Shown in pieces: positions 1 to 64,000 of a stretch of 64,000 nucleotides of DNA. Under the pieces are notes generated by a model, which worked only from the letters and a program-made list of their open reading frames with translations, ran no database searches and had not been told where the DNA came from. The position numbers were made by a program, and so were the translations under genes. The first letter of the stretch is position 1, and each line of letters opens with the position of its first letter. Source of the stretch: Cellulophaga sp. BC115SP (GTDB taxonomy: Bacteria; Bacteroidota; Bacteroidia; Cytophagales; Spirosomataceae). Where the stretch lies: positions 1 to 64,000 of the forward strand of contig NZ_JAAALB010000024.1 in NCBI RefSeq assembly GCF_009905545.1. The letters run 5' to 3'.

Positions 1-145
1 GCAAAATTATATCTTGTACTTTTGAATATCACAAAATATAATTCGCAATAAGAAGAATTTAGGCATTTATGCAGATAGTATTTTTTACTTAAAACTGACG
101 AATGCAACCAAACAGGTTAAATTTTAAATCTTTTTTGAAATTTTT

Positions 146-178
146 TTTGTATTTTTCTTATAAACTAGTTTATATTTG
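146..178 (+). promoter_or_regulatory. Predicted glnII promoter
   Basis: A TTTG (146-149), a 21-bp spacer and TATATTTG (171-178) match the Bacteroidota sigma-A consensus (TTTG, about 19-21 bp, TAnnTTTG). The start codon lies about 50 bp downstream. The palindrome AAACTAGTTT (163-172) overlaps the -7 box and could be a regulator site. The rest of bases 1-230 is AT-rich with no gene visible. Confidence 0.6.
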
Positions 179-230
179 TACCAAGAATTACGAAATAATT
201 AACCAATCAATAAAAATCAGTTAAATTATC

Positions 231-1244
231 ATGGCAAAATCAAAACTTGAGTATATCTGGTTAGATGGATACAAACCAACTCAGAGTCTACGTAGCAAAA
301 CTAAAATTGAAAACAATTTTAGTGGAAAATTAGAAGACTGCGATATGTGGTCATTCGACGGTTCATCAACTGAGCAAGCCCCTGGTGGTTCATCTGACTG
401 TTTATTGAAACCTGTATATATTTGTGCTGACCCTGCTCGTAGAGATGCGTACTTGGTTATGTGCGAAGTTTTGAACGCTGACGGTACTCCACACGAATCT
501 AACGGTCGTGCAACTATCGAAGACGATGACAACGATTTCTGGTTCGGTTTTGAACAAGAATATTTCTTGTGGAACTTAGAAACTGATAAACCTCTTGGCT
601 TCCCAGCTAACGGTTACCCAGCTCCACAAGGTCCATACTACTGTTCAGTAGGTGCTAAAAATGCTTACGGTCGTGATATCGTTGAAGAGCACTTAGACAT
701 CTGTTTGGACGCTGGTTTGAACGTTGAAGGTATCAACGCTGAAGTTGCTGCTGGTCAATGGGAATTCCAAATTTTTGCTAAAGGTGCAAAAGAAGCTGGT
801 GACCAAATTTGGGTTGCTCGTTACTTGTTGGAAAGATTAGGTGAAAAATATAACGTAGCTATCAACTGGCACTGTAAGCCTCTAGGCGCAACAGATTGGA
901 ACGGTTCAGGTATGCACGCTAACTTCTCTAACACTGTATTGCGTACATGCGGTAGCAAAGAAACTTACGAAGTTATTTGCGAATCATTCCGTCCTTACGT
1001 TGCAGAACACATCGCTGTATATGGCGCTGACAACCACTTGCGTTTGACAGGTAAGCACGAAACTCAGTCAATCGACCAATTCTCATTTGGTGTATCTGAC
1101 CGTGGTGCTTCTATCCGTATCCCAATCGCTGCAGTTGAAAAAGGTTGGAAAGGCTGGTTGGAAGACCGTCGTCCAAACTCTGCTGCTGATCCATACAAAG
1201 TGGCAGCTCGTATCATCAAAACTGTTAAAACTGCTAATGTTTAA
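231..1244 (+). CDS. glnII: Glutamine synthetase, type II (GSII)
   Basis: Cytoplasmic enzyme making glutamine from glutamate, ammonia and ATP. At 337 aa it has the short eukaryotic-type GSII length rather than the ~470 or ~730 aa of GSI and GSIII. Visible family motifs are WSFDGSST (40-47) of the beta-grasp domain, FGFEQEY (105-111) and GINAEVAAGQWEFQ (167-180) with metal and substrate glutamates, RGASIRIP (291-298), and EDRRPNSAADPY (311-322) near the C-terminus. It is monocistronic, with a good promoter upstream and a strong terminator downstream. The ammonium transporter operon lies 6 kb away, so this end of the window is concerned with nitrogen assimilation. The ATG start fits the family N-terminus. 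Confidence 0.95.
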   Translation: MAKSKLEYIWLDGYKPTQSLRSKTKIENNFSGKLEDCDMWSFDGSSTEQAPGGSSDCLLKPVYICADPARRDAYLVMCEVLNADGTPHESNGRATIEDDDNDFWFGFEQEYFLWNLETDKPLGFPANGYPAPQGPYYCSVGAKNAYGRDIVEEHLDICLDAGLNVEGINAEVAAGQWEFQIFAKGAKEAGDQIWVARYLLERLGEKYNVAINWHCKPLGATDWNGSGMHANFSNTVLRTCGSKETYEVICESFRPYVAEHIAVYGADNHLRLTGKHETQSIDQFSFGVSDRGASIRIPIAAVEKGWKGWLEDRRPNSAADPYKVAARIIKTVKTANV

Positions 1245-1263
1245 TCAGCATTATGATATATCT

Positions 1264-1290
1264 AAAGCCCACCCAAAAGGTGGGCTTTTT
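1264..1290 (+). terminator. Rho-independent terminator of glnII
   Basis: Perfect 10-bp stem AAAGCCCACC / GGTGGGCTTT with a 5-nt loop, followed by T residues, 20 bp after the glnII stop codon. Confidence 0.9.
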
Positions 1291-1328
1291 TATTTGCTCA
1301 CACTTCCAAAATATTTATAAAATGGACG

Positions 1329-1336
1329 TACCTTTG
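1329..1336 (+). promoter_or_regulatory. -7 box TACCTTTG before the sulfatase gene
   Basis: Exact match to TAnnTTTG, 18 bp before the GTG start at 1355. No TTTG at the usual -33 distance was seen. Confidence 0.5.
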
Positions 1337-1354
1337 CGGAAAAATTTATAGGCC

Positions 1355-3190
1355 GTGTTAGATAGATTGTACTTTTTAATGAGATATTACCTTTATTGGA
1401 TTATCTACTTTATCATCAGCAAAGAAGTTTTCGTTCTTTATCATTTCAATAAATTCCATGCACTGGATAGCTTGACTCAACTAAAAATCTTTGTAGTTGG
1501 TCTTCGCTTAGATGCCTCATTTGCTGCTTACCTCAGTATTTTACCCTTTACCTTATTAGCATTTTCGATCAATCCCAAAATTCAAAAACCTGTTTTGAGT
1601 TTTGTCAAATACTTTACCTATTTATGTGTCATCATTTGTACCTTGATTGTTACCATAGATTTGGAACTTTATCGTGCATGGGGGTTCAGGATAGATGCAA
1701 CTCCTTTGATGTATTTGAGCAATCCTGATGAGATGATGGCTTCGGCAGGGGCTTCGCCGATTGGATTGTTAATTTTTATTTGGGTAGTGATTAGTATCAT
1801 TTCCATTTTTGCCTTTCATTTTCTTTTTCAAAAATTACGATTTGAAAAACTTCCATGGCTCAACTTCCCAATTGTGCTTTTTTTTGCGGCGGCTTTAATC
1901 ATTCCAATTCGAGGAGGACTTCAATTAGCACCTATCAATCAAAGTGCAGTATATTTCTCTAATAAGCTATTTGCGAATCATGCTGCCATTAATCCCCTTT
2001 GGAATTTTGCAGATTCTTGGTTTAATAAAACAACCGACAAAGGAAACCCTTATCAATATTTATCTGTAAAAGAGGCTGAACATGAGGTATCTTCTACCTT
2101 ACAAAATAATTCGCCAACGACTGAATATGTCATAGATACCACGATTACAAAACCCAATGTTTTAATCATTACATGGGAAAGTCTTACGGCAAAAGTATTT
2201 GATAAAACTGGCGGATTGAAAGGTGTTTTGCCAGAATTAGGTAAAATTGCTGATGAAGGTATCCTTTTCAGGAACTGTTTTGCCAGTGGTGACCGTTCAG
2301 ATAAAGGATTGATTGCCATTTTAAGCGCATTTCCAGCACAACCAACTGCAAGTGTCATGACTATGCCAAAGAAAACGGCACATTTGCCGATTCTAAGTCA
2401 GGATTTCAAAAAACAGGGATACCGTACTGCATGGTATTATGGTGGCGAGCCAGAATTTGCCAATATTAAATCTTATATGTTGGCGGGCGAATTTGACCAG
2501 TTGATTACCAAAGAGAACTTTGACCCAAAGGATATGAACTCCAAATGGGGTGCTCACGACCATGTAGTCTTTAATCGTCTATTACATGATTTGAATGGGC
2601 AAAAAGAACCATTTTTTGTCAATTATTTTACCTTAAGTAGCCACGAACCCTTTGAAGTACCCATGGAAACGGTTTTTAAAGGAGATGATATGAAGGATAA
2701 ATTTATCAATGCTCATCATTATACCGATAAAAGCCTAGGTAAATTTATTGCAGAAGCTAAAAAACAAGACTGGTGGAAAAATACCATCGTCATTATTGTG
2801 GCAGATCATGGACATCCATTACTTAATGACGATAAAAAAATAGACAATTTTCATATTCCAATGATTTGGACTGGTGGAGCATTGAAGGTAAAAGGAAAAG
2901 TAATCGATGCCATTTGTTCTCAAAATGATTTGGTAGCTACTCTCCTAGCGCAACTACGTAAGAGCAATTCAGCTTATCAATGGTCTAAAAATATATTTCA
3001 ACAAAATTATCAACCATCGGCATATTATGTTTTCAATGATGGTTTCGGGTGGGTCGCTCCAAAAGGAAATTTTGCTTTTGACAATCAAGGTAAAAACCTT
3101 ATCGAAACCTCAGGAAAAGTCGATTCAAACCTTGTAAAACAAGGAAAAGCATATCTTCAGCTATCATTTCAAGCATTTTTGAATTTATAG
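1355..3190 (+). CDS. LTA synthase-like sulfatase family membrane protein
   Basis: 611-aa inner-membrane protein with about five N-terminal membrane segments (within residues 10-185) and an extracytoplasmic sulfatase/phosphoglycerol-transferase domain from about 265. The metal and nucleophile motifs are visible: NVLIITWES with E275, GDRSDKG with S315 where most relatives have Thr, and ADHGHP late in the domain. The family includes LtaS, MdoB and PE-transferase-type enzymes. In Gram-negative Bacteroidota the substrate is unknown, probably transfer of a phosphoglycerol or phosphoethanolamine group to an envelope glycan or lipid. The GTG at 1355 is preferred because RLYFLMRYYLYW belongs to the first conserved membrane region; an ATG at 1379 is the alternative. 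Confidence 0.85.
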   Translation: MLDRLYFLMRYYLYWIIYFIISKEVFVLYHFNKFHALDSLTQLKIFVVGLRLDASFAAYLSILPFTLLAFSINPKIQKPVLSFVKYFTYLCVIICTLIVTIDLELYRAWGFRIDATPLMYLSNPDEMMASAGASPIGLLIFIWVVISIISIFAFHFLFQKLRFEKLPWLNFPIVLFFAAALIIPIRGGLQLAPINQSAVYFSNKLFANHAAINPLWNFADSWFNKTTDKGNPYQYLSVKEAEHEVSSTLQNNSPTTEYVIDTTITKPNVLIITWESLTAKVFDKTGGLKGVLPELGKIADEGILFRNCFASGDRSDKGLIAILSAFPAQPTASVMTMPKKTAHLPILSQDFKKQGYRTAWYYGGEPEFANIKSYMLAGEFDQLITKENFDPKDMNSKWGAHDHVVFNRLLHDLNGQKEPFFVNYFTLSSHEPFEVPMETVFKGDDMKDKFINAHHYTDKSLGKFIAEAKKQDWWKNTIVIIVADHGHPLLNDDKKIDNFHIPMIWTGGALKVKGKVIDAICSQNDLVATLLAQLRKSNSAYQWSKNIFQQNYQPSAYYVFNDGFGWVAPKGNFAFDNQGKNLIETSGKVDSNLVKQGKAYLQLSFQAFLNL

Positions 3191-3193
3191 CTG

Positions 3194-3201
3194 TAACTTT
3201 G
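3194..3201 (+). promoter_or_regulatory. -7 box TAACTTTG before mtaB
   Basis: Exact TAnnTTTG match just after the preceding stop codon and 25 bp before the mtaB ATG. A TTG triplet at 3199 that would extend the reading frame lies inside this box, which argues against its use as a start. Confidence 0.55.
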
Positions 3202-3225
3202 CCAAATAGATTTCTAAAAAGATTT

Positions 3226-4581
3226 ATGCAAAACACTGAGAATCATACGGATAAAAAGAAAGTAGCCTTTTATACCTTAGGCTGTAAATTGAACTATTCG
3301 GAGACGTCAACGATTTCCCGAATGTTTGAATCAAAAGGGTATGAAAAAGTAGAGTTCAATCAAAAACCCGATATATTTATCATCAATACTTGTTCGGTTA
3401 CTGAAAATGCCGACAAGAAATGTAAGAAAATTGTCAAGGAAGCCAACAAAATCAACCCTGATGGCTACGTGACTATTATTGGTTGTTACGCGCAATTGAA
3501 GCCTCAAGAAATCGCGGATATTGAAGGAGTTGATGCTGTTTTGGGTGCAGCTGAAAAGTTTCAATTGATTGATTTATTGGATGGTTTTGTCAAAGAACCA
3601 AGCGGACAAAAAGCTAAGGTTTATAATCAAAATATCGAAGAGGCTATTGATTATCATACCTCTTATTCTTTGAATGACCGTACTCGTACCTTCTTGAAAG
3701 TACAAGATGGCTGTGATTATCCATGTGCTTATTGTACCATTCCCTTGGCACGTGGAGCCAGTCGTTCAGACAGTATTGCTAATGTGGTAAAGGCAGCGCA
3801 AGAAATTGCAGCAAGCGGAGTGAAAGAAATTGTATTGACAGGTGTAAACATCGGAGATTTTGGTTTGCGCAATGGTAATAGAGAAGAAACCTTCTTCGAT
3901 TTGGTCAAAGCATTAGACGAAGTAGAGGGAATCAACCGCTTTAGAATCTCGTCTATCGAACCAAACTTGTTGACGGATGAAATTATCGCATTCGTAGCGC
4001 AGTCAAAACGCTTTGTTCCGCACTTTCATATACCATTACAATCGGGATCAAACAAAGTATTGGGCTTGATGCGTCGTCGATACAAAAGAGAACTGTACGT
4101 TGATAGAGTTCAAAAAATCAAAGAACTCATGCCAGACTGTTGTATTGGTGTCGATGTCATTGTAGGTCACCCAGGTGAAACAGAGGAAGAGTTTTTGGAA
4201 ACCTATAACTTCTTGAACGAACTTCCGATTAGTTATTTGCACGTATTTACCTATTCTGAGCGTGAAAACACTACCGCTTTGACCATAAAACCTGTAGTTC
4301 CACAAAGCAAACGTGCTGAACGTTCGAAAATGTTACATATATTATCAGACAAAAAACGTCGATATTTTTATGAGCAACAATTAGGAAAAAGCTTTGAAGT
4401 ACTATTTGAAGAAGATGTAGAAGATGGACAAATGCAAGGCTTTACCGAGAATTATGTTCGGGTGACAGCCAAGTACGACCCACTCTTAATCAATGAAACT
4501 AAGCAAGTTGCCTTGGTAAGCATTAATGAAAAAATGCTAGTAGAGGTTCAAGAAGCGGAAGTATTATTCGAAAGTCATTAA
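3226..4581 (+). CDS. mtaB: tRNA t6A37 methylthiotransferase MtaB
   Basis: Radical-SAM enzyme that converts t6A37 to ms2t6A37 in ANN-decoding tRNAs. The MTTase N-terminal [4Fe-4S] ligands are C20 (TLGCKLNYSE, the MtaB-type signature rather than MiaB or RimO), C56 (NTCSVT) and C87 (IIGCYAQ). The radical-SAM cluster ligands are C163, C167 and C170 in CDYPCAYC. A TRAM-like tail follows about residue 385. The 451 aa length from the ATG at 3226 is normal. An upstream TTG at 3199 is rejected because it falls within the predicted promoter. It converges with a minus-strand gene through a shared bidirectional terminator. Confidence 0.93.
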   Translation: MQNTENHTDKKKVAFYTLGCKLNYSETSTISRMFESKGYEKVEFNQKPDIFIINTCSVTENADKKCKKIVKEANKINPDGYVTIIGCYAQLKPQEIADIEGVDAVLGAAEKFQLIDLLDGFVKEPSGQKAKVYNQNIEEAIDYHTSYSLNDRTRTFLKVQDGCDYPCAYCTIPLARGASRSDSIANVVKAAQEIAASGVKEIVLTGVNIGDFGLRNGNREETFFDLVKALDEVEGINRFRISSIEPNLLTDEIIAFVAQSKRFVPHFHIPLQSGSNKVLGLMRRRYKRELYVDRVQKIKELMPDCCIGVDVIVGHPGETEEEFLETYNFLNELPISYLHVFTYSERENTTALTIKPVVPQSKRAERSKMLHILSDKKRRYFYEQQLGKSFEVLFEEDVEDGQMQGFTENYVRVTAKYDPLLINETKQVALVSINEKMLVEVQEAEVLFESH

Positions 4582-4618
4582 AACAAAAAAGGCTGTTCAG
4601 AGTTGAGCAGCCTTTTCT
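4580..4618. repeat. 39-bp terminator direct repeat, copy 1
   Basis: Bidirectional hairpin: a 12-bp stem with one G-U pair (AAAAGGCTGTTC / GAGCAGCCTTTT) and an AGAGTT loop, with A- and T-tracts on both sides. It terminates mtaB and, read the other way, the 388-aa minus-strand gene. All 39 bases are identical to 5853-5891. Confidence 0.9.
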
Positions 4619-4623
4619 ATTCT

Positions 4624-5790
4624 TTAAATCTTTTTAAGCAAAGAATTCAAAATATCTTTTAACATGTCCATTTCAGGTTGTTGAGTTGATGAATGCTGAG
4701 AAGTTTCAACATTAAGCTTTGTTTCGTTAATAAAGTTTGACAAAACTAGTTTTCTTTCCTCAGGGTTTGATTCAGCACATTTCATAGCTATATAAAACTT
4801 TCTAACATCCATTTCTCTTGCCTCGTCCTTAAGCATTTCATTCAAATGAAACTGATATAGATTTCTGAAATATCGCAAAATTGCAATGAAAAAACTTATA
4901 ATAAGAATTCCGATAATTGAGCGTTTTATCAATTCACTAACTTGAGACCTTTCGGAATTCAACTTTAAACTAATTTGCTCCAAAATGACTCGTATCTTAT
5001 TCTTTTCAGAATCAGTGGCTAGAGCATTAATTCTCATCACTTTTTGATAATTCTCAATTCCATTATCAATACGAATAAGCACTTCTGAAAACGCTTGCTT
5101 ATTATCAAATTCTTTATGTAGTAGGGTTTTAAGTTCAAGTAGACTTCGATTTGCTTCAAATTTTAATTTAATAGCTTGAATCGCGACTGAGTCTCTAGTA
5201 TTTATTTCCGTTTTTTGTTCAGAACCACCAAAATTTAGAAGCTTATCTCTATTTTTTTCATTTAAAACTGCTTTTAGCTCACTAAAAATTTCAAAATTAT
5301 TTAATGATTCAAATCTATCGCTAACATCATCAATTTTGGCTAATTGATCTGTTTTATTAAACTCAAGAGCTATCTGTTTAAGCTCTTGAATCTCCTTATT
5401 TATTCCTATTGAAGAATCTATTAATAGTATATAACTAAATACTAAACTAACAGCTATAAAAAAAAAGGTTAAAGATATTGTTGCAATCAGGAAACCATTT
5501 GCAGTTCTCCTGTTCCTTGCGGATTTCTTCTCTAAAAGTTCAAGTATAAAAGGAATGTAATCGAAGCCATATTTTTCATCACTTTTACCTCGTGGTAAAG
5601 CTTGTGATAATGCTGTATAATAACTTTTAGAATCAAAAACCTCCTTTAGAATTCTAATATGAAATCTTTTCTTAGCCTCCTCTGCCTCAGTTTGGGAACT
5701 TGTTTTTTTTGAAAAAAATATCCAAACATAGAATAAAAATACTACTAGGATACTCCCAAGAAATGAATAAATAAGAAAGTCTTCAGTCAT
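4624..5790 (-). CDS. Uncharacterised three-segment membrane protein
   Basis: 388 aa, family not recognised. Three hydrophobic segments are visible: 6-26, 100-124 and 290-308. Between the last two lies a ~165-residue polar region rich in Leu, Glu, Lys and Asn with helical or coiled-coil character (about 130-285). A ~75-residue charged C-terminal tail follows. There is no signal peptide cleavage site and no enzymatic motif. The gene lies exactly between two identical 39-bp copies of the mtaB terminator, so it looks like a recent one-gene insertion. It is AT-rich even for this window. It could be a membrane sensor or an effector of an accessory system; no function can be assigned. Confidence 0.7.
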   Translation of the reverse strand: MTEDFLIYSFLGSILVVFLFYVWIFFSKKTSSQTEAEEAKKRFHIRILKEVFDSKSYYTALSQALPRGKSDEKYGFDYIPFILELLEKKSARNRRTANGFLIATISLTFFFIAVSLVFSYILLIDSSIGINKEIQELKQIALEFNKTDQLAKIDDVSDRFESLNNFEIFSELKAVLNEKNRDKLLNFGGSEQKTEINTRDSVAIQAIKLKFEANRSLLELKTLLHKEFDNKQAFSEVLIRIDNGIENYQKVMRINALATDSEKNKIRVILEQISLKLNSERSQVSELIKRSIIGILIISFFIAILRYFRNLYQFHLNEMLKDEAREMDVRKFYIAMKCAESNPEERKLVLSNFINETKLNVETSQHSSTQQPEMDMLKDILNSLLKKI

Positions 5791-5824
5791 AAATTTAAAT
5801 AAAAATAAAACTATTAATTTTATT

Positions 5825-5855
5825 TAAAAGTAAGAAAATCTTAGATAAATACAAA
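5825..5855 (-). promoter_or_regulatory. Possible promoter of the inserted membrane-protein gene
   Basis: On the minus strand TTTG (5855-5852), 19 bp, then TACTTTTA (5832-5825), one mismatch from TAnnTTTG. The TTTG would be supplied by the end of the duplicated terminator repeat. Confidence 0.35.
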
Positions 5856-5891
5856 ACAAAAAAGGCTGTTCAGAGTTGAGCAGCCTTTTCT
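5853..5891. repeat. 39-bp terminator direct repeat, copy 2
   Basis: Identical to 4580-4618, offset 1273 bp. No plus-strand gene lies before it, so as a plus-strand terminator it is orphaned. Deleting one copy plus the intervening gene would restore a simple convergent mtaB / exonuclease arrangement. Confidence 0.9.
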
Positions 5892-5905
5892 TATAACAAA
5901 ACAAA

Positions 5906-5929
5906 ACCACAAGAAACCAAACTTGTGGT
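5906..5929 (-). terminator. Terminator downstream of the exonuclease gene
   Basis: 8-bp stem ACCACAAG / CTTGTGGT, followed on the minus strand by TTTGTTTT. A near copy, with the same stem and flanking AACAAA, ends the amt gene at 7068-7090. Confidence 0.65.
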
Positions 5930-6028
5930 CTGCAAAGATAATTAATATTCTTAGAATAATACTAACAATAAGCGAATTTTCTCCAAATTGTTCAATTACC
6001 CATTCTATCCTTCATATTCAGTAGATTA

Positions 6029-6619
6029 TCAAGGGTTTCCACCTTTAGGAAATTTTCTTTTCTTGTAAAACCTTGGGCGCGAAGGCGTATAGGAAGCCAT
6101 AATCTCATATACATCATTCGTTCCAATTTCTTCAGCCATTCTTAATAACAATAATGCGCTTACCTCTGCATCTTCCATCGCATTATGGTGGTTAAAACGG
6201 TGGTTGAGTTTGTTTGTTGCGAGTGTATTCAAGCCATAGCCAGGTTCTTCTTTCCAAATCTTTTTCGACAACTCCAGCGAACACAAAGAGGCATATCGAA
6301 TTGGCGGAATACCATATAATTCTAGAACAGTACTTAAAACTCCAAAATCAAATTTCCCATTATGAGCCACTAAAGTAGTATTTTCGAGATAGGGCTTAAT
6401 TTCTGGCCATACTTGATCGAAGGTTGGTTGCTCTTCCAACAATTCTGCCGACAAACCATGCACACGGAATTGATAGTACCCCACCTCAAACGGTTCGGGA
6501 CGAATCAACCATTCTTTTCTCTCAGTAATCACGCCATTTTCGACTTTGACTGCACCCAAAGCACACGCACTACTTTTACTATTATTGGCAGTTTCAAAAT
6601 CTATTGCTGTAAAATTCAT
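6029..6619 (-). CDS. DEDDh 3'-5' exonuclease, DnaQ-like
   Basis: 196-aa protein resembling the proofreading domain of DNA polymerase III epsilon. Exo I is IDFET with D7 and E9, Exo II lies in VAHNGKFDFGVL, and Exo III is HNAMEDAEVSALLL with the catalytic His and Asp. It probably degrades single-stranded DNA or RNA ends; whether it serves replication, as a proofreading subunit, or repair cannot be told, because the closest families are annotated only as 3'-5' exonuclease. The ATG at 6619 places M1 directly before the first strand; the frame stays open upstream to another ATG at 6667, but that extension (starting LLWKRLSRC) is outside the fold. Its C-terminus is basic and Pro-rich. Confidence 0.85.
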   Translation of the reverse strand: MNFTAIDFETANNSKSSACALGAVKVENGVITERKEWLIRPEPFEVGYYQFRVHGLSAELLEEQPTFDQVWPEIKPYLENTTLVAHNGKFDFGVLSTVLELYGIPPIRYASLCSLELSKKIWKEEPGYGLNTLATNKLNHRFNHHNAMEDAEVSALLLLRMAEEIGTNDVYEIMASYTPSRPRFYKKRKFPKGGNP

Positions 6620-6951
6620 ACTAATAACATCTTCATCACATCGGCTCAAACGCTTCCATAAAAGCAAAATCTGTAAACCAAATTCATCGAATATAAAATA
6701 AGTTTCTGTTCTCTATATCTGCAAATATCGGAAAAAAGGAGCGAAAATGGTAGAAAAATTGAATAATCAACCAACCAGCGAGCCAAAGTAAATGAATCGA
6801 TTAGTAGGATTGCTTAGAGACATCCAAAACCTACAACCAATACATACATTCACATACCAACCGTTCACGTTTTTGGTCTTTACGAGGGTTGGTTCTGATA
6901 GTAAATGGCTTTGAAAATTTGAGTCCTTTTCCATTCTTTTTTTTAACTGCA
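6620..6951. other. Intergenic region upstream of the exonuclease gene
   Basis: About 330 bp without a convincing gene. A 67-codon minus-strand frame (6767-6970) shows no recognisable features and was not called. The stretch lies between the exonuclease start and an 11-bp repeat array. Confidence 0.5.
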
Positions 6952-6995
6952 ACTGACACTTTACTGACATTTTACTGACACTTTAGTGACAATTC
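6952..6995. repeat. Four 11-bp direct repeats, ACTGACAcTTT type
   Basis: Units start at 6952, 6963, 6974 and 6985 with exact 11-bp spacing: ACTGACACTTT, ACTGACATTTT, ACTGACACTTT, AGTGACAATTC. One unit per helical turn would place every copy on the same DNA face, as in a cooperative protein-binding array. No gene or origin feature explains it. Confidence 0.8.
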
Positions 6996-7020
6996 GAAAA
7001 TGTGGTGGTGTATATAACAA

Positions 7021-7056
7021 CAAAATGCCCTCTGACATAGTCTGAGGGCATTTTTT
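7021..7056 (+). terminator. Strong hairpin terminator with no plus-strand gene before it
   Basis: An 11-bp stem (AAAATGCCCTC / GAGGGCATTTT), then one T-T mismatch, three more pairs and an ATA loop, with six T residues on the plus strand. The nearest protein genes on both sides are on the minus strand. It may end a small RNA, be a relic of a lost convergent gene, or back up amt termination. Confidence 0.75.
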
Positions 7057-7067
7057 CTGAAACAAAA

Positions 7068-7090
7068 CCACAAGAACCATTACTTGTGGT
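7068..7090 (-). terminator. Terminator of amt
   Basis: Stem ACCACAAG / CTTGTGGT followed on the minus strand by TTTGTTTC, 23 bp beyond the amt stop codon. Near copy of 5906-5929. Confidence 0.65.
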
Positions 7091-7112
7091 CATGCTTGTA
7101 TAGTTATTAATC

Positions 7113-8450
7113 CTAAACTTCTACTAAAGATTCGTCGTGTTGTGAGATATCCAAACCAACTCTTTCTTCTTCTTCTGTTACACGCAATGGAATAATTTTG
7201 TCTGTGATGAACAACAATGCGTAAGATGCTAAGAAAGCGAATGCTGATACTACAACCAATGCAACGATGTGTTTGATGAACAATGAAGCGTCGCCACCGA
7301 TGAATAAACCTTCTTCAGCTACAGCTCCGTTGATTGCTTTTGAAGCGAACAAACCTGTCAACAACATACCCATCATACCACCTGTACCATGGCAAGGGAA
7401 TACATCTAATGTATCATCCAATTTAGAATTAGCTCTCCAGTGTGCAGCGATGTTTGAGACGATTGCCGAAACTGTACCGATGAAGATAGCCGCTGGAACT
7501 GAAACGAAACCAGATGCTGGCGTGATTGCTACTAGACCAACTACTGCACCGATTGAGAAACCTAATGCTGATACTTTACGACCACGAGTTACATCAAATA
7601 ATACCCAAGATAAACCTGCTGAAGCTGCTGCTACGTGTGTTGTTGCGAAAGCTGAAACTGCTAAAGCACCTGCACCTACTGCCGAACCAGCGTTGAAACC
7701 AAACCAACCGAACCATAATAAACCTGTACCTAACAATACGTAAGGGATGTTTGCTGGAGGAAGAATATTTGCCTCTACGTGTGATTTACGACGTTTCAAA
7801 TAAATAGCACCTGCTAAAGCTGCCCAACCGGCTGACATGTGTACTACAGTACCACCTGCGAAGTCAAGAACACCATATTTGAACAACCAACCATCTGGGT
7901 GCCATGTCCAGTGAGCTAATGGAGCATATACTACCACACAGAACAATACCATGAACAATACAAAAGCACGGAAGTTGATACGTTCAGCCAAAGCACCTGA
8001 AATCAAAGCTGGAGTGATTACAGCGAACTTCATTTGGAAAAATGCAAACAAAGCAAACGGAATCGTTGGAGCTAATGACCAAGGTTTGCCATCAAATACA
8101 CCTTTGAAGAAAGCATATTCGAATGGGTTTCCAATAAGACCATTGATTGAGCTACCAAAAGCTAATGAGAAACCGAAAATTACCCAAATCAATGTAATTA
8201 CGCCCATCGCAATGAATGATTGCAACATTGTTGAGATTACGTTTTTGTGGTTAACCATACCACCATAGAAGTAAGCCAAACCTGGGGTCATTAATAATAC
8301 AAGACCTGCAGATACTAACATCCATGCGATGTCACCAGTGTCAAGACCTTCTGTTACAGCAGGACCTGGAGTTGGAACACCAAAGGCAGCAAAAAGCGCA
8401 ATTGCCAAGAGGATCAACATTGGGATCCAAGTTGGTTTTTGTTGTGTCAT
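7113..8450 (-). CDS. amt: Ammonium transporter, Amt family
   Basis: 445-aa inner-membrane channel for ammonium. An N-terminal hydrophobic segment (10-26) precedes the family's eleven membrane helices. The pore twin histidines are visible as H204 (GTVVHMSAG) and H354 (FPCHGTGGMMG); the FYGGMV motif (61-66) of the first family helices and the Trp/Phe-rich vestibule are also present. It lies 128 bp downstream of a BBP2 porin on the same strand, probably one operon: the porin would pass small solutes through the outer membrane and Amt through the inner one. No glnK/glnB gene is adjacent, unlike in many bacteria. A hairpin lies between the two genes. Confidence 0.95.
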   Translation of the reverse strand: MTQQKPTWIPMLILLAIALFAAFGVPTPGPAVTEGLDTGDIAWMLVSAGLVLLMTPGLAYFYGGMVNHKNVISTMLQSFIAMGVITLIWVIFGFSLAFGSSINGLIGNPFEYAFFKGVFDGKPWSLAPTIPFALFAFFQMKFAVITPALISGALAERINFRAFVLFMVLFCVVVYAPLAHWTWHPDGWLFKYGVLDFAGGTVVHMSAGWAALAGAIYLKRRKSHVEANILPPANIPYVLLGTGLLWFGWFGFNAGSAVGAGALAVSAFATTHVAAASAGLSWVLFDVTRGRKVSALGFSIGAVVGLVAITPASGFVSVPAAIFIGTVSAIVSNIAAHWRANSKLDDTLDVFPCHGTGGMMGMLLTGLFASKAINGAVAEEGLFIGGDASLFIKHIVALVVVSAFAFLASYALLFITDKIIPLRVTEEEERVGLDISQHDESLVEV

Positions 8451-8527
8451 GATACTAAAAGTTTTAGGGTTTATGGATTTTGTTTTCAGAGAATGTCAAA
8501 CGTTGCCGTCGGACAATTATCTTAAAT

Positions 8528-8563
8528 TAAGTCAGGAATAAAGGGATAGATATTCCTGACTTA
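8528..8563 (-). terminator. Intercistronic hairpin between porin and amt
   Basis: Perfect 13-bp stem TAAGTCAGGAATA / TATTCCTGACTTA with a 10-nt loop, 16 bp after the porin stop. Downstream on the minus strand it is only AT-rich (AATTTAAG), without a real U-tract, so it may attenuate, stabilise or process the mRNA instead of fully terminating. Confidence 0.6.
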
Positions 8564-8578
8564 GTTGTAATATCTTAA

Positions 8579-9685
8579 TTAGAACTTGTAAATCATTGCC
8601 CAAGTAAATGTTGATTGAGATTTAGTGTCTTTTCCGTCACCATCTACGAAGAAGTTTTTGTCATAAGAGTCAACTCTGAATTCTGGCTTCAGTAACAAGT
8701 GACCATCAGCTACTGTGAATGTTGGAGTGATTGTGAATGAATTTACACTAACACCATTTCCGTTTGCATCGATCAAAGCAGTTACACCGTCTTTGTTTGA
8801 GAATGATTCGTAACGTGCACCTAAGCTAAACGTACTTGAGAAGTCATATTTAGGATACAAAGCGATACCGCCCCATGTTTTACCACCTTGCTCACCAGTT
8901 GCTGCGTTCAAACCGAACAAGAATTTGTCAGTAACTTGGTAGGTTGTAGTCAAATCTAATAAGTTATAAGTTCCTGTTGGAGTTACGCCTGTTACAGGAT
9001 CTTTTGAGTTACGGTTAATAGTAATACCGTTTACATATACATTCCATCCTGCTGTTGGTTGAACAAATACTTGTGCAATCAAACCTGGTTTATTGTTGTT
9101 GCTATACAATTGGTCAACACCACTTACGATACCGCCCATCAAAGCAAATTTATCAGAGAATGCATAAGCAGCTTTAACACCTACATGGTAGAAAGGACCA
9201 TTATTAAATAAGTTCGAAAGCGAGTAGTGATAGTTAGCTGGAGCATCGATTACTTCATAGCCAATGTGTGTACCGAACTGACCAGCTGTTAAAGTAAATT
9301 TATCTGTAGCCTTCCAGTTGAAATAAGCTTGTTTGATAATCAAAGAAGAAGATCCGTCTTTTCCTAATGGACCAATATTGTTTCCGTAGTTTCCTAAGTC
9401 AGCGTTCGGACCGAATGTCAAGTCTAAAACAACATCAGATTTGCTAGTCGAGTATCCAATCTTCGTTTGAGCCAAACCTAAAGAGAAACCTGTTTTTTGA
9501 TCAAATGCTCTAGCTGTACCAGAAGCACCTGTGTTCTTCATATCTCTAGGATTATTGAAGTTTGATAAATAGTAAGAATCAATGTATCCAGAGAATGTAA
9601 ACTTACCTTTATCTTCTTCCTTATCTTGAGAAAATGCAGGAACTGCTAAAAACAAAGAAAATAATGCCGTTAAAGTCTTTTTCAT
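8579..9685 (-). CDS. BBP2-type outer-membrane beta-barrel porin
   Basis: 368 aa with a clear signal peptide (MKKTLTALFSLFLAVPAFSQ, cleavage near 20). The rest alternates amphipathic strands rich in Tyr, Gly, Asn and Ser and ends in an aromatic residue (AMIYKF), as outer-membrane barrels do. The N-terminal FSGYIDSYYLSNFN block is typical of putative beta-barrel porin-2 (OmpL-like, BBP2). It is the first gene of a likely two-gene operon with amt, suggesting an outer-membrane pore for ammonium or another small nitrogen source. No TonB box or plug domain is present. A plausible sigma-A promoter lies about 45 bp upstream. Confidence 0.85.
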   Translation of the reverse strand: MKKTLTALFSLFLAVPAFSQDKEEDKGKFTFSGYIDSYYLSNFNNPRDMKNTGASGTARAFDQKTGFSLGLAQTKIGYSTSKSDVVLDLTFGPNADLGNYGNNIGPLGKDGSSSLIIKQAYFNWKATDKFTLTAGQFGTHIGYEVIDAPANYHYSLSNLFNNGPFYHVGVKAAYAFSDKFALMGGIVSGVDQLYSNNNKPGLIAQVFVQPTAGWNVYVNGITINRNSKDPVTGVTPTGTYNLLDLTTTYQVTDKFLFGLNAATGEQGGKTWGGIALYPKYDFSSTFSLGARYESFSNKDGVTALIDANGNGVSVNSFTITPTFTVADGHLLLKPEFRVDSYDKNFFVDGDGKDTKSQSTFTWAMIYKF

Positions 9686-9731
9686 AATATTATTTGGTTA
9701 ATTGATTAATTATTAATGCTTGATTACAGTG

Positions 9732-9763
9732 CAAATATTATAGGTAAAAATCATTAATCCAAA
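9732..9763 (-). promoter_or_regulatory. Predicted promoter of the porin-amt operon
   Basis: Minus strand: TTTG (9763-9760), 20-bp spacer, AATATTTG (9739-9732), one mismatch from TAnnTTTG. Farther upstream, AAACTAGTT at 9869-9877 resembles the palindrome in the glnII promoter. Confidence 0.5.
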
Positions 9764-9960
9764 TTTTTTAGATAATTTTTAAACCTATTTTTTGCTATTT
9801 TTCAAAAAATAATCCAAAATCAATCTTTTTATAAACCAATAATACCTCTTTTTACATAAAAAATTAACAAACTAGTTCGTTTTTAAACTTATTTGGCAAA
9901 ACGACTAATATACCAAATATTATTTTTTGCACATTTCAATATTTTTTTGCATTTTTCTAA

Positions 9961-9995
9961 CAAAAAAGCCCCGATTTCTTTCGAAATCGGGGCTT
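9961..9995 (-). terminator. Terminator of the ferredoxin gene
   Basis: Perfect 13-bp stem AAGCCCCGATTTC / GAAATCGGGGCTT with a 4-nt loop, followed on the minus strand by a T-run. It lies 33 bp past the ferredoxin stop. The 340-bp interval 9686-10027 otherwise holds only AT-rich leader sequence. Confidence 0.9.
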
Positions 9996-10027
9996 AGAGC
10001 CTTTCAGTACAATTGTACTATACCATG

Positions 10028-10375
10028 TTATTCAGCATGTAACCATGCTTTTTTAGCCAACAAAGTTTCTTCGTCTTCCACATACTCTGGGTCTGGAACA
10101 CAACAGTCAACTGGACAAACAGCTGCACATTGTGGTTCTTCGTGGAATCCCATACATTCAGTACATTTATCGGATACTATATAGTAAAACTCGTCAGAAA
10201 CCGGAGCCATTGGTTCTTTACCGTTGATAACAGTACCGTCTTCCAATTCAACATCGACCAATTTTGTCCCACCTGACCAAGTCCACTCTACACCACCCTC
10301 ATAGATTGCAGTGTTTGGGCATTCTGGCTCGCAGGCTCCACAGTTGATACACTCCTCAGTGATAATAATTGCCAT
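10028..10375 (-). CDS. 2[4Fe-4S] ferredoxin
   Basis: 115-aa acidic electron carrier. One cluster motif is [12 protein letters not shown] near the N-terminus (residues 9-20). The other is split by a ~50-residue insert and reads [18 protein letters not shown], a nine-residue rather than two-residue gap, as in YfhL-like and Bacteroidota ferredoxins. The acidic insert between the clusters ([15 protein letters not shown]) is typical of this group. It is divergent from an acyl-CoA reductase gene, so it may supply electrons to that or another redox enzyme, though acyl-CoA reductases of this family normally use NADPH. ATG start; strong terminator downstream. Confidence 0.9.
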
Positions 10376-10569
10376 AGCTTTTTAAATAATTGATTAAAAC
10401 GTTATCGGTTTATGGCTATCGGTTAATCGGAAAAGATTATCGCGCTAAATTCAAAATTTATTGATAATGGTTTTGATAACTGATAACTAAACGCAAATTT
10501 AATAAGTAAACAGCGAATAGACTAGATAGTTTGAAGACTATTGTAAAAATTTTATTTCCTCTTTTTGAT

Positions 10570-10577
10570 TACCTTTG
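10570..10577 (+). promoter_or_regulatory. -7 box TACCTTTG before the acyl-CoA reductase gene
   Basis: Exact TAnnTTTG match. Transcription would start near 10584, only a few bases before the ATGs at 10591 and 10597, so the mRNA leader would be very short. Confidence 0.5.
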
Positions 10578-10590
10578 TGAAAATTATCGA

Positions 10591-11613
10591 ATGATTATGA
10601 CATTAGAAGCAAGAATTGAGGCTTTTTTGGCGCTTGGACGCTTTTTGAAAGACTCAAAAAATCAATCAGAAATTGAACTTTGGGTAGATTTAGCATACCA
10701 TCAAAACAACTGGTTTACTCCAGAAAATACCCGCTCGGCTATTGAGGCTATCGCTAATTACCTCTTGGATGAAACGGCTATTCGCCAATGGATTGGTAAT
10801 TATCAAATCCCAAGCGAAAACCCTAATCCTCAACGTGTGGGCTTAATCATGGCTGGCAATATACCTGCGGTAGGTTTTCATGATTTATTCTGTGTGTTGA
10901 TTTCTGGCAATATCTGTGTAGTAAAACTTAGTTCGCAGGATACCGCTTTAATGCGAGGGCTGATCTCTAAATTGTTAGAGTTTGCACCAGCACTTCCGAT
11001 TGAATTTGCTGAGCAAATGAAAAATGTGGATGCTTTGATTGCAACTGGCTCAGACAATACCGCTCGTTATTTTGAATATTACTTCCGTAATAAACCACAT
11101 ATTATTCGTAAAAACCGTAGTTCGTTGGGTATTATCAAGGGTGATGAAACAACTGAAGAGTTTTTGGCACTAGGAAAAGATATTACGTCTTACTTTGGAT
11201 TGGGTTGTCGCAATGTTTCTAAATTGTATGTACCAAAAGGTTATGAGTTCATCAGTTTCTATGATGCTATTGAGCCATTAGGAGACATTTTCTTGAATCA
11301 TAAATACAAAAATAATTACGACTATAATAAGTCTATTTATTTGATTAATGGGGTAAAACATTTCGACAATGGTTTCTTGGTAGCTACGCCAAGTGAAAAT
11401 TTGGTCTCTCCTATCTCTGTTATTTTCTATGAGGAATATGAAAACGAACAAGATTTGGCAGAGAAATTAGCCCTCCATGAGGAAAAAATTCAGTGTATCG
11501 TCGCAAAAGATGGTTGGTATCCTAATTCAGTTCCATTCGGAGATGCACAATGTCCGAAATTGGCAGATTATGCCGATGGTGTAGATACCATGAAGTTTTT
11601 GTTAGAAATGTAA
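10591..11613 (+). CDS. Acyl-CoA reductase, LuxC family-like
   Basis: 340-aa cytoplasmic protein resembling the acyl-CoA reductase (LuxC, PF05893) family of the aldehyde dehydrogenase fold, which reduces fatty acyl-CoA to aldehyde. A cofactor-binding region (MAGNIPAVGFHDLF, then CVVKLSSQD), IATGSDNTARYFEYYF, and the active-site Cys region YFGLGCRNVSKLYVP are visible. It is shorter than bioluminescent LuxC (~480 aa), as Bacteroidota homologues are. The frame opens 60 bp upstream at a TTG (10531), but the -7 box at 10570 lies inside that extension, so the ATG at 10591 (or 10597) is chosen. Substrate unknown; wax, lipid or aldehyde metabolism is possible. Confidence 0.8.
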   Translation: MIMTLEARIEAFLALGRFLKDSKNQSEIELWVDLAYHQNNWFTPENTRSAIEAIANYLLDETAIRQWIGNYQIPSENPNPQRVGLIMAGNIPAVGFHDLFCVLISGNICVVKLSSQDTALMRGLISKLLEFAPALPIEFAEQMKNVDALIATGSDNTARYFEYYFRNKPHIIRKNRSSLGIIKGDETTEEFLALGKDITSYFGLGCRNVSKLYVPKGYEFISFYDAIEPLGDIFLNHKYKNNYDYNKSIYLINGVKHFDNGFLVATPSENLVSPISVIFYEEYENEQDLAEKLALHEEKIQCIVAKDGWYPNSVPFGDAQCPKLADYADGVDTMKFLLEM

Positions 11614-11623
11614 GGTGCTTTTT

Positions 11624-11659
11624 GAATTGAGTGAGTGCTGATTGAGTGATTTGTGATTA
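11624..11659. repeat. Heptad-phased tract (GAGT orientation)
   Basis: Read on the minus strand it is a series of 7-bp steps resembling ATCACAA, ATCACTC, AATCAGC, ACTCACT. It lies between the reductase stop codon and the terminator at 11701. Confidence 0.55.
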
Positions 11660-11700
11660 TTTTAAAAATATACATGCGAATCATACAGCATAGAAATATC

Positions 11701-11738
11701 AAAAGGGGGTTGAAAAATTTTTCAACCCCCTTTTTTTG
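11701..11738. terminator. Bidirectional terminator between convergent genes
   Basis: Near-perfect palindrome AAAAGGGGGTTGAAAAA / TTTTTCAACCCCCTTTT with T-tract, serving the reductase gene and usable by the convergent DUF2147 gene. Confidence 0.85.
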
Positions 11739-11788
11739 ATGCTAAAATTCGTGATAACCCATGGTTAGAAGTAATACATTTATAAAAA

Positions 11789-11823
11789 ACACTCATTCCC
11801 TCAATCTCAATTCACTCAATCTA
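11789..11823. repeat. Heptad-phased tract (ACTC orientation)
   Basis: Steps CTCATTC, CCTCAAT, CTCAATT, CACTCAA. With 11624-11659 it brackets the terminator at 11701 in the opposite orientation. Confidence 0.55.
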
Positions 11824-11827
11824 GAGG

Positions 11828-12262
11828 TTATTCTCTGGTAAAGGTAACCGACTTACCAAAAATTGGTTTGCCAATATATCCTCTCACATCTAAGGTATTA
11901 CTGTTTTTGAGTGTTAAAACACAGTCGTACGTTTTCCCACTTCTTGGGTCATATATAGTCCCGTTTCTCCAAGTATTCTTTGATTCTGCAATAAAGTTTT
12001 TCAACAAAATCAAACCCAACATGGGTTTGTTGCGCAATGACTCATCTTGATTTTTGGTATCCAAAACAGGTTTTCCGTTAACCGAAGGTTGTTTAAGCCA
12101 AGCTATCTTTCCATGATACTTTCCGTTTTCTTCATAGATTTGAATTTTGGAAAGCTTATCTGCTGTGAGCCACATTCCTTCAACAGAGGTACTTTCTGTT
12201 TTGTAAAAGTGAGAAAACAAAAAAATAAAGCCGATTCCAAAGAGGTTAATGAGCATTTTCAT
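11828..12262 (-). CDS. DUF2147 family exported protein
   Basis: 144 aa with an N-terminal hydrophobic segment (about 4-18) acting as a signal peptide. The mature part has the DUF2147 pattern: GMWLTADKLSKIQIYEENGKY, a central GLILLKNF, then NGTIYDPRSGKTYDCVLTLKN and LDVRGYIGKPIFGKSVTFTR at the end. This is a small secreted beta-rich (lipocalin-like) fold of unknown function, common in Bacteroidota and Proteobacteria. It is 35 bp downstream of a PAP2 phosphatase gene on the same strand, perhaps cotranscribed. Confidence 0.85.
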   Translation of the reverse strand: MKMLINLFGIGFIFLFSHFYKTESTSVEGMWLTADKLSKIQIYEENGKYHGKIAWLKQPSVNGKPVLDTKNQDESLRNKPMLGLILLKNFIAESKNTWRNGTIYDPRSGKTYDCVLTLKNSNTLDVRGYIGKPIFGKSVTFTRE

Positions 12263-12297
12263 AGATTATCAAATATTGAGTATTGTTAAAGAGTAAA

Positions 12298-12861
12298 CTA
12301 TTTTGAGCTCTGAATGTTCTGAAACACTTTAACTACGCCATAAGCTGCAATTGAGCCAATTAAAGCTCCACAAATTACATCGCCAGGGTAATGAACTCCA
12401 ACATAGATACGGCTGTAACTTACAATTATTGCCCAAGGCAATAAAAATTTGACCCAATTTTGGCTTTTCCCGTAGATCAAATAGAAAAAAACAGCCAACG
12501 TAAAACTATTGGCGGCATGAGAGCTACAAAACCCATACTGTCCTCCACAACCTCCTACCAAATGTATCACATTGCCTAAACTAGGCTCATGACAAGGTCT
12601 TAATCTGGCGACCCAAGGTTTTAACAAACCAGAACAAACTTGATCTGAAATCAAAATACACATTAGTATAGCAACAAGTATCTTCCAGCCTGACTTACCT
12701 TCTTGTTTAAAAATAAAATAGATAAAAAAGAGATACAAGGGAATCCATGTAAACTTATTGGTCATCAAACTCATAAAACTGTCCATGACAGGATGATGAA
12801 TACCATTCAACAAAAGAAAGGCTTGTGTATCTAATGATTTGAGCGCTTCTAACATAAACAT
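12298..12861 (-). CDS. PAP2 family lipid phosphatase
   Basis: 187-aa integral membrane phosphatase of the phosphatidic acid phosphatase type 2 superfamily. The three active-site motifs are KPWVARLRP, SSHAANSF (PSGH equivalent with catalytic His) and SRIYVGVHYPGD with the nucleophilic His and Asp. About five membrane helices surround them, and the active site would face the periplasm. Likely substrates are undecaprenyl pyrophosphate or phosphatidylglycerol phosphate; sequence alone cannot choose. ATGs at 12861 and 12855 are both possible. Confidence 0.88.
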   Translation of the reverse strand: MFMLEALKSLDTQAFLLLNGIHHPVMDSFMSLMTNKFTWIPLYLFFIYFIFKQEGKSGWKILVAILMCILISDQVCSGLLKPWVARLRPCHEPSLGNVIHLVGGCGGQYGFCSSHAANSFTLAVFFYLIYGKSQNWVKFLLPWAIIVSYSRIYVGVHYPGDVICGALIGSIAAYGVVKVFQNIQSSK

Positions 12862-12959
12862 GAGGCTATTCTTATCTGAAACAGATGGATGAGGAGAAAA
12901 TTAACCGTGTCAGAATTAAGTAGGTATGAGTGCTGTACGAAGGATTCTAAACTATTGCA

Positions 12960-13061
12960 GATTTGGGATTTGGGATTTCGGAAATAAAGTAAAATATCTT
13001 TATTTTTTACAAAATATAGAAGTCTACACTTCCGAAATCCAACATCAGATATCCGAAATAA
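12960..13061. repeat. GATTTnn heptad repeats, inverted pair
   Basis: 12960-12980 reads GATTTGG, GATTTGG, GATTTCG. The inverse (13031-13061) reads on the minus strand GATATCT, GATGTTG, GATTTCG. The two arms enclose an AT-rich centre. This is part of the 300-bp gap 12862-13162, which has no gene. Confidence 0.65.
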
Positions 13062-13118
13062 ATGGTTTTTATAACTTCGTAAAGTACTAGTTGTGAATTT
13101 GAGTATTTAGACGTTAAC

Positions 13119-13148
13119 ACATACACTCAAAACTCAGCACTCACTTGA
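13119..13148. repeat. Heptad-phased tract ACTCAAA-ACTCAGC-ACTCACT
   Basis: Three clean 7-bp units just beyond the trpS stop codon, continuing the repeat-rich gap. The 13-bp string AACTCAGCACTCA recurs at 63116-63128. Confidence 0.65.
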
Positions 13149-13162
13149 CACGGTTTGGTATT

Positions 13163-14137
13163 TTAAATAAATCTTAAAACTTTACGAACACGCTCAATCG
13201 TTGCTTTAGCGATTTCCTCTGCCTTAGCTTCTCCGATTTTCAATTTTGCTTCTAGTTCGTCCAAGTTATTCATATAATACTCAAACAAACGTCTTTCTTC
13301 AGCAAACTCACGCACCAAAACTTCATGCAACGCTTGTTTAGCATGACCATAACCAAAGCCACCTGCCAAATATTTTTCACGCATTGAAGCAATTTCTTCA
13401 GCTGTTGCTACTAATTCATACAATTTGAAAACGTTACAAGTATCTGGATTTTTAGGTTCCTCTAAAGGAGTGGTATCCGTAACAATTTTCTTAACAACTT
13501 TCAATAATTCTTTTTCTGGTAGAAACACATCGATGAAGTTGCCATAAGATTTACTCATCTTTTGTCCATCAATCCCAGGAATCGTCATAACTGACTCATC
13601 GATTCTTGCCTCTGGAAGCACCAAAACCTCCTCCTCATACTGACGATTAAATGCTGATGCAATATCACGTGTCATTTCAAGGTGCTGACGTTGGTCTTTT
13701 CCTACGGGCACCAAATGTGCATCATATAAAACGATATCTGCCGCTTGTAATACGGGATAGGTAAACAAGCCCGCATTGACACTTGCCAACTTTTCAGATT
13801 TCTCTTTAAAGCTATGCGCATTGGCCAACATTGGGAATGGCGTAAAGCAATTAAGATACCACATCAATTCGGTATGATATCCAGCCAATCTTGATTGACG
13901 GTAGAAAAAGTTTTTCTCAGGGTCAAATCCGCAAGCCAACCATGCGGCTGCAATAGCATAAGTATTTTGACGAAGTGCATCACCATCTTTCAAACTTGTT
14001 AAAGTATGTAAGTCGGCAATGAACAAAAATGATTCATTATTTGGTTCTTTAGACAAGGCTACGGCTGGGCGAATCGCTCCCAAAATATTTCCCAAATGTG
14101 GACGCCCCGATGCTTGAATGCCTGTTAGTATTCTCAT
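13163..14137 (-). CDS. trpS: Tryptophanyl-tRNA synthetase
   Basis: Class I aminoacyl-tRNA synthetase charging tRNA-Trp. The HIGH-like motif is PHLGN (13-17) after RILTGIQASG, and the KMSKS loop is at 193-197. GKDQRQHLEMTRDIA (147-161) is the TrpRS/TyrRS signature. At 324 aa from the ATG at 14137 the length is normal; the 15 extra upstream codons to 14182 precede the conserved first strand and are omitted. Monocistronic, essential housekeeping gene. Confidence 0.95.
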   Translation of the reverse strand: MRILTGIQASGRPHLGNILGAIRPAVALSKEPNNESFLFIADLHTLTSLKDGDALRQNTYAIAAAWLACGFDPEKNFFYRQSRLAGYHTELMWYLNCFTPFPMLANAHSFKEKSEKLASVNAGLFTYPVLQAADIVLYDAHLVPVGKDQRQHLEMTRDIASAFNRQYEEEVLVLPEARIDESVMTIPGIDGQKMSKSYGNFIDVFLPEKELLKVVKKIVTDTTPLEEPKNPDTCNVFKLYELVATAEEIASMREKYLAGGFGYGHAKQALHEVLVREFAEERRLFEYYMNNLDELEAKLKIGEAKAEEIAKATIERVRKVLRFI

Positions 14138-14301
14138 GCTAGAAGGATTAATTGGTTCTTTGTGATATTGAAGCCTTCGCAAGCTTCGAGTCCATTTTTA
14201 CACAAAATTCCACAAATTCCTCCAATCCGTCAAATCATGGTTTGAACATTTTGAGTAACTTCACAAATAAGAACTGATACAAATCTATAAAAAGTAAACA
14301 C

Positions 14302-14988
14302 ATGGCCATTACTCAACAAACTTTTGACTTCCTTAATCAACTCAAAATCAACAACAACCGAGAATGGTTTCACGCCAACAAGAAAGAATATGACGGAGTA
14401 AAAGCAAGTTTTGAAGAAAGTATCCAAGAATTAATTAATAGTATTGGAACATTCGAAAACTTGTCTGGCGTAAAAATTAAAGACTGTAATTACCGAATTG
14501 CCCGTGATGTGCGCTTTTCGGCAAACAAAGATCCCTATAAAACATGGCTCTCAGCTAGTTTTTCGGAAGGCGGTCGCAAGTCTGGAAAAATGGATTACTA
14601 TTTACATATCGAAAATGGTGGATCATTCCTTGGAGGAGGTATGTATTCGCCAACAGCTGAGCAACTCGCCGCTTTTCGTCAAGAAATAGATTTTAGTCCA
14701 GAAAGTTTAAAAGGTATTATCTTTGACCCTCTTTTTGTCAAAACCTTTGGAACGCCCGAAGGTGAGAAAGTAAAAACGTCTCCAAAAGGTTATGATAAAA
14801 ACCATCCAGAAATTGAGTTATTGAAATGGAAACAAATGTTTTTCTGGAAAAAATTCACCAATGAAGAAGTGCTTTCACCCAACTTTGTGGAACAGGTAAC
14901 TGAAACCTGTAAGATATTAAAACCTTATTTGGATTACCTGAACATAATTTTCTTTGACCACGAAGAACCAGATATTCAGTTGTTGTAG
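14302..14988 (+). CDS. DUF2461 family protein
   Basis: 228-aa cytoplasmic protein matching the DUF2461 / TIGR02453 family, recognised by the N-terminal TFDFLNQLKINNNREWFHANK, the central YRIARDVRFSANKDPYKTW, and GGGMYSPTAEQLAAFRQEI. Function unknown; the family is widespread in Bacteroidota. No signal peptide or membrane segment. It is followed 66 bp later by dnaE on the same strand without an intervening terminator. Confidence 0.88.
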   Translation: MAITQQTFDFLNQLKINNNREWFHANKKEYDGVKASFEESIQELINSIGTFENLSGVKIKDCNYRIARDVRFSANKDPYKTWLSASFSEGGRKSGKMDYYLHIENGGSFLGGGMYSPTAEQLAAFRQEIDFSPESLKGIIFDPLFVKTFGTPEGEKVKTSPKGYDKNHPEIELLKWKQMFFWKKFTNEEVLSPNFVEQVTETCKILKPYLDYLNIIFFDHEEPDIQLL

Positions 14989-15054
14989 AAATGAAATTAA
15001 TTCTGAAATAGGTTTCTTTAAACTATTTCTTTGTCAATATTACCCTTAGAAATT

Positions 15055-18000
15055 ATGCAATTTAGTCACTTACACTGTCATACGCAGTACTCCTTGCTTG
15101 ATGGAGCTTCAAAAATTTCTGGGCTTTTTGCCAAAGCCAAGGCTGATAATATGCCTGCGGTGGCTATTACCGACCACGGGAATATGTTTGGGGCGTTCCA
15201 ATTTGTGGCAGAAGCAGGCAAACACGGAGACGTCAAACCTATCGTGGGTTGCGAGTTCTATGTTGTAGAAGACCGTCACAAAAAATCTTTTTCAAAAGAC
15301 CAAAAAGACCGTCGTAATCACCAATTAATGCTTGCCAAAAACCGTAAAGGTTATGAAAACTTGGTAAAACTATGTTCATTGGGCTACATCGAGGGTTTAT
15401 ACGGTAAATATCCTCGTATTGATAAAGAGTTGATTCTACAATACCATGAAGGGTTAATTGCCACTACATGCTGTATCGGTGCGTCTGTTCCTCAAGCCAT
15501 TTTGAGACACGGGGAGGAAGAAGCGGAGAAAGAGTTCAAATGGTGGCTGGATTTATTTGGTGAAGACTATTATATCGAGGTACAAAACCACGAAATTCCT
15601 GACCAGTTGAAGGTCAATGAGGTTTTGTTAAAATTTGCGAAGAAATATAACGTAAAAGTTATTGCCTCCAATGACTCTCACTATCTCGACCAAAAAGATG
15701 CCAATGCCCACGATATTTTGCTTTGTATCAACACTGGCGAAAAGCAATCTACGCCAACTTACAAGGATGTAGATGATGGCGAAAGCGTGAAGGGAAAGCG
15801 TTTTGCTTTTTATAATGACCAATTTTATTTTAAGTCAACACAAGAAATGACTGACCTTTGGAGTCATATTCCAGAGGCAATTGACAATACCAACGAAATC
15901 GTTGGCAAGTGTGACCATTTGAAGTTGAAGCAAGATATTTTGCTTCCTAACTATCAAATTCCAGCTGGTTTTGTTTCTCAAGATGATTACCTCGAACATT
16001 TGACATGGGAAGGCGCTCGTAATCGCTATGGTGAAAACTGGGAGGAACCTCACATTAAAGAACGTTTGGCGTTTGAGTTGCACGTAGTAAGAACCATGGG
16101 GTTTGCAGGTTACTTCTTGATTGTACAAGATTTCATCAATGCAGGTCGAGACTTAGGCGTATTTGTAGGGCCTGGCCGTGGTTCGGCGGCTGGTTCGGCA
16201 GTGGCGTACTGTATCGGTATTACCAATATTGACCCCATTAAATACAACCTCCTATTTGAGCGTTTCTTAAATCCTGACCGTAAATCAATGCCCGATATTG
16301 ATACGGACTTTGATGATGAAGGTCGCCAAAAGGTGATTGATTATGTAGTAGATAAATATGGCAAACAGCAAGTTGCGCACATTGTAACCTATGGTACAAT
16401 GGCTGCCAAAATGTCTATCAAAGACGTAGCTCGTGTGATGGATTTACCGCTGAATGAATCCAATGAGCTAGCAAAATTAGTCCCTGATAAGCCTGGTACT
16501 AGTTTGAATAGAGTAATGAATGCTCCATTAATTGGGGAAAAATCACTTGCTGAAAAAGAACAATTACAAGCTGAAGATATTGAAAACGTTAAGAAACTCC
16601 GTGAAATACGTCGAGAAGGTTCTTTGCGTTCAAAAGTCTTAGAAGAAGCTTTGGTTTTGGAAGGTTCTGTACGTGGTACGGGTATTCATGCTGCTGGGAT
16701 TATTATTGCGCCTAAGGATTTAACAGAAATTTTGCCTGTTGCTACTTCAAAAGAAGTAAACTTATTGATTACCCAATTTGAAGGAAAAATCATTGAAGAT
16801 GCAGGGGTAATCAAAATGGACTTTTTGGGTCTGAAGACCCTTTCTATCCTCAAGGAAGCACTTCGTTTGATTAAACAAAATTATGGTGTCGTAATTGATT
16901 TGGATACTATTCCTCTTGATGACGTAAAAACTTACGAATTATATCAACGAGGCGAAACAAACGCTACCTTCCAATTTGAATCTGGTGGGATGCAAAAGCA
17001 CTTATTGGATCTTAAGCCCGATCAATTCTCGGATTTGATTGCCATGAACGCCTTGTATCGTCCTGGTCCAATTGCCTATATTCCCAACTTTATTGCTCGT
17101 AAACATGGTCGTGAGGAAATCTCTTACGATTTGCCCGACATGGAGGAATATTTGGCGGATACCTATGGAATTACCGTTTATCAAGAGCAGGTGATGCTTT
17201 TGTCTCAGAAATTAGCAGGATTCTCGAAAGGAGATGCCGACGTTCTGAGAAAAGCGATGGGTAAAAAAGACCGTTATACGCTTGATAAAATGAAAAGTAA
17301 GTTTGTGGATGGTGCCAAAGAAAAAGGGCATCCTGAAGACAAACTCAATAAAATCTGGACAGACTGGGAAGCCTTTGCACAATATGCTTTTAACAAATCT
17401 CACTCGACTTGTTATGCTTTTGTAGCTTACCAAACTGGTTATTTGAAAGCCCACTATCCTTCTGAATACATGGCTGCCGTGATGTCTAACTCTTTAGGTA
17501 ACATTGAAAAGATTACCTTTTTTATGGAAGAGTGTAAGCGTATGGGATTGCCTGTATTGGGACCAGACATTAATGAATCTTATCGCTCGTTTGCCGTTAA
17601 CAAGAAAGGTGAAATTCGCTTTGGTTTGGGTGCTATTAAAGGTACTGGCGATGCAGCAGTTGAGTCTATTATCGAGGAGCGTGACAAAAATGGTCCTTAC
17701 AAGGATATTTATGACTTTGTGACTCGTGTAAATTTACGTACTGTAAACAAGAAAACACTCGAAAGTTTAGCGTATGCTGGAGCTTTTGACTGCTATCCTG
17801 AAATTCACCGTGCTATCTATTTTGAAGAAAGTGAAGGCTCTACTTTTATTGAAAAAATTATCCGTTATGCCAACAAATCTTCTGAAATAGCTTCTTCGGC
17901 ACAGGCATCACTATTTGGAATGCTGGGTGAAGGTGGTGGAGCAGATATTGCCAAACCAAAAATTCCGAGTATCGAAAAATGGTCGCAAATGGAGCGATTA

Positions 18001-18627
18001 AAGTTCGAAAAGGATGTGGTGGGTATTTATATCTCTGGTCACCCGCTCGATACCTATCGACTGGAGCTTGATAGTTTTTGTACCACCACTTTGGATAAAG
18101 TAATGGATCCTGCTTACAGAGGAAAAGAAGTGAGTGTTGGAGGAATTGTCACGAAAGTAGTGGAACGATATTCTAAAAATGGAAATCCATTTATGTTGTT
18201 CACACTGGAAGACTATAATGGTAGTTATGAGTTTGCGCTTTTTGGGGAGGATTTTGTCAACTTATCCAAATATGTGTCACAAGATAGATTCTTGTATGTG
18301 AGAGGTACCGTTCGCAACCGTTGGGGCAAGCCTGATGATTGGGAATACAAGCCTATGAGTATGCAGTTGCTGTCTGAAATTAGGGACAAATACACCAAAG
18401 AACTCAGCATTACACTAGGATTGCAGTCTGTAAACGCTATGATAGTGGATTCACTCAATCAACTTTTTCTCAAGCACCAAGGAACTTGTAGTGTTTCTGT
18501 AAAAGTTGTCGACCCTGAAGACAAAGTTGAGGTTACTATGCTTTCAAGGAAAAATAAAATTTCTCCCAATAATGAATTCTTGGAAGAGCTTCAACAAATC
18601 AATGGAGTGACTTTTAAGTTGAATTAG
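15055..18627 (+). CDS. dnaE: DNA polymerase III subunit alpha
   Basis: Replicative polymerase catalytic subunit, 1190 aa. The N-terminal PHP domain begins with HLHCHTQYSLLDG and keeps DHGNMFG, so its metal site may be active. The polymerase active-site aspartates are D414 and D416 in PDIDTDF. The fingers/tooth region contains GSVRGTGIHAAGI, and a C-terminal OB-fold follows about residue 1020 (VSVGGIVTKVVERYSKNG). The frame opens at a TTG 24 bp upstream, but the ATG at 15055 gives the canonical MQFSHLHCH start. It contains no intein. Confidence 0.96.
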   Translation: MQFSHLHCHTQYSLLDGASKISGLFAKAKADNMPAVAITDHGNMFGAFQFVAEAGKHGDVKPIVGCEFYVVEDRHKKSFSKDQKDRRNHQLMLAKNRKGYENLVKLCSLGYIEGLYGKYPRIDKELILQYHEGLIATTCCIGASVPQAILRHGEEEAEKEFKWWLDLFGEDYYIEVQNHEIPDQLKVNEVLLKFAKKYNVKVIASNDSHYLDQKDANAHDILLCINTGEKQSTPTYKDVDDGESVKGKRFAFYNDQFYFKSTQEMTDLWSHIPEAIDNTNEIVGKCDHLKLKQDILLPNYQIPAGFVSQDDYLEHLTWEGARNRYGENWEEPHIKERLAFELHVVRTMGFAGYFLIVQDFINAGRDLGVFVGPGRGSAAGSAVAYCIGITNIDPIKYNLLFERFLNPDRKSMPDIDTDFDDEGRQKVIDYVVDKYGKQQVAHIVTYGTMAAKMSIKDVARVMDLPLNESNELAKLVPDKPGTSLNRVMNAPLIGEKSLAEKEQLQAEDIENVKKLREIRREGSLRSKVLEEALVLEGSVRGTGIHAAGIIIAPKDLTEILPVATSKEVNLLITQFEGKIIEDAGVIKMDFLGLKTLSILKEALRLIKQNYGVVIDLDTIPLDDVKTYELYQRGETNATFQFESGGMQKHLLDLKPDQFSDLIAMNALYRPGPIAYIPNFIARKHGREEISYDLPDMEEYLADTYGITVYQEQVMLLSQKLAGFSKGDADVLRKAMGKKDRYTLDKMKSKFVDGAKEKGHPEDKLNKIWTDWEAFAQYAFNKSHSTCYAFVAYQTGYLKAHYPSEYMAAVMSNSLGNIEKITFFMEECKRMGLPVLGPDINESYRSFAVNKKGEIRFGLGAIKGTGDAAVESIIEERDKNGPYKDIYDFVTRVNLRTVNKKTLESLAYAGAFDCYPEIHRAIYFEESEGSTFIEKIIRYANKSSEIASSAQASLFGMLGEGGGADIAKPKIPSIEKWSQMERLKFEKDVVGIYISGHPLDTYRLELDSFCTTTLDKVMDPAYRGKEVSVGGIVTKVVERYSKNGNPFMLFTLEDYNGSYEFALFGEDFVNLSKYVSQDRFLYVRGTVRNRWGKPDDWEYKPMSMQLLSEIRDKYTKELSITLGLQSVNAMIVDSLNQLFLKHQGTCSVSVKVVDPEDKVEVTMLSRKNKISPNNEFLEELQQINGVTFKLN

Positions 18628-18707
18628 TTAGAGGAGCATAGTTAGAAAGGAACAAAGGCAAAAGTTAGTTGAGACTAAGTCTTGAACTAGGAAGTTACTA
18701 TCTTTTT

Positions 18708-18771
18708 AAAGCGCTGTAGGTACGACAGAAAGCCAATTATATGGAAATCTGTCGCACCTACGGCGCTCTTT
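18708..18771. repeat. Long imperfect inverted repeat, REP-like
   Basis: The left arm AAAGCGCTGTAGGTACGACAG (18708-18728) pairs with the right arm CTGTCGCACCTACGGCGCTCTTT (18749-18771) with few mismatches around a 20-nt loop. Another small hairpin, GCTCC-TAC-GGAGC, lies near 18812. The 265-bp gap between dnaE and hmp holds these and no gene; a plus-strand frame across it (18741-18926) is only read-through of the repeat. Confidence 0.7.
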
Positions 18772-18892
18772 ATAATAGTGCAGGAAATGATTCATTACTA
18801 CCAAACTTTCGCTCCTACGGAGCTGAAGCCTTAGATAAGACTCAGAAAAATTTCCCAGTAAACAGCTATATCATATTCATTTTACTATTTCT

Positions 18893-20080
18893 CTACAAAT
18901 CCCCACTTGGACCAAAAAACTCATAATGTAATTGCCCCTCTGGAATTTCTAGCGCTAAAAGCATCTGTTTTACCTGTTTCATAAATGGTACTGGTCCGCA
19001 GAAATAATATTCTGCATCGAGCGATGAAATATTTGCTTTAAGCACTTCAGGCGTAAGTAATCCTTGATAATCTGGTTGGTCAGTCGCGAATGGCTCGTCA
19101 TAAATAGAAATCACCTTCAGAGTCTCCTTTTTATCTGCCAACTGACGACTTCTTTGGTCAAAAGCGTGAACAACTCCATTTTTGGCACATTGAATAAACA
19201 ATACTTCGTTTTCGGCGTGATGAAATAAGTGCATATACATACTCATCAAAGGTGTAATACCAACACCACCAGCAATCAAAACAATTGGTTTTTGCGTTGG
19301 TTCTAATACAAATTCACCTGCAGGAATTCCCAAATTGATGGTATCTCCTACTTGCGCTTTTTCATGTAAATAATTTGAAACAACACCAGCTAGATTACCC
19401 GTTTCCTTTTTAACCGAAATTCTTAACGTATTTTGAGTAGTACAACCAGACAAACTATAATTACGAGTATGCGTATGCTCAGCACCTTGAATACTGACAT
19501 TTACAGCCACATATTGCCCTGCTTTGAAGGTTGGAATAGCTGTATTATCAGAAGGCTTCAGATAAAAACTGGTAATGATACTCGATTCCTCCTCTTTTTT
19601 GACAATTGTATAACTTTTCTGTCCTCGATATCCACCCTCCGCTTTCTCAGCTTCTTGATAGATATTTTCTTCGATACCTATCAACAAATTGGCTAACTCT
19701 TGATAAGCCTCTGCCCAAGCATTAATAATATCATCCGTTGCTGCATCTCCTAAAACTATATTGATAGCTTCCAATAAGTTGGTTCCCACAATATCATACA
19801 TCTCAGGAGTAACTGATAAACTGGTATGTTTCTGTGAGATTTGTGTGATCGCTTTTGCCAAAACCGCAGGATTTTCAATATTGGCAGCATACGCGTAAAC
19901 CGCATTCGCCAAAGCACGTGGTTGTGTTCCATGCACTTGGTGTGTCATATTAAACACATTTTTGAGAGAAGGATTTCTTTCAAATAACAACTGGTAAAAA
20001 GTTTTCGTAATTGCCTCTCCATGAACAGCCAATACAGGCACAGTAGCCTTTACGATTTCTATAGTTTTTGCACTTGCCAT
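18893..20080 (-). CDS. hmp: Flavohemoglobin nitric oxide dioxygenase
   Basis: Converts NO plus O2 to nitrate with NAD(P)H, protecting against nitrosative stress. 395 aa. The globin domain (1-138) keeps distal Tyr29 and Gln53 and proximal His85 (QKHTSL), the same numbers as in E. coli Hmp. The FAD domain has RNYSLSG, and the NAD domain has GGVGITPLMSM and a C-terminal FFGPSG. The Rrf2-family regulator gene lies 187 bp upstream on the same strand; both promoter regions carry the same palindromic operator. Confidence 0.95.
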   Translation of the reverse strand: MASAKTIEIVKATVPVLAVHGEAITKTFYQLLFERNPSLKNVFNMTHQVHGTQPRALANAVYAYAANIENPAVLAKAITQISQKHTSLSVTPEMYDIVGTNLLEAINIVLGDAATDDIINAWAEAYQELANLLIGIEENIYQEAEKAEGGYRGQKSYTIVKKEEESSIITSFYLKPSDNTAIPTFKAGQYVAVNVSIQGAEHTHTRNYSLSGCTTQNTLRISVKKETGNLAGVVSNYLHEKAQVGDTINLGIPAGEFVLEPTQKPIVLIAGGVGITPLMSMYMHLFHHAENEVLFIQCAKNGVVHAFDQRSRQLADKKETLKVISIYDEPFATDQPDYQGLLTPEVLKANISSLDAEYYFCGPVPFMKQVKQMLLALEIPEGQLHYEFFGPSGDL

Positions 20081-20096
20081 AATTTTACAATAAAGA

Positions 20097-20120
20097 ATAA
20101 AAGACCTTTTAATCTTTTAT
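20097..20120. promoter_or_regulatory. Putative Rrf2 operator upstream of hmp
   Basis: Inverted repeat ATAAAAGA-N8-TCTTTTAT, 17 bp before the hmp start codon. Same half-sites and same spacing as at 20743-20766. Confidence 0.7.
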
Positions 20121-20267
20121 ATAATTAAAAAAATGTGTTTTAAAGAAAATGATTACGTGGTGATTTGCCAACGACATGAGGATTACTCGCAAACAGTTTC
20201 TCATCCAATCCGTAGGAATACCATTTACAAAAATTCCAATGATTTATAGACAACTCACCCCAAAAGT

Positions 20268-20702
20268 CTATCGCTTCAAAAAAGTTAAGCCATCAGCCAG
20301 ACCTGTTGCCACATCAAAGAGTGTGGTCGTTTCAAGAAGCTTGGTAATGTCTGCTCTAATTTTAGCAAATTGACGATGTAAAGGACAAGGATTTGCTCCG
20401 GAACACTCCTTTAGTCCTAATCCACAACTTTTGAAAATATCATCGCCATCCATTGCACGTACTACTTCAGCCAACTTTTTCTCCTTCATCGCCGATTCAG
20501 GAATTTCAAATCCGCCATGAGGTCCTTTTACCGAATCTACAATATGATTCTTGGATAAAACCTGCATGATTTTTCCAGTAAAAGCCTCAGGTGATTCGAT
20601 GGCTTGGGCAATATCTTTTATCCCCACCCTTTTTTGTACTAAAGACTGAGAAGCAATGTAAATACAGGCCTTGATAGCATATTCACAAGTTTTAGAAAAC
20701 AT
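20268..20702 (-). CDS. Rrf2 family regulator, NsrR-like
   Basis: 144-aa winged-helix repressor. The N-terminal MFSKTCEYAIKACIYIA and GPHGGFEIP wing match the Rrf2 family. Three cysteines in C-X6-C-X5-C (CGLGLKECSGANPC, about 93-106) are placed to bind an Fe-S cluster, as in NsrR and IscR. The neighbour is the NO-detoxifying flavohemoglobin, so an NO-sensing role as in NsrR is the best guess. A matching operator 41 bp upstream of its own start suggests autoregulation. The name nsrR is not assigned, since IscR/RsrR-like alternatives share these features. Confidence 0.88.
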   Translation of the reverse strand: MFSKTCEYAIKACIYIASQSLVQKRVGIKDIAQAIESPEAFTGKIMQVLSKNHIVDSVKGPHGGFEIPESAMKEKKLAEVVRAMDGDDIFKSCGLGLKECSGANPCPLHRQFAKIRADITKLLETTTLFDVATGLADGLTFLKR

Positions 20703-20740
20703 AACTACTATTGTTAATTAACACAACAAAGATAAATCAT

Positions 20741-20768
20741 CAATAAAAGATAAAAAAGTCTTTTATTG
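20741..20768. promoter_or_regulatory. Putative Rrf2 operator, autoregulatory
   Basis: Perfect CAATAAAAGA-N8-TCTTTTATTG palindrome with the same core and spacing as the hmp site at 20097-20120. Confidence 0.75.
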
Positions 20769-20821
20769 TATTTTTTTTCACAATGCCGATATTAAAATTT
20801 CAGCAAGAAGCATCATTATGC

Positions 20822-22192
20822 TTAGCCTTTACCTTCTTTCTTATTCCAGTAAAAATAAAATGGTATTCCTGAGGCAATTAGCGCCAAGCCAGAAAAAGCT
20901 TGTACGGGTTGAGTAAACAACGTGACTGTAACTAATACCAAACAAAACAAGATAAAAATCATGGGTATATAGGGATAGCCCACTACTTTGTAGACCCGTT
21001 CGAGCGTAGGTTCTTTCTGTCGAAGCAATATAACACCGTATGCTGTGGCGCCATAATAGATAAAAGAAGCAAAAACCAACATATCGGTCAGTTGGTCGAA
21101 ACTACCAGACCAAATCAATAGCACCGACCATAAAGCTTGAAATAACAAGGCATAAGAAGGGGTTTGATGTTGTGGGTGAATATGTGAAGTTTGCTTAAAA
21201 AACAGCTTATCTCTGCCCATGGCATAAAATAACCTTGCTGACATCAGAATAGTGCCATTGGTGGCGTTTAGAGTAGTAAGCAAAATTAAACACGCCAATA
21301 AGATCGTTCCGATGGGTCCTATCATCACCTTGGCAACTTCAATGGCTGCAATGGTGTTGGGATTTTCGTTCATTTGAATAAATGCCTCAATCGGTAGTAT
21401 CCGTAGATATACTAGATTGAGTGATACATAAATCAAGATAACCGATAGCGTACCAAAAGTCAGTGCTAAGGGTAAATTCTTTTGGGGAGATTTGACCTCC
21501 TCTCCAATAAATCCTATATGATTCCAACCTTCATATCCCCAAAATGCTCCAAGACAAGCTGCGAATAAGGCTTTTATCCAAGTGCCAGCAGTACGATTTT
21601 GATAAATTTCAAGAGATGATGAATGGCTTAAGTTTTCCCACGACCCCTGAGGGCTCCATAGTCCCCAAAAAACAAAAATTCCTACTGACAAAAACATCAA
21701 AAATGTCAAACTGTTACTTAATTTCTCTGCAATAGTTAATCCTTTGTAGTTGACATAGGTTAGCGAAGCAACCAAAAGCGTAGCTATAATTTTGATTAAT
21801 ATGGAAGCCTCGATGAAGTATAGCGGTAAATTTTTGGCAAAAATTGAATAAAAGGATTCTGCAAACACATAGGCTAAGGCGGCAATTGAGGCTGTTTTCA
21901 TTACCGTAAAATTGCCCCAACCGTACAAAAATGCAAAAAATGGATTGTAGACTTTTCGGTAATACTGATACTCCCCTCCTGAATCAGGAAAAAGACTTGC
22001 CATTTCAGCCGTCGTCAGTGCCCCAGCCAAGGTAATAAGCCCTGCAACTACCCAACACAATAACACCAACCAAGGCGAGCCTAATTCGGCTGACATTGGG
22101 GCTATTTTTTTAAAAACACCCGAACCAACAATCACGCTTACTACAAGCAAGCTTGCCGAACGAAGTCCTATTTTGGGTTGTAGAAGAGACAT
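20822..22192 (-). CDS. APC family amino acid permease
   Basis: 456-aa inner-membrane transporter with about twelve hydrophobic segments. The start MSLLQPKIGLRSASLLVVSVIVGSGVF contains the family's substrate-binding GSG motif in helix 1; a longer frame to 22279 is rejected because it precedes this. GAFWGYEGWNHIG is the helix-6 broken region typical of LAT/YfnA-type permeases. It lies 129 bp downstream of a DgcA-like racemase gene on the same strand, so it probably imports an amino acid, possibly a D-isomer or acyl derivative, for that pathway. Substrate not provable. Confidence 0.87.
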   Translation of the reverse strand: MSLLQPKIGLRSASLLVVSVIVGSGVFKKIAPMSAELGSPWLVLLCWVVAGLITLAGALTTAEMASLFPDSGGEYQYYRKVYNPFFAFLYGWGNFTVMKTASIAALAYVFAESFYSIFAKNLPLYFIEASILIKIIATLLVASLTYVNYKGLTIAEKLSNSLTFLMFLSVGIFVFWGLWSPQGSWENLSHSSSLEIYQNRTAGTWIKALFAACLGAFWGYEGWNHIGFIGEEVKSPQKNLPLALTFGTLSVILIYVSLNLVYLRILPIEAFIQMNENPNTIAAIEVAKVMIGPIGTILLACLILLTTLNATNGTILMSARLFYAMGRDKLFFKQTSHIHPQHQTPSYALLFQALWSVLLIWSGSFDQLTDMLVFASFIYYGATAYGVILLRQKEPTLERVYKVVGYPYIPMIFILFCLVLVTVTLFTQPVQAFSGLALIASGIPFYFYWNKKEGKG

Positions 22193-22194
22193 AG

Positions 22195-22232
22195 TTGAGT
22201 GATGAGTTAAGAATGCTGAGTTTTGAGTTTTT
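22195..22232. repeat. Heptad-phased tract between racemase and permease genes
   Basis: Read on the minus strand: ACTCAAA, ACTCAGC, ATTCTTA, ACTCATC, ACTCAAC, five uninterrupted 7-bp units, immediately before the permease start. Confidence 0.65.
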
Positions 22233-22321
22233 GTGGTATTCGCTTTAGAGTTCTGTAAATATTTCAGAAAACAAGCCAATTCATCGTATTTATGGTGCTT
22301 TTTAGAGATTCTTCCTCCTAT

Positions 22322-23392
22322 TTATAGCTTCAACAAAGAAAGACCAAATCCACTTTTCTCATTGAGATACATTAAACCTTTTTTGACTTCAAAACCTCCT
22401 GTTACCAAGTCCTCAGCCAAGTCAAAACTGCCATCTAGGTCAAGGTATTTTGTATTGGGACAAGCGTAGGCAAGATGTAAGGCTGCTGTGATACTGGCAA
22501 TGCTTTCGTCGTTACAACCCCAAAATAGGCTAATTCCCGCATTTTTGGCAATTTGAGCTATTTCTAAAGCAGGTAAAAGTCCTCCACATTTCATCAGTTT
22601 GATATTAAAAATACCAAACCTTTTGGGTTCAGCAGCAAACTTGATGGCATAGTTCGCATCCTTCAAGCTTTCATCTGCGGCAATTCCTGAGGCATAATCT
22701 AAGGTTTGATATAAGCTCTTTTCTTCTCCAACCGCTACGGGTTGCTCTACCAATTCAATAGCGAGACTTTGCGTATGTTCTAGCCATTTTAGAAGCGTAT
22801 CTATATCATATCCTTGGTTGGCATCTACTCGGATTGTTATAGCATTGCCAAACGATTTGCGAAGTGCCACAATTCTTTCTATATCTTCGTGCCAATCCAA
22901 TCCTGTTTTTACTTTTAGTGTTGTAAAACCTGCCTCCAAATACTCTTTTGCTTCTATTAAGGTATCTTCCACGCTCTTGATACCGATGGTAACAGAAGTT
23001 GGCAAAGCCTCTATCTTTCTCCCATAAAAATCAACTACTGGAATTGATAAATATTGGCAAAAAGCATCATGAAGTGCTAAATCAATCGCTGCCAGAGTGC
23101 CAGGCAAATACCCAAAATACTGTTGCGATTCAAAGATAATTTTCTGAAAATGTCGAATATCACGTCCTACTAATTTTTGAACAAAATCAGTTTGTAGGGA
23201 AACTAAAGTTTGAGCTGGATTTTCACCAACAACCTCTTCAGCAGGACTTGCCGAACCTACGCCGACAATTCCATTTGCTAATTCAATTTCTAAAAATACC
23301 AGTTGCACATCTGAAAATGTACTATAGGCAATTGTATAAGGTTTGGTAAGTTTCAAATACTTGATATAAGCACGAATAGCTACGATTTTCAT
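22322..23392 (-). CDS. Enolase-superfamily racemase: N-acetyl-D-Glu racemase DgcA or dipeptide epimerase
   Basis: 356 aa, muconate-lactonizing subgroup of the enolase superfamily. The catalytic lysine pair is K160/K162 (TLKVKTG), metal ligands D190, E216 and D240, and the opposite-face base K265 (NIKLMKCGG). This set fits L-Ala-D/L-Glu epimerase (YcjG) and the related DgcA, which racemizes N-acetyl-D-glutamate. The immediate neighbour, 9 bp upstream, is a DUF1611 gene of the DgcN type, which favours DgcA. The fused deacylase gene further upstream fits either use: trimming peptidoglycan-derived D-Glu compounds or removing the acetyl group. Confidence 0.85.
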   Translation of the reverse strand: MKIVAIRAYIKYLKLTKPYTIAYSTFSDVQLVFLEIELANGIVGVGSASPAEEVVGENPAQTLVSLQTDFVQKLVGRDIRHFQKIIFESQQYFGYLPGTLAAIDLALHDAFCQYLSIPVVDFYGRKIEALPTSVTIGIKSVEDTLIEAKEYLEAGFTTLKVKTGLDWHEDIERIVALRKSFGNAITIRVDANQGYDIDTLLKWLEHTQSLAIELVEQPVAVGEEKSLYQTLDYASGIAADESLKDANYAIKFAAEPKRFGIFNIKLMKCGGLLPALEIAQIAKNAGISLFWGCNDESIASITAALHLAYACPNTKYLDLDGSFDLAEDLVTGGFEVKKGLMYLNEKSGFGLSLLKL

Positions 23393-23401
23393 GGTGTATG
23401 G

Positions 23402-24442
23402 TTAGTTTAAAATTAGCTTTAAAACCTCCTCTACCCCATCTTGAAGGGGTAAAATGACAGGAATTTCTAATTCTTTTTGGTAGCTATCCCTAAATCCTAG
23501 ATATTCTTCTTCGGTACAATCTTCCGTATTCAGTGCCAAAGCTATCACTTCTGCTCCTAGTTTTTGTATTAATTCAATTTCTGAACTCACGCTAGGTATT
23601 TCGCCCCAATGGGGATCGTTATCGTAATATTTTCTCTTGGGTGCGTGTACTAATACAACCTTTTTGGCATTTCCTGAAATAATGAACTCAAATCCGCAAG
23701 GACCACTTGGGTTTCTTAAGGCAGATTGTCCTTCGAGCAAAATAAAGGCAGGTTTAGCTTCTTTCCAACAAGTAACAATGGCATGTTCTAATTCGCCCGA
23801 AACAAAATCATTGAGCGTAGAATCAAATACAAATCCGTATTTCCCGCCTTGTAACCAACCCGTTTGACCCGTATAAATCATTTCTGCGGAGATACCTTTT
23901 TGTTCGGCACATTGACGCAATAATCTCGCAGTAGTACGTTTTCCCAAAGCACAATCCATACCCATAACTGCCACAATTGGCACATCTACTTGATTAATTT
24001 CTCCTGTCCAAAAATGTAAATCCTGACGTTTCTTGGGCTTACGAATATCGATGAGTTCCAAGTTTTTTTCCTCCGCTAATTTGACAAAAACAGGATTGTC
24101 AGTCAAATACTCATGAAGTCCATTTACCACAGAAATACCTGCTCCCAAGGCCTTTTCTACAATTCCAACCATGGCTGGAGGCAATACTCCGCCTACAGTT
24201 GCCACACCGATGATTAAATAATTAATCTCTAACAATTGTTCAATAGCTTCTTCCAAAGAACCAAACACTGGTATATTTCGATGTTTTCCATCCAAAACTT
24301 CTCCAGCATCTTGGCCCGACAATTTAGGCGTATCGATTACACCAACGATTTCGAATCGCTCGGTACCTCTTATTAAGCCATGTGCCGTTTTGGCGTCGTT
24401 TGTTTCTAATAAACCGTTGGTTAATACTATCGCTTTGTTCAT
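23402..24442 (-). CDS. dgcN: DUF1611 family protein, DgcN-like N-acetyltransferase
   Basis: 346 aa with an N-terminal Rossmann-like region and a central P-loop-type motif GMDCALGKRTT (161-171), the DUF1611 hallmark. DUF1611 members paired with a DgcA racemase have been described as DgcN, acetylating D-glutamate in D-Glu catabolism. Here the pair is 9 bp apart, clearly one transcriptional unit. The product should be cytoplasmic. The symbol rests on this pairing as much as on sequence. A hairpin and 91 bp separate it from the upstream hydrolase fusion gene. Confidence 0.75.
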   Translation of the reverse strand: MNKAIVLTNGLLETNDAKTAHGLIRGTERFEIVGVIDTPKLSGQDAGEVLDGKHRNIPVFGSLEEAIEQLLEINYLIIGVATVGGVLPPAMVGIVEKALGAGISVVNGLHEYLTDNPVFVKLAEEKNLELIDIRKPKKRQDLHFWTGEINQVDVPIVAVMGMDCALGKRTTARLLRQCAEQKGISAEMIYTGQTGWLQGGKYGFVFDSTLNDFVSGELEHAIVTCWKEAKPAFILLEGQSALRNPSGPCGFEFIISGNAKKVVLVHAPKRKYYDNDPHWGEIPSVSSEIELIQKLGAEVIALALNTEDCTEEEYLGFRDSYQKELEIPVILPLQDGVEEVLKLILN

Positions 24443-24469
24443 GTTTGTGAGGTGATAGGGAGTTTAAAT

Positions 24470-24502
24470 AAGGGCAAAAGCAAATGAATGCGATTGCCCT
24501 TT
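24470..24502 (-). terminator. Intercistronic hairpin before dgcN
   Basis: AAGGGCAA / TTGCCCTT stem with a 16-nt interior. On the minus strand it is followed by ATTTAAA, so partial termination or mRNA processing between the fusion gene and dgcN is plausible. Confidence 0.5.
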
Positions 24503-24533
24503 TAGGATTAGATATTAAGGTGAAAAATGAATG

Positions 24534-27059
24534 TTATCGTTTGATCATTTGTCCAGACAATTTTCCTGTAGGCTTTTGGTCTTGCCAAACCAATTCACCA
24601 TTGACCCAAACCATTTTGATACCTGATGATATAGCTTTTGGGGTTTTCACATCGGCATGGTCTACGACCGTTTCTGGGTCAAATAGTACCATGTCGGCGA
24701 AATAATCTGGTTTGATAAGACCTCTAAGCTGGATACCAAGATTTTCGGCTGTGAGTCCTGTCATTTTATAGATGGCTGTTTCCAAAGTGAATAGCTTTTT
24801 CTCTCGCACATATTTACCTAACACTCTCGTAAAGGCCCCATGTCCTCTCGGATGTCCACTTCCTGCTCCATCTGAGCAGATATTCGTATGAGGCCAAGCC
24901 AATATGGCCTCCACATCTTCATCGTCCATAGATTTGCCCATGATGGCTTCTATTCCTTCGTCATAATCAGGGTTTTTCTTGTCAAACTCCTCAGCTTCGG
25001 CTACCAAATCCATCAGCGTTTGTGCTTCTGATTTTCCACGTAAACCAGCAATTTCTACAAGCGTTTTGCCAGCATAAGTCTTATTGGGAGCAAAACGAAC
25101 TATGATAGATTCTTTGGGGTCAAAAAGCTGTTCAGTTGCCATCTGGGCACTCTCAAGATTGGTATAATCTCTTTTAGGAAAAAGTACTCTTAAGGTCGAA
25201 TGCCAGAAAGTATATGGATAGCAGTCAGCCGTAATTTGAATACCTTCTGCTCTAGCCTCTTGAAGTTTCGCTAATATTTCGTGTGCAGATTTCCATTGAG
25301 AACGAAGGGCTATTTTTCCATGAGAAATTTGAACAGGAATTTTTGTTTCTCTGCCAATGTCAATAATTTCGTCGATTGCTTCGGTCAGATTTATATCCTC
25401 ACTTCTGATATGACTCATATATCGTCCACCGTTTTCAGCAGCTACTTTGGCTAGTGCAAGGACTTCATCACGATTCGAGAAAAAGGAAGATTCATATTCT
25501 AAACCAGTATTCAAGCCGATCGAACCCTTTTGAAGTTCACTTTCTAACAAGATTTTCATTTGGTTGACCTCTTCTGGCTTTGCAGTTCGGTACAAACCTC
25601 GTGGTCCCATCACCTTCTGTCGGAGCGTCGCATGACCTGTATAGGACGCAACATTAACCGCAACAGGTTTTTCTTTCATCCATTTGCTCAAACTATCCAT
25701 GGCATAACTACTACCATCCTGTCCTATAACAATCGTGGTAACTCCCTGACTAAGCATTGGGATGGCAGTTGGCGTTTTATCCAAACTTCCAAAATGGTGA
25801 CTATGCGAATCAATAAAGCCTGGAGCCAAGATTTGTCCATTTCCATCGGTGACAGTCTCGCCATCAAAAGGCTCTAATTTGCCAATTTCCCAAATCTTAT
25901 TATCTTTAATCCTAACCTGAACTTGTTGACTAGGTAAACCTGTACCATCTATCAATTTGATATTTTTGATTAAATGTGTTTTGGGTAAATGAAAAGGTTG
26001 ACCCGCAAGTATTTTTTTGAGAATATTTCTAAAAATTGGGTTTGTACCATTTGATAGCACAATGGCAGTTGTCTGGGTTTTGTTATTTCTGAAAATAGCA
26101 TTTTGAAAACCAACCCATGAGCCTGTGTGCTCAAATCCATTTTCCGTAATTCCCCAACCAAAGCCATACGGATAAGTTGTACCATCTTTGAGTTGAACAG
26201 GTTTGAAAGCCTCAGTCCAAGTGGCAGGTTTAAGCACCTTGTTCTCAGTCACCAATTGAATCCATTTATTCAAATCCTCTGCACTTGCATAGATATTGCC
26301 ATCGCCAACAACCCCATCCAAACGAATGAGATCATTGGAGATGGCTTTCCCATTTTTTCTTTCAAAACCTAAAACATGTTTTCTGTTTTGATTAGGACCA
26401 TTCAGAAAATAAACAAAAGTGTTTTTAAGTCCAAAAGGCTGGGATATTTGAGTGCTGAAGAAGTGTTCAAAAGAAGTTCCTGATGCTTTTTCAATAATAC
26501 TTGCCAAAAGCAAATAACCTGTATTACAATACTCCCATTTTGTTCCTGAAGCAAAATTGAGCGGAGGATGTTTTTCAACCAGTAATTGAATGAGCTTATC
26601 GTTGGTAAGGGTATCTAAGGTATTGAGATGACTCATGGCCAAATCAAAATATTCTGGCAAACCAGAAGTATGCGTCAGTAGGTGACGAATAGTAATCTCT
26701 TGATAAGGGAAATTTGGAATAAAATTGATAACCTGCTGGTCATATTCCAATTTCCCTTGCTCAAAGAGTTTCATAGTCATCGTGGCTACGAATTGTTTAG
26801 TAATTGAGGCAAGATTGAAGGGCTGAGCCGCATCTAGCGCATTGCGCTGTAAGTAATCAGTGTATCCGAGCGCCTTTTGAAACTTGATTTTTCCTTTTTC
26901 AGACAAAAGAACCACTCCACTAAATTGACCTTGAGCATGTAGTACACGCATAGCACTATCCACTTGGACAATTTTCTGAGGAGTCAGCTGGGCAGTCGTC
27001 CTGTAAAAAGGATAAAGCACTGCCATAAGCAGCCATAACAAGTTTCTTTTTAGAGGCAT
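24534..27059 (-). CDS. Exported fusion: serine beta-lactamase-like hydrolase plus N-acyl-D-amino-acid deacylase
   Basis: 841 aa with a signal peptide (cleavage near TTAQ, 24). Residues about 27-350 form a class C beta-lactamase / D-Ala-D-Ala peptidase-like domain with S85-x-x-K88, Y177-C-N179 and HTG (311-313). Residues about 360-841 form an amidohydrolase of the D-aminoacylase family: DSHSHH metal motif (417-422), H550 (YMSHIRSE), H580 (QISHG), D730 (CSDG) and HPRGHGAFTRVLGKY. The usual metal-site Cys of GNCG is replaced by Asp in GQDG (448). It is first of a minus-strand run into dgcN and dgcA, and divergent from lrp. Both activities act on D-residues, so it may release and deacylate D-amino acids in the periplasm. 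Confidence 0.85.
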   Translation of the reverse strand: MPLKRNLLWLLMAVLYPFYRTTAQLTPQKIVQVDSAMRVLHAQGQFSGVVLLSEKGKIKFQKALGYTDYLQRNALDAAQPFNLASITKQFVATMTMKLFEQGKLEYDQQVINFIPNFPYQEITIRHLLTHTSGLPEYFDLAMSHLNTLDTLTNDKLIQLLVEKHPPLNFASGTKWEYCNTGYLLLASIIEKASGTSFEHFFSTQISQPFGLKNTFVYFLNGPNQNRKHVLGFERKNGKAISNDLIRLDGVVGDGNIYASAEDLNKWIQLVTENKVLKPATWTEAFKPVQLKDGTTYPYGFGWGITENGFEHTGSWVGFQNAIFRNNKTQTTAIVLSNGTNPIFRNILKKILAGQPFHLPKTHLIKNIKLIDGTGLPSQQVQVRIKDNKIWEIGKLEPFDGETVTDGNGQILAPGFIDSHSHHFGSLDKTPTAIPMLSQGVTTIVIGQDGSSYAMDSLSKWMKEKPVAVNVASYTGHATLRQKVMGPRGLYRTAKPEEVNQMKILLESELQKGSIGLNTGLEYESSFFSNRDEVLALAKVAAENGGRYMSHIRSEDINLTEAIDEIIDIGRETKIPVQISHGKIALRSQWKSAHEILAKLQEARAEGIQITADCYPYTFWHSTLRVLFPKRDYTNLESAQMATEQLFDPKESIIVRFAPNKTYAGKTLVEIAGLRGKSEAQTLMDLVAEAEEFDKKNPDYDEGIEAIMGKSMDDEDVEAILAWPHTNICSDGAGSGHPRGHGAFTRVLGKYVREKKLFTLETAIYKMTGLTAENLGIQLRGLIKPDYFADMVLFDPETVVDHADVKTPKAISSGIKMVWVNGELVWQDQKPTGKLSGQMIKR

Positions 27060-27158
27060 TTTATCAGATGTTTATGCTGATTACTTATTCGAAATTTATA
27101 TTTTATTCTTTAATTTAATAAAAATCACGCTACTAATTTTTGTCATTTTCAAAAAAAT

Positions 27159-27173
27159 AAGCATATTTTGCTT
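27159..27173. promoter_or_regulatory. Lrp-like operator in the divergent promoter
   Basis: AAGCATATTTTGCTT: 5-bp inverted arms around TATTT, matching 13 of 15 positions of the Lrp consensus YAGHAWATTWTDCTR. It lies 35 bp before the Lrp/AsnC gene and about 100 bp before the fusion gene. Confidence 0.6.
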
Positions 27174-27208
27174 TATTAACATACAATTAAATTATTAAAC
27201 AGAATATT

Positions 27209-27664
27209 ATGCTGGACTCGACCGACCAACAAATTCTTCAGTTATTACAGCAAAATGCCAAACTCACCATTAAAGAATTAGCCGAAATGTTGAATCTGAC
27301 CACCTCGCCTGTTTTTGAGCGAATCAAAAGGTTGGAAAAAGAGGGTGTTATTTCAGGGTACGTTGCCTTAGTCAACCCCGAAAAAACTGGTCGTGGGCAG
27401 GTGGTTTTCTGCAATATATCCATGCCCATTTATACCCATGAGAACATCGATACTTTTGAACAAATCGTACAAAATATGCCAGAAGTAATAGAGTGCTATC
27501 ACTTGGCAGGCACGGTTGATTATCAGCTCAAAGTATATGTCAAAGACATCAAAGAGTATGATGGTTTTTTACGCAGAATGGCCGAAATTCCTTCCATAAA
27601 GGTGCATAGTAGTACGGTGGTGCTTCATCATGTTAAGTACACAACGGCGGTACCCGTGGATTAA
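27209..27664 (+). CDS. Lrp/AsnC family regulator
   Basis: 151-aa feast/famine regulator. N-terminal HTH: LTIKELAEMLNLTTSPVFERIKRLEKEGVI (about 18-47). C-terminal RAM ligand domain from about 65, with the AGTVDYQLKVYV effector-pocket strand. It is divergent from the D-amino-acid locus (149 bp between starts) and an Lrp-like operator lies in that gap. It is therefore likely to control the locus, possibly in response to glutamate, D-Glu or another amino acid. Ordinary length and start. Confidence 0.93.
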   Translation: MLDSTDQQILQLLQQNAKLTIKELAEMLNLTTSPVFERIKRLEKEGVISGYVALVNPEKTGRGQVVFCNISMPIYTHENIDTFEQIVQNMPEVIECYHLAGTVDYQLKVYVKDIKEYDGFLRRMAEIPSIKVHSSTVVLHHVKYTTAVPVD

Positions 27665-27670
27665 ATCATG

Positions 27671-27678
27671 TATCTTTG
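27671..27678 (+). promoter_or_regulatory. -7 box TATCTTTG before the M28 peptidase gene
   Basis: Exact TAnnTTTG match, 46 bp before the start codon; no clear -33 element. Confidence 0.5.
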
Positions 27679-27723
27679 TAAATCAAACTAAATTTTTTCA
27701 TAAAATCGTCAACACAAAAACCA

Positions 27724-29355
27724 ATGAAATTATCTTTTCTTTCGGCAAGCGCCATGGCTTGTCTTTTGGGTTTTTCAGCTATTGGACAAAAAGGTGGTCC
27801 AGAAGTGAAAAACCTAAAAAATATCAATCCTAATGCTATCAAAGCGACCATGACCTTTTTGGCAGATGATTTGGTCGAAGGTCGTCAACCCGGTACTAGA
27901 GGTTTTTCGGTTGCATCAAAATTTGTAGAAACTCAAATGATGCGCATCGGCTTGAAACCAGCTATGCCAGACGGAGGTTATTTACAGCCTGTGCCTTTGA
28001 AAAAAGGAATCGTGAGTGAAAAACTTACGACCATGAAGCTGGGAGAAGAAACTTTGACTTATGGTCAAGAGTTTATCGCTAGTCCGTATATGCCCCAATC
28101 TGAATCGTCTGTATCCGCACCACTGGTTTTTGTAGGTTATGGTATTTCAGCGCCAGAAATGCAGTATGACGACTATAAAGGAATTGATGTAAAAGGCAAA
28201 ATTGTCGTATTTTTCAATGCAGCCCCAGAAAGTTTCCCTTCCAATCAAAGAGCCTATTTTACAACAAACCCTGTAAAATATAACGAAGCTATCAAACGTG
28301 GCGCGGTGGGCGTAATCGCTGTAAACTTCCCTAACGATAAGCGTTCTACTTGGGAAGCTACTGTTCGCAGAACCAAACAAGGGACTTTCAAATGGTTAAA
28401 CAAAGAAGGACAGCCGAATGATGCCTTCCCTGCCTTGAAAGCTGTAGCTACTTTTAATCCTGACAAAGCTGAGAAACTATTTGCCAAATCAGGAAAAACA
28501 TTTGCTTCGGCAGTAGAAAGTACCAAAGCTGGCAAAGCCGAATCTTTTGATCTAAATATTCAGGCAAATATTAAAGTTAATACACAGTTTACTTCTGTGG
28601 CAGGTTCAAATTTGGTAGGAATCATCGAAGGTTCTGATCCAAAGCTAAAAGACGAATATATCGTTTACACTGCACACCTTGACCACTTTGGTATTGGAGC
28701 TCCAGTGAAAGGTGATTCTATTTACAATGGTGCGCATGACAATGCGTCGGGTGTGGCGATTTTGTTGGAAATTGCTCAAACGTTTAAAAATTTACCAGAA
28801 GCACCAAAACGTTCCATTGTTTTCACCATCGTTACGGGTGAAGAATTCGGCTTGCTTGGTTCTGATTATTTTGCTAGTAATAGTCCACTCAATGGAAAAA
28901 TCGTAGCCGATTTGGCGATTGATATGCCGTTCTTCTTCCACCCTGTTTTGGATATTGTGCCTTATGGTGCACAGCATTCAAGTTTGAATCAGCAAGTAGA
29001 AAAAACGGCAAAAATTTTAGGATTGGGTATTAGTCCTGATCCATTTCCAGAGCAAGTGGTATTTATTCGTAGCGACCATTTTAGTTTTATCAAAAAAGGT
29101 ATTCCAGCCTTATTTATAAAAAGTGGTTTTAAAACTGTCCCAAGTGACACGATTGATAGAAGCAAATCTGACGTTGGTTGGAGAAGCACCATCTATCACA
29201 CGCCCCAAGACGATATGTCTCAACCCTTTGACTTTGATGCAGCAGCCACTCATGTAAAAGTAAATTATTTGATTGGCTACTATGTAGCACAAGACTCCAA
29301 GTCACCAGATTGGAATGTTGGAGATTTCTTCGGAGGAAAATTTGGAAAGAAATAA
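27724..29355 (+). CDS. M28 family metallopeptidase
   Basis: 543-aa secreted aminopeptidase-like enzyme. Signal peptide (MKLSFLSASAMACLLGFSAIGQ); the Cys has no lipobox context, so cleavage near residue 22 is likelier than a lipoprotein. A PA-type insert occupies about 120-260. The di-zinc ligands are visible in TAHLDHFG, HDNASG, TGEEFG and RSDHFSF. It probably trims peptides in the periplasm or outside the cell. Own promoter, own terminator; a neighbour of the Lrp gene but not obviously part of its regulon. Confidence 0.9.
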   Translation: MKLSFLSASAMACLLGFSAIGQKGGPEVKNLKNINPNAIKATMTFLADDLVEGRQPGTRGFSVASKFVETQMMRIGLKPAMPDGGYLQPVPLKKGIVSEKLTTMKLGEETLTYGQEFIASPYMPQSESSVSAPLVFVGYGISAPEMQYDDYKGIDVKGKIVVFFNAAPESFPSNQRAYFTTNPVKYNEAIKRGAVGVIAVNFPNDKRSTWEATVRRTKQGTFKWLNKEGQPNDAFPALKAVATFNPDKAEKLFAKSGKTFASAVESTKAGKAESFDLNIQANIKVNTQFTSVAGSNLVGIIEGSDPKLKDEYIVYTAHLDHFGIGAPVKGDSIYNGAHDNASGVAILLEIAQTFKNLPEAPKRSIVFTIVTGEEFGLLGSDYFASNSPLNGKIVADLAIDMPFFFHPVLDIVPYGAQHSSLNQQVEKTAKILGLGISPDPFPEQVVFIRSDHFSFIKKGIPALFIKSGFKTVPSDTIDRSKSDVGWRSTIYHTPQDDMSQPFDFDAAATHVKVNYLIGYYVAQDSKSPDWNVGDFFGGKFGKK

Positions 29356-29357
29356 GT

Positions 29358-29390
29358 AAAAAAGGAATGACGTTTGTCATTCCTTTTTTT
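29358..29390 (+). terminator. Terminator of the M28 peptidase gene
   Basis: Stem GGAATGAC / GTCATTCC extended by A/T pairs, 4-nt loop, seven T residues. Confidence 0.9.
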
Positions 29391-29569
29391 ATTGGCATTT
29401 TTTTTGCTCATTTTTTTTTACTCCTCTTCTTATTAAATAGCTTATCTTAATTTACTTCTTGCACCCATCCAAAATAGAATATTTTATTCTAGGCAACGCT
29501 TGTAATCTTTTTTCAGTCATTGTAATACAGAACCATACCTTACTAAATTATAACACACAAACTTAACGT

Positions 29570-30946
29570 ATGCCGTTTAACTCGATTAATTTTATTTATT
29601 TCTTTGGCGTAATATGTCCTATTTATTGGCTTTTTAAGGCTAACTTCAAAATCCAAAATATCATTCTCCTTGTCGGAAGTCTATATTTCTATGCACAGGT
29701 CGACCTTAAACTTTGTGCTTTGTGGGCTGTAATATCGCTGATAACATGGTCGCTTGGTAATGCTTTAGAGAAGTTTCAGCAAAGAAAAACCATCCTATGG
29801 CTTGGTCTTTTTCTCATATTCTCACAACTATTTATTGCCAAGTATTACAACTGGATGTTGGGTGATTTTTCAGGTACAACGTCAATCTATAAGTTTGCCT
29901 CCACCATTGGGCTTTCTTATTACACTTTGGCTGCCTCCAGTTATCTGGTAGATATTTACCGAAAAAAATTATCGCCTGTAACTAACCCCGTTACCCTAGG
30001 AGCTTATTTGTCTTTCTTTCCGCAACTTCTGTCTGGTCCGATTCCTATTGCTTACAAAGATCTTCCACAATATAGCCAATCGAGAAGTATTTCAATCAGT
30101 TCTGTTGAGGAGGCTACTCAGCGCATTTTATTTGGAATATTTAAAAAAGTAATCGTGGCTGGGTTATTAGCTAAGCCAGTCGACTATATCTTTTATAACC
30201 ATAGCGAACTAGGATTTATTTACCTCTGGCTTGCCATTGTCCTCTATAGCTTTCAGGTTTATATGGATTTTTCTGGATACTCAGATATGGCTTGGGGAAT
30301 TGCCAAACTCTTTGGTATTAAAATCAATGCGAATTTCAACTCCCCATTTATTTCAAGAACCATAGACGAATTTTGGCGTAGATGGCATTTATCACTCAGT
30401 GCTTGGCTCAAGGAGTATATCTACCTTCCGTTAGGCGGTAGAGGTAGCAGCAAGTGGCAATATATGGTCAATATCTTTATCGTGTTTTTTATGAGTGGTG
30501 TTTGGCATGGTGCCAACGCCAACTTTATTCTGTGGGGAAGTTTCAACGGACTTTTATTCATATTGGCAATTTTGACAGGTTGGACGAGAGAGAAAAATGA
30601 TACCCAATATGGCATGAAAGGCTTTTTCTCGATGCTTTTAGTTTTTTTATCTATCGCTTTTACGAGAGTGTTTTTCAGGTCTCCCGACTTTGCTACTGCC
30701 ATTACCTACTATCAAGACATGTTTAAACTCAATGACTTTTCTATCCCAGATATCGGAATCATGGGACTTGGTTTATCAGCAATGATAGTGTTTGTTGAAT
30801 GGTTGCAGAGAAATAAGAAGCATCCTGCTGATATTTTTGGATGGTCGCTGTCAATTAGATTGGTCATTTACGCCAGTGTTATCAGTGTTATTTACTGGAT
30901 GTGGCCAACTCAAAATCCCATCGAGTATATATACTTTAAATTTTAA
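29570..30946 (+). CDS. MBOAT family O-acyltransferase (AlgI/DltB-like)
   Basis: 458-aa membrane protein with ten or more hydrophobic segments. MBOAT hallmarks are DFSGYSDMAWGIAKLFGI, the amphipathic RRWHLSLSAWLKEYIYLPLGG, and FMSGVWHGANANFILWG with the catalytic His. Members move acyl (usually acetyl) groups across the membrane onto polysaccharides or teichoic acids. The next gene on the strand codes for an SGNH lipoprotein, the usual partner that completes transfer to the glycan, so the pair probably O-acetylates an exopolysaccharide. No alginate or glycosyltransferase gene is adjacent. Confidence 0.9.
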   Translation: MPFNSINFIYFFGVICPIYWLFKANFKIQNIILLVGSLYFYAQVDLKLCALWAVISLITWSLGNALEKFQQRKTILWLGLFLIFSQLFIAKYYNWMLGDFSGTTSIYKFASTIGLSYYTLAASSYLVDIYRKKLSPVTNPVTLGAYLSFFPQLLSGPIPIAYKDLPQYSQSRSISISSVEEATQRILFGIFKKVIVAGLLAKPVDYIFYNHSELGFIYLWLAIVLYSFQVYMDFSGYSDMAWGIAKLFGIKINANFNSPFISRTIDEFWRRWHLSLSAWLKEYIYLPLGGRGSSKWQYMVNIFIVFFMSGVWHGANANFILWGSFNGLLFILAILTGWTREKNDTQYGMKGFFSMLLVFLSIAFTRVFFRSPDFATAITYYQDMFKLNDFSIPDIGIMGLGLSAMIVFVEWLQRNKKHPADIFGWSLSIRLVIYASVISVIYWMWPTQNPIEYIYFKF

Positions 30947-31039
30947 TATTACAGACTATAATAGATTAATCAATTTAGTAATTGTGTAGAATAAGAGCCG
31001 ATGAATTTTAAATGTAAAAAACTGATAATCACAAAATTA

Positions 31040-31075
31040 CATTCACAATTCATTGCTCACAATTCGGCACTAATA
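31040..31075. repeat. Heptad-phased tract between MBOAT and SGNH genes
   Basis: Steps ATTCACA, ATTCATT, GCTCACA, ATTCGGC. The 21 bases 31033-31053 are identical to 63095-63115, over 32 kb away. Confidence 0.7.
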
Positions 31076-31103
31076 CTTACCAACCCGTTAAAACAGTTTT
31101 GAC

Positions 31104-32087
31104 ATGATGAAAAAAACAAATTTGGCTTTTGCTTTTGCAACAGGAGTTATGATAATGGCTTGTAGCGACAAAAAACAAACGACTGAAACGCAATCGACCA
31201 ATTTAAAAGAAACCGTACAAGCTGAATATCCTGAAATTCCAAGAGAAGAAATTCTTGAGGATGACACACTTTCCACAAAAGTGTACAATGAACTTAAGAC
31301 ACGCTATAAAAACCAGTTAGTAGAACTTCAAAAAGCTGTTAGCTCAAACGGTGCACAGCTAGTAATTACCTTTTTAAGTCCAGAAGTGGGCGAAAGTTTG
31401 ACCAAAAGTAATCGTCTTGGCAAAGAACTGGTAGAAGGATATGCCAAAGAATTACAGGTCCCTTTTTATGATTTAACACAAAAACTAGCCAATCAAGACC
31501 CAAAAGTAGTTACGCAACTACCCAAGGACGGTCACTGGTCAAAAGAAGGCGCTAAAATTATTGCTGAAGAATTAACACCCATCATAAAACAATTCAGTAC
31601 TGTAAAATCAACGAAGACGTTTGCAGAAAAGCCTGAAACTTTTGGGGATTTATTTCCCTCAAATGATGAAATTTTGGATGGTGGAAAAGGCCTTCCTTAC
31701 CGTGTAAAAACCAATGCCCAAGGTTTGAGAATGGATACGGATGTATCAAGCACTAAAACCAAACAACGTATCTTGTTTTTGGGAGATTCGGAAATGTATT
31801 TTCCTTTTTTGGATAATAAAAATATTGGTACCAACCTCCTGCAAACTGCTTTTCCTGACAAAGAAATGTTGAATGCCGCCAACTGGGGGTATTCAATTGA
31901 CGATTATGTGAGCTTGTATAAAGAAAAAGCTCAATTTGCTGAGCCAGATGTGGTCATTCTAACGGTCAATGGAAATGATTTTTTAGACATGTATTTTTCA
32001 CATAGAAATCGTTTTTCAAGAAATAAACAACCACAAAATCCATCGGAAGTAGAAAAGAGTTTTTATCAAAAGCATTTTTCTAAGTAA
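31104..32087 (+). CDS. SGNH/GDSL-like lipoprotein, acyl-transfer partner
   Basis: 327-aa lipoprotein (lipobox MIMAC). Two SGNH portions are visible in unusual order. A block-V-like DGHWSKEGAKII (about 144-155) comes first, after a typical mid-domain segment (LVITFLSPEVG). The block-I GDSE (about 230) and block-III NGND then follow, and the protein ends soon after. A standard SGNH hydrolase has GDS first and DxxH last, so this looks circularly permuted, or is two partial domains. It follows an MBOAT gene and probably works with it in O-acylation of a surface glycan. The exact role is inferred from the pair. Confidence 0.75.
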   Translation: MMKKTNLAFAFATGVMIMACSDKKQTTETQSTNLKETVQAEYPEIPREEILEDDTLSTKVYNELKTRYKNQLVELQKAVSSNGAQLVITFLSPEVGESLTKSNRLGKELVEGYAKELQVPFYDLTQKLANQDPKVVTQLPKDGHWSKEGAKIIAEELTPIIKQFSTVKSTKTFAEKPETFGDLFPSNDEILDGGKGLPYRVKTNAQGLRMDTDVSSTKTKQRILFLGDSEMYFPFLDNKNIGTNLLQTAFPDKEMLNAANWGYSIDDYVSLYKEKAQFAEPDVVILTVNGNDFLDMYFSHRNRFSRNKQPQNPSEVEKSFYQKHFSK

Positions 32088-32089
32088 CA

Positions 32090-32128
32090 AATCGGGGTAA
32101 AAAGTCATGCTTTTTACCCCGATTATTC
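32090..32128 (+). terminator. Terminator after the SGNH lipoprotein gene
   Basis: Perfect 15-bp stem AATCGGGGTAAAAAG / CTTTTTACCCCGATT with a 5-nt loop. Confidence 0.85.
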
Positions 32129-32222
32129 ATTTTACCCTTGCATTCTAGGATATTTGAAGAAACTTGACAAAGTTTGCAGTTTTAATAGACCTACAAAACT
32201 TTAGAACTCGGATCAAAACTCT

Positions 32223-33368
32223 ATGAATTCAAAACTTTATACAATCTTTCTTGGTGTTGCCTTGACGGCTTGTTCAACAGGAAAAAAAGCATTAGAAAAA
32301 GGAAATTTCGACGAGGCTGTTTACACGGCCGTCGAAAGACTTCAAAAAAGCCCTACCAATAGCACCTCTCAACAAGTTCTCAAGGAAGCTTATCCCTTAG
32401 CACTGAATTATCATCAGGGCAGAGTTAATAATTGGGAAAAATCTACAGAACCGTTTCATTGGGAAAAAGTAATCTCCGAGTACGATGCGATGAATCAACT
32501 TGGTTCGGCAATTGATAATTGCCCCCCTTGTATTCGTGTGATAGGCGATGGCAAAAAGTTTGTTGAGCCGCTACAAGCTGCTCGTAATTTGGCAGCGGCC
32601 GACCGATATGATTCTGGAAATTTCCATTTAGGCAATGCCAGAGGAAATCGTCAAGAGGCCAAAATGGCATTTTTAGACTTTGAACGCGCATCTCAAATTA
32701 TTCCTGGGTACAAAGACGTTTCCAACAAAATGGATAATGCCTATTCGTATGCTGCCGTAAATGTCGTAGTGGAACAAGTAACGGTTACCTCAAAATTATA
32801 CCAGTTGAGTAACGAATATTTTCAGGATAAGGTGAATGAGTTTTTAAGAACAAACCCTAAGATGAATATTTTCGTACAATTCTATGGTCCTCAACAAGCG
32901 AGTGATATAAAACTTAAACCGCAACAAATTATCCGTTTGCAATTCGACGAGTTCATGGTTGGGCAAACTTATATGAATACCAATACCGAAAATATTACGA
33001 GTAAGGATAGTGTGAAAGTAGGCGAAGCAACTGTAAACGGCAAGAAAGTACCTGTTTACAATAAAGTAACAGCCAAATATACCAAAAGTCGTAAAACAGT
33101 CACTTCAAACGGCATTTTGGATATGCAAATAATTGATTTTCAGACCAAGCAAGTTATTTATAGAGATAAAATACCTGGGAGTTTTGTGTGGGTAAACGAG
33201 TGGGCTAATTTCAACGGCGATGAACGTGCCTTAACCAAAGATCAATTGAATCTTTGCAAAAACAAGGAATTGTTGCCACCAGCACCACAAATTCTATTCA
33301 CGGAATTTACCAAACCAATCTATGATCAGCTAACTCGAAAAATTCGTAAGTATTACGAGAATTATTAA
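32223..33368 (+). CDS. TPR-like lipoprotein, unknown function
   Basis: 381 aa with lipobox LTAC at about 14-17. The N-terminal part (GKKALEKGNFDEAVYTAVERLQKSP) reads as a TPR helix pair and is followed by more alpha-helical repeats to about residue 170. The C-terminal half is strand-rich. An NCPPC motif near residue 100 has two close cysteines. No enzymatic signature. Relatives are usually annotated as hypothetical lipoproteins; a scaffold role in the envelope is possible. Confidence 0.7.
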   Translation: MNSKLYTIFLGVALTACSTGKKALEKGNFDEAVYTAVERLQKSPTNSTSQQVLKEAYPLALNYHQGRVNNWEKSTEPFHWEKVISEYDAMNQLGSAIDNCPPCIRVIGDGKKFVEPLQAARNLAAADRYDSGNFHLGNARGNRQEAKMAFLDFERASQIIPGYKDVSNKMDNAYSYAAVNVVVEQVTVTSKLYQLSNEYFQDKVNEFLRTNPKMNIFVQFYGPQQASDIKLKPQQIIRLQFDEFMVGQTYMNTNTENITSKDSVKVGEATVNGKKVPVYNKVTAKYTKSRKTVTSNGILDMQIIDFQTKQVIYRDKIPGSFVWVNEWANFNGDERALTKDQLNLCKNKELLPPAPQILFTEFTKPIYDQLTRKIRKYYENY

Positions 33369-33384
33369 TAAACAAGTCCTTTTC

Positions 33385-33430
33385 AATAGTCCAGTATTTT
33401 CTCTATCGAAGAAAATACTGGACTATTTTT
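33385..33430 (+). terminator. Terminator after the TPR-like lipoprotein gene
   Basis: Perfect 17-bp stem AATAGTCCAGTATTTTC / GAAAATACTGGACTATT with 9-nt loop and T-tract. Confidence 0.9.
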
Positions 33431-33561
33431 ATGTAAGTATTTCTCGGTAGAAATTTATATCATTTTCTAAAAAATTACTTACCCAAACTACTTGACTTAT
33501 TCGGTCACTTGGGTATATTTACGCTAACTCTGTTAATTTTTACTTATATACGTTTCGTCCT

Positions 33562-34335
33562 ATGCACAAAAAAATGCTGTGGATATTGTTAGCTTGGGGG
33601 AGCATCAATATTCAGGCACAAACTTTGCGTAAGTCTTCTGTCAACAAACGGAAGGCACGTACCTCCATTGCTAAAAATCAACCCAAAAAATCTTCTCACA
33701 AAAAACTATCCCAACCAAAGCTAAAAAGCAAGTTTAGGACAGTTGCGCATTCAACCCTTCCAATCGGAATTGCCAAAGATGGCCTGTTAAGGGCAGATTC
33801 TTTATTCAAATCGGGGCAACATAACATGGCGTTTCCTTTGTATCTCGATTACAAGGATACTCCAATGATGAAGGCTAGCTCATTAAAGAATTTGGCAATT
33901 TGCTTCAAAGAGACTGGTGATTTTCTAAATGCTCAAAAGTATTTCAAACGAGCTTATTTGTATGATTCTGACCCAGATTCTGCCACAGAACTTGGTAAAT
34001 TATACCTTTCAGGAGTATCCGAAATTCCCAAAAATGCACTTCTTGCTAAGGATTACTTTGAGATGGCTTATCGGGTAGGTAATCTGGAGGCGGGGTTTCA
34101 ACTTGGTAGATTATATTGGTTTGGAGCAAACCAGATTGAAGCAAATTTCCCCAAAGCTTTGGATATTCTCACCGATGTTGGTCAAAAGGGGCATACCGAA
34201 GCACAATGGATGCTAGCCAATCTGTACACAAAGGGCACGCCCAATACGCCGAAAAATCTTCCTGAAGCCAAAAAATGGTACCGACTTTATAATCAGAGCA
34301 TTAGTTTAAAAAACACCCTTATAAGTAACAACTAA
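33562..34335 (+). CDS. Secreted Sel1-like repeat protein
   Basis: 257 aa with signal peptide (cleavage near QAQ, about 20). A very basic linker (about 22-65, rich in Lys, Ser, Arg) may bind a polyanion such as DNA, RNA or a glycan. From about 80 to the end it has tandem helical repeats of Sel1/TPR type: ATELGKLYLSG, AGFQLGRLYWFG, AQWMLANLYTKG. Such repeats mediate protein binding. No partner gene can be named. Own terminator precedes it; 83 bp separate it from the PilJ-domain gene on the same strand. Confidence 0.78.
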   Translation: MHKKMLWILLAWGSINIQAQTLRKSSVNKRKARTSIAKNQPKKSSHKKLSQPKLKSKFRTVAHSTLPIGIAKDGLLRADSLFKSGQHNMAFPLYLDYKDTPMMKASSLKNLAICFKETGDFLNAQKYFKRAYLYDSDPDSATELGKLYLSGVSEIPKNALLAKDYFEMAYRVGNLEAGFQLGRLYWFGANQIEANFPKALDILTDVGQKGHTEAQWMLANLYTKGTPNTPKNLPEAKKWYRLYNQSISLKNTLISNN

Positions 34336-34418
34336 ATCACCTAATCCTTGAAGGATTTGGTGCTGGCTTTTAGTACCTTCTGTCTTAACCAATCATTATT
34401 AACCCCAACTCCATACCC

Positions 34419-35270
34419 ATGAAAACGATAATATTAGCACTTCTTATCACTATCTCGAATTTAACCTTTTTGATAGCTCAAAATACTACATCCGTTGACG
34501 CTGGCAATCAAATTTCGCTGGGCACAGCTGTCAATATAGCAGGCAAACAACGTATGCTAACCCAAAGGATGGCAAAAGATTTTGTATATATTGGAATGAA
34601 TATCCATACAGAACTAGCTACCAAGGAGCGAGCTTCCTCCATCATTCTTTTTGAGGAAAACTTCAAAGTATTATCAGGTTTTGCACCATCAGAAAAAATC
34701 AAAGCACACCTGATAAAAGAGGAAGTTTTGTGGAAAGAATATAAAAAGCTCATTAGCGCCGAAACAACGAAGGATAATGCTGTTTTGATTTTAGAGAAAA
34801 ATACCTCTGTTTTAACAGCCTGTGACGAATTGGTCAAGGCATACGTGGAATATGCTGGAACTCTCCCGAAGCAACCTAATTCGGAAGGAGCTACCATTTT
34901 ATCGATCGCCGAAAATACCAATACCGCTGGTCGCCAAAGAATGTTATCGCAAAGACTCACTTTTTATTATGCAGCCTATGTTTGGGGAATTACAGAGCAA
35001 TTTCCAACTGAAAAAATTAAATCTTTTGCAGAGTTTATTCAGCAAAATTTTAGCAAACTCATTATATCTGAGGTTAACACTACAGATATCGACGATGCTC
35101 TGGCCAACGTAATTGCAGATTGGAGAGAAGTTGAGGAACGATGTACAAAAGACAATTGTTATACTTTTGAGAATAAAGGAATGGATGTTGCTCAGATGTT
35201 TAAGGTCACAAGCAACATTTTACAGAAGATGGATAAGATAACGGGAATGTATGCAAAACTCCTAGAATAA
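34419..35270 (+). CDS. Periplasmic protein with two PilJ-type sensor modules
   Basis: 283 aa with a signal peptide (MKTIILALLITISNLTFLIAQ). Two copies of the PilJ N-terminal (type IV pili methyl-accepting transducer, PF13675) signature are visible: AGKQRMLTQRM (41-51) and AGRQRMLSQRL (170-180), about 130 residues apart. The domain is normally the periplasmic sensor part of a chemoreceptor or histidine kinase. Here no membrane anchor, HAMP, MA or kinase domain follows, so the protein is a free sensor-like or ligand-binding protein. Role unknown; it may present a ligand to another membrane receptor. Confidence 0.8.
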   Translation: MKTIILALLITISNLTFLIAQNTTSVDAGNQISLGTAVNIAGKQRMLTQRMAKDFVYIGMNIHTELATKERASSIILFEENFKVLSGFAPSEKIKAHLIKEEVLWKEYKKLISAETTKDNAVLILEKNTSVLTACDELVKAYVEYAGTLPKQPNSEGATILSIAENTNTAGRQRMLSQRLTFYYAAYVWGITEQFPTEKIKSFAEFIQQNFSKLIISEVNTTDIDDALANVIADWREVEERCTKDNCYTFENKGMDVAQMFKVTSNILQKMDKITGMYAKLLE

Positions 35271-35360
35271 CGTTCTCTATGCCAATTTGTTAGCAAATTC
35301 CATTCTATAACATAGATTATTTTCCTTCAAAGTGAACCAATATTGTTGAATAAAATGTTT

Positions 35361-35368
35361 TAACTTTG
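35361..35368 (+). promoter_or_regulatory. -7 box TAACTTTG before trxA
   Basis: Exact TAnnTTTG match 32 bp before the trxA ATG. Confidence 0.5.
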
Positions 35369-35399
35369 ACGAAATACATTAACTATAACGATTAAAAAA

Positions 35400-35723
35400 A
35401 TGGGAAATTACGTAGTAGCTACTGACGCAAACTTTCAGGAGCTTATTAACTCAGACAAACCTGTATTAGTAGATTTTTGGGCAGAATGGTGTGGACCATG
35501 TAAAATGATCGGTCCAGTTGTAGAGGCTCTTGCTGACGACGTAGATGGTCAAGCAGTAGTAGCTAAAATGGACGTAGATGCAAACTCAGTAGTTCCTGCA
35601 ACTTTAGGTATCCGTTCTATCCCTACTTTGATGATTTTCAAAAATGGTGAATTGAAAGAAAGATTAGTAGGTGGTAATATCCCTAAATCTGTATTGGAAC
35701 AAACTCTTTTGAAACACGCATAA
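35400..35723 (+). CDS. trxA: Thioredoxin
   Basis: 107-aa cytoplasmic protein-disulfide reductant. Active site WCGPC with C31 and C34 after the VDFWAEW strand. Buried D25 and the cis-proline loop (RSIPTLM) are present. Full length, no signal peptide, so it is the cytoplasmic form. Monocistronic; no thioredoxin reductase gene is adjacent. Confidence 0.95.
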   Translation: MGNYVVATDANFQELINSDKPVLVDFWAEWCGPCKMIGPVVEALADDVDGQAVVAKMDVDANSVVPATLGIRSIPTLMIFKNGELKERLVGGNIPKSVLEQTLLKHA

Positions 35724-35792
35724 TAAGAATTTGAAAAGTGTTTTATGCTTTTCAAGCTTAAATTTATACGATTTCAATTGTTTTTATATAAG

Positions 35793-35830
35793 GGCGAAGT
35801 TAGATGATTTCTAACTTCGCCTTTTTATTT
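35793..35830 (+). terminator. Terminator downstream of trxA
   Basis: 12-bp stem GGCGAAGTTAGA / TCTAACTTCGCC with T-tract. A weaker hairpin, TTGAAAAG / CTTTTCAA, lies closer to the stop at 35731-35755. The 343-bp gap to ygiQ holds these, AT-rich sequence and the ygiQ -7 box. Confidence 0.85.
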
Positions 35831-36054
35831 CCGCAAGAATACCCAATTATTTTCTGCAACCTTCCATAAATATTTTGATTCTTTCAAACTTTTTTGCTTC
35901 TCAGATTGTTTAGCAATCGAGCTATCAAGGTTAATAGCTCATAATCTATCACCACCGTATGCTGCTGTGCAGATTTTTTTGCACCATTTGAAACATTCAT
36001 ACCACTTGTTAGCCTGTATCTCTTGATTGAGCTACGACACACGCATTTTTTGCG

Positions 36055-36062
36055 TAATTTTG
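36055..36062 (+). promoter_or_regulatory. -7 box TAATTTTG abutting ygiQ start
   Basis: Exact TAnnTTTG match ending 4 bp before the ygiQ ATG, so a transcript from it would be leaderless or nearly so. Confidence 0.5.
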
Positions 36063-36066
36063 CATT

Positions 36067-37980
36067 ATGTTAGAAAGACCGATTACCGACTGGTTGCCTC
36101 TTACCAAAAAAGAGATTGAAAAACGTGGCTGGGACGATGTAGACGTAGTATTGATTTCGGGAGATGCCTACGTAGATCACCCTGCTTTTGGTACTGCCGT
36201 AATCGGCCGTATTATCGAAAGCGAGGGCTTTAGAGTAGCAGTTGTGGCACAACCCAACTGGAAAGATGATTTAAGAGATTTTAAAAAATTTGGTCGTCCA
36301 AAATATTTCTTTGGCGTAACGGCTGGCTGTATGGATTCAATGGTGAATCACTATACCGCCAACAAGCGTTTGCGCTCTAATGACTCCTATACCCCAGGTG
36401 GCGAAGCTGGCTATCGTCCAGACTATGCCACGACTGTATATACCAAAATCCTGAAAGAATTATACCCAGATGTGCCCGTATTGATTGGGGGTATTGAGGC
36501 TTCTTTGCGTCGTGTCACACACTATGACTATTGGCAAGACAGATTGATGCCAACGATCTTAGAGGATTCTGGTGCAGATTTGTTGGTTTATGGCATGGGA
36601 GAACAACCTCTCAGGGAATTATTGCGATTGGTTAAGCAAGGTATTCCGATGAATACTATCAAAAACGTGAACCAAATTGCCTATTTACAGCCATCAAATG
36701 AGCCTTTACAAGAATTTAATGGATGGGAAACGGTTGAATTGGCAAGTCACGAGGTTTGTTTGAAAGACAAAATTAAATATGCTTCCAATTTCAAAATTGT
36801 AGAAGTTGAGTCGAATAAATGGCAAGCCAATCGTATTACTCAACAAGTAGGTAAAAAAACATTGGTAATCAATCCTCCTTTTAAGACAATGGAGGAGACC
36901 GAAATGGATAAATCTTTTGATTTGCCATACACTCGGCTACCGCACCCGAAATACAAAAAGAGAGGTACGATTCCTGCCTACGAGATGATTAAATTCTCCT
37001 TGAATATGCACCGTGGCTGTTTTGGAGGATGTAGCTTTTGTACTATTTCGGCACACCAAGGTAAGTTTATTGCTTCAAGAAGTGAAACCTCTATTATGAA
37101 GGAAGTTGAGCAAATTGCACAACATCCTGAATTTAAGGGTTATATCTCTGACCTAGGCGGACCATCAGCCAACATGTACCGCATGAAAGGTAAAGATGAG
37201 TCGATTTGTGCCAGATGTCAGAGTCCGAGCTGTATTCACCCTGTGATTTGCTCAAACTTAGATACTTCTCATAAGCCATTGACGCAATTGTACAAAAAGG
37301 TAGATGAGCATCCGAAAATCAAAAAAGCATTCGTAGGTTCTGGAGTTCGTTATGATTTATTGGTTGATGATTTCAACAAAAATAATCAAGACGGAAACCA
37401 TGATGAATACATGGAACAATTGATTACACGTCACGTGTCGGGTCGTTTGAAGGTAGCGCCAGAGCATACTTCTGACAACACCTTGAAAATCATGCGTAAA
37501 CCTTCTTTCAAATATTTCAGAAAGTTTAAGGAGAAATATGATGAAATTCAGACGAAACACGGCATGAATCAACCTCTGATTCCGTACTTTATCTCGTCGC
37601 ACCCTGGTTGTGAGGAGGTAGATATGGCTAACTTGGCGGCTGAAACCAAAGACTTGGGCTTCCAACTAGAACAAGTTCAGGATTTTACGCCAACCCCAAT
37701 GACAGTAGCTGAGGTAATTTACTATTCTGGTGTACACCCATACACTTTACAGCCTATTGCTACGGCTAAAACAAGAGAAGAAAAATTAGCGCAAAACAAA
37801 TATTTCTTCTGGTACAAACCAGAAATCAAGACTTGGATTAAGCAACGTTTGATTAAACTCAAACGCCCTGATTTAGCGGAAAAATTATTGGCAAATCCTA
37901 AAAAACAAGCCGCAGATCAGATTGCCGAATTTGATAAATCTTCTAATAGCCAACGAAGAAAAAACAAATTTAGAAGATAA
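36067..37980 (+). CDS. ygiQ: YgiQ family radical SAM protein
   Basis: 637 aa. N-terminal B12-binding-like region (DVVLISGDAYVDHPAFG, GVTAGCMDSMVNHYTANK, YTPGGEAGYRPD), then the radical-SAM cluster motif C318-x3-C322-x2-C325 (RGCFGGCSFC). A conserved Cys-rich region CARCQSPSCIHPVIC (about 380-395) follows. Substrate of the family is unknown; it is conserved across bacteria. The N-terminus (MLERPITDWLP) matches the family, supporting the start even though it is only 4 bp past a promoter box. The C-terminal tail is basic and Asn/Ser-rich. Confidence 0.92.
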   Translation: MLERPITDWLPLTKKEIEKRGWDDVDVVLISGDAYVDHPAFGTAVIGRIIESEGFRVAVVAQPNWKDDLRDFKKFGRPKYFFGVTAGCMDSMVNHYTANKRLRSNDSYTPGGEAGYRPDYATTVYTKILKELYPDVPVLIGGIEASLRRVTHYDYWQDRLMPTILEDSGADLLVYGMGEQPLRELLRLVKQGIPMNTIKNVNQIAYLQPSNEPLQEFNGWETVELASHEVCLKDKIKYASNFKIVEVESNKWQANRITQQVGKKTLVINPPFKTMEETEMDKSFDLPYTRLPHPKYKKRGTIPAYEMIKFSLNMHRGCFGGCSFCTISAHQGKFIASRSETSIMKEVEQIAQHPEFKGYISDLGGPSANMYRMKGKDESICARCQSPSCIHPVICSNLDTSHKPLTQLYKKVDEHPKIKKAFVGSGVRYDLLVDDFNKNNQDGNHDEYMEQLITRHVSGRLKVAPEHTSDNTLKIMRKPSFKYFRKFKEKYDEIQTKHGMNQPLIPYFISSHPGCEEVDMANLAAETKDLGFQLEQVQDFTPTPMTVAEVIYYSGVHPYTLQPIATAKTREEKLAQNKYFFWYKPEIKTWIKQRLIKLKRPDLAEKLLANPKKQAADQIAEFDKSSNSQRRKNKFRR

Positions 37981-37983
37981 GCT

Positions 37984-38020
37984 TTTGAGTGCGGAGTTAA
38001 GAATGTGGAGTTTGGAGTGG
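37984..38020. repeat. Heptad-phased tract after ygiQ
   Basis: Minus-strand reading: ACTCCAA, ACTCCAC, ATTCTTA, ACTCCGC, ACTCAAA. Clearly related to 22195-22232. Confidence 0.65.
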
Positions 38021-38026
38021 ACAAAG

Positions 38027-38054
38027 GATTTCTGATTTGGGATTTCTGATTTCG
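38027..38054. repeat. Four GATTTnn heptads
   Basis: GATTTCT, GATTTGG, GATTTCT, GATTTCG in perfect 7-bp register, the same unit type as at 12960-13061. Confidence 0.8.
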
Positions 38055-38111
38055 GACACATAGAATATAGACTTATCCCAGAATAAGGATTTTCCTTCAA
38101 GTATTTTCATT

Positions 38112-38150
38112 AAAAAGCGGTCGAAAATTGATTTTTCGACCGCTTTTTTT
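38112..38150. terminator. Bidirectional terminator between ygiQ and the MFS gene
   Basis: Stem AAAAAGCGGTCGAAAA / TTTTCGACCGCTTTTT. Nearly the same hairpin recurs at 47975-48012, and a GGGG/CCCC variant at 54869-54906. Confidence 0.88.
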
Positions 38151-38188
38151 GATAGGATAATGCTTAATCATGAAGCATTGATTAAAAA

Positions 38189-38226
38189 CAATCACTCAAC
38201 TACTCAATCACTAACTCACTCAATAA
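38189..38226. repeat. Heptad-like tract (ACTC orientation) after the MFS gene
   Basis: ACTCAAC, TACTCAATC, ACTAACTC, ACTCAAT: looser phasing than the other tracts. It mirrors 37984-38020 across the terminator. Confidence 0.45.
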
Positions 38227-38232
38227 GAACTT

Positions 38233-39813
38233 CTAAGAAAAGTATTTATTTTTCAGCAAATTAAAGGAAAAACGGAGGTGCTTGTTAAAAGCAATATACA
38301 ACGCTACCAAGAATAAGCCGTAGCCCCATACGGTAAAAAGCTCCATATTTCCCAATAAAAAAGACTGGGTCTGCACTCCTGCATTGACTTTCTTCATGGC
38401 CAAAGTGGCGGCTGGCGCAAGGTCATATCCTTTTTGAACAAATGATTCTTGGATGGTACTCACGATTCCTGTTGTGGTTGGATTTTCGGGTAACAGTTTT
38501 TCCAGAAAAATATATCGATGTTTATTGATAAAATACACTTGAAAATTTTGAACTAAACAAAAACCAATATTCGTGCCCCAAAACCTTCCTGCCACACCAA
38601 TTGCACCTGCAAACGGAGCTAAATAAGCTGGAACAGCCGAAACGGTATTGAGCACCAAAGGCACAAACAATACCCCTACTCCAACACCCTGCAACATATA
38701 AGGAATCCACATTTGCGAAAGTGCCACATCAGGTAAAAATAAAAAAGTAAACCACCAATGGTAAATAGCCATCGTCAAAAAGCCTAGAATCAAAATCAGT
38801 TTGGTAGGCAACTTTTTTACCATCATCGTTCCAGCAATGGTCATTCCGAAAAAGACACCTAACAGGTTTAAATACTGTACATGTGCTACTCTGAGCGGTT
38901 CCCATTGCCAGACTTTACTCATGGTGGTGTGACATATCGTCAGTGTAGCTCTGGAGATATAAAAAACAATGAAAAGTAACAAACTCAATCGTAAGTTTCG
39001 ATAAGAAAACACTCGCATATCAAAACAACTACGTCGGTAAGTCATTTGTCGTATAATAAACAAAGCGCTCAATACCAAGCTAGTAATGGCACAAATAACA
39101 ATATTCTCAGACTGAAACCAATACAATTTTTCGCCATAATTGAGCACATATACACCTGTCAAGATTGCAATGGTCAACAAAACAAAACTGGTCCAGTCAA
39201 CTTTATAAAGCGGTATTTTTCGATGAAAACGATTAGCTGTAAATGTTAGCCATATCAGGCTTGCCACCATAATTTGGAAAATAGCAGATCCAAAAGTCAT
39301 GTATTTCCAATCGTGTACATCGAGCAACCAAACTGCAATATTGACTATGAAGGGACTTGCAGCCAACAAAGCACCATAGGTAATCGAAAAAACGATAATC
39401 GTTGCGTTAGGACTTTTAGTTCTAGACAACATCAAAATACGCAATGGTATCCAAGGCAATGCCATTAATATTCCTTCGAGTATTCGCAGAAAGGCAAAAA
39501 CAACAAAATCGTTGGTATAGGCAGAAGTCACAAATAATACTGCCGAAAGCAGATAAATCGAAATAAGATAGTTGCGCGGAGGAAAATATTTGAATAGTCG
39601 ACTTTCTATTAATATCGTCGCCAGAAAAGTGCCATAGGTTAGACTCATACTAAATTGTAAGTCTTCAGGCTCAATGTCGAAATAACTGGCAGCATAAGAA
39701 ATATTGGAAGTGTATAATCCAAGCAAAGCCATGGTATGCAACATACAAATCACCAGCACCACCTGAATAGCCCAATTAGGCACCCAAGGTTTGAAAATGG
39801 ATGTTTTCTTCAT
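38233..39813 (-). CDS. MFS efflux transporter (EmrB-like position in a tripartite pump)
   Basis: 526 aa with about fourteen membrane segments, matching drug:H+ antiporter-2 (DHA2) length. The loop after helix 2 and RILEGILMALPWIPLRILMLSR resemble DHA2 motifs A/C, though weakly. The frame extends 18 bp to a TTG; the ATG at 39813 is chosen. It is last of a TolC - HlyD - MFS run on the minus strand (84-bp and 65-bp gaps), so it should be the inner-membrane motor of an EmrAB-TolC-type exporter of drugs or a metabolite. Substrate unknown. Confidence 0.85.
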   Translation of the reverse strand: MKKTSIFKPWVPNWAIQVVLVICMLHTMALLGLYTSNISYAASYFDIEPEDLQFSMSLTYGTFLATILIESRLFKYFPPRNYLISIYLLSAVLFVTSAYTNDFVVFAFLRILEGILMALPWIPLRILMLSRTKSPNATIIVFSITYGALLAASPFIVNIAVWLLDVHDWKYMTFGSAIFQIMVASLIWLTFTANRFHRKIPLYKVDWTSFVLLTIAILTGVYVLNYGEKLYWFQSENIVICAITSLVLSALFIIRQMTYRRSCFDMRVFSYRNLRLSLLLFIVFYISRATLTICHTTMSKVWQWEPLRVAHVQYLNLLGVFFGMTIAGTMMVKKLPTKLILILGFLTMAIYHWWFTFLFLPDVALSQMWIPYMLQGVGVGVLFVPLVLNTVSAVPAYLAPFAGAIGVAGRFWGTNIGFCLVQNFQVYFINKHRYIFLEKLLPENPTTTGIVSTIQESFVQKGYDLAPAATLAMKKVNAGVQTQSFLLGNMELFTVWGYGLFLVALYIAFNKHLRFSFNLLKNKYFS

Positions 39814-39878
39814 CTTTAAATATATGTTCAAAGCAAAATACCTCTAAAACCAGCGTTCATAATAAGGTACTTTCACCG

Positions 39879-40928
39879 CTAATGTTTGGCAAAAACCTCC
39901 ACATTCAGCCCAGCTCTCAATAAAGGATAGGCGACATCGGTTATTTCTTGGATAGATATTTTCACAGGAACTCGCTGTTCAATTTTGACAAAATTACCTG
40001 TAGCATTGTCGGGAGGAAGCAACGAAAATCGTGCTCCTGAGGCGGGAGAAAAAGAGATAATTTGTCCATGCCATACTTTATCACCTGTGACATCGGCTTT
40101 GAATTCAACCGTTTGACCAATTTTCAGAAAACGAATCTGGGTTTCTTTAAAATTGGCAACCATCCATTTTTCCTTACTTACTACAGACAAAAGGGTTTGT
40201 CCTTCTTTGATTAATTGTCCAGGCTGAATAGTTCGTTTTCCTACCCAACCGTCATACGGGGCTGTAATAACGGTGTATGAGTAAAATAATTTTGCATTAT
40301 CCAAACTAGCTTTTTTCTGTTGAATAATGGTATTGCCAAACGGAATTACCGAATTTGCCTCGCTTGCCATCAGTTCTGTGCTATGGATTTTTTCAATTAT
40401 TTCCTGATAATTGCTTTGAGCAGCCTCATAAGACGTTTTGGCACTTTCTACTCGCTGTTCAGTCGTTGCCTCCTCTTTCAACAAATTGAGCTGACGCTGA
40501 TACTCTCTTTCCATTTCCCAAACTTTTGCCTTCAATGCACTCAATTGTGCTTGATGTATTGCCACATTGCTTTGCGTAGTTTGTGCCTTTTTAGTAATAA
40601 CATTTTCGTTTTTTAAGGCATTTTCAAAATCGGCATACGCCATATCTAGTTTAGCCTTATACTCACGTTCATCAAGCTGAATCAACGTATCTCCTTTATG
40701 GACAAAACCGTTATCCTGATAGTTAACTGCCTTTACATATCCTGTCACACGACTCATGACTGGCGTAACATATTGCTCTATTTGGGCATCATTGGTTTGC
40801 TCATGATTACGATAATACATGATATACCAGCCTCCTAAGGCAATGCCTCCGAGGGTAAGTCCGCTGGCAAAAACACTGACTACTGCATTAAAAATTCGAC
40901 TTGTATCGTTTGGCTTAATTTGATTCAT
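39879..40928 (-). CDS. HlyD/EmrA-type periplasmic adaptor
   Basis: 349-aa membrane fusion protein. One N-terminal membrane segment (about 13-33), then a lipoyl half-motif (VTPVMSRVTGYVKAVNYQDNGFVHKGD), a long coiled coil (about 75-200), and the returning lipoyl half (TVITAPYDGWVGKRTIQPGQLIKEGQ) and beta-barrel. Links the MFS transporter and TolC protein encoded on either side. Length and layout are typical of EmrA. Confidence 0.92.
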   Translation of the reverse strand: MNQIKPNDTSRIFNAVVSVFASGLTLGGIALGGWYIMYYRNHEQTNDAQIEQYVTPVMSRVTGYVKAVNYQDNGFVHKGDTLIQLDEREYKAKLDMAYADFENALKNENVITKKAQTTQSNVAIHQAQLSALKAKVWEMEREYQRQLNLLKEEATTEQRVESAKTSYEAAQSNYQEIIEKIHSTELMASEANSVIPFGNTIIQQKKASLDNAKLFYSYTVITAPYDGWVGKRTIQPGQLIKEGQTLLSVVSKEKWMVANFKETQIRFLKIGQTVEFKADVTGDKVWHGQIISFSPASGARFSLLPPDNATGNFVKIEQRVPVKISIQEITDVAYPLLRAGLNVEVFAKH

Positions 40929-41012
40929 TGTAAAAAACAGCCTAAGGGACAGTTATTAGAAAAAAGAGAATTATTTCCTTCAATTACCTAATAACTAACC
41001 CCTTATGCCCAT

Positions 41013-42368
41013 TTAGTTGAGTTGACCTGAAGTGTAAAGAAGATCGTAGTATTTTGCCACAGCATCTATTTGTGCTGACAAAAGTTGATAGCGAGTTCGA
41101 AACAAAGCTGTATCAGCATCCATCAATTCGGTATGTAATGCCATTTGGTTAAAATACTTTTGTTTCAGAATTCTATAATTTTCATTGGCCTGTGCAATCG
41201 CTTTTTCAATAACCTTTATCTTATCCTGAGTTTCCAGCCATGCCATATATCTTCGATACATAACATCTTGAATGGCATCTTTTTGAATCTTTTCTTGAAC
41301 TTGTGCAAGCTCAATCGATTGCTTTGCCATAGCTAATTTGGTCTTGACTTTAAACAAGTGAGAAATACTAAAATTCATATCAATCCCAATTCTCCCAAGG
41401 CTATACAGGTATGGATGTGGAGGAAATAAGAACAACATATAGTTGGGATAGTTGTAACCAAAAGTCCCAAACAAACTCAAAGTTGGCTTGGTCGATGCTT
41501 TGATGGCTTGGTATCCCAACTCATTAATTTCAGTAGCTTGTTGTTTTATTTTTACCTCCTCACGATTTAAAGCACCTTCTTGAAGCTTATCTATCAACAA
41601 TTCTGTATGATTCATGCTGAGAGCCGACTTAGTGTCTAGCAACAGAGTATCTCTTTCTGGAATCTGTAGAAGAGTTTTCAAATCATTGAGCAATACTTTT
41701 GTATTTCGCTCATTAGTCAAAATATCGAGGGTTGAATTTGAGCATTGAAGACTCGCTTGTAACACTTCTTCTTTGGTAATTGTACCATTTTTTTTGAAAG
41801 CACTTACCAAATTAAGTCGTTCGTTTTGTTCTTTTAGCGTTTCTTTCAAAAGTGAGTCAAGCGCCACCAACTTACAAATCCCCAAATAGGTTTGTATGAC
41901 TTCAAGGGCTTTTTCTCGGTAAACTTGTTTCTCTTGAAGTTGCGCAATTTCTACTCTTTTTTCAGCTTGCTTAATACCAATTTTGATTCTTCCACCTTGA
42001 TAAAGAGGCATTTTGACATTCACAGTTGCATCATATATGTCAGGAATTGTCTGGTAATGAACTACTTGGTCTGCATGTTGATACTCAACCATATTGCTCA
42101 TACGATAATACGAAGCATGAAAATCTAAATCTGGTAGCTGAATTTCTCTTTCTTCCTTTACTTTTTCGTGGGCTACTTCAGTCTGAATCCTTGCTTGTAA
42201 GAGATAAGGACTGTTTTCTTTCAAGCGATTCAGAGCCTCCGATAAATTTAAAGAAACCTTATTGCTTGTGGTATGGCTAATATGTTGTCCATAAGTGGTT
42301 TGGGCAAGCATAAGCAAACCTCCAAGGAAAAAACTCTTTCCTTGAATTGGCTGTTTGTACGTTGTCAT
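41013..42368 (-). CDS. TolC family outer-membrane channel
   Basis: 451 aa, signal peptide ending near TTYGQ (28). Two tandem alpha-helical repeats of the outer-membrane efflux protein family: the first with LNLSEALNRLKENSPYLLQAR, the second about residue 240 onward with LNREEVKIKQQATEINELGYQAIK. First gene of the efflux operon. It has no adjacent regulator on the same strand; the closest is the AraC-type gene at 44249, beyond the CoA-transferase. Confidence 0.9.
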   Translation of the reverse strand: MTTYKQPIQGKSFFLGGLLMLAQTTYGQHISHTTSNKVSLNLSEALNRLKENSPYLLQARIQTEVAHEKVKEEREIQLPDLDFHASYYRMSNMVEYQHADQVVHYQTIPDIYDATVNVKMPLYQGGRIKIGIKQAEKRVEIAQLQEKQVYREKALEVIQTYLGICKLVALDSLLKETLKEQNERLNLVSAFKKNGTITKEEVLQASLQCSNSTLDILTNERNTKVLLNDLKTLLQIPERDTLLLDTKSALSMNHTELLIDKLQEGALNREEVKIKQQATEINELGYQAIKASTKPTLSLFGTFGYNYPNYMLFLFPPHPYLYSLGRIGIDMNFSISHLFKVKTKLAMAKQSIELAQVQEKIQKDAIQDVMYRRYMAWLETQDKIKVIEKAIAQANENYRILKQKYFNQMALHTELMDADTALFRTRYQLLSAQIDAVAKYYDLLYTSGQLN

Positions 42369-42594
42369 AAAATCAACTCAGATACTATAAATGTACCTGA
42401 TTGCGAGAGTGAAAAATGAAAATATGTTTGGGTGAAAGTTTATAAATTCCTCCACCAATAAATTTTAACTAATATCATTCTTAAAAACAGGTGCAAAACT
42501 ATTTTACCCTCATGGCATGGGATATGAGTACCACAATTTTGTACCATCCTCATACTCATTGTCCCAATTAACAAGTAATCTAAACCACTATCTT

Positions 42595-44112
42595 TTACTG
42601 GATTGATGCTACTCTTTCTAATTCAGTGGTCATTCTACCCGTTTTCTGTAATCTTTCGTGCCAACTAAGTGCCTCGCCAAGTAAATGAGGCGTTTGTCCT
42701 CCTTTCTCCAAAGCTCTGGTATAATAATCCAACAAAGCTTCTCGGTAATCGGAGTGTGCACAGTTTTCGATAATAACTTTGGCTCGTTCGCGTGGAGCTA
42801 AACCTCGTAAATCTGCTAGTCCAAAATCAGTTACCAAAATATCAACATCGTGCTCAGTATGATCTACATGGGCTACCATAGGTACTACATGTGAGATTGT
42901 GTCATTTTTGGAAGCAGCTTGGCACACAAAAATGCTTAAATAGGCATTTCTGGCAAAATCACCTGAACCACCGATTCCGTTCATCATTTTGGTACCGTAA
43001 ATATGCGTTGAGTTTACATTTCCGTAGATATCAAACTCGATGGCAGTATTGATCGCAATAACGCCCAATCGGCGTATCACCTCCGCTGAATTACTAATAT
43101 TCTGAGGTCGAAGTAGGATTTTGTCTTTATATCGTTCAAAATTGATAAAAAGCTTTTGATACCATTCCTTCGAAACCGTAATAGAAGACGCTGAAGCAAA
43201 ATCCATTTTTCCTGCATCGATTAGCTCAAAAGTACTATCCTGTAATACCTCTGAATACATCGTAAGACCCTCGAAGGGACTATTGACAAAACCTTGTAAA
43301 ATGGCATTCGCCACCTTACCAATACCCGCTTGTAGCGGCAACAAATGGTAGGAAAGTTTACCTTTATGTACTTCTTTTTCAAAAAATTCAATCAAATGTG
43401 CCGCAATAGCATCTGTTTTTGCTTCAGGTGGAGCGATTGTAGCTGCGCTATCCGACAAGTTTGTAAAGACAACCGCCACCACCTTAGCAGGATCAAATTC
43501 GATACCGATACTCCCTATACGGTCATCGACTTTTTCAATCAATATAGGTTTACGAAAAGGATAACGTTCGGGGATATGAATATCATGAATCCCAGCGATA
43601 CTCGTTGGCACAGCCATATTGACCTCAATAATCAACTGTTTGGCTTGTTGGACAAAAGTTGCTGAATTACCAACCGAAGTAGTTGGAATCAATTGTCCAT
43701 CGGCTCTAATCATGGCAACTTCAATCACCGCCAAATCGATAGGATGAATATTTTCGGCTTGCAATAATTCCGCTGTTTCTCCCAAGTGTTGGTCTATAAA
43801 AAGTACCTCCCCATCGTTGATATGACTTCTTAAGCCGTTATCAGATTGAAAGGGCATACGCTTATATAGTGCGTGTGATTCTGCCAATAATCCATCGGTA
43901 TCATGACCCAGAGAGGCTCCCGTTAGCAAGGTTATCTTCAGCGGATTAGATTGGGCACGTTCGGCTAATGCTTGCAAAACGGCCTTACTATCGCCTGCAC
44001 GTGTGAAGCCACTAGAGCCTACAACCATGCCATCTTCTATTAAAGCAGCAGCTTCTTGTGCGGTTTTTACTTTGGCAAGCAAAGTAGGAATTTGGATTCT
44101 CTCTGAATTCAT
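42595..44112 (-). CDS. Acetyl-CoA hydrolase / succinate CoA-transferase family enzyme
   Basis: 505 aa, class I CoA-transferase fold resembling succinyl-CoA:acetate CoA-transferase. The catalytic Glu lies in LTMYSEVLQDS. GIGKVANAILQG and the GMNGIGGSGDFARNAYLSIF loop bind CoA. It would shift CoA between acetate and succinate or hydrolyse acetyl-CoA. The frame extends 38 codons upstream, but the ATG at 44112 has an unusually good Shine-Dalgarno (GGAGGA at 44125-44120, 7 bp before it). Divergent from an AraC-type gene that probably regulates it. Confidence 0.9.
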   Translation of the reverse strand: MNSERIQIPTLLAKVKTAQEAAALIEDGMVVGSSGFTRAGDSKAVLQALAERAQSNPLKITLLTGASLGHDTDGLLAESHALYKRMPFQSDNGLRSHINDGEVLFIDQHLGETAELLQAENIHPIDLAVIEVAMIRADGQLIPTTSVGNSATFVQQAKQLIIEVNMAVPTSIAGIHDIHIPERYPFRKPILIEKVDDRIGSIGIEFDPAKVVAVVFTNLSDSAATIAPPEAKTDAIAAHLIEFFEKEVHKGKLSYHLLPLQAGIGKVANAILQGFVNSPFEGLTMYSEVLQDSTFELIDAGKMDFASASSITVSKEWYQKLFINFERYKDKILLRPQNISNSAEVIRRLGVIAINTAIEFDIYGNVNSTHIYGTKMMNGIGGSGDFARNAYLSIFVCQAASKNDTISHVVPMVAHVDHTEHDVDILVTDFGLADLRGLAPRERAKVIIENCAHSDYREALLDYYTRALEKGGQTPHLLGEALSWHERLQKTGRMTTELERVASIQ

Positions 44113-44180
44113 GATTTGTTCCTCCGAAAAATAGTTAGAGTTTCTTGTGCGTTTGTTTTGTTTCTTGAAATATGGTAAGA

Positions 44181-44188
44181 CAAAATTA
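44181..44188 (-). promoter_or_regulatory. -7 box TAATTTTG of the CoA-transferase gene
   Basis: Minus-strand exact TAnnTTTG. Only 5 bp from the plus-strand -7 box at 44194-44201, giving a back-to-back divergent promoter. Confidence 0.55.
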
Positions 44189-44193
44189 GCGAG

Positions 44194-44201
44194 TATCTTT
44201 G
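44194..44201 (+). promoter_or_regulatory. -7 box TATCTTTG of the AraC-type gene
   Basis: Exact TAnnTTTG match 47 bp before the AraC ATG at 44249. Confidence 0.55.
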
Positions 44202-44248
44202 TGGTAGAAATATCTACAAAAGCCAACTATTTATCAATTTTTGCCAAA

Positions 44249-45055
44249 ATGACTCCGCAACGATATTACCTTACTGAAGTTGATAAGGTGGAAGACTCTA
44301 TCTATTGTTTTCACGACGCTATGGGCGAAAACGACATTCAGCTACATCAACATAAAAAGGCACAATTGCTATATACTGAAGGTGGTGTCGTACATATTTC
44401 GGTACCTGACAAAACCTATTTTTTGCCAGCTAGACATTATATGTGGATTCCACCCGAAGTACCACATAGTATTCATGCGAGTTCACCTGAAATCATGATG
44501 CGTAATCTGTATTTTCCCATCAAAAATCAGGGAATAGATTTTTTCCAACAAATAGGTATTTATGCGGTCAATGATTTATTACTCCAATTACTCTTGTTTT
44601 CGAATCGCTGGCATGGAGATATTTTGACAAGTTCGCAAGAAGATTATATCATAGCAGAGGCTATACGTGCTATTTTGCCACAAATCAGTACGATGAATTT
44701 ACCGTTAGCTTTACCTTTTTCAAATAACCAAAGGCTCGAAAAAATATTAGCGTTTATGGCAAGTAATTTACATAACCCTATTGCATTTCCTGAGCTATGT
44801 GATAAGTTTGGGTTTAGTCAACGAAGTTTAGCAAGGTTATTTCATGCAGAATTAGGCATGACTTTTATTCAATATTATACGATATTAAGAATTTTGAAAT
44901 CTTTACAACTATTGCTGGAAGAAAAATTACCCGTAAGCGAGGTTGCGATTAGTGTAGGCTATAGTAGCATACCTACATTTAGTAACACTTTTTGCAATCT
45001 CATTGGCTGTCGCCCGTCAGAATATTTAAAAATACAGACTACCATATTAAAATAA
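44249..45055 (+). CDS. AraC family regulator with cupin sensor domain
   Basis: 268 aa. N-terminal cupin (about 20-95: QLHQHKKAQLLYTEGG, YMWIPPEVPHSIHA) and C-terminal double HTH (about 165-265: FPELCDKFGFSQRSLARLFHAELGM, VSEVAISVGYSSIPTFSNTFCNLIGCRPSEYL). The ATG at 44249 is chosen; the frame extends 102 bp upstream over the promoter. Shares a 136-bp divergent region with the CoA-transferase gene, the likely target; the efflux operon beyond is a second candidate. Confidence 0.92.
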   Translation: MTPQRYYLTEVDKVEDSIYCFHDAMGENDIQLHQHKKAQLLYTEGGVVHISVPDKTYFLPARHYMWIPPEVPHSIHASSPEIMMRNLYFPIKNQGIDFFQQIGIYAVNDLLLQLLLFSNRWHGDILTSSQEDYIIAEAIRAILPQISTMNLPLALPFSNNQRLEKILAFMASNLHNPIAFPELCDKFGFSQRSLARLFHAELGMTFIQYYTILRILKSLQLLLEEKLPVSEVAISVGYSSIPTFSNTFCNLIGCRPSEYLKIQTTILK

Positions 45056-45525
45056 ACGAAGTTCAACTTCAAATAAACGATAAATAGAAACATTCCTTAA
45101 AATTCAAAAATGTAATTATTTTTATAAAAAATTACATTATACCGCAATACGATTAACTTTTGTCAATGATTTTACTTATCTTAAATAAAAAAAACATCAA
45201 TTATCACTAATTTGCATCCAATATCACCAAATCATGTGATATAAATTTTTCCTCAAAAATTTTGATTTTATTTTTTATGGTAATAACTTTCAGTTGTAGA
45301 AGAATGTGGACTTCAATTAATATCTGAAAAGCTTCTTTTACCTTAACTAACTAACACCCAATTATATTTATCTACCCTCTTTTTGTTTTCCATACGAAAA
45401 CAAATCATCAAATGGTGTTTTTTAGGATAGTATAATTTCCTTCTTTCGAAAAGGATTTTAAAATGAATAATGGATTTTATTTTAAGTCTAACACATAAAA
45501 CTTTAACTTTATAGCCTTACTTTGT
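45056..45525. other. AT-rich intergenic region
   Basis: No gene. It holds a hairpin AATGTAATT / AATTACATT (45109-45138) about 55 bp past the AraC stop, without a clear T-tract. Nothing else recognised. Confidence 0.5.
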
Positions 45526-45555
45526 AAAAAAGCCTCAGAGAAATCTGAGGCTTTT
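45526..45555 (-). terminator. Terminator of the Ivy-like gene
   Basis: 12-bp stem AAAAGCCTCAGA / TCTGAGGCTTTT, GAAA loop, T-tract on the minus strand, 15 bp past the stop codon. Confidence 0.9.
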
Positions 45556-45569
45556 GATGTTTTTCATGG

Positions 45570-46025
45570 TTAATAATTATTAACCCATTGCATTACTCTT
45601 GGAGAATTACTTCCATCTTCCGAGTAAGTATTCACTTTGTCTCCTTCGCGAATGCCTGCTGAAAGGTTATTTTTAGTAAAGTCATACACAATAATAAAAT
45701 TGGTAGCTCCACAGTTATGTTGCTCACAACCATTTGCTACAAAGAGATTGTTTTTTACTTCAATAGGAACCTCGACAGCCCAAGTGCTTACCATAAATTG
45801 GTAACGATTTCCCAATAATTTTTTAAGACGAGTTGTTAAACTTTGTGAGTTAAATAATTTTACATCAAAAGGGTACTTTCCTTGAAGTTTTCTCAGAAAA
45901 GCCATAGACGGTTCATCACCTACAGTGTTTTTTTGTGTTTCTACAATTTTCGCCACTGAGTGTTGTGATATACCTACGGTTAATAGGCTCATCATAACGG
46001 CGGCACTCACGGTAATCTTTTTCAT
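45570..46025 (-). CDS. Ivy-like lysozyme inhibitor (probable)
   Basis: 151 aa with signal peptide (cleavage near SVAK, 25). The C-E-Q-H-N-C loop (100-105) followed by G and a strand (ATNFIIVYD) parallels the C-K-P-H-D-C inhibitory loop of Ivy, whose His enters the lysozyme active site. Length equals that of E. coli Ivy (157 aa). The upstream half (YQFMVSTWAVEVPIEVKNNLFVANG) fits weakly. If right, it protects peptidoglycan in the periplasm from c-type or self-made muramidases. Assignment rests mainly on the loop and length; other Cys-pair secreted folds are possible. Confidence 0.6.
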   Translation of the reverse strand: MKKITVSAAVMMSLLTVGISQHSVAKIVETQKNTVGDEPSMAFLRKLQGKYPFDVKLFNSQSLTTRLKKLLGNRYQFMVSTWAVEVPIEVKNNLFVANGCEQHNCGATNFIIVYDFTKNNLSAGIREGDKVNTYSEDGSNSPRVMQWVNNY

Positions 46026-46232
46026 TTCTTATACGTTTATACCTATTTGGGTTCAAGACATCTTTTCAAATATAACGGATAAGTTCTGGAAACACGTATT
46101 ATTTTTTTCAAGCCAATTGCTTTACCGAAATAGAGTCGTAACCTATTTAGCACAAAAAACCAAGCAATAAAATACTTAAAATCAAACACTTAAATAATTA
46201 TCATCAGTATCAAAATCACCTTAATTGTTAGT

Positions 46233-46874
46233 TTAATTCTGATGATTTAGTATTCTCAAAACCTCTGCATCACCTTCTGCCAAATCAAAGATGGTATAAC
46301 CCTCAATGTTAGGAATATTTTTATCCGCACCAGCCTTTATCAACAATTCAATACTTTTCAAATGAGCACTTCTTGCGATATTTTTATCCTGATAAGTCCC
46401 ATGAACAGCCCAAAATAATGGCGTTGAGGTAAACTCAATACATTTTTGATTCAAATCAAGATCTTTTTGTAACAATACTTCCAGCAATTCAACACCACCA
46501 CACCAAGCTGCCCAGTGTAAGGCAGTTCCGCCAAAACATCCTTGATGGTGTAAATTAGCCCCTTTGCTAAGATAATACTTCCCAAGTTGATTAGCGTAAA
46601 GACTAGCCGCAGCAATTAGGGGTGTATCTTGAAGAATTTTCAAATCTTGACCGTCAATATTTGCGCCAAAATCAAGTAAAATACTAGCTAGCTCGATTCC
46701 TTTTTCTTCAGAAATATCCTTCGTAAATACCCAATCAGCAATTCGGTGCAAGGGATGTGCCAAAGCAGGGGTTTTGTCATCTAGTGGAACTCCACTATTT
46801 GCCAACTCAGGATTTGATGCGAGCGTGGAATGGAGTAATATAGTATCGCCAGTTTTTAAGATTGATTGTAACAT
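46233..46874 (-). CDS. Ankyrin-repeat protein
   Basis: 213 aa, no signal peptide. At least four ankyrin-like units: DTPLIAAASLYANQLGKYYLSKGANLHHQ, GTALHWAAWCGGVELLEVLLQKDLDLNQ, STPLFWAVHGTYQD...SIELLIKAGADKNIP, EGYTIFDLAEGD. Such proteins bind other proteins; no partner is evident. A single-gene unit with AT-rich flanks. Confidence 0.88.
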   Translation of the reverse strand: MLQSILKTGDTILLHSTLASNPELANSGVPLDDKTPALAHPLHRIADWVFTKDISEEKGIELASILLDFGANIDGQDLKILQDTPLIAAASLYANQLGKYYLSKGANLHHQGCFGGTALHWAAWCGGVELLEVLLQKDLDLNQKCIEFTSTPLFWAVHGTYQDKNIARSAHLKSIELLIKAGADKNIPNIEGYTIFDLAEGDAEVLRILNHQN

Positions 46875-46958
46875 AGTAAAAATGATTAAAGGTTAAGAAT
46901 ATCAAATTTACTAGTTTTTGTTACGAAATTGGGTCAGTCAAAGAAGATTTAACAGACA

Positions 46959-47351
46959 CTAATCTGCCCTCCAAAGTCGGAGTAATGTTAAAGTTAACAC
47001 AATCATAAAGATGTTAAAACCCAGAACCTCAGTCTCACCACGCACCAGATGAAATACAATTGCAGAAAGCATCAACCCAAGTATACCATAGGCAGCCCAT
47101 CGACTAAAATAAGGTTTTATGTTCAGAAGACTCGGCAGTATGATACCTACTGCTCCAAGTAAATCTAATAGGGCTGTTCCCCAAACTACAAGATTAGGCA
47201 CTTGCGCAACCCATGGCCACATCAAAGCTAGTTGGTCAATCGGAGTTATTAATTTCATGATGCCTCCATAAGTAAGGCACAATGCCAAAAGAAATTGCAG
47301 TACCCAAGCGGATAATGTTTTGAACCTAGAATTTTGTTTGTGTGTTGTCAT
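46959..47351 (-). CDS. DoxX-like membrane protein
   Basis: 130 aa with four membrane segments (about 12-32, 49-66, 75-92, 103-122), matching DoxX-like (DoxX_2) proteins: FLLALCLTYGGIMKLITP and LVVWGTALLDLLGAVGIILP. The ATG at 47351 is used; 11 extra upstream codons are ignored, as they would overlap the promoter boxes. Divergent from an HxlR regulator. DoxX-like genes with HxlR neighbours often respond to redox or electrophile stress. Confidence 0.85.
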   Translation of the reverse strand: MTTHKQNSRFKTLSAWVLQFLLALCLTYGGIMKLITPIDQLALMWPWVAQVPNLVVWGTALLDLLGAVGIILPSLLNIKPYFSRWAAYGILGLMLSAIVFHLVRGETEVLGFNIFMIVLTLTLLRLWRAD

Positions 47352-47362
47352 GGTTGTAAATT

Positions 47363-47379
47363 TATTTTTGCCAAAACTA
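47363..47379. promoter_or_regulatory. Abutting divergent -7 boxes for hxlR-type and doxX genes
   Basis: TATTTTTG (47363-47370, plus) and, one base later, TAGTTTTG on the minus strand (47379-47372). Both match TAnnTTTG. A TTTG at 47337-47340 could be the plus-strand -33. They are too close for simultaneous use. Confidence 0.55.
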
Positions 47380-47406
47380 CCCACTTAACTTTTACAACAC
47401 AGGGAT

Positions 47407-47442
47407 ACTTTCTTCGAGGTAAGCACTTACCTCGAAGAAAGT
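47407..47442. promoter_or_regulatory. Perfect 36-bp palindrome, HxlR operator candidate
   Basis: Two 17-bp arms around CA; core GGTAAG-CA-CTTACC. It lies upstream of the doxX promoter and in the leader of the HxlR-type gene, 25 bp before its ATG. No T-tract, so not a terminator. Confidence 0.8.
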
Positions 47443-47467
47443 AAAACGAATCATAAACTCAAAGACG

Positions 47468-47806
47468 ATGATAAACGGCATTGATTGTCCTAAAAATATA
47501 CTTTCTATTAAGGATACCTTAGAAACCTTACAAGGCAAATGGAAGTTGTTAATTCTGTTTGCCTTAGGTGCTGAACCTAAAAGGTTTAATCAAATTGCCC
47601 AAGAAGTGAAGGGTATTTCAGATAAAGTATTGTCCAACGAGCTCAAAAGTCTTGAAACGAATACTTTAATTACTAGAACTGCCGTTGATACCTATCCACC
47701 GACGGTGGAGTATTCTATTACGCCACACGGGCAGTCGCTACAAAGGGTAGTTGAAGAGTTACATCTATGGGGTATTGAACATAGAAAGGTGATTATGGAA
47801 AAGTAA
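47468..47806 (+). CDS. HxlR family transcriptional regulator
   Basis: 112-aa winged-helix protein: DTLETLQGKWKLLILFALG, KRFNQIAQEVKGISDKVLSNELKSLE (recognition helix), and YSITPHGQSLQRVVEELHLWG, all family hallmarks. One N-terminal Cys (C7, GIDCPKN) could be a redox or electrophile sensor as in YodB/HypR-type members. It lies divergent from doxX with a perfect palindrome between. Confidence 0.92.
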   Translation: MINGIDCPKNILSIKDTLETLQGKWKLLILFALGAEPKRFNQIAQEVKGISDKVLSNELKSLETNTLITRTAVDTYPPTVEYSITPHGQSLQRVVEELHLWGIEHRKVIMEK

Positions 47807-47844
47807 ATCATATATAAAGATGTATTATCCTGTGTTTACGTATC

Positions 47845-47970
47845 AAACATGAGTCATCCCGAATTTAGCGATTTAGAGATTGAGCAAATGAGTGATTATG
47901 TAAAAATTTGTATTCTAGCAGTAGAGACGCAATGATTGCGTCTCAAGCCAAGTTATATCTAGCATAGTAG
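47845..47970. repeat. Dispersed repeat, copy A (inverse of 54911-55020)
   Basis: About 125 bp. Starts with GAGTCATCCCGAATTT and contains the hairpin GAGACGCAAT-G-ATTGCGTCTC (47924-47944). The reverse complement aligns along most of its length with 54911-55020. A heptad-like GAGT stretch (47879-47895) lies inside. Confidence 0.7.
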
Positions 47971-47974
47971 CATC

Positions 47975-48012
47975 AAAAAAGCGGTCGAAAAATATTTTTC
48001 GACCGCTTTTTT
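47975..48012. terminator. Bidirectional terminator between HxlR and cupin genes
   Basis: Perfect palindrome AAAAAAGCGGTCGAAAAAT / ATTTTTCGACCGCTTTTTT. Nearly the same as 38112-38150. Confidence 0.9.
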
Positions 48013-48078
48013 GATAAAAACTTAGAGAATAATCCCAATCCTAAAAATTCAGGACGACTGTTGTTTTTCTACAAAAAA

Positions 48079-48621
48079 TCAAAACTGTAATGGTGGTCCT
48101 ACCACCTGCATATCGTGTGCAGCGAATATCCGTGCTCCTTCTTCTGGAGTTGGTTGGGTTTTAAGCGCACCTAAAGCACGAAAAAAGTCTTCCATTTTTC
48201 CAGAGGGTTGAAACATAAAAAATAGCTTTCCTGCTGAAGAAGTTTGCGCAAAAGCATGAGGAATATTCCTCGGCAAAAATATTGTATCTCCTGCTTTTAA
48301 TCTATATTGCTCCTTTCCTACCTGAAAAAGATATTCTCCTTCTACAATAAAAAATATTTCATCCTGATTGGGGTGAATATGTAGAGGAGGTCCACCTTTT
48401 TCTCTTCCAATGTACTCAAATACAGTAAGCTGCCCACTAGTATCTTTCGATGAGACCTTGATATTATTAGGACTAAGCCCAACTTGAGTGCTTTCCTGAA
48501 AACGGCTCTCGCCAGAACGAATCACAAATGGCGCTATTGGCGCTAGCTTCGTTTCGGCACTTACTTGCGTCAAAGTAGTGCCAAATACTGCTGCTGTTGA
48601 AAGAAAATTTCTGCGTTGCAT
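48079..48621 (-). CDS. Exported cupin-domain protein
   Basis: 180 aa from the ATG at 48621. The N-terminus MQRRNFLSTAAVFGTT looks like a twin-arginine (Tat) signal with a short hydrophobic stretch. The cupin_2 core has PLHIHPNQDEIFFIVEGEY (metal His, His, Glu) and GDTIFLPRNIPHAF (last His). Function undefined; could be a small oxygenase or a sugar- or metal-binding cupin. The AraC-type gene 77 bp upstream on the same strand might belong with it. Confidence 0.83.
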   Translation of the reverse strand: MQRRNFLSTAAVFGTTLTQVSAETKLAPIAPFVIRSGESRFQESTQVGLSPNNIKVSSKDTSGQLTVFEYIGREKGGPPLHIHPNQDEIFFIVEGEYLFQVGKEQYRLKAGDTIFLPRNIPHAFAQTSSAGKLFFMFQPSGKMEDFFRALGALKTQPTPEEGARIFAAHDMQVVGPPLQF

Positions 48622-48698
48622 AGTTGTTGGGGTAAAAGTTATAACACAAATTTGCAAGGCTGAAAATGCAATCTAGTGGTAAAAAAACGACATTTTTC

Positions 48699-49532
48699 TT
48701 AGTAAGTATCTGCTTGTCCAAAGCTTCTTTCAGGTGAATTTAAGTCCATCAAATGAAATTCTGTTGGCGACTTTAAAGTCAACTTTTGGTAGGTCTTTGA
48801 TAAGTGTTGGTAATCATAGTACCCGCATTGAATAGCAATTGTGAGCCAATCTAATTGTGGGTATTTATTTTTCATACGAAACGCATTTTCAAACCGAATC
48901 AACGAATTATAATATTTGGCAGAAACGCCCATTCTTTCCAAGAATTTACGTTCAAATTGACGAGTACTCAAGCATGATTCATGCGCTAGCCAGTCAATAT
49001 CTACTACGGTCGATTGATTTAATATATGATTGGTAATCATATCCAAACCATGACTTGGCTTAACTTTCTTGGTTAACAAACCCATCAGAAACGATTCTAC
49101 AATCGTTATCATATTGGTATAATTCTGTACCTCCTGTAACCGTAAATTGACTTCTTTGATACAAAAGGGAAAAATAGCCTCAGCGTCAATGTAGGAGTTA
49201 TTGAGTTCGAAAGACGGTATTCCTGTTAGACGATACAATGCTCCAGGGCGAAAAACAACCTGAAAAACCAAAAAATCTTGACCAACATAGCGATGTGTAA
49301 CTTCTGTTTGCTGACCAAATACCACAGACTTAAGTTTTGATTCGGTCTTACCAGAAACAGCATACTTTACCGTTTCGGTATCTCGAGGATAGAAACTCAA
49401 ACAGTGTTCAGGTTTGGGAGGATAAGGTTTGTAGGGAATAGCTTGATTTGCTGAAAAAACAAAATCTACAATGCGGAAAGTGCGGACAAATTCCTTCAAA
49501 ATGGGCGATGGAGGAAATTCTAGCAAAACCAT
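48699..49532 (-). CDS. AraC family regulator
   Basis: 277 aa from the ATG at 49532. An N-terminal beta-rich ligand region (about 1-150: HCLSFYPRD, FLVFQVVFRPGALYRLTGIP) and a C-terminal AraC HTH (about 175-270: IDWLAHESCLSTRQFERKFLERMGVSAKYY, LTIAIQCGYYDYQHLSKTYQKL). The 14 upstream codons are optional. Faces a divergent NAD(P)-binding-protein gene across 289 bp; either that gene or the cupin gene could be its target. Confidence 0.9.
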   Translation of the reverse strand: MVLLEFPPSPILKEFVRTFRIVDFVFSANQAIPYKPYPPKPEHCLSFYPRDTETVKYAVSGKTESKLKSVVFGQQTEVTHRYVGQDFLVFQVVFRPGALYRLTGIPSFELNNSYIDAEAIFPFCIKEVNLRLQEVQNYTNMITIVESFLMGLLTKKVKPSHGLDMITNHILNQSTVVDIDWLAHESCLSTRQFERKFLERMGVSAKYYNSLIRFENAFRMKNKYPQLDWLTIAIQCGYYDYQHLSKTYQKLTLKSPTEFHLMDLNSPERSFGQADTY

Positions 49533-49821
49533 AGTCTTAATTGTGCATAAGGATTTCGATGAGAATATATTCAAAAATCATTTTTTTGCTTCTGTCACCA
49601 ACCTATTCAATCTTTCTCAAAATCGTTTTATTTAATAATTATCAATAAAACGGTCAGATTCTTATACCTAATATACAGTATTTCAGCAAGAAAATGATAA
49701 TTTTGACCTATTAAACGCTGATTTACATACCAACAATCGAACTTTGCACGACTTGGTTCTTCTCCTTGCAACATACTTCATGTTGTGACAGTTTTTTGTT
49801 GTATATAAAATCAGAAAAATC

Positions 49822-50469
49822 ATGACATCTTCTTATAAAATCGCTGTTATCGGCGGAACAGGCAAATCAGGCTCTTATCTTCTCCAAGAACTTTTTTCTA
49901 ATCATTTTCAAGTAAAAGTATTAGTACGAAATCCACAAAAAGTGGGTCAAATTCCTGCTGGGGCAGAAATCGTGTTAGGTGATGTGACCGATATAGACGC
50001 CATTAATCGTTTACTGAAAGGATGTACTCACGTGGTGAGTATGTTGGGCATGGGTACTCCACCTAGCGAACCCACGATTTTTGCTCAATCGACACAGCAT
50101 ATTTTAAGTGCTATGCAACAAGAAGGGATTCTGAGATATATCGTAACGACAGGACTAAATGTTGATACGCCGAGCGATCAAAAAAGTGAGCAAACACAAT
50201 TTGGCACTCAGTGGATGAAACAAAATTTCCCAATCTCAACTGCCAACAAACAAATTGAATATGATTTACTAGTCAACGCGACGGTAGACTGGACACTGAT
50301 TCGTCTTCCTTTGATTGAATTAACAGAGGAAAATGTACTTGTCCATACAGATTTGAAGGATTGTACAGGAAATAAAATTAGTGCGAAAAGCTTGGCAAAA
50401 TTTGTTGTAACACAGCTTTTCTCTAAAGAATTCTCAAGACAAGCACCATTTGTATTTAATCAAGTTTAG
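49822..50469 (+). CDS. NAD(P)H-binding protein, NmrA/SDR-like
   Basis: 215 aa. The N-terminal GGTGKSGSYLL dinucleotide-binding loop and LVRNPQKV (NADP preference), GDVTD and HVVSMLGMG belong to atypical short-chain dehydrogenases of the NAD(P)H-binding (PF13460) type, such as anthrone oxidase-like and BLVRB-like proteins. No catalytic Tyr-x3-Lys is obvious. Could be a flavin/biliverdin-type reductase or a redox sensor. A -7-like TAATTTTG lies at 49698-49705, far from the start. Confidence 0.87.
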   Translation: MTSSYKIAVIGGTGKSGSYLLQELFSNHFQVKVLVRNPQKVGQIPAGAEIVLGDVTDIDAINRLLKGCTHVVSMLGMGTPPSEPTIFAQSTQHILSAMQQEGILRYIVTTGLNVDTPSDQKSEQTQFGTQWMKQNFPISTANKQIEYDLLVNATVDWTLIRLPLIELTEENVLVHTDLKDCTGNKISAKSLAKFVVTQLFSKEFSRQAPFVFNQV

Positions 50470-50476
50470 TAATTTA

Positions 50477-50528
50477 TTGACAAGGATTGTTTCCTATAAT
50501 TTTAGAATTATAGGACAATCCTTGTCAA
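50477..50528 (+). terminator. Long hairpin after the NAD(P)-binding gene
   Basis: TTGACAAGGATTGT and CCTATAATT pair with AATTATAGG and ACAATCCTTGTCAA, with a TT bulge and a TTAG loop. T-rich sequence follows, but with only a weak T-tract. Confidence 0.65.
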
Positions 50529-50634
50529 TTCAATTCAATTCTTTTTCAAATCGTTTCAAACACCTACAAATCCCCACAAAGAAGCCTACTATCTGTACGT
50601 TCTTGTGTTAACATTTCAATTTTTCTATAAATCA

Positions 50635-51717
50635 ATGATCGCACAAACCACAACTAGTACACCGCTAAGTGCCAAAAATCATTTTGAAGTTCTCGACGGG
50701 CTTCGAGGAATTGCCGCGATAGGAGTCGTAGTTTTTCACTTTTCAGAATGGCTATTTCCTGACTCTAGCAAAAACTTTATTGGACACGGCTTTCTAGCCG
50801 TAGATTTCTTTTTCTGTCTTTCTGGCTTTGTTATTAGTTATGCCTATGATGACAGAATCCAACAAATGAGTCTAGGGCAATTTTTTAAATTACGCCTTAT
50901 CCGTCTTCACCCATTAGTTGTGATTGGCTCGCTATTAGGAATCATTTTCTGGTTTTGGGCACCCACATCTTTTGATACAAGCAAGTATTCTGTTACACAA
51001 ATTATTCTGCTTTCTGTCTCATCATTATTGCTTATTCCAATGCCCACTATGGCTGACAGACTACTGAATTTATTTGGATTAAATGCGCCTTCTTGGTCAC
51101 TTTTTTGGGAATATATCGCCAATATACTTTATGCGACTATTTTGCATAAATTGTCCGTTAAGGCATTAAAAATATTGCTATTTTTTGCTACGCTATTTAT
51201 CGCCTACACAGCTTATTCCAAAGGCACACTAACAGGTGGCTGGGGAGGAACTACCTTTTGGGATGGCTTAGCTCGCCTTGGTTATTCGTTTATAATAGGT
51301 ATTTTAATACAAAGAAAGCAGTGGATTATTCAAAATAAAATTGGATTTATTGGTCTCAGTATTATGCTATTGTGCATGATGATGATGCCGTATGTTGGGA
51401 AATATTGGGTTTCTGAATTATTGGTTGTTCTATTCTATTCGCCCTTATTAGTATCACTTGGCGCTGGAACTATTAACTACAAGGCTACTCAAAAGGTTGC
51501 AAAGTTATCAGGTGAAATCTCCTACCCTCTCTATATGTGTCACTATTGGACAAACTGGTTTTTTGCGGAATATTTAACAAAAACAAAACCCAATACCAGC
51601 GAGATTGTCCTAGTGGTCATTTTCTCAACGTTGGCATTGATACTGTTCGCGTATATCGTCATGAAGTATGTAGATAAACCTATCCGAACCTATTTATTGC
51701 AGAAATATGGAAGGTAA
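50635..51717 (+). CDS. Acyltransferase_3 (OafA/YrhL-like) membrane acyltransferase
   Basis: 360 aa with about ten membrane segments. The N-terminal LDGLRGIAAIGVVVFHF and FLAVDFFFCLSGFVISYAY are hallmark motifs; an R-x10-H pair (RLIRLHP) also fits. Probably transfers acetyl groups to surface sugars or lipids. No SGNH domain is fused. The ATG at 50635 is used over the upstream TTG frame. No genes for the glycan are adjacent. Confidence 0.9.
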   Translation: MIAQTTTSTPLSAKNHFEVLDGLRGIAAIGVVVFHFSEWLFPDSSKNFIGHGFLAVDFFFCLSGFVISYAYDDRIQQMSLGQFFKLRLIRLHPLVVIGSLLGIIFWFWAPTSFDTSKYSVTQIILLSVSSLLLIPMPTMADRLLNLFGLNAPSWSLFWEYIANILYATILHKLSVKALKILLFFATLFIAYTAYSKGTLTGGWGGTTFWDGLARLGYSFIIGILIQRKQWIIQNKIGFIGLSIMLLCMMMMPYVGKYWVSELLVVLFYSPLLVSLGAGTINYKATQKVAKLSGEISYPLYMCHYWTNWFFAEYLTKTKPNTSEIVLVVIFSTLALILFAYIVMKYVDKPIRTYLLQKYGR

Positions 51718-51724
51718 AGATTAA

Positions 51725-51755
51725 TGTAGGATTGTGAGTGATGAGTTGTGATTGC
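51725..51755. repeat. Heptad-phased tract after the acyltransferase gene
   Basis: Minus-strand reading AATCACA, ACTCATC, ACTCACA, ATCCTAC, in the gap before a convergent DUF1801 gene. Confidence 0.55.
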
Positions 51756-51803
51756 CCTCAAAAGTAATATTTGGATTCAAAGGCAAAGCTAAAACTCATC
51801 ACT

Positions 51804-52241
51804 TTAAGTTAGATCTGTTTGAGGAGGGTATTGTTCTAAGGTTAATCTGATTGTATTTTTCAAAATTTCGGATAATATGCTTAAATCAATATCAGCGATT
51901 TTTTTCACATAAATACAACCCTTTTCCATTTTGTATTTTCCTAATCGTGGCAATAGAGTAGACTCCTCTTTATTGCCACGAAAAACATACATAGAAAAGG
52001 CAGCTTTTCTTGGTGAAAATGCAATGATTGGTGCATCGCCTTCTCGCCCACTATCGTATATATAATGGTAGGTACCAAAACCAATGATGCTTGGCCCCCA
52101 CATTTTTGCCTCGAAACCTGATACTTCCGACATCAAATTGATGAGTATTTTACTTTCTTCTCTTTTAGTTTCAGTATCCACAAATTCATCCAGAAATTGG
52201 TAAACACTTTTTTCGGTTTCTTGGGTTTTATTTTTTGCCAT
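51804..52241 (-). CDS. DUF1801 family protein
   Basis: 145 aa, cytoplasmic. YdhG-like/DUF1801 features are KMWGPSIIGFGTYHY, APIIAFSPRKAAFSMYV and GCIYVKKIADID. Function unknown; it belongs to an iron-chaperone-related fold with many Bacteroidota members. Confidence 0.87.
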   Translation of the reverse strand: MAKNKTQETEKSVYQFLDEFVDTETKREESKILINLMSEVSGFEAKMWGPSIIGFGTYHYIYDSGREGDAPIIAFSPRKAAFSMYVFRGNKEESTLLPRLGKYKMEKGCIYVKKIADIDLSILSEILKNTIRLTLEQYPPQTDLT

Positions 52242-52344
52242 TTTTAAAGAGGTTTAAACAGCAACTGTGAAATAAAGCATTAATATACAATAATTTACAT
52301 AGTAATTGAAAAATATTTTCTTCTAAATCTAATAGGTCTACAGA

Positions 52345-52959
52345 CTACTTTTTCAAGAATACATCTTTGTCAAATCCTTGTAAATAACTAATTTTCCACT
52401 TACCATTCTCTTTTATTAATCGTACTTTATAGACAAATCCTTTTGAAAAAGTCTTGTCTCCCCAAGTCCACCATACTGTGGCAGTCGTTGGAGCTATATC
52501 CGTTTTCTTCAAGACGATTTTATCCCATGGATTATCGCTAGGGTAATCCTGACAACGACACCAAGGATTTGCATCTTCACCAAAAGGAGACATATCTCCG
52601 ACCATCCATTCTTCTTTTTTCGATTTCAGTTGAGTGTCGATTCCTTTTGCTATTGCATCATAATTTTGAAGAAATTCTGTGGAGAAGTAGCCCGTATTTT
52701 GCAATGATGCCATTCTTTTCTGGTGAATTTTGTGGTCTAACCCTATAAAATGCTCTTCCTTTTTGTCACTTATAGGCTCAAAATCTACCTGCGAAGTATT
52801 TGATTCTTGCCATTTATAGGCTTTCACAAGTAGGTCTTTAATCGCCTTTTGGTCTAAAGATGTGTTGGTATTAGCACTTTTTTGTGGAGTTACTTGAGCA
52901 TAAATCGAGATAGCAAAACATGCAAGAAGCACAGACAAAAAAAACGTTGAAGTTTTCAT
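52345..52959 (-). CDS. Secreted protein of unknown function
   Basis: 204 aa from the ATG at 52959, signal peptide ending near IYAQ (21). The mature protein begins with a helical region (KAIKDLLVKAYKW) and ends in a beta-rich C-terminus with YKVRLIKENGKWKISYLQGF, like DUF3828/NTF2-type secreted proteins. A CRC motif (WCRCQDYP) is central. Divergent from the ThuA gene with a perfect palindrome between. Family not certain. Confidence 0.65.
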   Translation of the reverse strand: MKTSTFFLSVLLACFAISIYAQVTPQKSANTNTSLDQKAIKDLLVKAYKWQESNTSQVDFEPISDKKEEHFIGLDHKIHQKRMASLQNTGYFSTEFLQNYDAIAKGIDTQLKSKKEEWMVGDMSPFGEDANPWCRCQDYPSDNPWDKIVLKKTDIAPTTATVWWTWGDKTFSKGFVYKVRLIKENGKWKISYLQGFDKDVFLKK

Positions 52960-53059
52960 GAGCTTATGTTTATCATTTAGTTGTATGTACAAGAAAAATG
53001 GATGGTAATTTAAGGGCTAACAAATGAAATAAAAACATTTTTGTCGAGATATTTGATTC

Positions 53060-53090
53060 ATTTTATTGTCCCAAACAGGGACAATAAAAT
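53060..53090. promoter_or_regulatory. 31-bp perfect palindrome upstream of the ThuA gene
   Basis: 13-bp arms ATTTTATTGTCCC / GGGACAATAAAAT around AAACA, in the 182-bp divergent gap. No T-tract after it. A candidate operator for an unidentified regulator. Confidence 0.65.
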
Positions 53091-53141
53091 AATAATACCT
53101 ATATTTACTTAAACAAAACATTTAACTAAGAAAATTTCACC

Positions 53142-54002
53142 ATGAAAAAAGCTTTCAAAATAATCGGTTGGACATTACTCACGATTGTTATTTTACTTGG
53201 AACAGCGATGGGACTTTTTATTTATAAAGTCAAAAATGGCTTTCCTGTATCATACGAAACCGACAAACCTACTATTGATTTTCCCAATAATCAAAAAGCA
53301 GTATTAGTCTTTTCGAAAACCACTGGTTTTAGACATTCGGCGTCCATAGATGCTTCTAAGTTAGTCCTGAAGCAATTAGCTCAAAAAAATCACTGGTTTA
53401 TGTATGAAACTGAGGAGGGCGGTGTTTTTAATCCTGAGCAACTCGCAAAATTTAGTACCGTAATTTTCGACAATTCGACTGGTGAAGTAATTAATGATGA
53501 ACAAAAAAGAGCCTTAGAACAATACGTCGAAAATGGCGGTGGCTTGATTGGAATTCATGGTGCTGGCGACGACTCACACCACTGGGATTGGTATGAGCAA
53601 AATTTATTGGGTGCCAAATTTTCGCATCATGCCCTTGCACAACAGTTCCAAACAGCTGAAATTCAAAAAGATAGTAAAGCAGATAGTACTGTGAGTAATG
53701 GATTACCAACTAGCTGGAAGCATGCAGATGAATGGTATGTGTTCTTTGAAAATCCTCGTGCTAAAGGCTTTAATATCATCTATTTTATGGATGGAGATAA
53801 AATTGACACTAACGGTTCAATGCCCATATTGGCTTCCGACAAAAATTTTGGTATGGGAAAAGACCATCCGTTAGCATGGTGTAAAAGTATTGGAAAAGGG
53901 AAAACATTTTACACCTCACTGGGACATAATGAGGTAGCTTGGAAAAATGAAAACTTCGTTAAACTTATCGAGAATGCAATTAGCTGGACACAAATGAAGT
54001 AG
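53142..54002 (+). CDS. ThuA-like domain protein
   Basis: 286 aa, membrane-anchored by one N-terminal segment (about 7-29). The ThuA domain is a glutamine-amidotransferase-like fold: VLVFSKTTGFRHSASID, VIFDNSTGEVINDEQKRALEQYVENGGGLIGIHGAGDD, and KTFYTSLGHNEVAW at the end. Linked to trehalose/sucrose-type glycoside metabolism in some species, but the exact reaction is not established; sugar genes are not adjacent here. Its 3' end overlaps the convergent hydrolase by 23 bp. Confidence 0.9.
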   Translation: MKKAFKIIGWTLLTIVILLGTAMGLFIYKVKNGFPVSYETDKPTIDFPNNQKAVLVFSKTTGFRHSASIDASKLVLKQLAQKNHWFMYETEEGGVFNPEQLAKFSTVIFDNSTGEVINDEQKRALEQYVENGGGLIGIHGAGDDSHHWDWYEQNLLGAKFSHHALAQQFQTAEIQKDSKADSTVSNGLPTSWKHADEWYVFFENPRAKGFNIIYFMDGDKIDTNGSMPILASDKNFGMGKDHPLAWCKSIGKGKTFYTSLGHNEVAWKNENFVKLIENAISWTQMK

Positions 54003-54735
54003 TAGAGATCAGGTCAAAACTAAGCGAGGTTTTGACCTGATCTTTTGGTAAAACTTCTTCCATTTTATTGAATAAAATCTGCCATTGATGTTTTTCCATA
54101 TTAAAACCGTGATCAGTATCCATCAAAAATATAGAAGTATTCGAGTTAAATGTATATTTTCTCAAAATTTCACAACCACCATATACGTCATTTCTTCCTT
54201 GAATTATCAAAAATGGCGTACTTACCTCTGGTAGGTGTGTGTATCGCTCAGGTTCTATCCCATTCTCAGGATTCTGAAAGGGGTATCCCAAACAAATGAT
54301 ATGTTTTAAGGTAACACTATCTGCTATTAACGAAGCCACTCGCCCGCCCGAGGACCTCGAAATTACATATACCTTATAATTCTTACTGAGCTCTCTTATT
54401 CGACTCGCCACCCGTTGACAACGACCATTTACCGTATGGCGTTGCTCATCACTGAATTGTCGCAAGAGGTGCTGAGCATAGCGCCAGTTGACACCCGCAT
54501 ACAGTATTTGCAAAACACGAACCATAAGTTTATCCCAAAATTCTGAGAGTTGAAAAAAATGACTTAACGTATGTCTAAGCCACCAAATTGGTCCTCCAAT
54601 TGGGTCTTCCCAAGCAATAGCTATTCCTTTTTTCTGTATATAATGCACTAGCATATAATTCAGATTTATATCTTTTTGCCAGTCATCTCGACCTAGCAAT
54701 AGGATAAGGGGCGGTTTGGAGTGATGATTCGCCAT
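53980..54735 (-). CDS. Alpha/beta-hydrolase-like protein
   Basis: 251 aa. Nucleophile elbow VYVISRSSGGRVASLIAD (GxSxG with the first Gly replaced, SRSSGG), Asp in IIQGRNDVYGG, and His in DTDHGFN. The N-terminal LILLLGRDDWQKD does not match the usual HGxx oxyanion motif, so activity could be atypical. The last ~20 residues are encoded by the terminator hairpin of the convergent ThuA gene, suggesting a late extension of this tail. Confidence 0.75.
   Translation of the reverse strand: MANHHSKPPLILLLGRDDWQKDINLNYMLVHYIQKKGIAIAWEDPIGGPIWWLRHTLSHFFQLSEFWDKLMVRVLQILYAGVNWRYAQHLLRQFSDEQRHTVNGRCQRVASRIRELSKNYKVYVISRSSGGRVASLIADSVTLKHIICLGYPFQNPENGIEPERYTHLPEVSTPFLIIQGRNDVYGGCEILRKYTFNSNTSIFLMDTDHGFNMEKHQWQILFNKMEEVLPKDQVKTSLSFDLISTTSFVSS
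54007..54044 (+). terminator. ThuA terminator lying inside the convergent gene
   Basis: 15-bp stem AGATCAGGTCAAAAC / GTTTTGACCTGATCT, then TTTTGG, 5 bp after the ThuA stop. It sits within the last codons of the hydrolase gene. Confidence 0.75.
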
Positions 54736-54868
54736 TGAAGTGTATTTTCGAAGAAAATAAATGAAGATTGAGCAAAAATCAATTCAAACCACTCAAAGAT
54801 TATACCAAAATTAATACACATTAGTCATCCCGAATTTTAGAATCGGGGTTATTCTTTAAGTTTTTATT

Positions 54869-54906
54869 AAAAAAGGGGTCGAAAAACAATTTTCGACCCC
54901 TTTTTT
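54869..54906. terminator. Terminator downstream of the DUF1343 gene
   Basis: AAAAAAGGGGTCGAAAA / TTTTCGACCCCTTTTTT, a compensated GGGG/CCCC variant of the hairpin at 38112 and 47975. Next to a CCCGAATTT..AATCGGGG hairpin (54829-54847). Confidence 0.85.
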
Positions 54907-54910
54907 GATA

Positions 54911-55020
54911 TTACCATGTTCGATATGACTCGGCTCAAGACGCAATCATTGCATCTCTACTGATAGAATATAAATTCAAAATCACCATTCACTCCCTTTC
55001 AGGATGATTCATATCTAACT
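54911..55020. repeat. Dispersed repeat, copy B
   Basis: About 110 bp, homologous to the reverse complement of 47845-47970. Hairpin core AAGACGCAAT-C-ATTGCATCTC. It ends directly at the DUF1343 stop codon. Confidence 0.7.
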
Positions 55021-56229
55021 TTATTTATACAACAAATACTTCTTTCTCATTTTTTTGTAATCGCTTAGTCCTGGTTCCCACGAGGCTCTGATTTCTTTTT
55101 CCGATTTTCCTTCTTTTAATTGGTTTTTAAAATCAGCAACACCTATCAAATAGTCGATATTTCCAATTTGCTTACTCATACTTCTATCAAAAAACGTATC
55201 TTTATCGGGATAGTTATTGTACAAATCTATGATCCATTTAAGGTTGATTTGACAGGTTTTTCTTAATTCTTTGGTATCATATTTTCGCAAATCTATTCCA
55301 TAACATAGCTCATCCATATACAGCGGAGATTCGCTCATACCTTTGATACTAGTTGGTGTATACGAAAAATCATAAACTCCTTTATACAAAGGGCTACCCA
55401 GAATAGTAAAGGCAAAATAAGTACCACGACCATGATTCAAACGTGTACCTTCGAACAAGCATGTTGAAGGATATAACAAAATACTTTGTGGCGTATTCAA
55501 ATTTGGTGATGGATTGACAGGCAAGACATATTCCATATCATGTTTGTAATTCAAAACCTTCACGATTTTGAGCTTACAGATTTTTTTCTCAGGCAACCAT
55601 CCTTCTCCATTGATCATTTGAGCAAATTCTGCAATCGTCATGCCATGCGCTATAGGCACAGGAAACTGCCCGATCCCAGATTTTAGTTTCATGTCCAAAA
55701 TTGGACCATCAACCAAATATCCGTTAGGATTTGGACGATCAAGAATTAGGAGCTCTTTATCAAATTCGGCACAAGATTCCATGACATCTCTGAGCACATT
55801 GATATAAGTATAAAAACGGCAGCCTACATCCTGAATGTCATAAATCATCAAGTCAACATCGGCTAAATCTTCTTTTGAAGGCTTACGTTTTTTACCATAC
55901 AAAGAGATAATTTGAATCCCAGTGGCAGCGTCTTTTTCATCCGAAACCTTTGTCCCATTGCTGGCATTTCCTCTAAATCCATGTTCTGGCCCGAATACTT
56001 TTACGATATTGATACCACGAGATAAAAGACTATCCACTAAGTGTTTTTTGCCAATAATCGTGGTAGGATTTGCCAAAATTCCAATTCTTTTACCTTTTAG
56101 ATACTCGAAATATTGGTCTGTCTGGTCGGCACCAGTTACTATTGTTTTGGGTGTTTTGGATGTTGGCTCGTTTGAGGCAAATAATGCCGACGAACCAAGC
56201 ATAAGCAATACTGAAAGTAAAAATTTCAT
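55021..56229 (-). CDS. namZ: DUF1343 protein, NamZ-like exo-beta-N-acetylmuramidase
   Basis: 402 aa with signal peptide (MKFLLSVLLMLGSSALFAS). DUF1343 (GH171) features: RIGILANPTTIIGKKHLVDSLL, FGPEHGFRG, DLMIYDIQDVGCRFYTYI, and LLILDRPNPNGYLVDGPIL, then PIAHGMTIAEFA and ESLYP-like C-terminal half. Characterised relatives (NamZ) remove terminal MurNAc residues from peptidoglycan fragments. Secreted to the periplasm, it would feed wall turnover. A D-glutamate locus is 28 kb away, suggesting wall recycling as a theme. Activity here is inferred. Confidence 0.85.
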   Translation of the reverse strand: MKFLLSVLLMLGSSALFASNEPTSKTPKTIVTGADQTDQYFEYLKGKRIGILANPTTIIGKKHLVDSLLSRGINIVKVFGPEHGFRGNASNGTKVSDEKDAATGIQIISLYGKKRKPSKEDLADVDLMIYDIQDVGCRFYTYINVLRDVMESCAEFDKELLILDRPNPNGYLVDGPILDMKLKSGIGQFPVPIAHGMTIAEFAQMINGEGWLPEKKICKLKIVKVLNYKHDMEYVLPVNPSPNLNTPQSILLYPSTCLFEGTRLNHGRGTYFAFTILGSPLYKGVYDFSYTPTSIKGMSESPLYMDELCYGIDLRKYDTKELRKTCQINLKWIIDLYNNYPDKDTFFDRSMSKQIGNIDYLIGVADFKNQLKEGKSEKEIRASWEPGLSDYKKMRKKYLLYK

Positions 56230-56334
56230 AGGCTTTCGGATGAAGTAAAATGAAAAATTGAAATTGGGTTTATGAACAAGTACATTTAAAAAGGTTGATA
56301 TTTTAGAATGAACTAAATTGCCATTCGCAGCTTC

Positions 56335-56366
56335 TTACTTTTCTTGTCTTAACACAAGAAAAGTAA
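56335..56366. repeat. Hairpin repeat TTACTTTTCTTGT / ACAAGAAAAGTAA
   Basis: Perfect 13-bp arms with a 6-nt loop in the ~300-bp gap 56230-56531. Followed by TCGCCTGCGGCTC. The gap has no gene. Confidence 0.6.
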
Positions 56367-56531
56367 CAAAAGAAAGTCAAGAAATCCTAAACTCGCCTGC
56401 GGCTCAAACAGTAGGATTTCATAAAATCAATCACACAAAAAACACAAGACTCTAATTATTAATCACTTATAAAAATCAAAGATATTATTAGTTTCAAACA
56501 TACGAAGATAAATAAAAATCACTATCCCTTT

Positions 56532-57026
56532 CTAAGGTTTATCTCTTCCGATAAATCTTTCATTTCCTAATAAAAACTGAATGGCTCTAGCGATATTTCT
56601 CTCTCTACTTTCTTCTGATTTTAGGTTTGCAATATATCTTACGATTTCCTTTTGAACCGATGGTGTAAGTTTTTCAAACACTTGCAGGGCTTCAACATTT
56701 GAATTTAAAGCTTGCTGTAAATTGGGATGAATAGCTATTTCTCGGTTTTCATTATCAAATGTAATCTCAACTTCTAATATTTCTCCTATCCTTTTGGGAG
56801 AGTTTTTCAACATCACAGTATTAATATAAAAACGCCATTCACCAGCATATTTTACTAAAGTCTGTCGAAACTCCTGTTGATTTACTGTTCCACAAACGGG
56901 AATTGGCCCTTTATCTTTTTTTGCAAGTTCAAAAATAGATTCCAATATTTCTTGTGGAATTTCTAGATATGGATTCACTCCAATTATTTTGAGTTCTCCC
57001 GAAAATGAAAACCTCTTTGATGTCAT
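56532..57026 (-). CDS. DUF1905 / YdeI-OmpD-associated family protein
   Basis: 164 aa. N-terminal DUF1905 region (RFSFSGELKIIGVNPYLEIP, FRQTLVKYAGEWRFYINTVMLKNS) and a C-terminal YdeI-like helical part (FEKLTPSVQKEIVRYIANLKSEESRERNIARAIQFLL). Function unknown, cytoplasmic. Follows a lipoprotein gene by 12 bp on the same strand, so the two are probably cotranscribed. Confidence 0.85.
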   Translation of the reverse strand: MTSKRFSFSGELKIIGVNPYLEIPQEILESIFELAKKDKGPIPVCGTVNQQEFRQTLVKYAGEWRFYINTVMLKNSPKRIGEILEVEITFDNENREIAIHPNLQQALNSNVEALQVFEKLTPSVQKEIVRYIANLKSEESRERNIARAIQFLLGNERFIGRDKP

Positions 57027-57038
57027 AATCGCTGAAAT

Positions 57039-57992
57039 TTAATCAAAAGCAGTATTAAGTTCTGCAAGAAAAAGATTGACATTTTGTTTTATCGAACGTA
57101 CTACTGACTGAAACTGATTAATCATCTGGCTTCGTGCGTGGAGGTCATCCGCAAAGTAAATACCCCCTTTTGAAAAATTCACCGATTTGTTAGCGTTAAT
57201 CATGTTTTCGTCAAATTGGTACATCAACCACCTTTCCTTTGTGTTCTGTAATAAGGTTGTTTTGCCTGAATTACTAAACTTTGGTTCGGTAAGCATATAC
57301 CATACAAATGACGATATTTCATGCTCGTTTTGATTCAGCCAAACATTACGTAATAAATTTCGACTAGTATTAATTTCGACCTTTTTTCCCTTTGGATTTA
57401 AAGTCGCAAACCCAAGACTTGCTCCTAACACACCTGCTCCAATCGCTACGCCATTGTTCAGTGATTCATTCGAAATTAACACGGTAGCAATACTCGATGC
57501 GGCACCAATTACGATAGAAGCAACCGTAAACTTGGTGGTTTTACTCGAATTGGCATTATCCACAAAATTGGCAATTTGGTCAATCCGCTCACCTTCGCAA
57601 TCAAGCTCGGCGCTGAGAGCATCTATTTCAGAATTCGCCATCCACACACGATTATCAATTTGTTGTTTAAGCGTATTTAAACGAACCATCGATTCGAGGC
57701 TTTTTTTGTTGGGTTTGTTGACTATTTCATGAACCTCATCATTAATTCTTAACGCATTCATGATAAGAATACTTGCCTCTGAAAACTTAGGTTTGAGGGC
57801 AGTATTGGCTTTCAGCACTGAATCTGAATTGGTGGTAATACCATACCTAAAATCAGTGGTATTCTGGGGAGGAATACAATAGCTTTCTTTGGCAATAGAC
57901 AATAGGGTTGTATTTTTCTGAACAGCACAAGAAAAGTTCAGAAAAATCAAACTCAGACACCCAATGACTCGAAGGTTAGATAAGGTTTTCAT
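57039..57992 (-). CDS. Lipoprotein with glycine-zipper segment, unknown
   Basis: 317 aa with lipobox LNFSC (about 18-22). A helical region (about 70-150) precedes a Gly/Ala/Ser-rich hydrophobic stretch (about 162-206: VASIVIGAASSIATVL, AIGAGVLGASLGFATL) like glycine-zipper insertions of outer-membrane or pore proteins. The C-terminus is helical with Gln/Asn. Family not recognised; cotranscribed with the DUF1905 gene. Confidence 0.65.
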   Translation of the reverse strand: MKTLSNLRVIGCLSLIFLNFSCAVQKNTTLLSIAKESYCIPPQNTTDFRYGITTNSDSVLKANTALKPKFSEASILIMNALRINDEVHEIVNKPNKKSLESMVRLNTLKQQIDNRVWMANSEIDALSAELDCEGERIDQIANFVDNANSSKTTKFTVASIVIGAASSIATVLISNESLNNGVAIGAGVLGASLGFATLNPKGKKVEINTSRNLLRNVWLNQNEHEISSFVWYMLTEPKFSNSGKTTLLQNTKERWLMYQFDENMINANKSVNFSKGGIYFADDLHARSQMINQFQSVVRSIKQNVNLFLAELNTAFD

Positions 57993-58052
57993 TCCAAAAA
58001 GACTTCATAGTGAGAATATTATTCAACATATGAGGCTAAATATAGACAAAAA

Positions 58053-58086
58053 ATAAAGGGCTTGCATCTAGATACAAGCCCTTTAT
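58053..58086 (-). terminator. Terminator of the lipocalin-like lipoprotein gene
   Basis: Stem AATAAAGGGCTTG / CAAGCCCTTTATT around CATCTAGATA, with a T-run on the minus strand, 17 bp past the stop. Confidence 0.85.
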
Positions 58087-58102
58087 TTTTTAAAATTATA
58101 AC

Positions 58103-58516
58103 TTATTTCTTGCCAGTTAACCAAGTTTCAGAGGTTGTTCCCCCAGCAGACTCTTTAGAATAAATAAGTAAATCCGTTGATGTCAACGTTTGTAATTCTC
58201 CTTCTGTCACCTCAGTCTTGTCTTCAGAAGTAATTGTAATTTTTGTACCGCTTACTTTGTAAGTAAACTTTTCGGTTGTTAGAGGTTGTCCATCCATTGC
58301 CGATGATGAAATCCCTGTACCATCTGCATTGAATTGCATATAACTACTTGCACTTAAAGCAACAGTAATATCCATATTCATCGCTCCTGTTACTTTGCTA
58401 CGAAGTTTGGTGAGTGACCATTTGCCAACAACACCTGCAGGAGTAGCATCATCGTTTTTCTTACAAGATGTAACGAACAAAAGAAAAAGAACTGGTAAAA
58501 TTAATTTGATTTTCAT
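58103..58516 (-). CDS. Lipocalin-like small lipoprotein
   Basis: 137 aa, lipobox VTSC (about 15-18). The mature part is a small barrel of the lipocalin-like (PF13648) sort: VVGKWSLTKLRSK, YMQFNADGTGISSSA, FTYKVSGTKITIT, ELQTLTSTDLLIYSK. Such lipoproteins are frequent in Bacteroidota with no known function. Own terminator. Confidence 0.8.
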   Translation of the reverse strand: MKIKLILPVLFLLFVTSCKKNDDATPAGVVGKWSLTKLRSKVTGAMNMDITVALSASSYMQFNADGTGISSSAMDGQPLTTEKFTYKVSGTKITITSEDKTEVTEGELQTLTSTDLLIYSKESAGGTTSETWLTGKK

Positions 58517-58702
58517 AAAAATTTATTTATTGAACATTAGATAGAAATTACAAGTGTAAAATATATTTTCTCAATTAATCCTTCAAAAAGCGCTTTTACA
58601 TAAGCAGATTTGTCAAGGTTTTTTTTAGAGACATCAAAATTAATATAAATTATGACACAAAAACATTAAACTTATTAAACGGACTTTTTATCGTATAATT
58701 TG

Positions 58703-59893
58703 CTATTTTACTTTAAATACAAACTCCCAAGTCCTCACTGAGTTTGATGTGAGTACCTTTGGAACATAGTTCTCACGAGGCTTTCCGTTGACATGGTAAA
58801 GTCTTTCTGTAGGAATTTGAAAATTGATATTTGTCTCTTTCAAGTTAAAGCCCTCAATGGCACCTAGTAAACCTGCCATTTTAGTTCCTACGACTACTGG
58901 CTTTTTGAAAGAGTCAAAACCAATCGCCATCCCTTCGCCCATGCTTCCTGTCCAATGACCTACCATAACAACTAGTTTTCCTTTAAAAATTTTCTTACGT
59001 GGATACACATACTCTATCCAATGGCGTTTGGTGTCGAAGTCTTTTTCATCATATTCATGCTGTTGATATGGCATAGGATGGTCAATAAATCTTCCCATGA
59101 TAGCTCGTGCAACCGTGGAGTTGCCTCCGCTAGGCGTGTCTGTCAAGTCGAGTATTAAAATAGGAAAATAAATTAAAGAATCAAGCGCTTGGTCAAATGT
59201 GTTGATTAAGTCATTGTTCCATAAACAGTTATTGATTTTGAGATAAGCCTTATTTTTAGACAATAATTTTACTTCCATCAAGGGTTTAGCGTTATCAGAA
59301 AATGGCTTCTTATCCAATTCAATCACTTGGGGATGTCCTTCAAAAATAGTTTCTATCACTCTTGGTTTGTCATGCGTACCTGCAAACAACATATCCAAGG
59401 CAAACTGTTTCATGCCATTAGTGTAATGCTGAGTAAATTTTGGAAGAAACACCGCCAATTGTTTTCGTACAGAATCGCCATTGAATTTGATAATTTCAGC
59501 ACCTATTTTCAGCCCAGCTTTTTCAGCATTACTTCCTGTTTTTATATCCGAAACCAAAAATTTACCCGCTTTTTCTTCTACATAAATATCTTGTCCAGAA
59601 GGTACAAGTCGATTAGAAGACTTCAGATTAACATTCAAAGAGGAATGCCCATTATGAAGTTCAATCAGCATATTTTCTAACAGTCTAATAAAGTCTTGAT
59701 TAGTGTTGATTGCCGCAACTTGGGGTTTATATAGCTCTTTTACCTTATTCCAATCAATTTGTTGTTGGGGCAAATAAGCATAATGTTGGTCGATGGTATC
59801 CCAGAAAGTATCAAAATCTTTTTGGTATTTACTTTGAGCGTTTGTATTAAAACAAGAAAGGATGAAGAGGATAAGACAGTAAAAAGGTTTCAT
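58703..59893 (-). CDS. S41 family serine peptidase (tail-specific protease-like)
   Basis: 396 aa, signal peptide ending near NTNAQ (19). N-terminal helical part (FDTFWDTIDQHYAYL), PDZ-like region (about 100-145: FLVSDIKTGSNAEKAGLKIGAEII), and S41 core: DLTDTPSGGNSTVARAI, and the nucleophile region GHWTGSMGEGMAIGF with Ser. The Lys/Gln partners seem present in VVVGTKMAG. It probably cleaves periplasmic or exported proteins at their C-termini. Confidence 0.87.
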   Translation of the reverse strand: MKPFYCLILFILSCFNTNAQSKYQKDFDTFWDTIDQHYAYLPQQQIDWNKVKELYKPQVAAINTNQDFIRLLENMLIELHNGHSSLNVNLKSSNRLVPSGQDIYVEEKAGKFLVSDIKTGSNAEKAGLKIGAEIIKFNGDSVRKQLAVFLPKFTQHYTNGMKQFALDMLFAGTHDKPRVIETIFEGHPQVIELDKKPFSDNAKPLMEVKLLSKNKAYLKINNCLWNNDLINTFDQALDSLIYFPILILDLTDTPSGGNSTVARAIMGRFIDHPMPYQQHEYDEKDFDTKRHWIEYVYPRKKIFKGKLVVMVGHWTGSMGEGMAIGFDSFKKPVVVGTKMAGLLGAIEGFNLKETNINFQIPTERLYHVNGKPRENYVPKVLTSNSVRTWEFVFKVK

Positions 59894-59993
59894 ATATGAT
59901 TTTTTTAGGCTAAAATAGTCCTTGCTTCCCTTTTGTCATTCGAACATTTTACCAAAGGTAGAATTTCATGGAAAAGCGGTTGAGAATTTATAG

Positions 59994-60022
59994 CAAAAAA
60001 AAGTGTCAGATTTCTCTGACAC
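59994..60022 (-). terminator. Terminator of the next minus-strand gene
   Basis: GTGTCAGA / TCTGACAC stem, TTTC loop, minus-strand T-run, 12 bp past the stop at 60034. Confidence 0.85.
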
Positions 60023-60033
60023 GATCTGTTTAA

Positions 60034-60579
60034 TTATTGGTTAAAAAGCTCTTTTATGAGAAGTCCGAAACCACTCCACTGACAACTCCCATCTAATTTT
60101 TGAAGATTATATGCTCGAGATTTCAGATAATAAGTTTCGGTGGTCGAGCATCCTACATCTTTAGCTCTCGAAAGGCTTGATAAAAAATTCTTGAAAAAAT
60201 CAATATTAGCCTCATTCATTATATGTGTAGATATTAGCTCACCATTATTGATCGTAGATGGAGCTCTCGCCATAAATGGCTGTGGACTCATCGATGGATT
60301 CATATAATATCTGGATACTAAAGTTCCATTTTCCTTAGTAATCAAAACAAGACGATTGAAATTAGTAAAGCAATTGCTTGTATTGACCAGCACCGAAAAC
60401 GATTCTCCCTCTGCTAAGTCTAATAATGGATTGGTAGATGAGGTGGCAATTGTATCAGTAGAAAAACTAGTTTGACAGGCTTGCCTCGAACGAAAATTTG
60501 ATGCGATTGTGTCTTGAAGGTTTAAAACCCAAATGCAAATAATAGCTAACGAGTAGCGAATAAGTGGAGTCTTTATCAT
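60034..60579 (-). CDS. Secreted protein of unknown function
   Basis: 181 aa with signal peptide (cleavage near TIAS, 27). Four cysteines in the mature part (about 35, 70, 143, 165) suggest two disulfides. A strand-rich middle (SFSVLVNTSNCFTNFNRLVLITKENGT). Family not recognised. Own terminator. Confidence 0.65.
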   Translation of the reverse strand: MIKTPLIRYSLAIICIWVLNLQDTIASNFRSRQACQTSFSTDTIATSSTNPLLDLAEGESFSVLVNTSNCFTNFNRLVLITKENGTLVSRYYMNPSMSPQPFMARAPSTINNGELISTHIMNEANIDFFKNFLSSLSRAKDVGCSTTETYYLKSRAYNLQKLDGSCQWSGFGLLIKELFNQ

Positions 60580-60642
60580 ATTGAACTATTTTTTTGACAA
60601 AGACTCCGTAATTTTTCAAATGTTGCAAGCAAGGCAACTTTT

Positions 60643-61362
60643 TTATTCTTTTACTGAAAAAGTTTGTAATTCTCCATAGGTTTGAAAACCTAATTTTGCA
60701 TAAATCGGCTCACCCATAACTGAGGCATTTAAAACAGCGATAGAGCATCCTTCGTTTTGGGCTTGAGTCAACAAACGTTCTGTAATTTTACGTCCTATTC
60801 CTTTGTTCCTACCAGCGGGAAGTGTGCCAATCGTATGTAAACCTGCCACCTTGTTGGAGTCAACAAAAAGAGTTCCACAACCCAAAATCTCCCCTTCTTC
60901 AGCATACACAAACGCTTTTACTTGATCCGACTGGTGCAATGCATTCGCAAATACATCGGCGTTGAAATGGTATTTAAAAGCTACAGTAGCCACATGCGCA
61001 TACGCCAAAATCTCCTCTGTATCCACAACTTGATGAATTTCAGGTGTTTCTTCAAAAGGAAACTGAGCATCCTCTAAAGACATTGCCATATTCTGTAGAC
61101 GAAAATTAAATAGGAATCGCTCGTCATGCTGAATGGCATGAGAACCCGATGTGGCTATTCTTGCAGGAAAATTATCAGTTGGTAACAACTCCACAATGGC
61201 ATTCAAGGCTTCGGCAGAGTTTTCGAGCTCGAAAACTCGTTTGGGCCAATCAGAGTTTTGAATAGGGCTGTATTTGAAATAGGGCGTTTGTCTGAGCGAC
61301 TGATTCAAACTACCTACCAAAGTCCAATATTCGAATAGATTTTTAACAATAATATCGTTCAT
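60643..61362 (-). CDS. GNAT family N-acetyltransferase
   Basis: 239 aa. N-terminal ~110 residues of an unassigned domain, then a GNAT domain with motif A (HTIGTLPAGRNKGIGRKITERLL, acetyl-CoA binding) and B (AVLNASVMGEPIYAKLGFQTYGE). Acetylates an unknown amine. Standalone gene. Confidence 0.9.
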   Translation of the reverse strand: MNDIIVKNLFEYWTLVGSLNQSLRQTPYFKYSPIQNSDWPKRVFELENSAEALNAIVELLPTDNFPARIATSGSHAIQHDERFLFNFRLQNMAMSLEDAQFPFEETPEIHQVVDTEEILAYAHVATVAFKYHFNADVFANALHQSDQVKAFVYAEEGEILGCGTLFVDSNKVAGLHTIGTLPAGRNKGIGRKITERLLTQAQNEGCSIAVLNASVMGEPIYAKLGFQTYGELQTFSVKE

Positions 61363-61469
61363 AAAAGCTAAAGAGGATGTTTAATATTTGGGAACAATCT
61401 TTTCCTAAATCTAGGAATAATGATAACTTTATTTTCAAAAGAATGATTCCCTTTCGCTTTTATACAGCT

Positions 61470-62246
61470 TTAAACTTCGAATGAATCAAAGTATGTTAAT
61501 ATTGCCATTTCTACTTTAGGATTGAGTTGAATAGTTTGATCAAATAGTTCTATTCTTAGTTTTTGGTACAAAACGACGGCATTTCTCAAACTTTTTAGTA
61601 GGTCTGCTTTTTGATAAGTTGGAACCGTACTAATCAAAGCTTGATAATCAAGCGTCTCTAGTTCCATTTCAACTTTTCGAACGCCTCTTGGCAAATTACC
61701 ATTTTTGATATGCAATAATGGCCCTAAAACTACCATTCGTAAAAAGCCTAAAAAATCTAAAGCTTCAAGGTACTCTCCACGTCCAATTTTGAGCAAAGCA
61801 TAATGTATCCAAGTCCAAAAACGGTCTTCAATCCACTGGTAGTCAGGATAAGGGAATTGAGCTTCTGAGTCCTGAATAGCTTGTTGGAGTACGTTATTTT
61901 TATCGAGTAAAATAAATGGCGTTTCTACCCGTACTTTAAACTCGTCGAGGGTTACAAATTTTAAATCCACATGCAACAAAGGATTGTCATAGAGACAAAT
62001 AAGTAAGCGAGGCTCCCCAACATGTTCTCCCGTAAATCCAGATAAAAAATCTCCCAAAGATTCGGCAATAGCGAGCATATTGGGCTTGTGAGGTGCTATT
62101 TTTTCTTTGGTAACAATCACCAAATCAAGATCTGAAAATTCATCTATTTGTTGAGTTATCCACGAACCTCCTACTGCGACACCAAGAATGCGGTCATCTT
62201 TTTCGAGAATACTTTTAACGCGGTAAGCAAAATCAGTTTGTATCAT
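61470..62246 (-). CDS. Nucleotidyltransferase-domain protein
   Basis: 258 aa. The polymerase-beta-like fold is shown by GVAVGGSWITQQIDEFSDLDLVIV, the G-G-S then D-x-D motif (about 25-45), and VDLKFVTLDEF with a third carboxylate. A helical C-terminal domain follows, as in aminoglycoside adenylyltransferase-like proteins. Could adenylylate a small molecule or protein; not an established resistance gene by these features alone. Confidence 0.82.
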   Translation of the reverse strand: MIQTDFAYRVKSILEKDDRILGVAVGGSWITQQIDEFSDLDLVIVTKEKIAPHKPNMLAIAESLGDFLSGFTGEHVGEPRLLICLYDNPLLHVDLKFVTLDEFKVRVETPFILLDKNNVLQQAIQDSEAQFPYPDYQWIEDRFWTWIHYALLKIGRGEYLEALDFLGFLRMVVLGPLLHIKNGNLPRGVRKVEMELETLDYQALISTVPTYQKADLLKSLRNAVVLYQKLRIELFDQTIQLNPKVEMAILTYFDSFEV

Positions 62247-62280
62247 GGTTTTGTTTGTAGTTTAGGGATATAAAGCAAAA

Positions 62281-62320
62281 ATCCCAACCACGGAGCTAAA
62301 GGAGCGCTGGTGATTGGGAT
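62281..62320 (-). terminator. Terminator of the YcxB-like gene
   Basis: Stem ATCCCAA / TTGGGAT with CCA/TGG extension around a loop, then T-run on the minus strand. Read on plus the stem also contains CGGAGCTAAAGGAGCG. Confidence 0.65.
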
Positions 62321-62348
62321 GTTGGAGAATTTATTGGTTTTATAATTT

Positions 62349-62891
62349 TTACCAAGTCCAATCTAATTGTTCGTAATATGGAATTTTCGACTCTTCACAA
62401 ATATTCAAAAGTCGTTGCTTTACAGGACGTGCATTGCCTATTCCAACTTTAGGAATGATGATATGCGAGCTTGACTGGATTTTGGCATAAAAATAATCAC
62501 TCGTTTCAGTCACGTTTTCAATTTGATTATATGCAATAGTGGCGGCACGCTCGCCATCACCCATAAGCATATTATCCATAAAAAACTCACATTCTATTTC
62601 TTTTCCTGAGCTATTGCCAAATGTATTTTGAACATATTTGGTTATCTCATTTTTATAATACCCACGAACCAATCGTGGTAATGCCATAATTACAACGCCA
62701 CCCACCACAATAGAAATTAAGGCAACAGTCAAGTGATTTTGAGTGTACAAATAATACCCAGAAATCGCTGAAACTGCCAAATAAACACCTAAGATTTTAG
62801 AGGGTGAAAACTTAAATAATTTGTTTTCTGAAGCTACAAAAAGCTCATGCTGAAGATAATCTTCTTCTTGAAGTATAAAACGTATATTCAT
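62349..62891 (-). CDS. YcxB-like membrane protein
   Basis: 180 aa. Two membrane segments (about 32-52, 57-75) then a PH-like YcxB C-terminal domain (IECEFFMDNMLM, IAYNQIENVTETSDYFYAKIQSSSHIIIPK). Function unknown. Followed by its own terminator. Confidence 0.83.
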   Translation of the reverse strand: MNIRFILQEEDYLQHELFVASENKLFKFSPSKILGVYLAVSAISGYYLYTQNHLTVALISIVVGGVVIMALPRLVRGYYKNEITKYVQNTFGNSSGKEIECEFFMDNMLMGDGERAATIAYNQIENVTETSDYFYAKIQSSSHIIIPKVGIGNARPVKQRLLNICEESKIPYYEQLDWTW

Positions 62892-63098
62892 GGTAAATTA
62901 TATTTTATTGTGTATTGATTACTTTGGTATTAGTGCAAAATTAACTTTATCAATTATTCAACATTGATAAGCCTGTTTATTAGTTTTTTTTACAGAACCG
63001 AATCTTTTCATCAGCTCCTAAGGAGCTTTTACAAAGGGAAACAAGATAATTCTCTTTTATTCAAGCTTATTTTGCTCGCTAACTAAATAATTAAAAAA

Positions 63099-63133
63099 TT
63101 ACATTCACAATTCATAACTCAGCACTCATAATT
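63099..63133. repeat. Heptad-phased tract
   Basis: ATTCACA, ATTCATA, ACTCAGC, ACTCATA, just beyond the stop codon of the last gene. Identical over 21 bp (63095-63115) to 31033-31053 and over 13 bp (63116-63128) to the tract near 13131. Confidence 0.7.
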
Positions 63134-63881
63134 AATTGATAAGGCATCCATCTCCAAAAACTTCCCCTCGAAAGCGGATTGGGGTGACGTCGATGCCGTC
63201 TTTAATCACCACCACTTGATCCCAATTTCCTTTGGTGTACATATCAGTACTGAAATGGATGGTATCAAAAGGAAGTTTATCACCCAAAATATATTTCCTC
63301 ACAAGCATCTCAGTTTTGTCAGACGACGAGGATTTATAAAACTTTCCTCGCAAAATATAAGTATTACGATCTACGGTAAAAGGTTTAGCATTTTTTACAA
63401 TCTGCCCCGTATTAGTGTTAAAATCTATCTCGTTGAATTCAAAGGTTGCTAAAGAAAAAGTAGAATCATTTTTCGCCAAATCAAAATCTTCAAGTGTCCA
63501 TTTAACATACTGTCCTGTGCGAATAATATTACAAGAATCTTTAACCAAATCAGTAAGACTGTAGCTCATGACTTGTTTGCCTTCATGAAAAAAACGTAAT
63601 GCTGTTTTTTTAGTTATTTTTCCTCCCGAAATTAAATCATCCATCACAACCACATTTTTGCCATCATTGGTGATAAATACTGACATGGCAGCAAAGCCTT
63701 TTTCTGGAATTGAATACAACAGATTCCCTTTTGAATCAGTCATATTCCAATTATTCTTCTTTAATTTAAAGGTAAACTGTTCGTTTCTTGACCGTATAAC
63801 CGTTTGATTTCTAGGCTCATCAGCCCAAGCATTTCCAATAGTAATACCGATATAAAAGAGCGTAAAAATGATATTTTTCAT
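63132..63881 (-). CDS. Secreted or periplasmic protein of unknown function
   Basis: 249 aa from the ATG at 63881 with signal peptide (MKNIIFTLFYIGITIGNAWA). The rest is beta-rich, with repeated strand-turn patterns (FTFKLKKNNWNMTDSKGNLLYSIPEKG, VFITNDGKNVVVMDD), like WD/beta-propeller fragments. No family recognised. The 75 bp upstream frame to 63956 precedes the signal peptide and is omitted; the remaining window end is AT-rich with no gene. Confidence 0.7.
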   Translation of the reverse strand: MKNIIFTLFYIGITIGNAWADEPRNQTVIRSRNEQFTFKLKKNNWNMTDSKGNLLYSIPEKGFAAMSVFITNDGKNVVVMDDLISGGKITKKTALRFFHEGKQVMSYSLTDLVKDSCNIIRTGQYVKWTLEDFDLAKNDSTFSLATFEFNEIDFNTNTGQIVKNAKPFTVDRNTYILRGKFYKSSSSDKTEMLVRKYILGDKLPFDTIHFSTDMYTKGNWDQVVVIKDGIDVTPIRFRGEVFGDGCLIN

Positions 63882-64000
63882 GCTTAATTTTGGATAATAA
63901 TTGCTGTATTTTCTAAACGAATATACAAATTTGTTTGAATTTTGCTCTTTTATCAATCAAACCAACCTCAAAAAATATTCATTTTAACATCAGTTTTATC

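What the first reader, a model, noticed from the sequence alone, without database searches (positions are those of the whole stretch)
22322..27664. A D-glutamate / peptidoglycan scavenging locus with a permease, DgcA and DgcN-like enzymes and a divergent Lrp regulator
Seen: an enolase-superfamily racemase with the epimerase lysines, a DUF1611 gene 9 bp away, an exported hydrolase fusion just upstream, an APC permease downstream, all minus strand, and a divergent Lrp/AsnC gene. Known: DUF1611/DgcA pairs act in D-Glu catabolism by acetylation and racemization; related epimerases act on wall dipeptides. Inference: the permease imports, and the enzymes convert D-Glu or acyl-D-Glu to L-Glu. The permease and exported deacylase make this a more complete set than the bare pair.
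Basis: partly seen in the sequence, partly recalled or inferred. Interest (0 to 1): 0.7.

Follow-up and report, generated by a model that had tools for sequence, protein, structure and literature searches.

The report
Probable conserved D-amino-acid salvage operon
A bacterium related to Flectobacillus carries a gene set, shared by many of its relatives, that probably collects mirror-image (D) amino acids and flips them to the usable form; it resembles a known D-glutamate pathway but looks like a separate version whose substrate is unknown.

Summary
The genes are as described: exported two-domain hydrolase, DUF1611 protein, enolase-superfamily epimerase and APC permease in one minus-strand run, divergent Lrp. 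Among 80 named loci the epimerase follows DUF1611 in 75 of 75 with room to see it, the hydrolase precedes it in 65 of 76, the permease follows in 44 of 73. Of 194 order genomes, 39 have this epimerase type and all 39 have this DUF1611 type; 2 of 41 have DUF1611 alone. The pair is the core; only 10 of the 39 have a close hydrolase. The D-glutamate reading is weakly supported: the proteins fall far below the DgcA and DgcN cut-offs (137 of 400; 123 of 480 bits), while a DgcN/DgcA-type pair exists in the phylum. The epimerase's nearest solved relative, sister to its clade, was crystallised with L-Arg-D-Lys. The genome has another candidate for L-Ala-D-Glu beside an NlpC/P60 gene. The amidohydrolase lacks the metal cysteine of D-aminoacylases. 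Best reading: a further branch of the "acylate, then racemise" route; substrate and acyl donor unknown.

The parts
24534..27059 (-). Exported fusion protein, 841 aa: S12 serine hydrolase + D-aminoacylase-like amidohydrolase
   Evidence: Pfam; S12 motifs SxxK, YxN, HTG each intact in 30 of 31 distinct sequences; N-terminal hydrophobic stretch by eye and by a crude script (31 of 33 fusion rows)
26025..26960 (-). S12 (beta-lactamase/DD-peptidase-like) domain, residues 34-345
   Evidence: PF00144 E 1.2e-54; PDB relatives D-Ala-D-Ala carboxypeptidase, alkaline D-peptidase, D-aminopeptidase
24537..25973 (-). Amidohydrolase domain, residues 363-841; HxH, two His and catalytic Asp kept, but D-aminoacylase metal Cys replaced by Asp448 (GQDG), and Glu521 (GLEY)
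   Evidence: metal Cys of D-aminoacylases from PMC12017989 (passages)
23402..24442 (-). DUF1611 protein, 346 aa, distant relative of DgcN; P-loop-like GMDCALGKRTT
   Evidence: PF17396/PF07755; DgcN model 123 of 480 bits; model pLDDT 93, Foldseek hits 2obn, 2g0t, 7xrj DgcN
22322..23392 (-). Enolase-superfamily epimerase, 356 aa; K160/K162 and K265/K268, metal D190 E216 D240, WGCNDES, DLDGS
   Evidence: model pLDDT 95; nearest structure 3rit
20822..22192 (-). APC-superfamily amino acid permease; likely ATG start at 22192 (listed ORF runs to a TTG at 22279)
   Evidence: PF13520 E 3.2e-49; start; within two genes of the epimerase in 44 of 73 named loci
27209..27664 (+). Divergent Lrp/AsnC regulator, candidate regulator of the operon
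   Evidence: PF13412 + PF01037; divergent neighbour of the fusion gene in 6 of 60 named loci with room to see it
27060..27208 (.). AT-rich intergenic region between the divergent genes; presumed promoters of both
   Evidence: sequence; no promoter was tested

Best explanation
The locus is a D-amino-acid salvage operon, a further branch of the 'mask, then racemise' strategy of DgcN/DgcA. Outside the inner membrane the S12 + amidohydrolase fusion trims D-amino-acid-containing peptides or N-acyl-D-amino acids (inferred). The permease imports the product (inferred). Inside, the DUF1611 protein attaches an acyl or aminoacyl group to the amino group of the D-amino acid (inferred from DgcN; ours is 27% identical to a DgcN-type protein). 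The Mg-dependent epimerase then inverts the alpha carbon by two-lysine proton transfer (inferred from intact catalytic residues and solved relatives). A general deacylase or peptidase elsewhere frees the L-amino acid (assumed, not sought). Shown: the genes, their intact motifs, conserved order, and near-perfect co-occurrence of DUF1611 and epimerase. Not shown: any substrate. D-Glu is disfavoured; a neutral or basic D-amino acid, or a dipeptide with a basic first residue, is favoured.
For: Conserved order. Co-occurrence: 39 of 39 epimerase genomes and 39 of 41 DUF1611 genomes among 194 order genomes; 25 of 25 and 25 of 28 in a 395-genome phylum sample that overlaps the first. In 13 of the 39 the genes are not seen side by side; in two of these they lie on one contig, about 310 kb (G024) and 261 kb (G069) apart. 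Pair followed by an S12 hydrolase in 5 loci from 1.2-1.6 Mb, partly incomplete, genomes. Catalytic lysines and metal ligands in at least 94 of 95 window-type epimerases; Asp295 in 94 of 95 (1 gap) and 13 of 13 sister-clade members, 0 of 9 in the DgcA/other group. 3rit is sister to the window-type clade, joint node 0.98, 46.7% identity, and was solved with L-Arg-D-Lys. Separate L-Ala-D-Glu candidate in the genome.
Against: No activity is known to me for these exact subfamilies except the Methylococcus epimerase, whose specificity I know only from a PDB title and recall. If DUF1611 acetylates, the product has no free amino group, yet the Asp-Leu-Asp motif thought (recalled) to hold the dipeptide amino group is kept; DgcA-type proteins keep it too, so it does not decide. 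3rit Glu51 and Arg24 are Ala51 and Ser24 here. In L097/L103 a gene scoring 248 of 600 bits as tryptophan dehydrogenase sits in the run, pointing to a hydrophobic amino acid. Only 10 of 39 order genomes with the pair have a close hydrolase homologue (which scored at most 5 candidates a genome), so the exported step may not be general. DUF1611 of the window type pairs with a 33% epimerase in G324, and no epimerase was found at the threshold in G370 and G537. Counts are not corrected for shared ancestry; thresholds were set after seeing the scores.
Confidence: 0.48

Rival explanations
1. One reading: a DgcN/DgcA D-glutamate pathway or wall-peptide L-Ala-D-Glu recycling locus.
For: Same two protein families side by side; dgcN reported in Bacteroidetes (passage in PMC12363236); D-Glu is common in peptidoglycan. 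The genome's other epimerase, which I put forward for L-Ala-D-Glu, itself misses the L-Ala-D/L-Glu cut-offs, so that role is not proven to be taken.
Against: DgcA 137 of 400 bits, DgcN 123 of 480, L-Ala-D/L-Glu epimerase 198 of 500 and 102 of 343. The DgcA-type protein in L186 (509 bits; it also just reaches one L-Ala-D/L-Glu cut-off, 343.7 of 343) is 26% identical to ours. Other epimerase beside NlpC/P60. Loop Arg absent.
Confidence: 0.14
2. Dipeptide route without acylation: imported L-Xaa-D-Yaa dipeptides are epimerised to L,L-dipeptides and hydrolysed; DUF1611 does something else, such as binding a nucleotide or editing.
For: Many of the closest solved relatives are dipeptide epimerases. 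Conserved Asp295 could hold a basic N-terminal residue. In G072, where no DUF1611 of this kind was found, a GQDG/GLEY amidohydrolase lies about 1.6 kb from another epimerase type.
Against: Co-occurrence with DUF1611 in 39 of 39 genomes suggests that DUF1611 is needed; the permease is an amino acid type, not an oligopeptide type. G072 is one case of 8 such loci read.
Confidence: 0.22
3. The pair makes a D-amino acid or D-dipeptide for the cell (biosynthesis) rather than salvaging one.
For: Epimerases are reversible; the pair is kept in small genomes.
Against: Linked permease, exported hydrolase and Lrp fit uptake and catabolism; patchy within one genus (G029 and G059 have both, G151 lacks both), unlike an essential wall precursor.
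Confidence: 0.1

Closest known systems
DgcN/DgcA D-glutamate pathway (EC 2.3.1.312 and 5.1.1.25)
   Same: Same two protein families, adjacent; DUF1611 fold shared with DgcN 7xrj
   Different: 27% and 26% identity to a DgcN/DgcA-type pair from the same phylum; far below both NCBIfam cut-offs; different loop residues; extra hydrolase and permease
Dipeptide epimerase of Methylococcus capsulatus, PDB 3rit/3ro6 (3rit: complex with L-Arg-D-Lys)
   Same: 46.7% identity, TM 0.96, rmsd 1.2 A, WGC(M/N)DES and YLDLDGSF signatures, sister to the window-type clade
   Different: Glu51 to Ala51, Arg24 to Ser24; its gene neighbours could not be reached
L-Ala-D/L-Glu epimerases (YcjG, YkfB) and the Bacteroides enzyme 3iji
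   Same: Same superfamily subgroup and catalytic residues
   Different: 30.9% identity to YkfB; below both family cut-offs; the genome has a separate gene nearer to 3iji
D-aminoacylase / N-acyl-D-Glu deacylase / OngB (subtype V amidohydrolases)
   Same: Fold family, HxH, two His, Lys, DCYPY, catalytic Asp, HPR
   Different: Metal Cys is Asp; Glu beside the conserved Tyr; here fused to an S12 domain and exported
N-succinylamino acid racemase routes (2p88, N-succinyl Arg/Lys racemase)
   Same: Similar logic and same superfamily
   Different: 30.9% identity; the acylating partner there is a GNAT enzyme (recalled), not DUF1611

Membership tests
DgcN (NCBIfam NF041892) | Score at or above 480 bits | tested here: not met
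   123.1 bits
DgcA (NF042940) | Score at or above 400 bits | tested here: not met
   137.4 bits
L-Ala-D/L-Glu epimerase (NF041118, NF011708) | Scores at or above 500 and 343 bits | tested here: not met
   197.6 and 102 bits; the genome's other epimerase L004 does not meet them either, 136.1 and 133.4
Dipeptide epimerase subgroup of the enolase superfamily | Two catalytic Lys sites, three carboxylate metal ligands, DxD on the eighth strand | tested here: met
   K160/K162, K265/K268, D190, E216, D240, D318/D320
Cationic dipeptide epimerase (3rit type) | Groups with 3rit in a tree | tested here: met
   3rit is sister to 103 window-type terminals, joint node 0.98, one FastTree tree
Cationic dipeptide epimerase (3rit type) | Acidic residues at 3rit Glu51 and Asp296 (roles recalled) | tested here: inconclusive
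   Asp295 kept; position 51 is Ala, Glu at 52
Cationic dipeptide epimerase (3rit type) | Activity on cationic dipeptides | not testable with these tools
   needs enzyme assays
DUF1611 (Pfam) | PF17396 + PF07755 above gathering score | tested here: met
   93.3 and 181.6 bits against 22.6 and 25
D-aminoacylase (subtype V amidohydrolase) | Cys/His/His metal site with catalytic Asp | tested here: not met
   Asp448 in 31 of 31 distinct fusions; GQDG in 75 of 80 distinct homologues at 50% identity or more (74 of 74 of at least 450 aa), GNCG in 0; GNCG in 6 of 8 more distant homologues
S12 serine hydrolase | SxxK, YxN, HTG | tested here: met
   S85-K88, Y177-N179, H311-G313

The most novel reading that the evidence does not exclude
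The DUF1611 protein of this clade is not an acetyltransferase but an ATP-using ligase (its P-loop domain has a weak structural resemblance to dethiobiotin synthetase) that joins the D-amino acid to an L-amino acid; the dipeptide epimerase inverts it inside the dipeptide and a peptidase releases it. The cell would thus flip D-amino acids by 'ligate, epimerise, hydrolyse', which would also give many orphan dipeptide epimerases a reason to exist.
Probability: 0.12. Interest if true: 0.78.

Novelty: new variant of a known kind. Interest (0 to 1): 0.42.

Why it matters
So this is a common but unassigned gene pair of Bacteroidota, and the first-stage reading shows how easily it is taken for a D-glutamate or cell-wall pathway. 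The tight pairing of DUF1611 with one clade of dipeptide-epimerase-like enzymes gives an orphan enzyme class a partner and makes its real substrate testable.

Tried and rejected
Rejected: DgcN/DgcA orthology; L-Ala-D-Glu recycling as the likely role, with the reservation that the rival gene L004 itself misses the L-Ala-D/L-Glu cut-offs; use of the DxD motif to tell dipeptide from N-acyl substrates, because DgcA-type proteins also have it; the Cytophaga hutchinsonii D-Ala-L-Val enzyme 3q45 as nearest relative (113 bits against 307 for 3rit).

Led nowhere: neighbours of the epimerase genes that are apart from DUF1611 showed no recurring catabolic gene that names the substrate. The Methylococcus gene neighbourhood could not be reached. 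Lukk 2012, Yu 2023 (ISME J) and Kalyanaraman 2008 are not held and are cited from recall or through other papers. One search was swamped by unrelated uses of 'DGCN' (575 papers, 20 listed). The M28 peptidase at 27724-29355 lies beyond Lrp in one (L068) of the 6 loci with a divergent Lrp, so I left it out of the operon.

Limits: the 80 named loci are the best 80 of 579 by similarity to DUF1611, many of them metagenome bins of the same groups; ORFs were called mechanically by script. Epimerase residue counts use 95 + 13 + 9 distinct sequences split by identity to the window protein; L002 and L005 were left out as non-epimerases. Only one protein of the group of 9 was scored above the DgcA cut-off (L186, the same gene as in L037); L172 and L004 scored 186 and 208 of 400. 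Genome co-occurrence sets were read off the tables with thresholds chosen afterwards. After that check I moved the best explanation from 0.50 to 0.48 (close hydrolase in 10 of 39 genomes) and the first rival from 0.12 to 0.14 (L004 misses the cut-offs).
Full report
What is there. The window holds a minus-strand run from 27059 to 20822: an 841-aa exported fusion (S12 serine hydrolase + amidohydrolase), a DUF1611 protein, an enolase-superfamily epimerase and an APC permease, with a divergent Lrp/AsnC gene at 27209-27664. Gaps are 91, 9 and 129 bp, the last one if the permease starts at the ATG at 22192. The source looks like a Flectobacillus-type Cytophagales genome: the closest named DUF1611 genes are 93% and 92% identical and come from Flectobacillus.

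Is the set real? Of these 80, 76 had at least 1.5 kb upstream and 65 of 76 had the amidohydrolase homologue within two genes on the same strand; 75 had room downstream and 75 of 75 had the epimerase within two genes; 73 had room beyond and 44 of 73 had the permease within two genes. The S12 fusion is over 700 aa in 25 of 65; 37 of the other 40 are amidohydrolases alone (503-533 aa) and 3 are intermediate pieces. In 15 loci a sodium/solute-symporter-like gene is in the same run (one member scanned). The Lrp gene is divergent beside the fusion gene in 6 of 60 loci and divergent beside DUF1611 in L158 and L161.

Coupling without linkage. PF07755 as a whole is in 46 of 194 order genomes and 76 of 395 phylum genomes. 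In the 194 order genomes the window-type DUF1611 occurs in 41 and the window-type epimerase in 39; all 39 have both; G098 (79% complete, gene cut by a contig end) and G116 have DUF1611 alone. In 13 of the 39 the genes are not seen side by side; 11 of these have them on different contigs of draft assemblies, and in G024 and G069 they lie some 310 and 261 kb apart on one contig. In a 395-genome phylum sample, overlapping the first, the numbers are 25 epimerase, 28 DUF1611, 25 both; G324 pairs its DUF1611 with a 33% epimerase, G370 and G537 had none at the threshold; with the sister clade included, 47 of 50 and 47 of 50. These counts are not corrected for ancestry, but within genus g3 two genomes have both and one has neither. 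The hydrolase is looser: of the 39 order genomes with the pair, 10 have a homologue at 48% identity or more, all other scored hits being 42% or less; that search scored at most 5 candidates a genome. In small genomes of one family (1.2-1.6 Mb held, 61-93% complete) the pair is followed by a separate S12 hydrolase in 5 loci; the one scanned is PBP4B-like but below that family's cut-off.

The epimerase. Catalytic lysines and metal ligands are intact in at least 94 of 95 window-type sequences. The predicted model (pLDDT 94.8) matches 3rit best: dipeptide epimerase of Methylococcus capsulatus with Mg and L-Arg-D-Lys, TM 0.96, 46% identity. In a FastTree tree of 137 sequences 3rit is sister to 103 window-type terminals (joint node 0.98), apart from YkfB, the DgcA-type proteins and the other references. 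Trp291 is in 94 of 95 window-type and 0 of 13 sister-clade and 0 of 9 other proteins; Asp295 is in 94 of 95, 13 of 13 and 0 of 9. Arg at loop position 23 or 24 is in 8 of 9 of the DgcA/other group, 4 of 95 window-type and 0 of 13 sister-clade proteins. From recall, the cationic dipeptide group of Lukk 2012 includes this Methylococcus enzyme and uses Glu51 and Asp296; here the Asp is kept and Glu51 is not. So the side-chain preference is open; acidic substrates look least likely.

Why D-glutamate is not favoured. NCBIfam scores are 137.4 of 400 for DgcA, 123.1 of 480 for DgcN, 197.6 of 500 and 102 of 343 for L-Ala-D/L-Glu epimerases. The phylum has a DgcN/DgcA-type pair: the L186 epimerase scores 509 of 400 as DgcA (and 343.7 of 343 as an L-Ala-D/L-Glu epimerase), and its DUF1611 neighbour, taken from L037 without its start, 472.9 of 480; they are 26% and 27% identical to ours. 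The window genome has another epimerase at G000:C139 (L004), 38.9% identical over 329 positions to the Bacteroides enzyme solved with L-Ala-D-Glu, in a minus-strand cluster with an NlpC/P60 gene; two genes between them look by eye like an aminotransferase and a serine hydrolase. That resembles a wall-dipeptide recycling set, but L004 too misses the L-Ala-D/L-Glu cut-offs (136 of 500, 133 of 343), so this is a candidate and no proof.

The DUF1611 protein. It is the only PF07755 match in the genome. Its model (pLDDT 93.4) matches 2obn and 2g0t (TM 0.82-0.86) and, less closely, 7xrj (TM 0.74), titled N-acetyltransferase DgcN; far weaker matches are dethiobiotin synthetase (TM about 0.4) and Mur ligases (TM 0.2-0.3, of little weight). 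The P-loop-like stretch reads GMDCALGKRTT, with Arg where a Walker A motif has Ser or Thr (motif recalled). An acyl-CoA transferase is the simplest reading by analogy with DgcN; an ATP-using ligase is the bolder one.

The exported fusion. The S12 motifs are intact in 30 of 31 distinct fusion sequences. In the amidohydrolase domain HxH, His550, His580, Lys582, Tyr614, Asp730, His736 and Arg738 are invariant in 31 of 31, but the D-aminoacylase metal Cys (Cys97 in OngB; passages of PMC12017989) is Asp448 in 31 of 31, with Glu521 in GLEY. Of 84 homologue rows in the fetched loci, all at 50% identity or more, 80 are distinct; 75 have GQDG, none GNCG, and all 74 of at least 450 aa have GQDG. Of 8 more distant homologues 6 have GNCG, one PDGG, one GQDG. 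So it is a distinct subgroup, and 'deacylase' is unproven.

What is known. [quoted passage not shown] PMC10845958 (passage) mentions the DgcN-DgcA route. In the held library DUF1611 appears by name in two papers, both on Dickeya by their titles (listing). No paper on this operon showed in the listings; several listings were capped and the library lacks most subscription papers.

Verdict. A real, conserved and, as far as I could search, unassigned gene set of a known kind of pathway, with the DUF1611-epimerase pair as its core, a hydrolase and transporter that vary, and an unknown substrate.

Noticed in passing
L151, L153, L170, L171, L173, L174, L175, L176, L178: Sister clade: in 8 of these loci a threonine-synthase-like PLP gene (one member scanned) is in the run with DUF1611; in 6 a ~507-aa region without Pfam match is fused to or followed by a creatininase-type hydrolase; the epimerases have Glu24 (12 of 13), Asp51 (11 of 13) and Asp295 (13 of 13). 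The acidic loop suggests basic substrates.
   Followed up: partly
L169:6037-7155: A DUF1611 gene beside an ornithine-racemase-like gene (404.6 bits against a cut-off of 480).
   Followed up: no
L138, L160, L161: A gene of one cluster, in L160 a haem-dependent N-demethylase alpha-subunit-like protein (PF11927), lies between epimerase and permease.
   Followed up: no
L207:3377-8429: The window genome's other epimerase, nearest to the Bacteroides 3iji enzyme, in a cluster with an NlpC/P60 gene: possible wall-dipeptide recycling set.
   Followed up: partly
window 18893-20702: NO-inducible flavohemoprotein (over its cut-off) next to an Rrf2-type regulator, probably a nitric oxide defence pair.
   Followed up: no
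window 29570-32087: MBOAT acyltransferase followed by a weakly SGNH/AlgX-like protein, as in exopolysaccharide O-acetylation.
   Followed up: no
window 55021-56229: NamZ exo-beta-N-acetylmuramidase, a peptidoglycan sugar enzyme, 28 kb from the operon.
   Followed up: no
window 38233-42368: MFS-like transporter, HlyD-type adaptor and outer-membrane efflux protein in a row: a tripartite efflux set.
   Followed up: no
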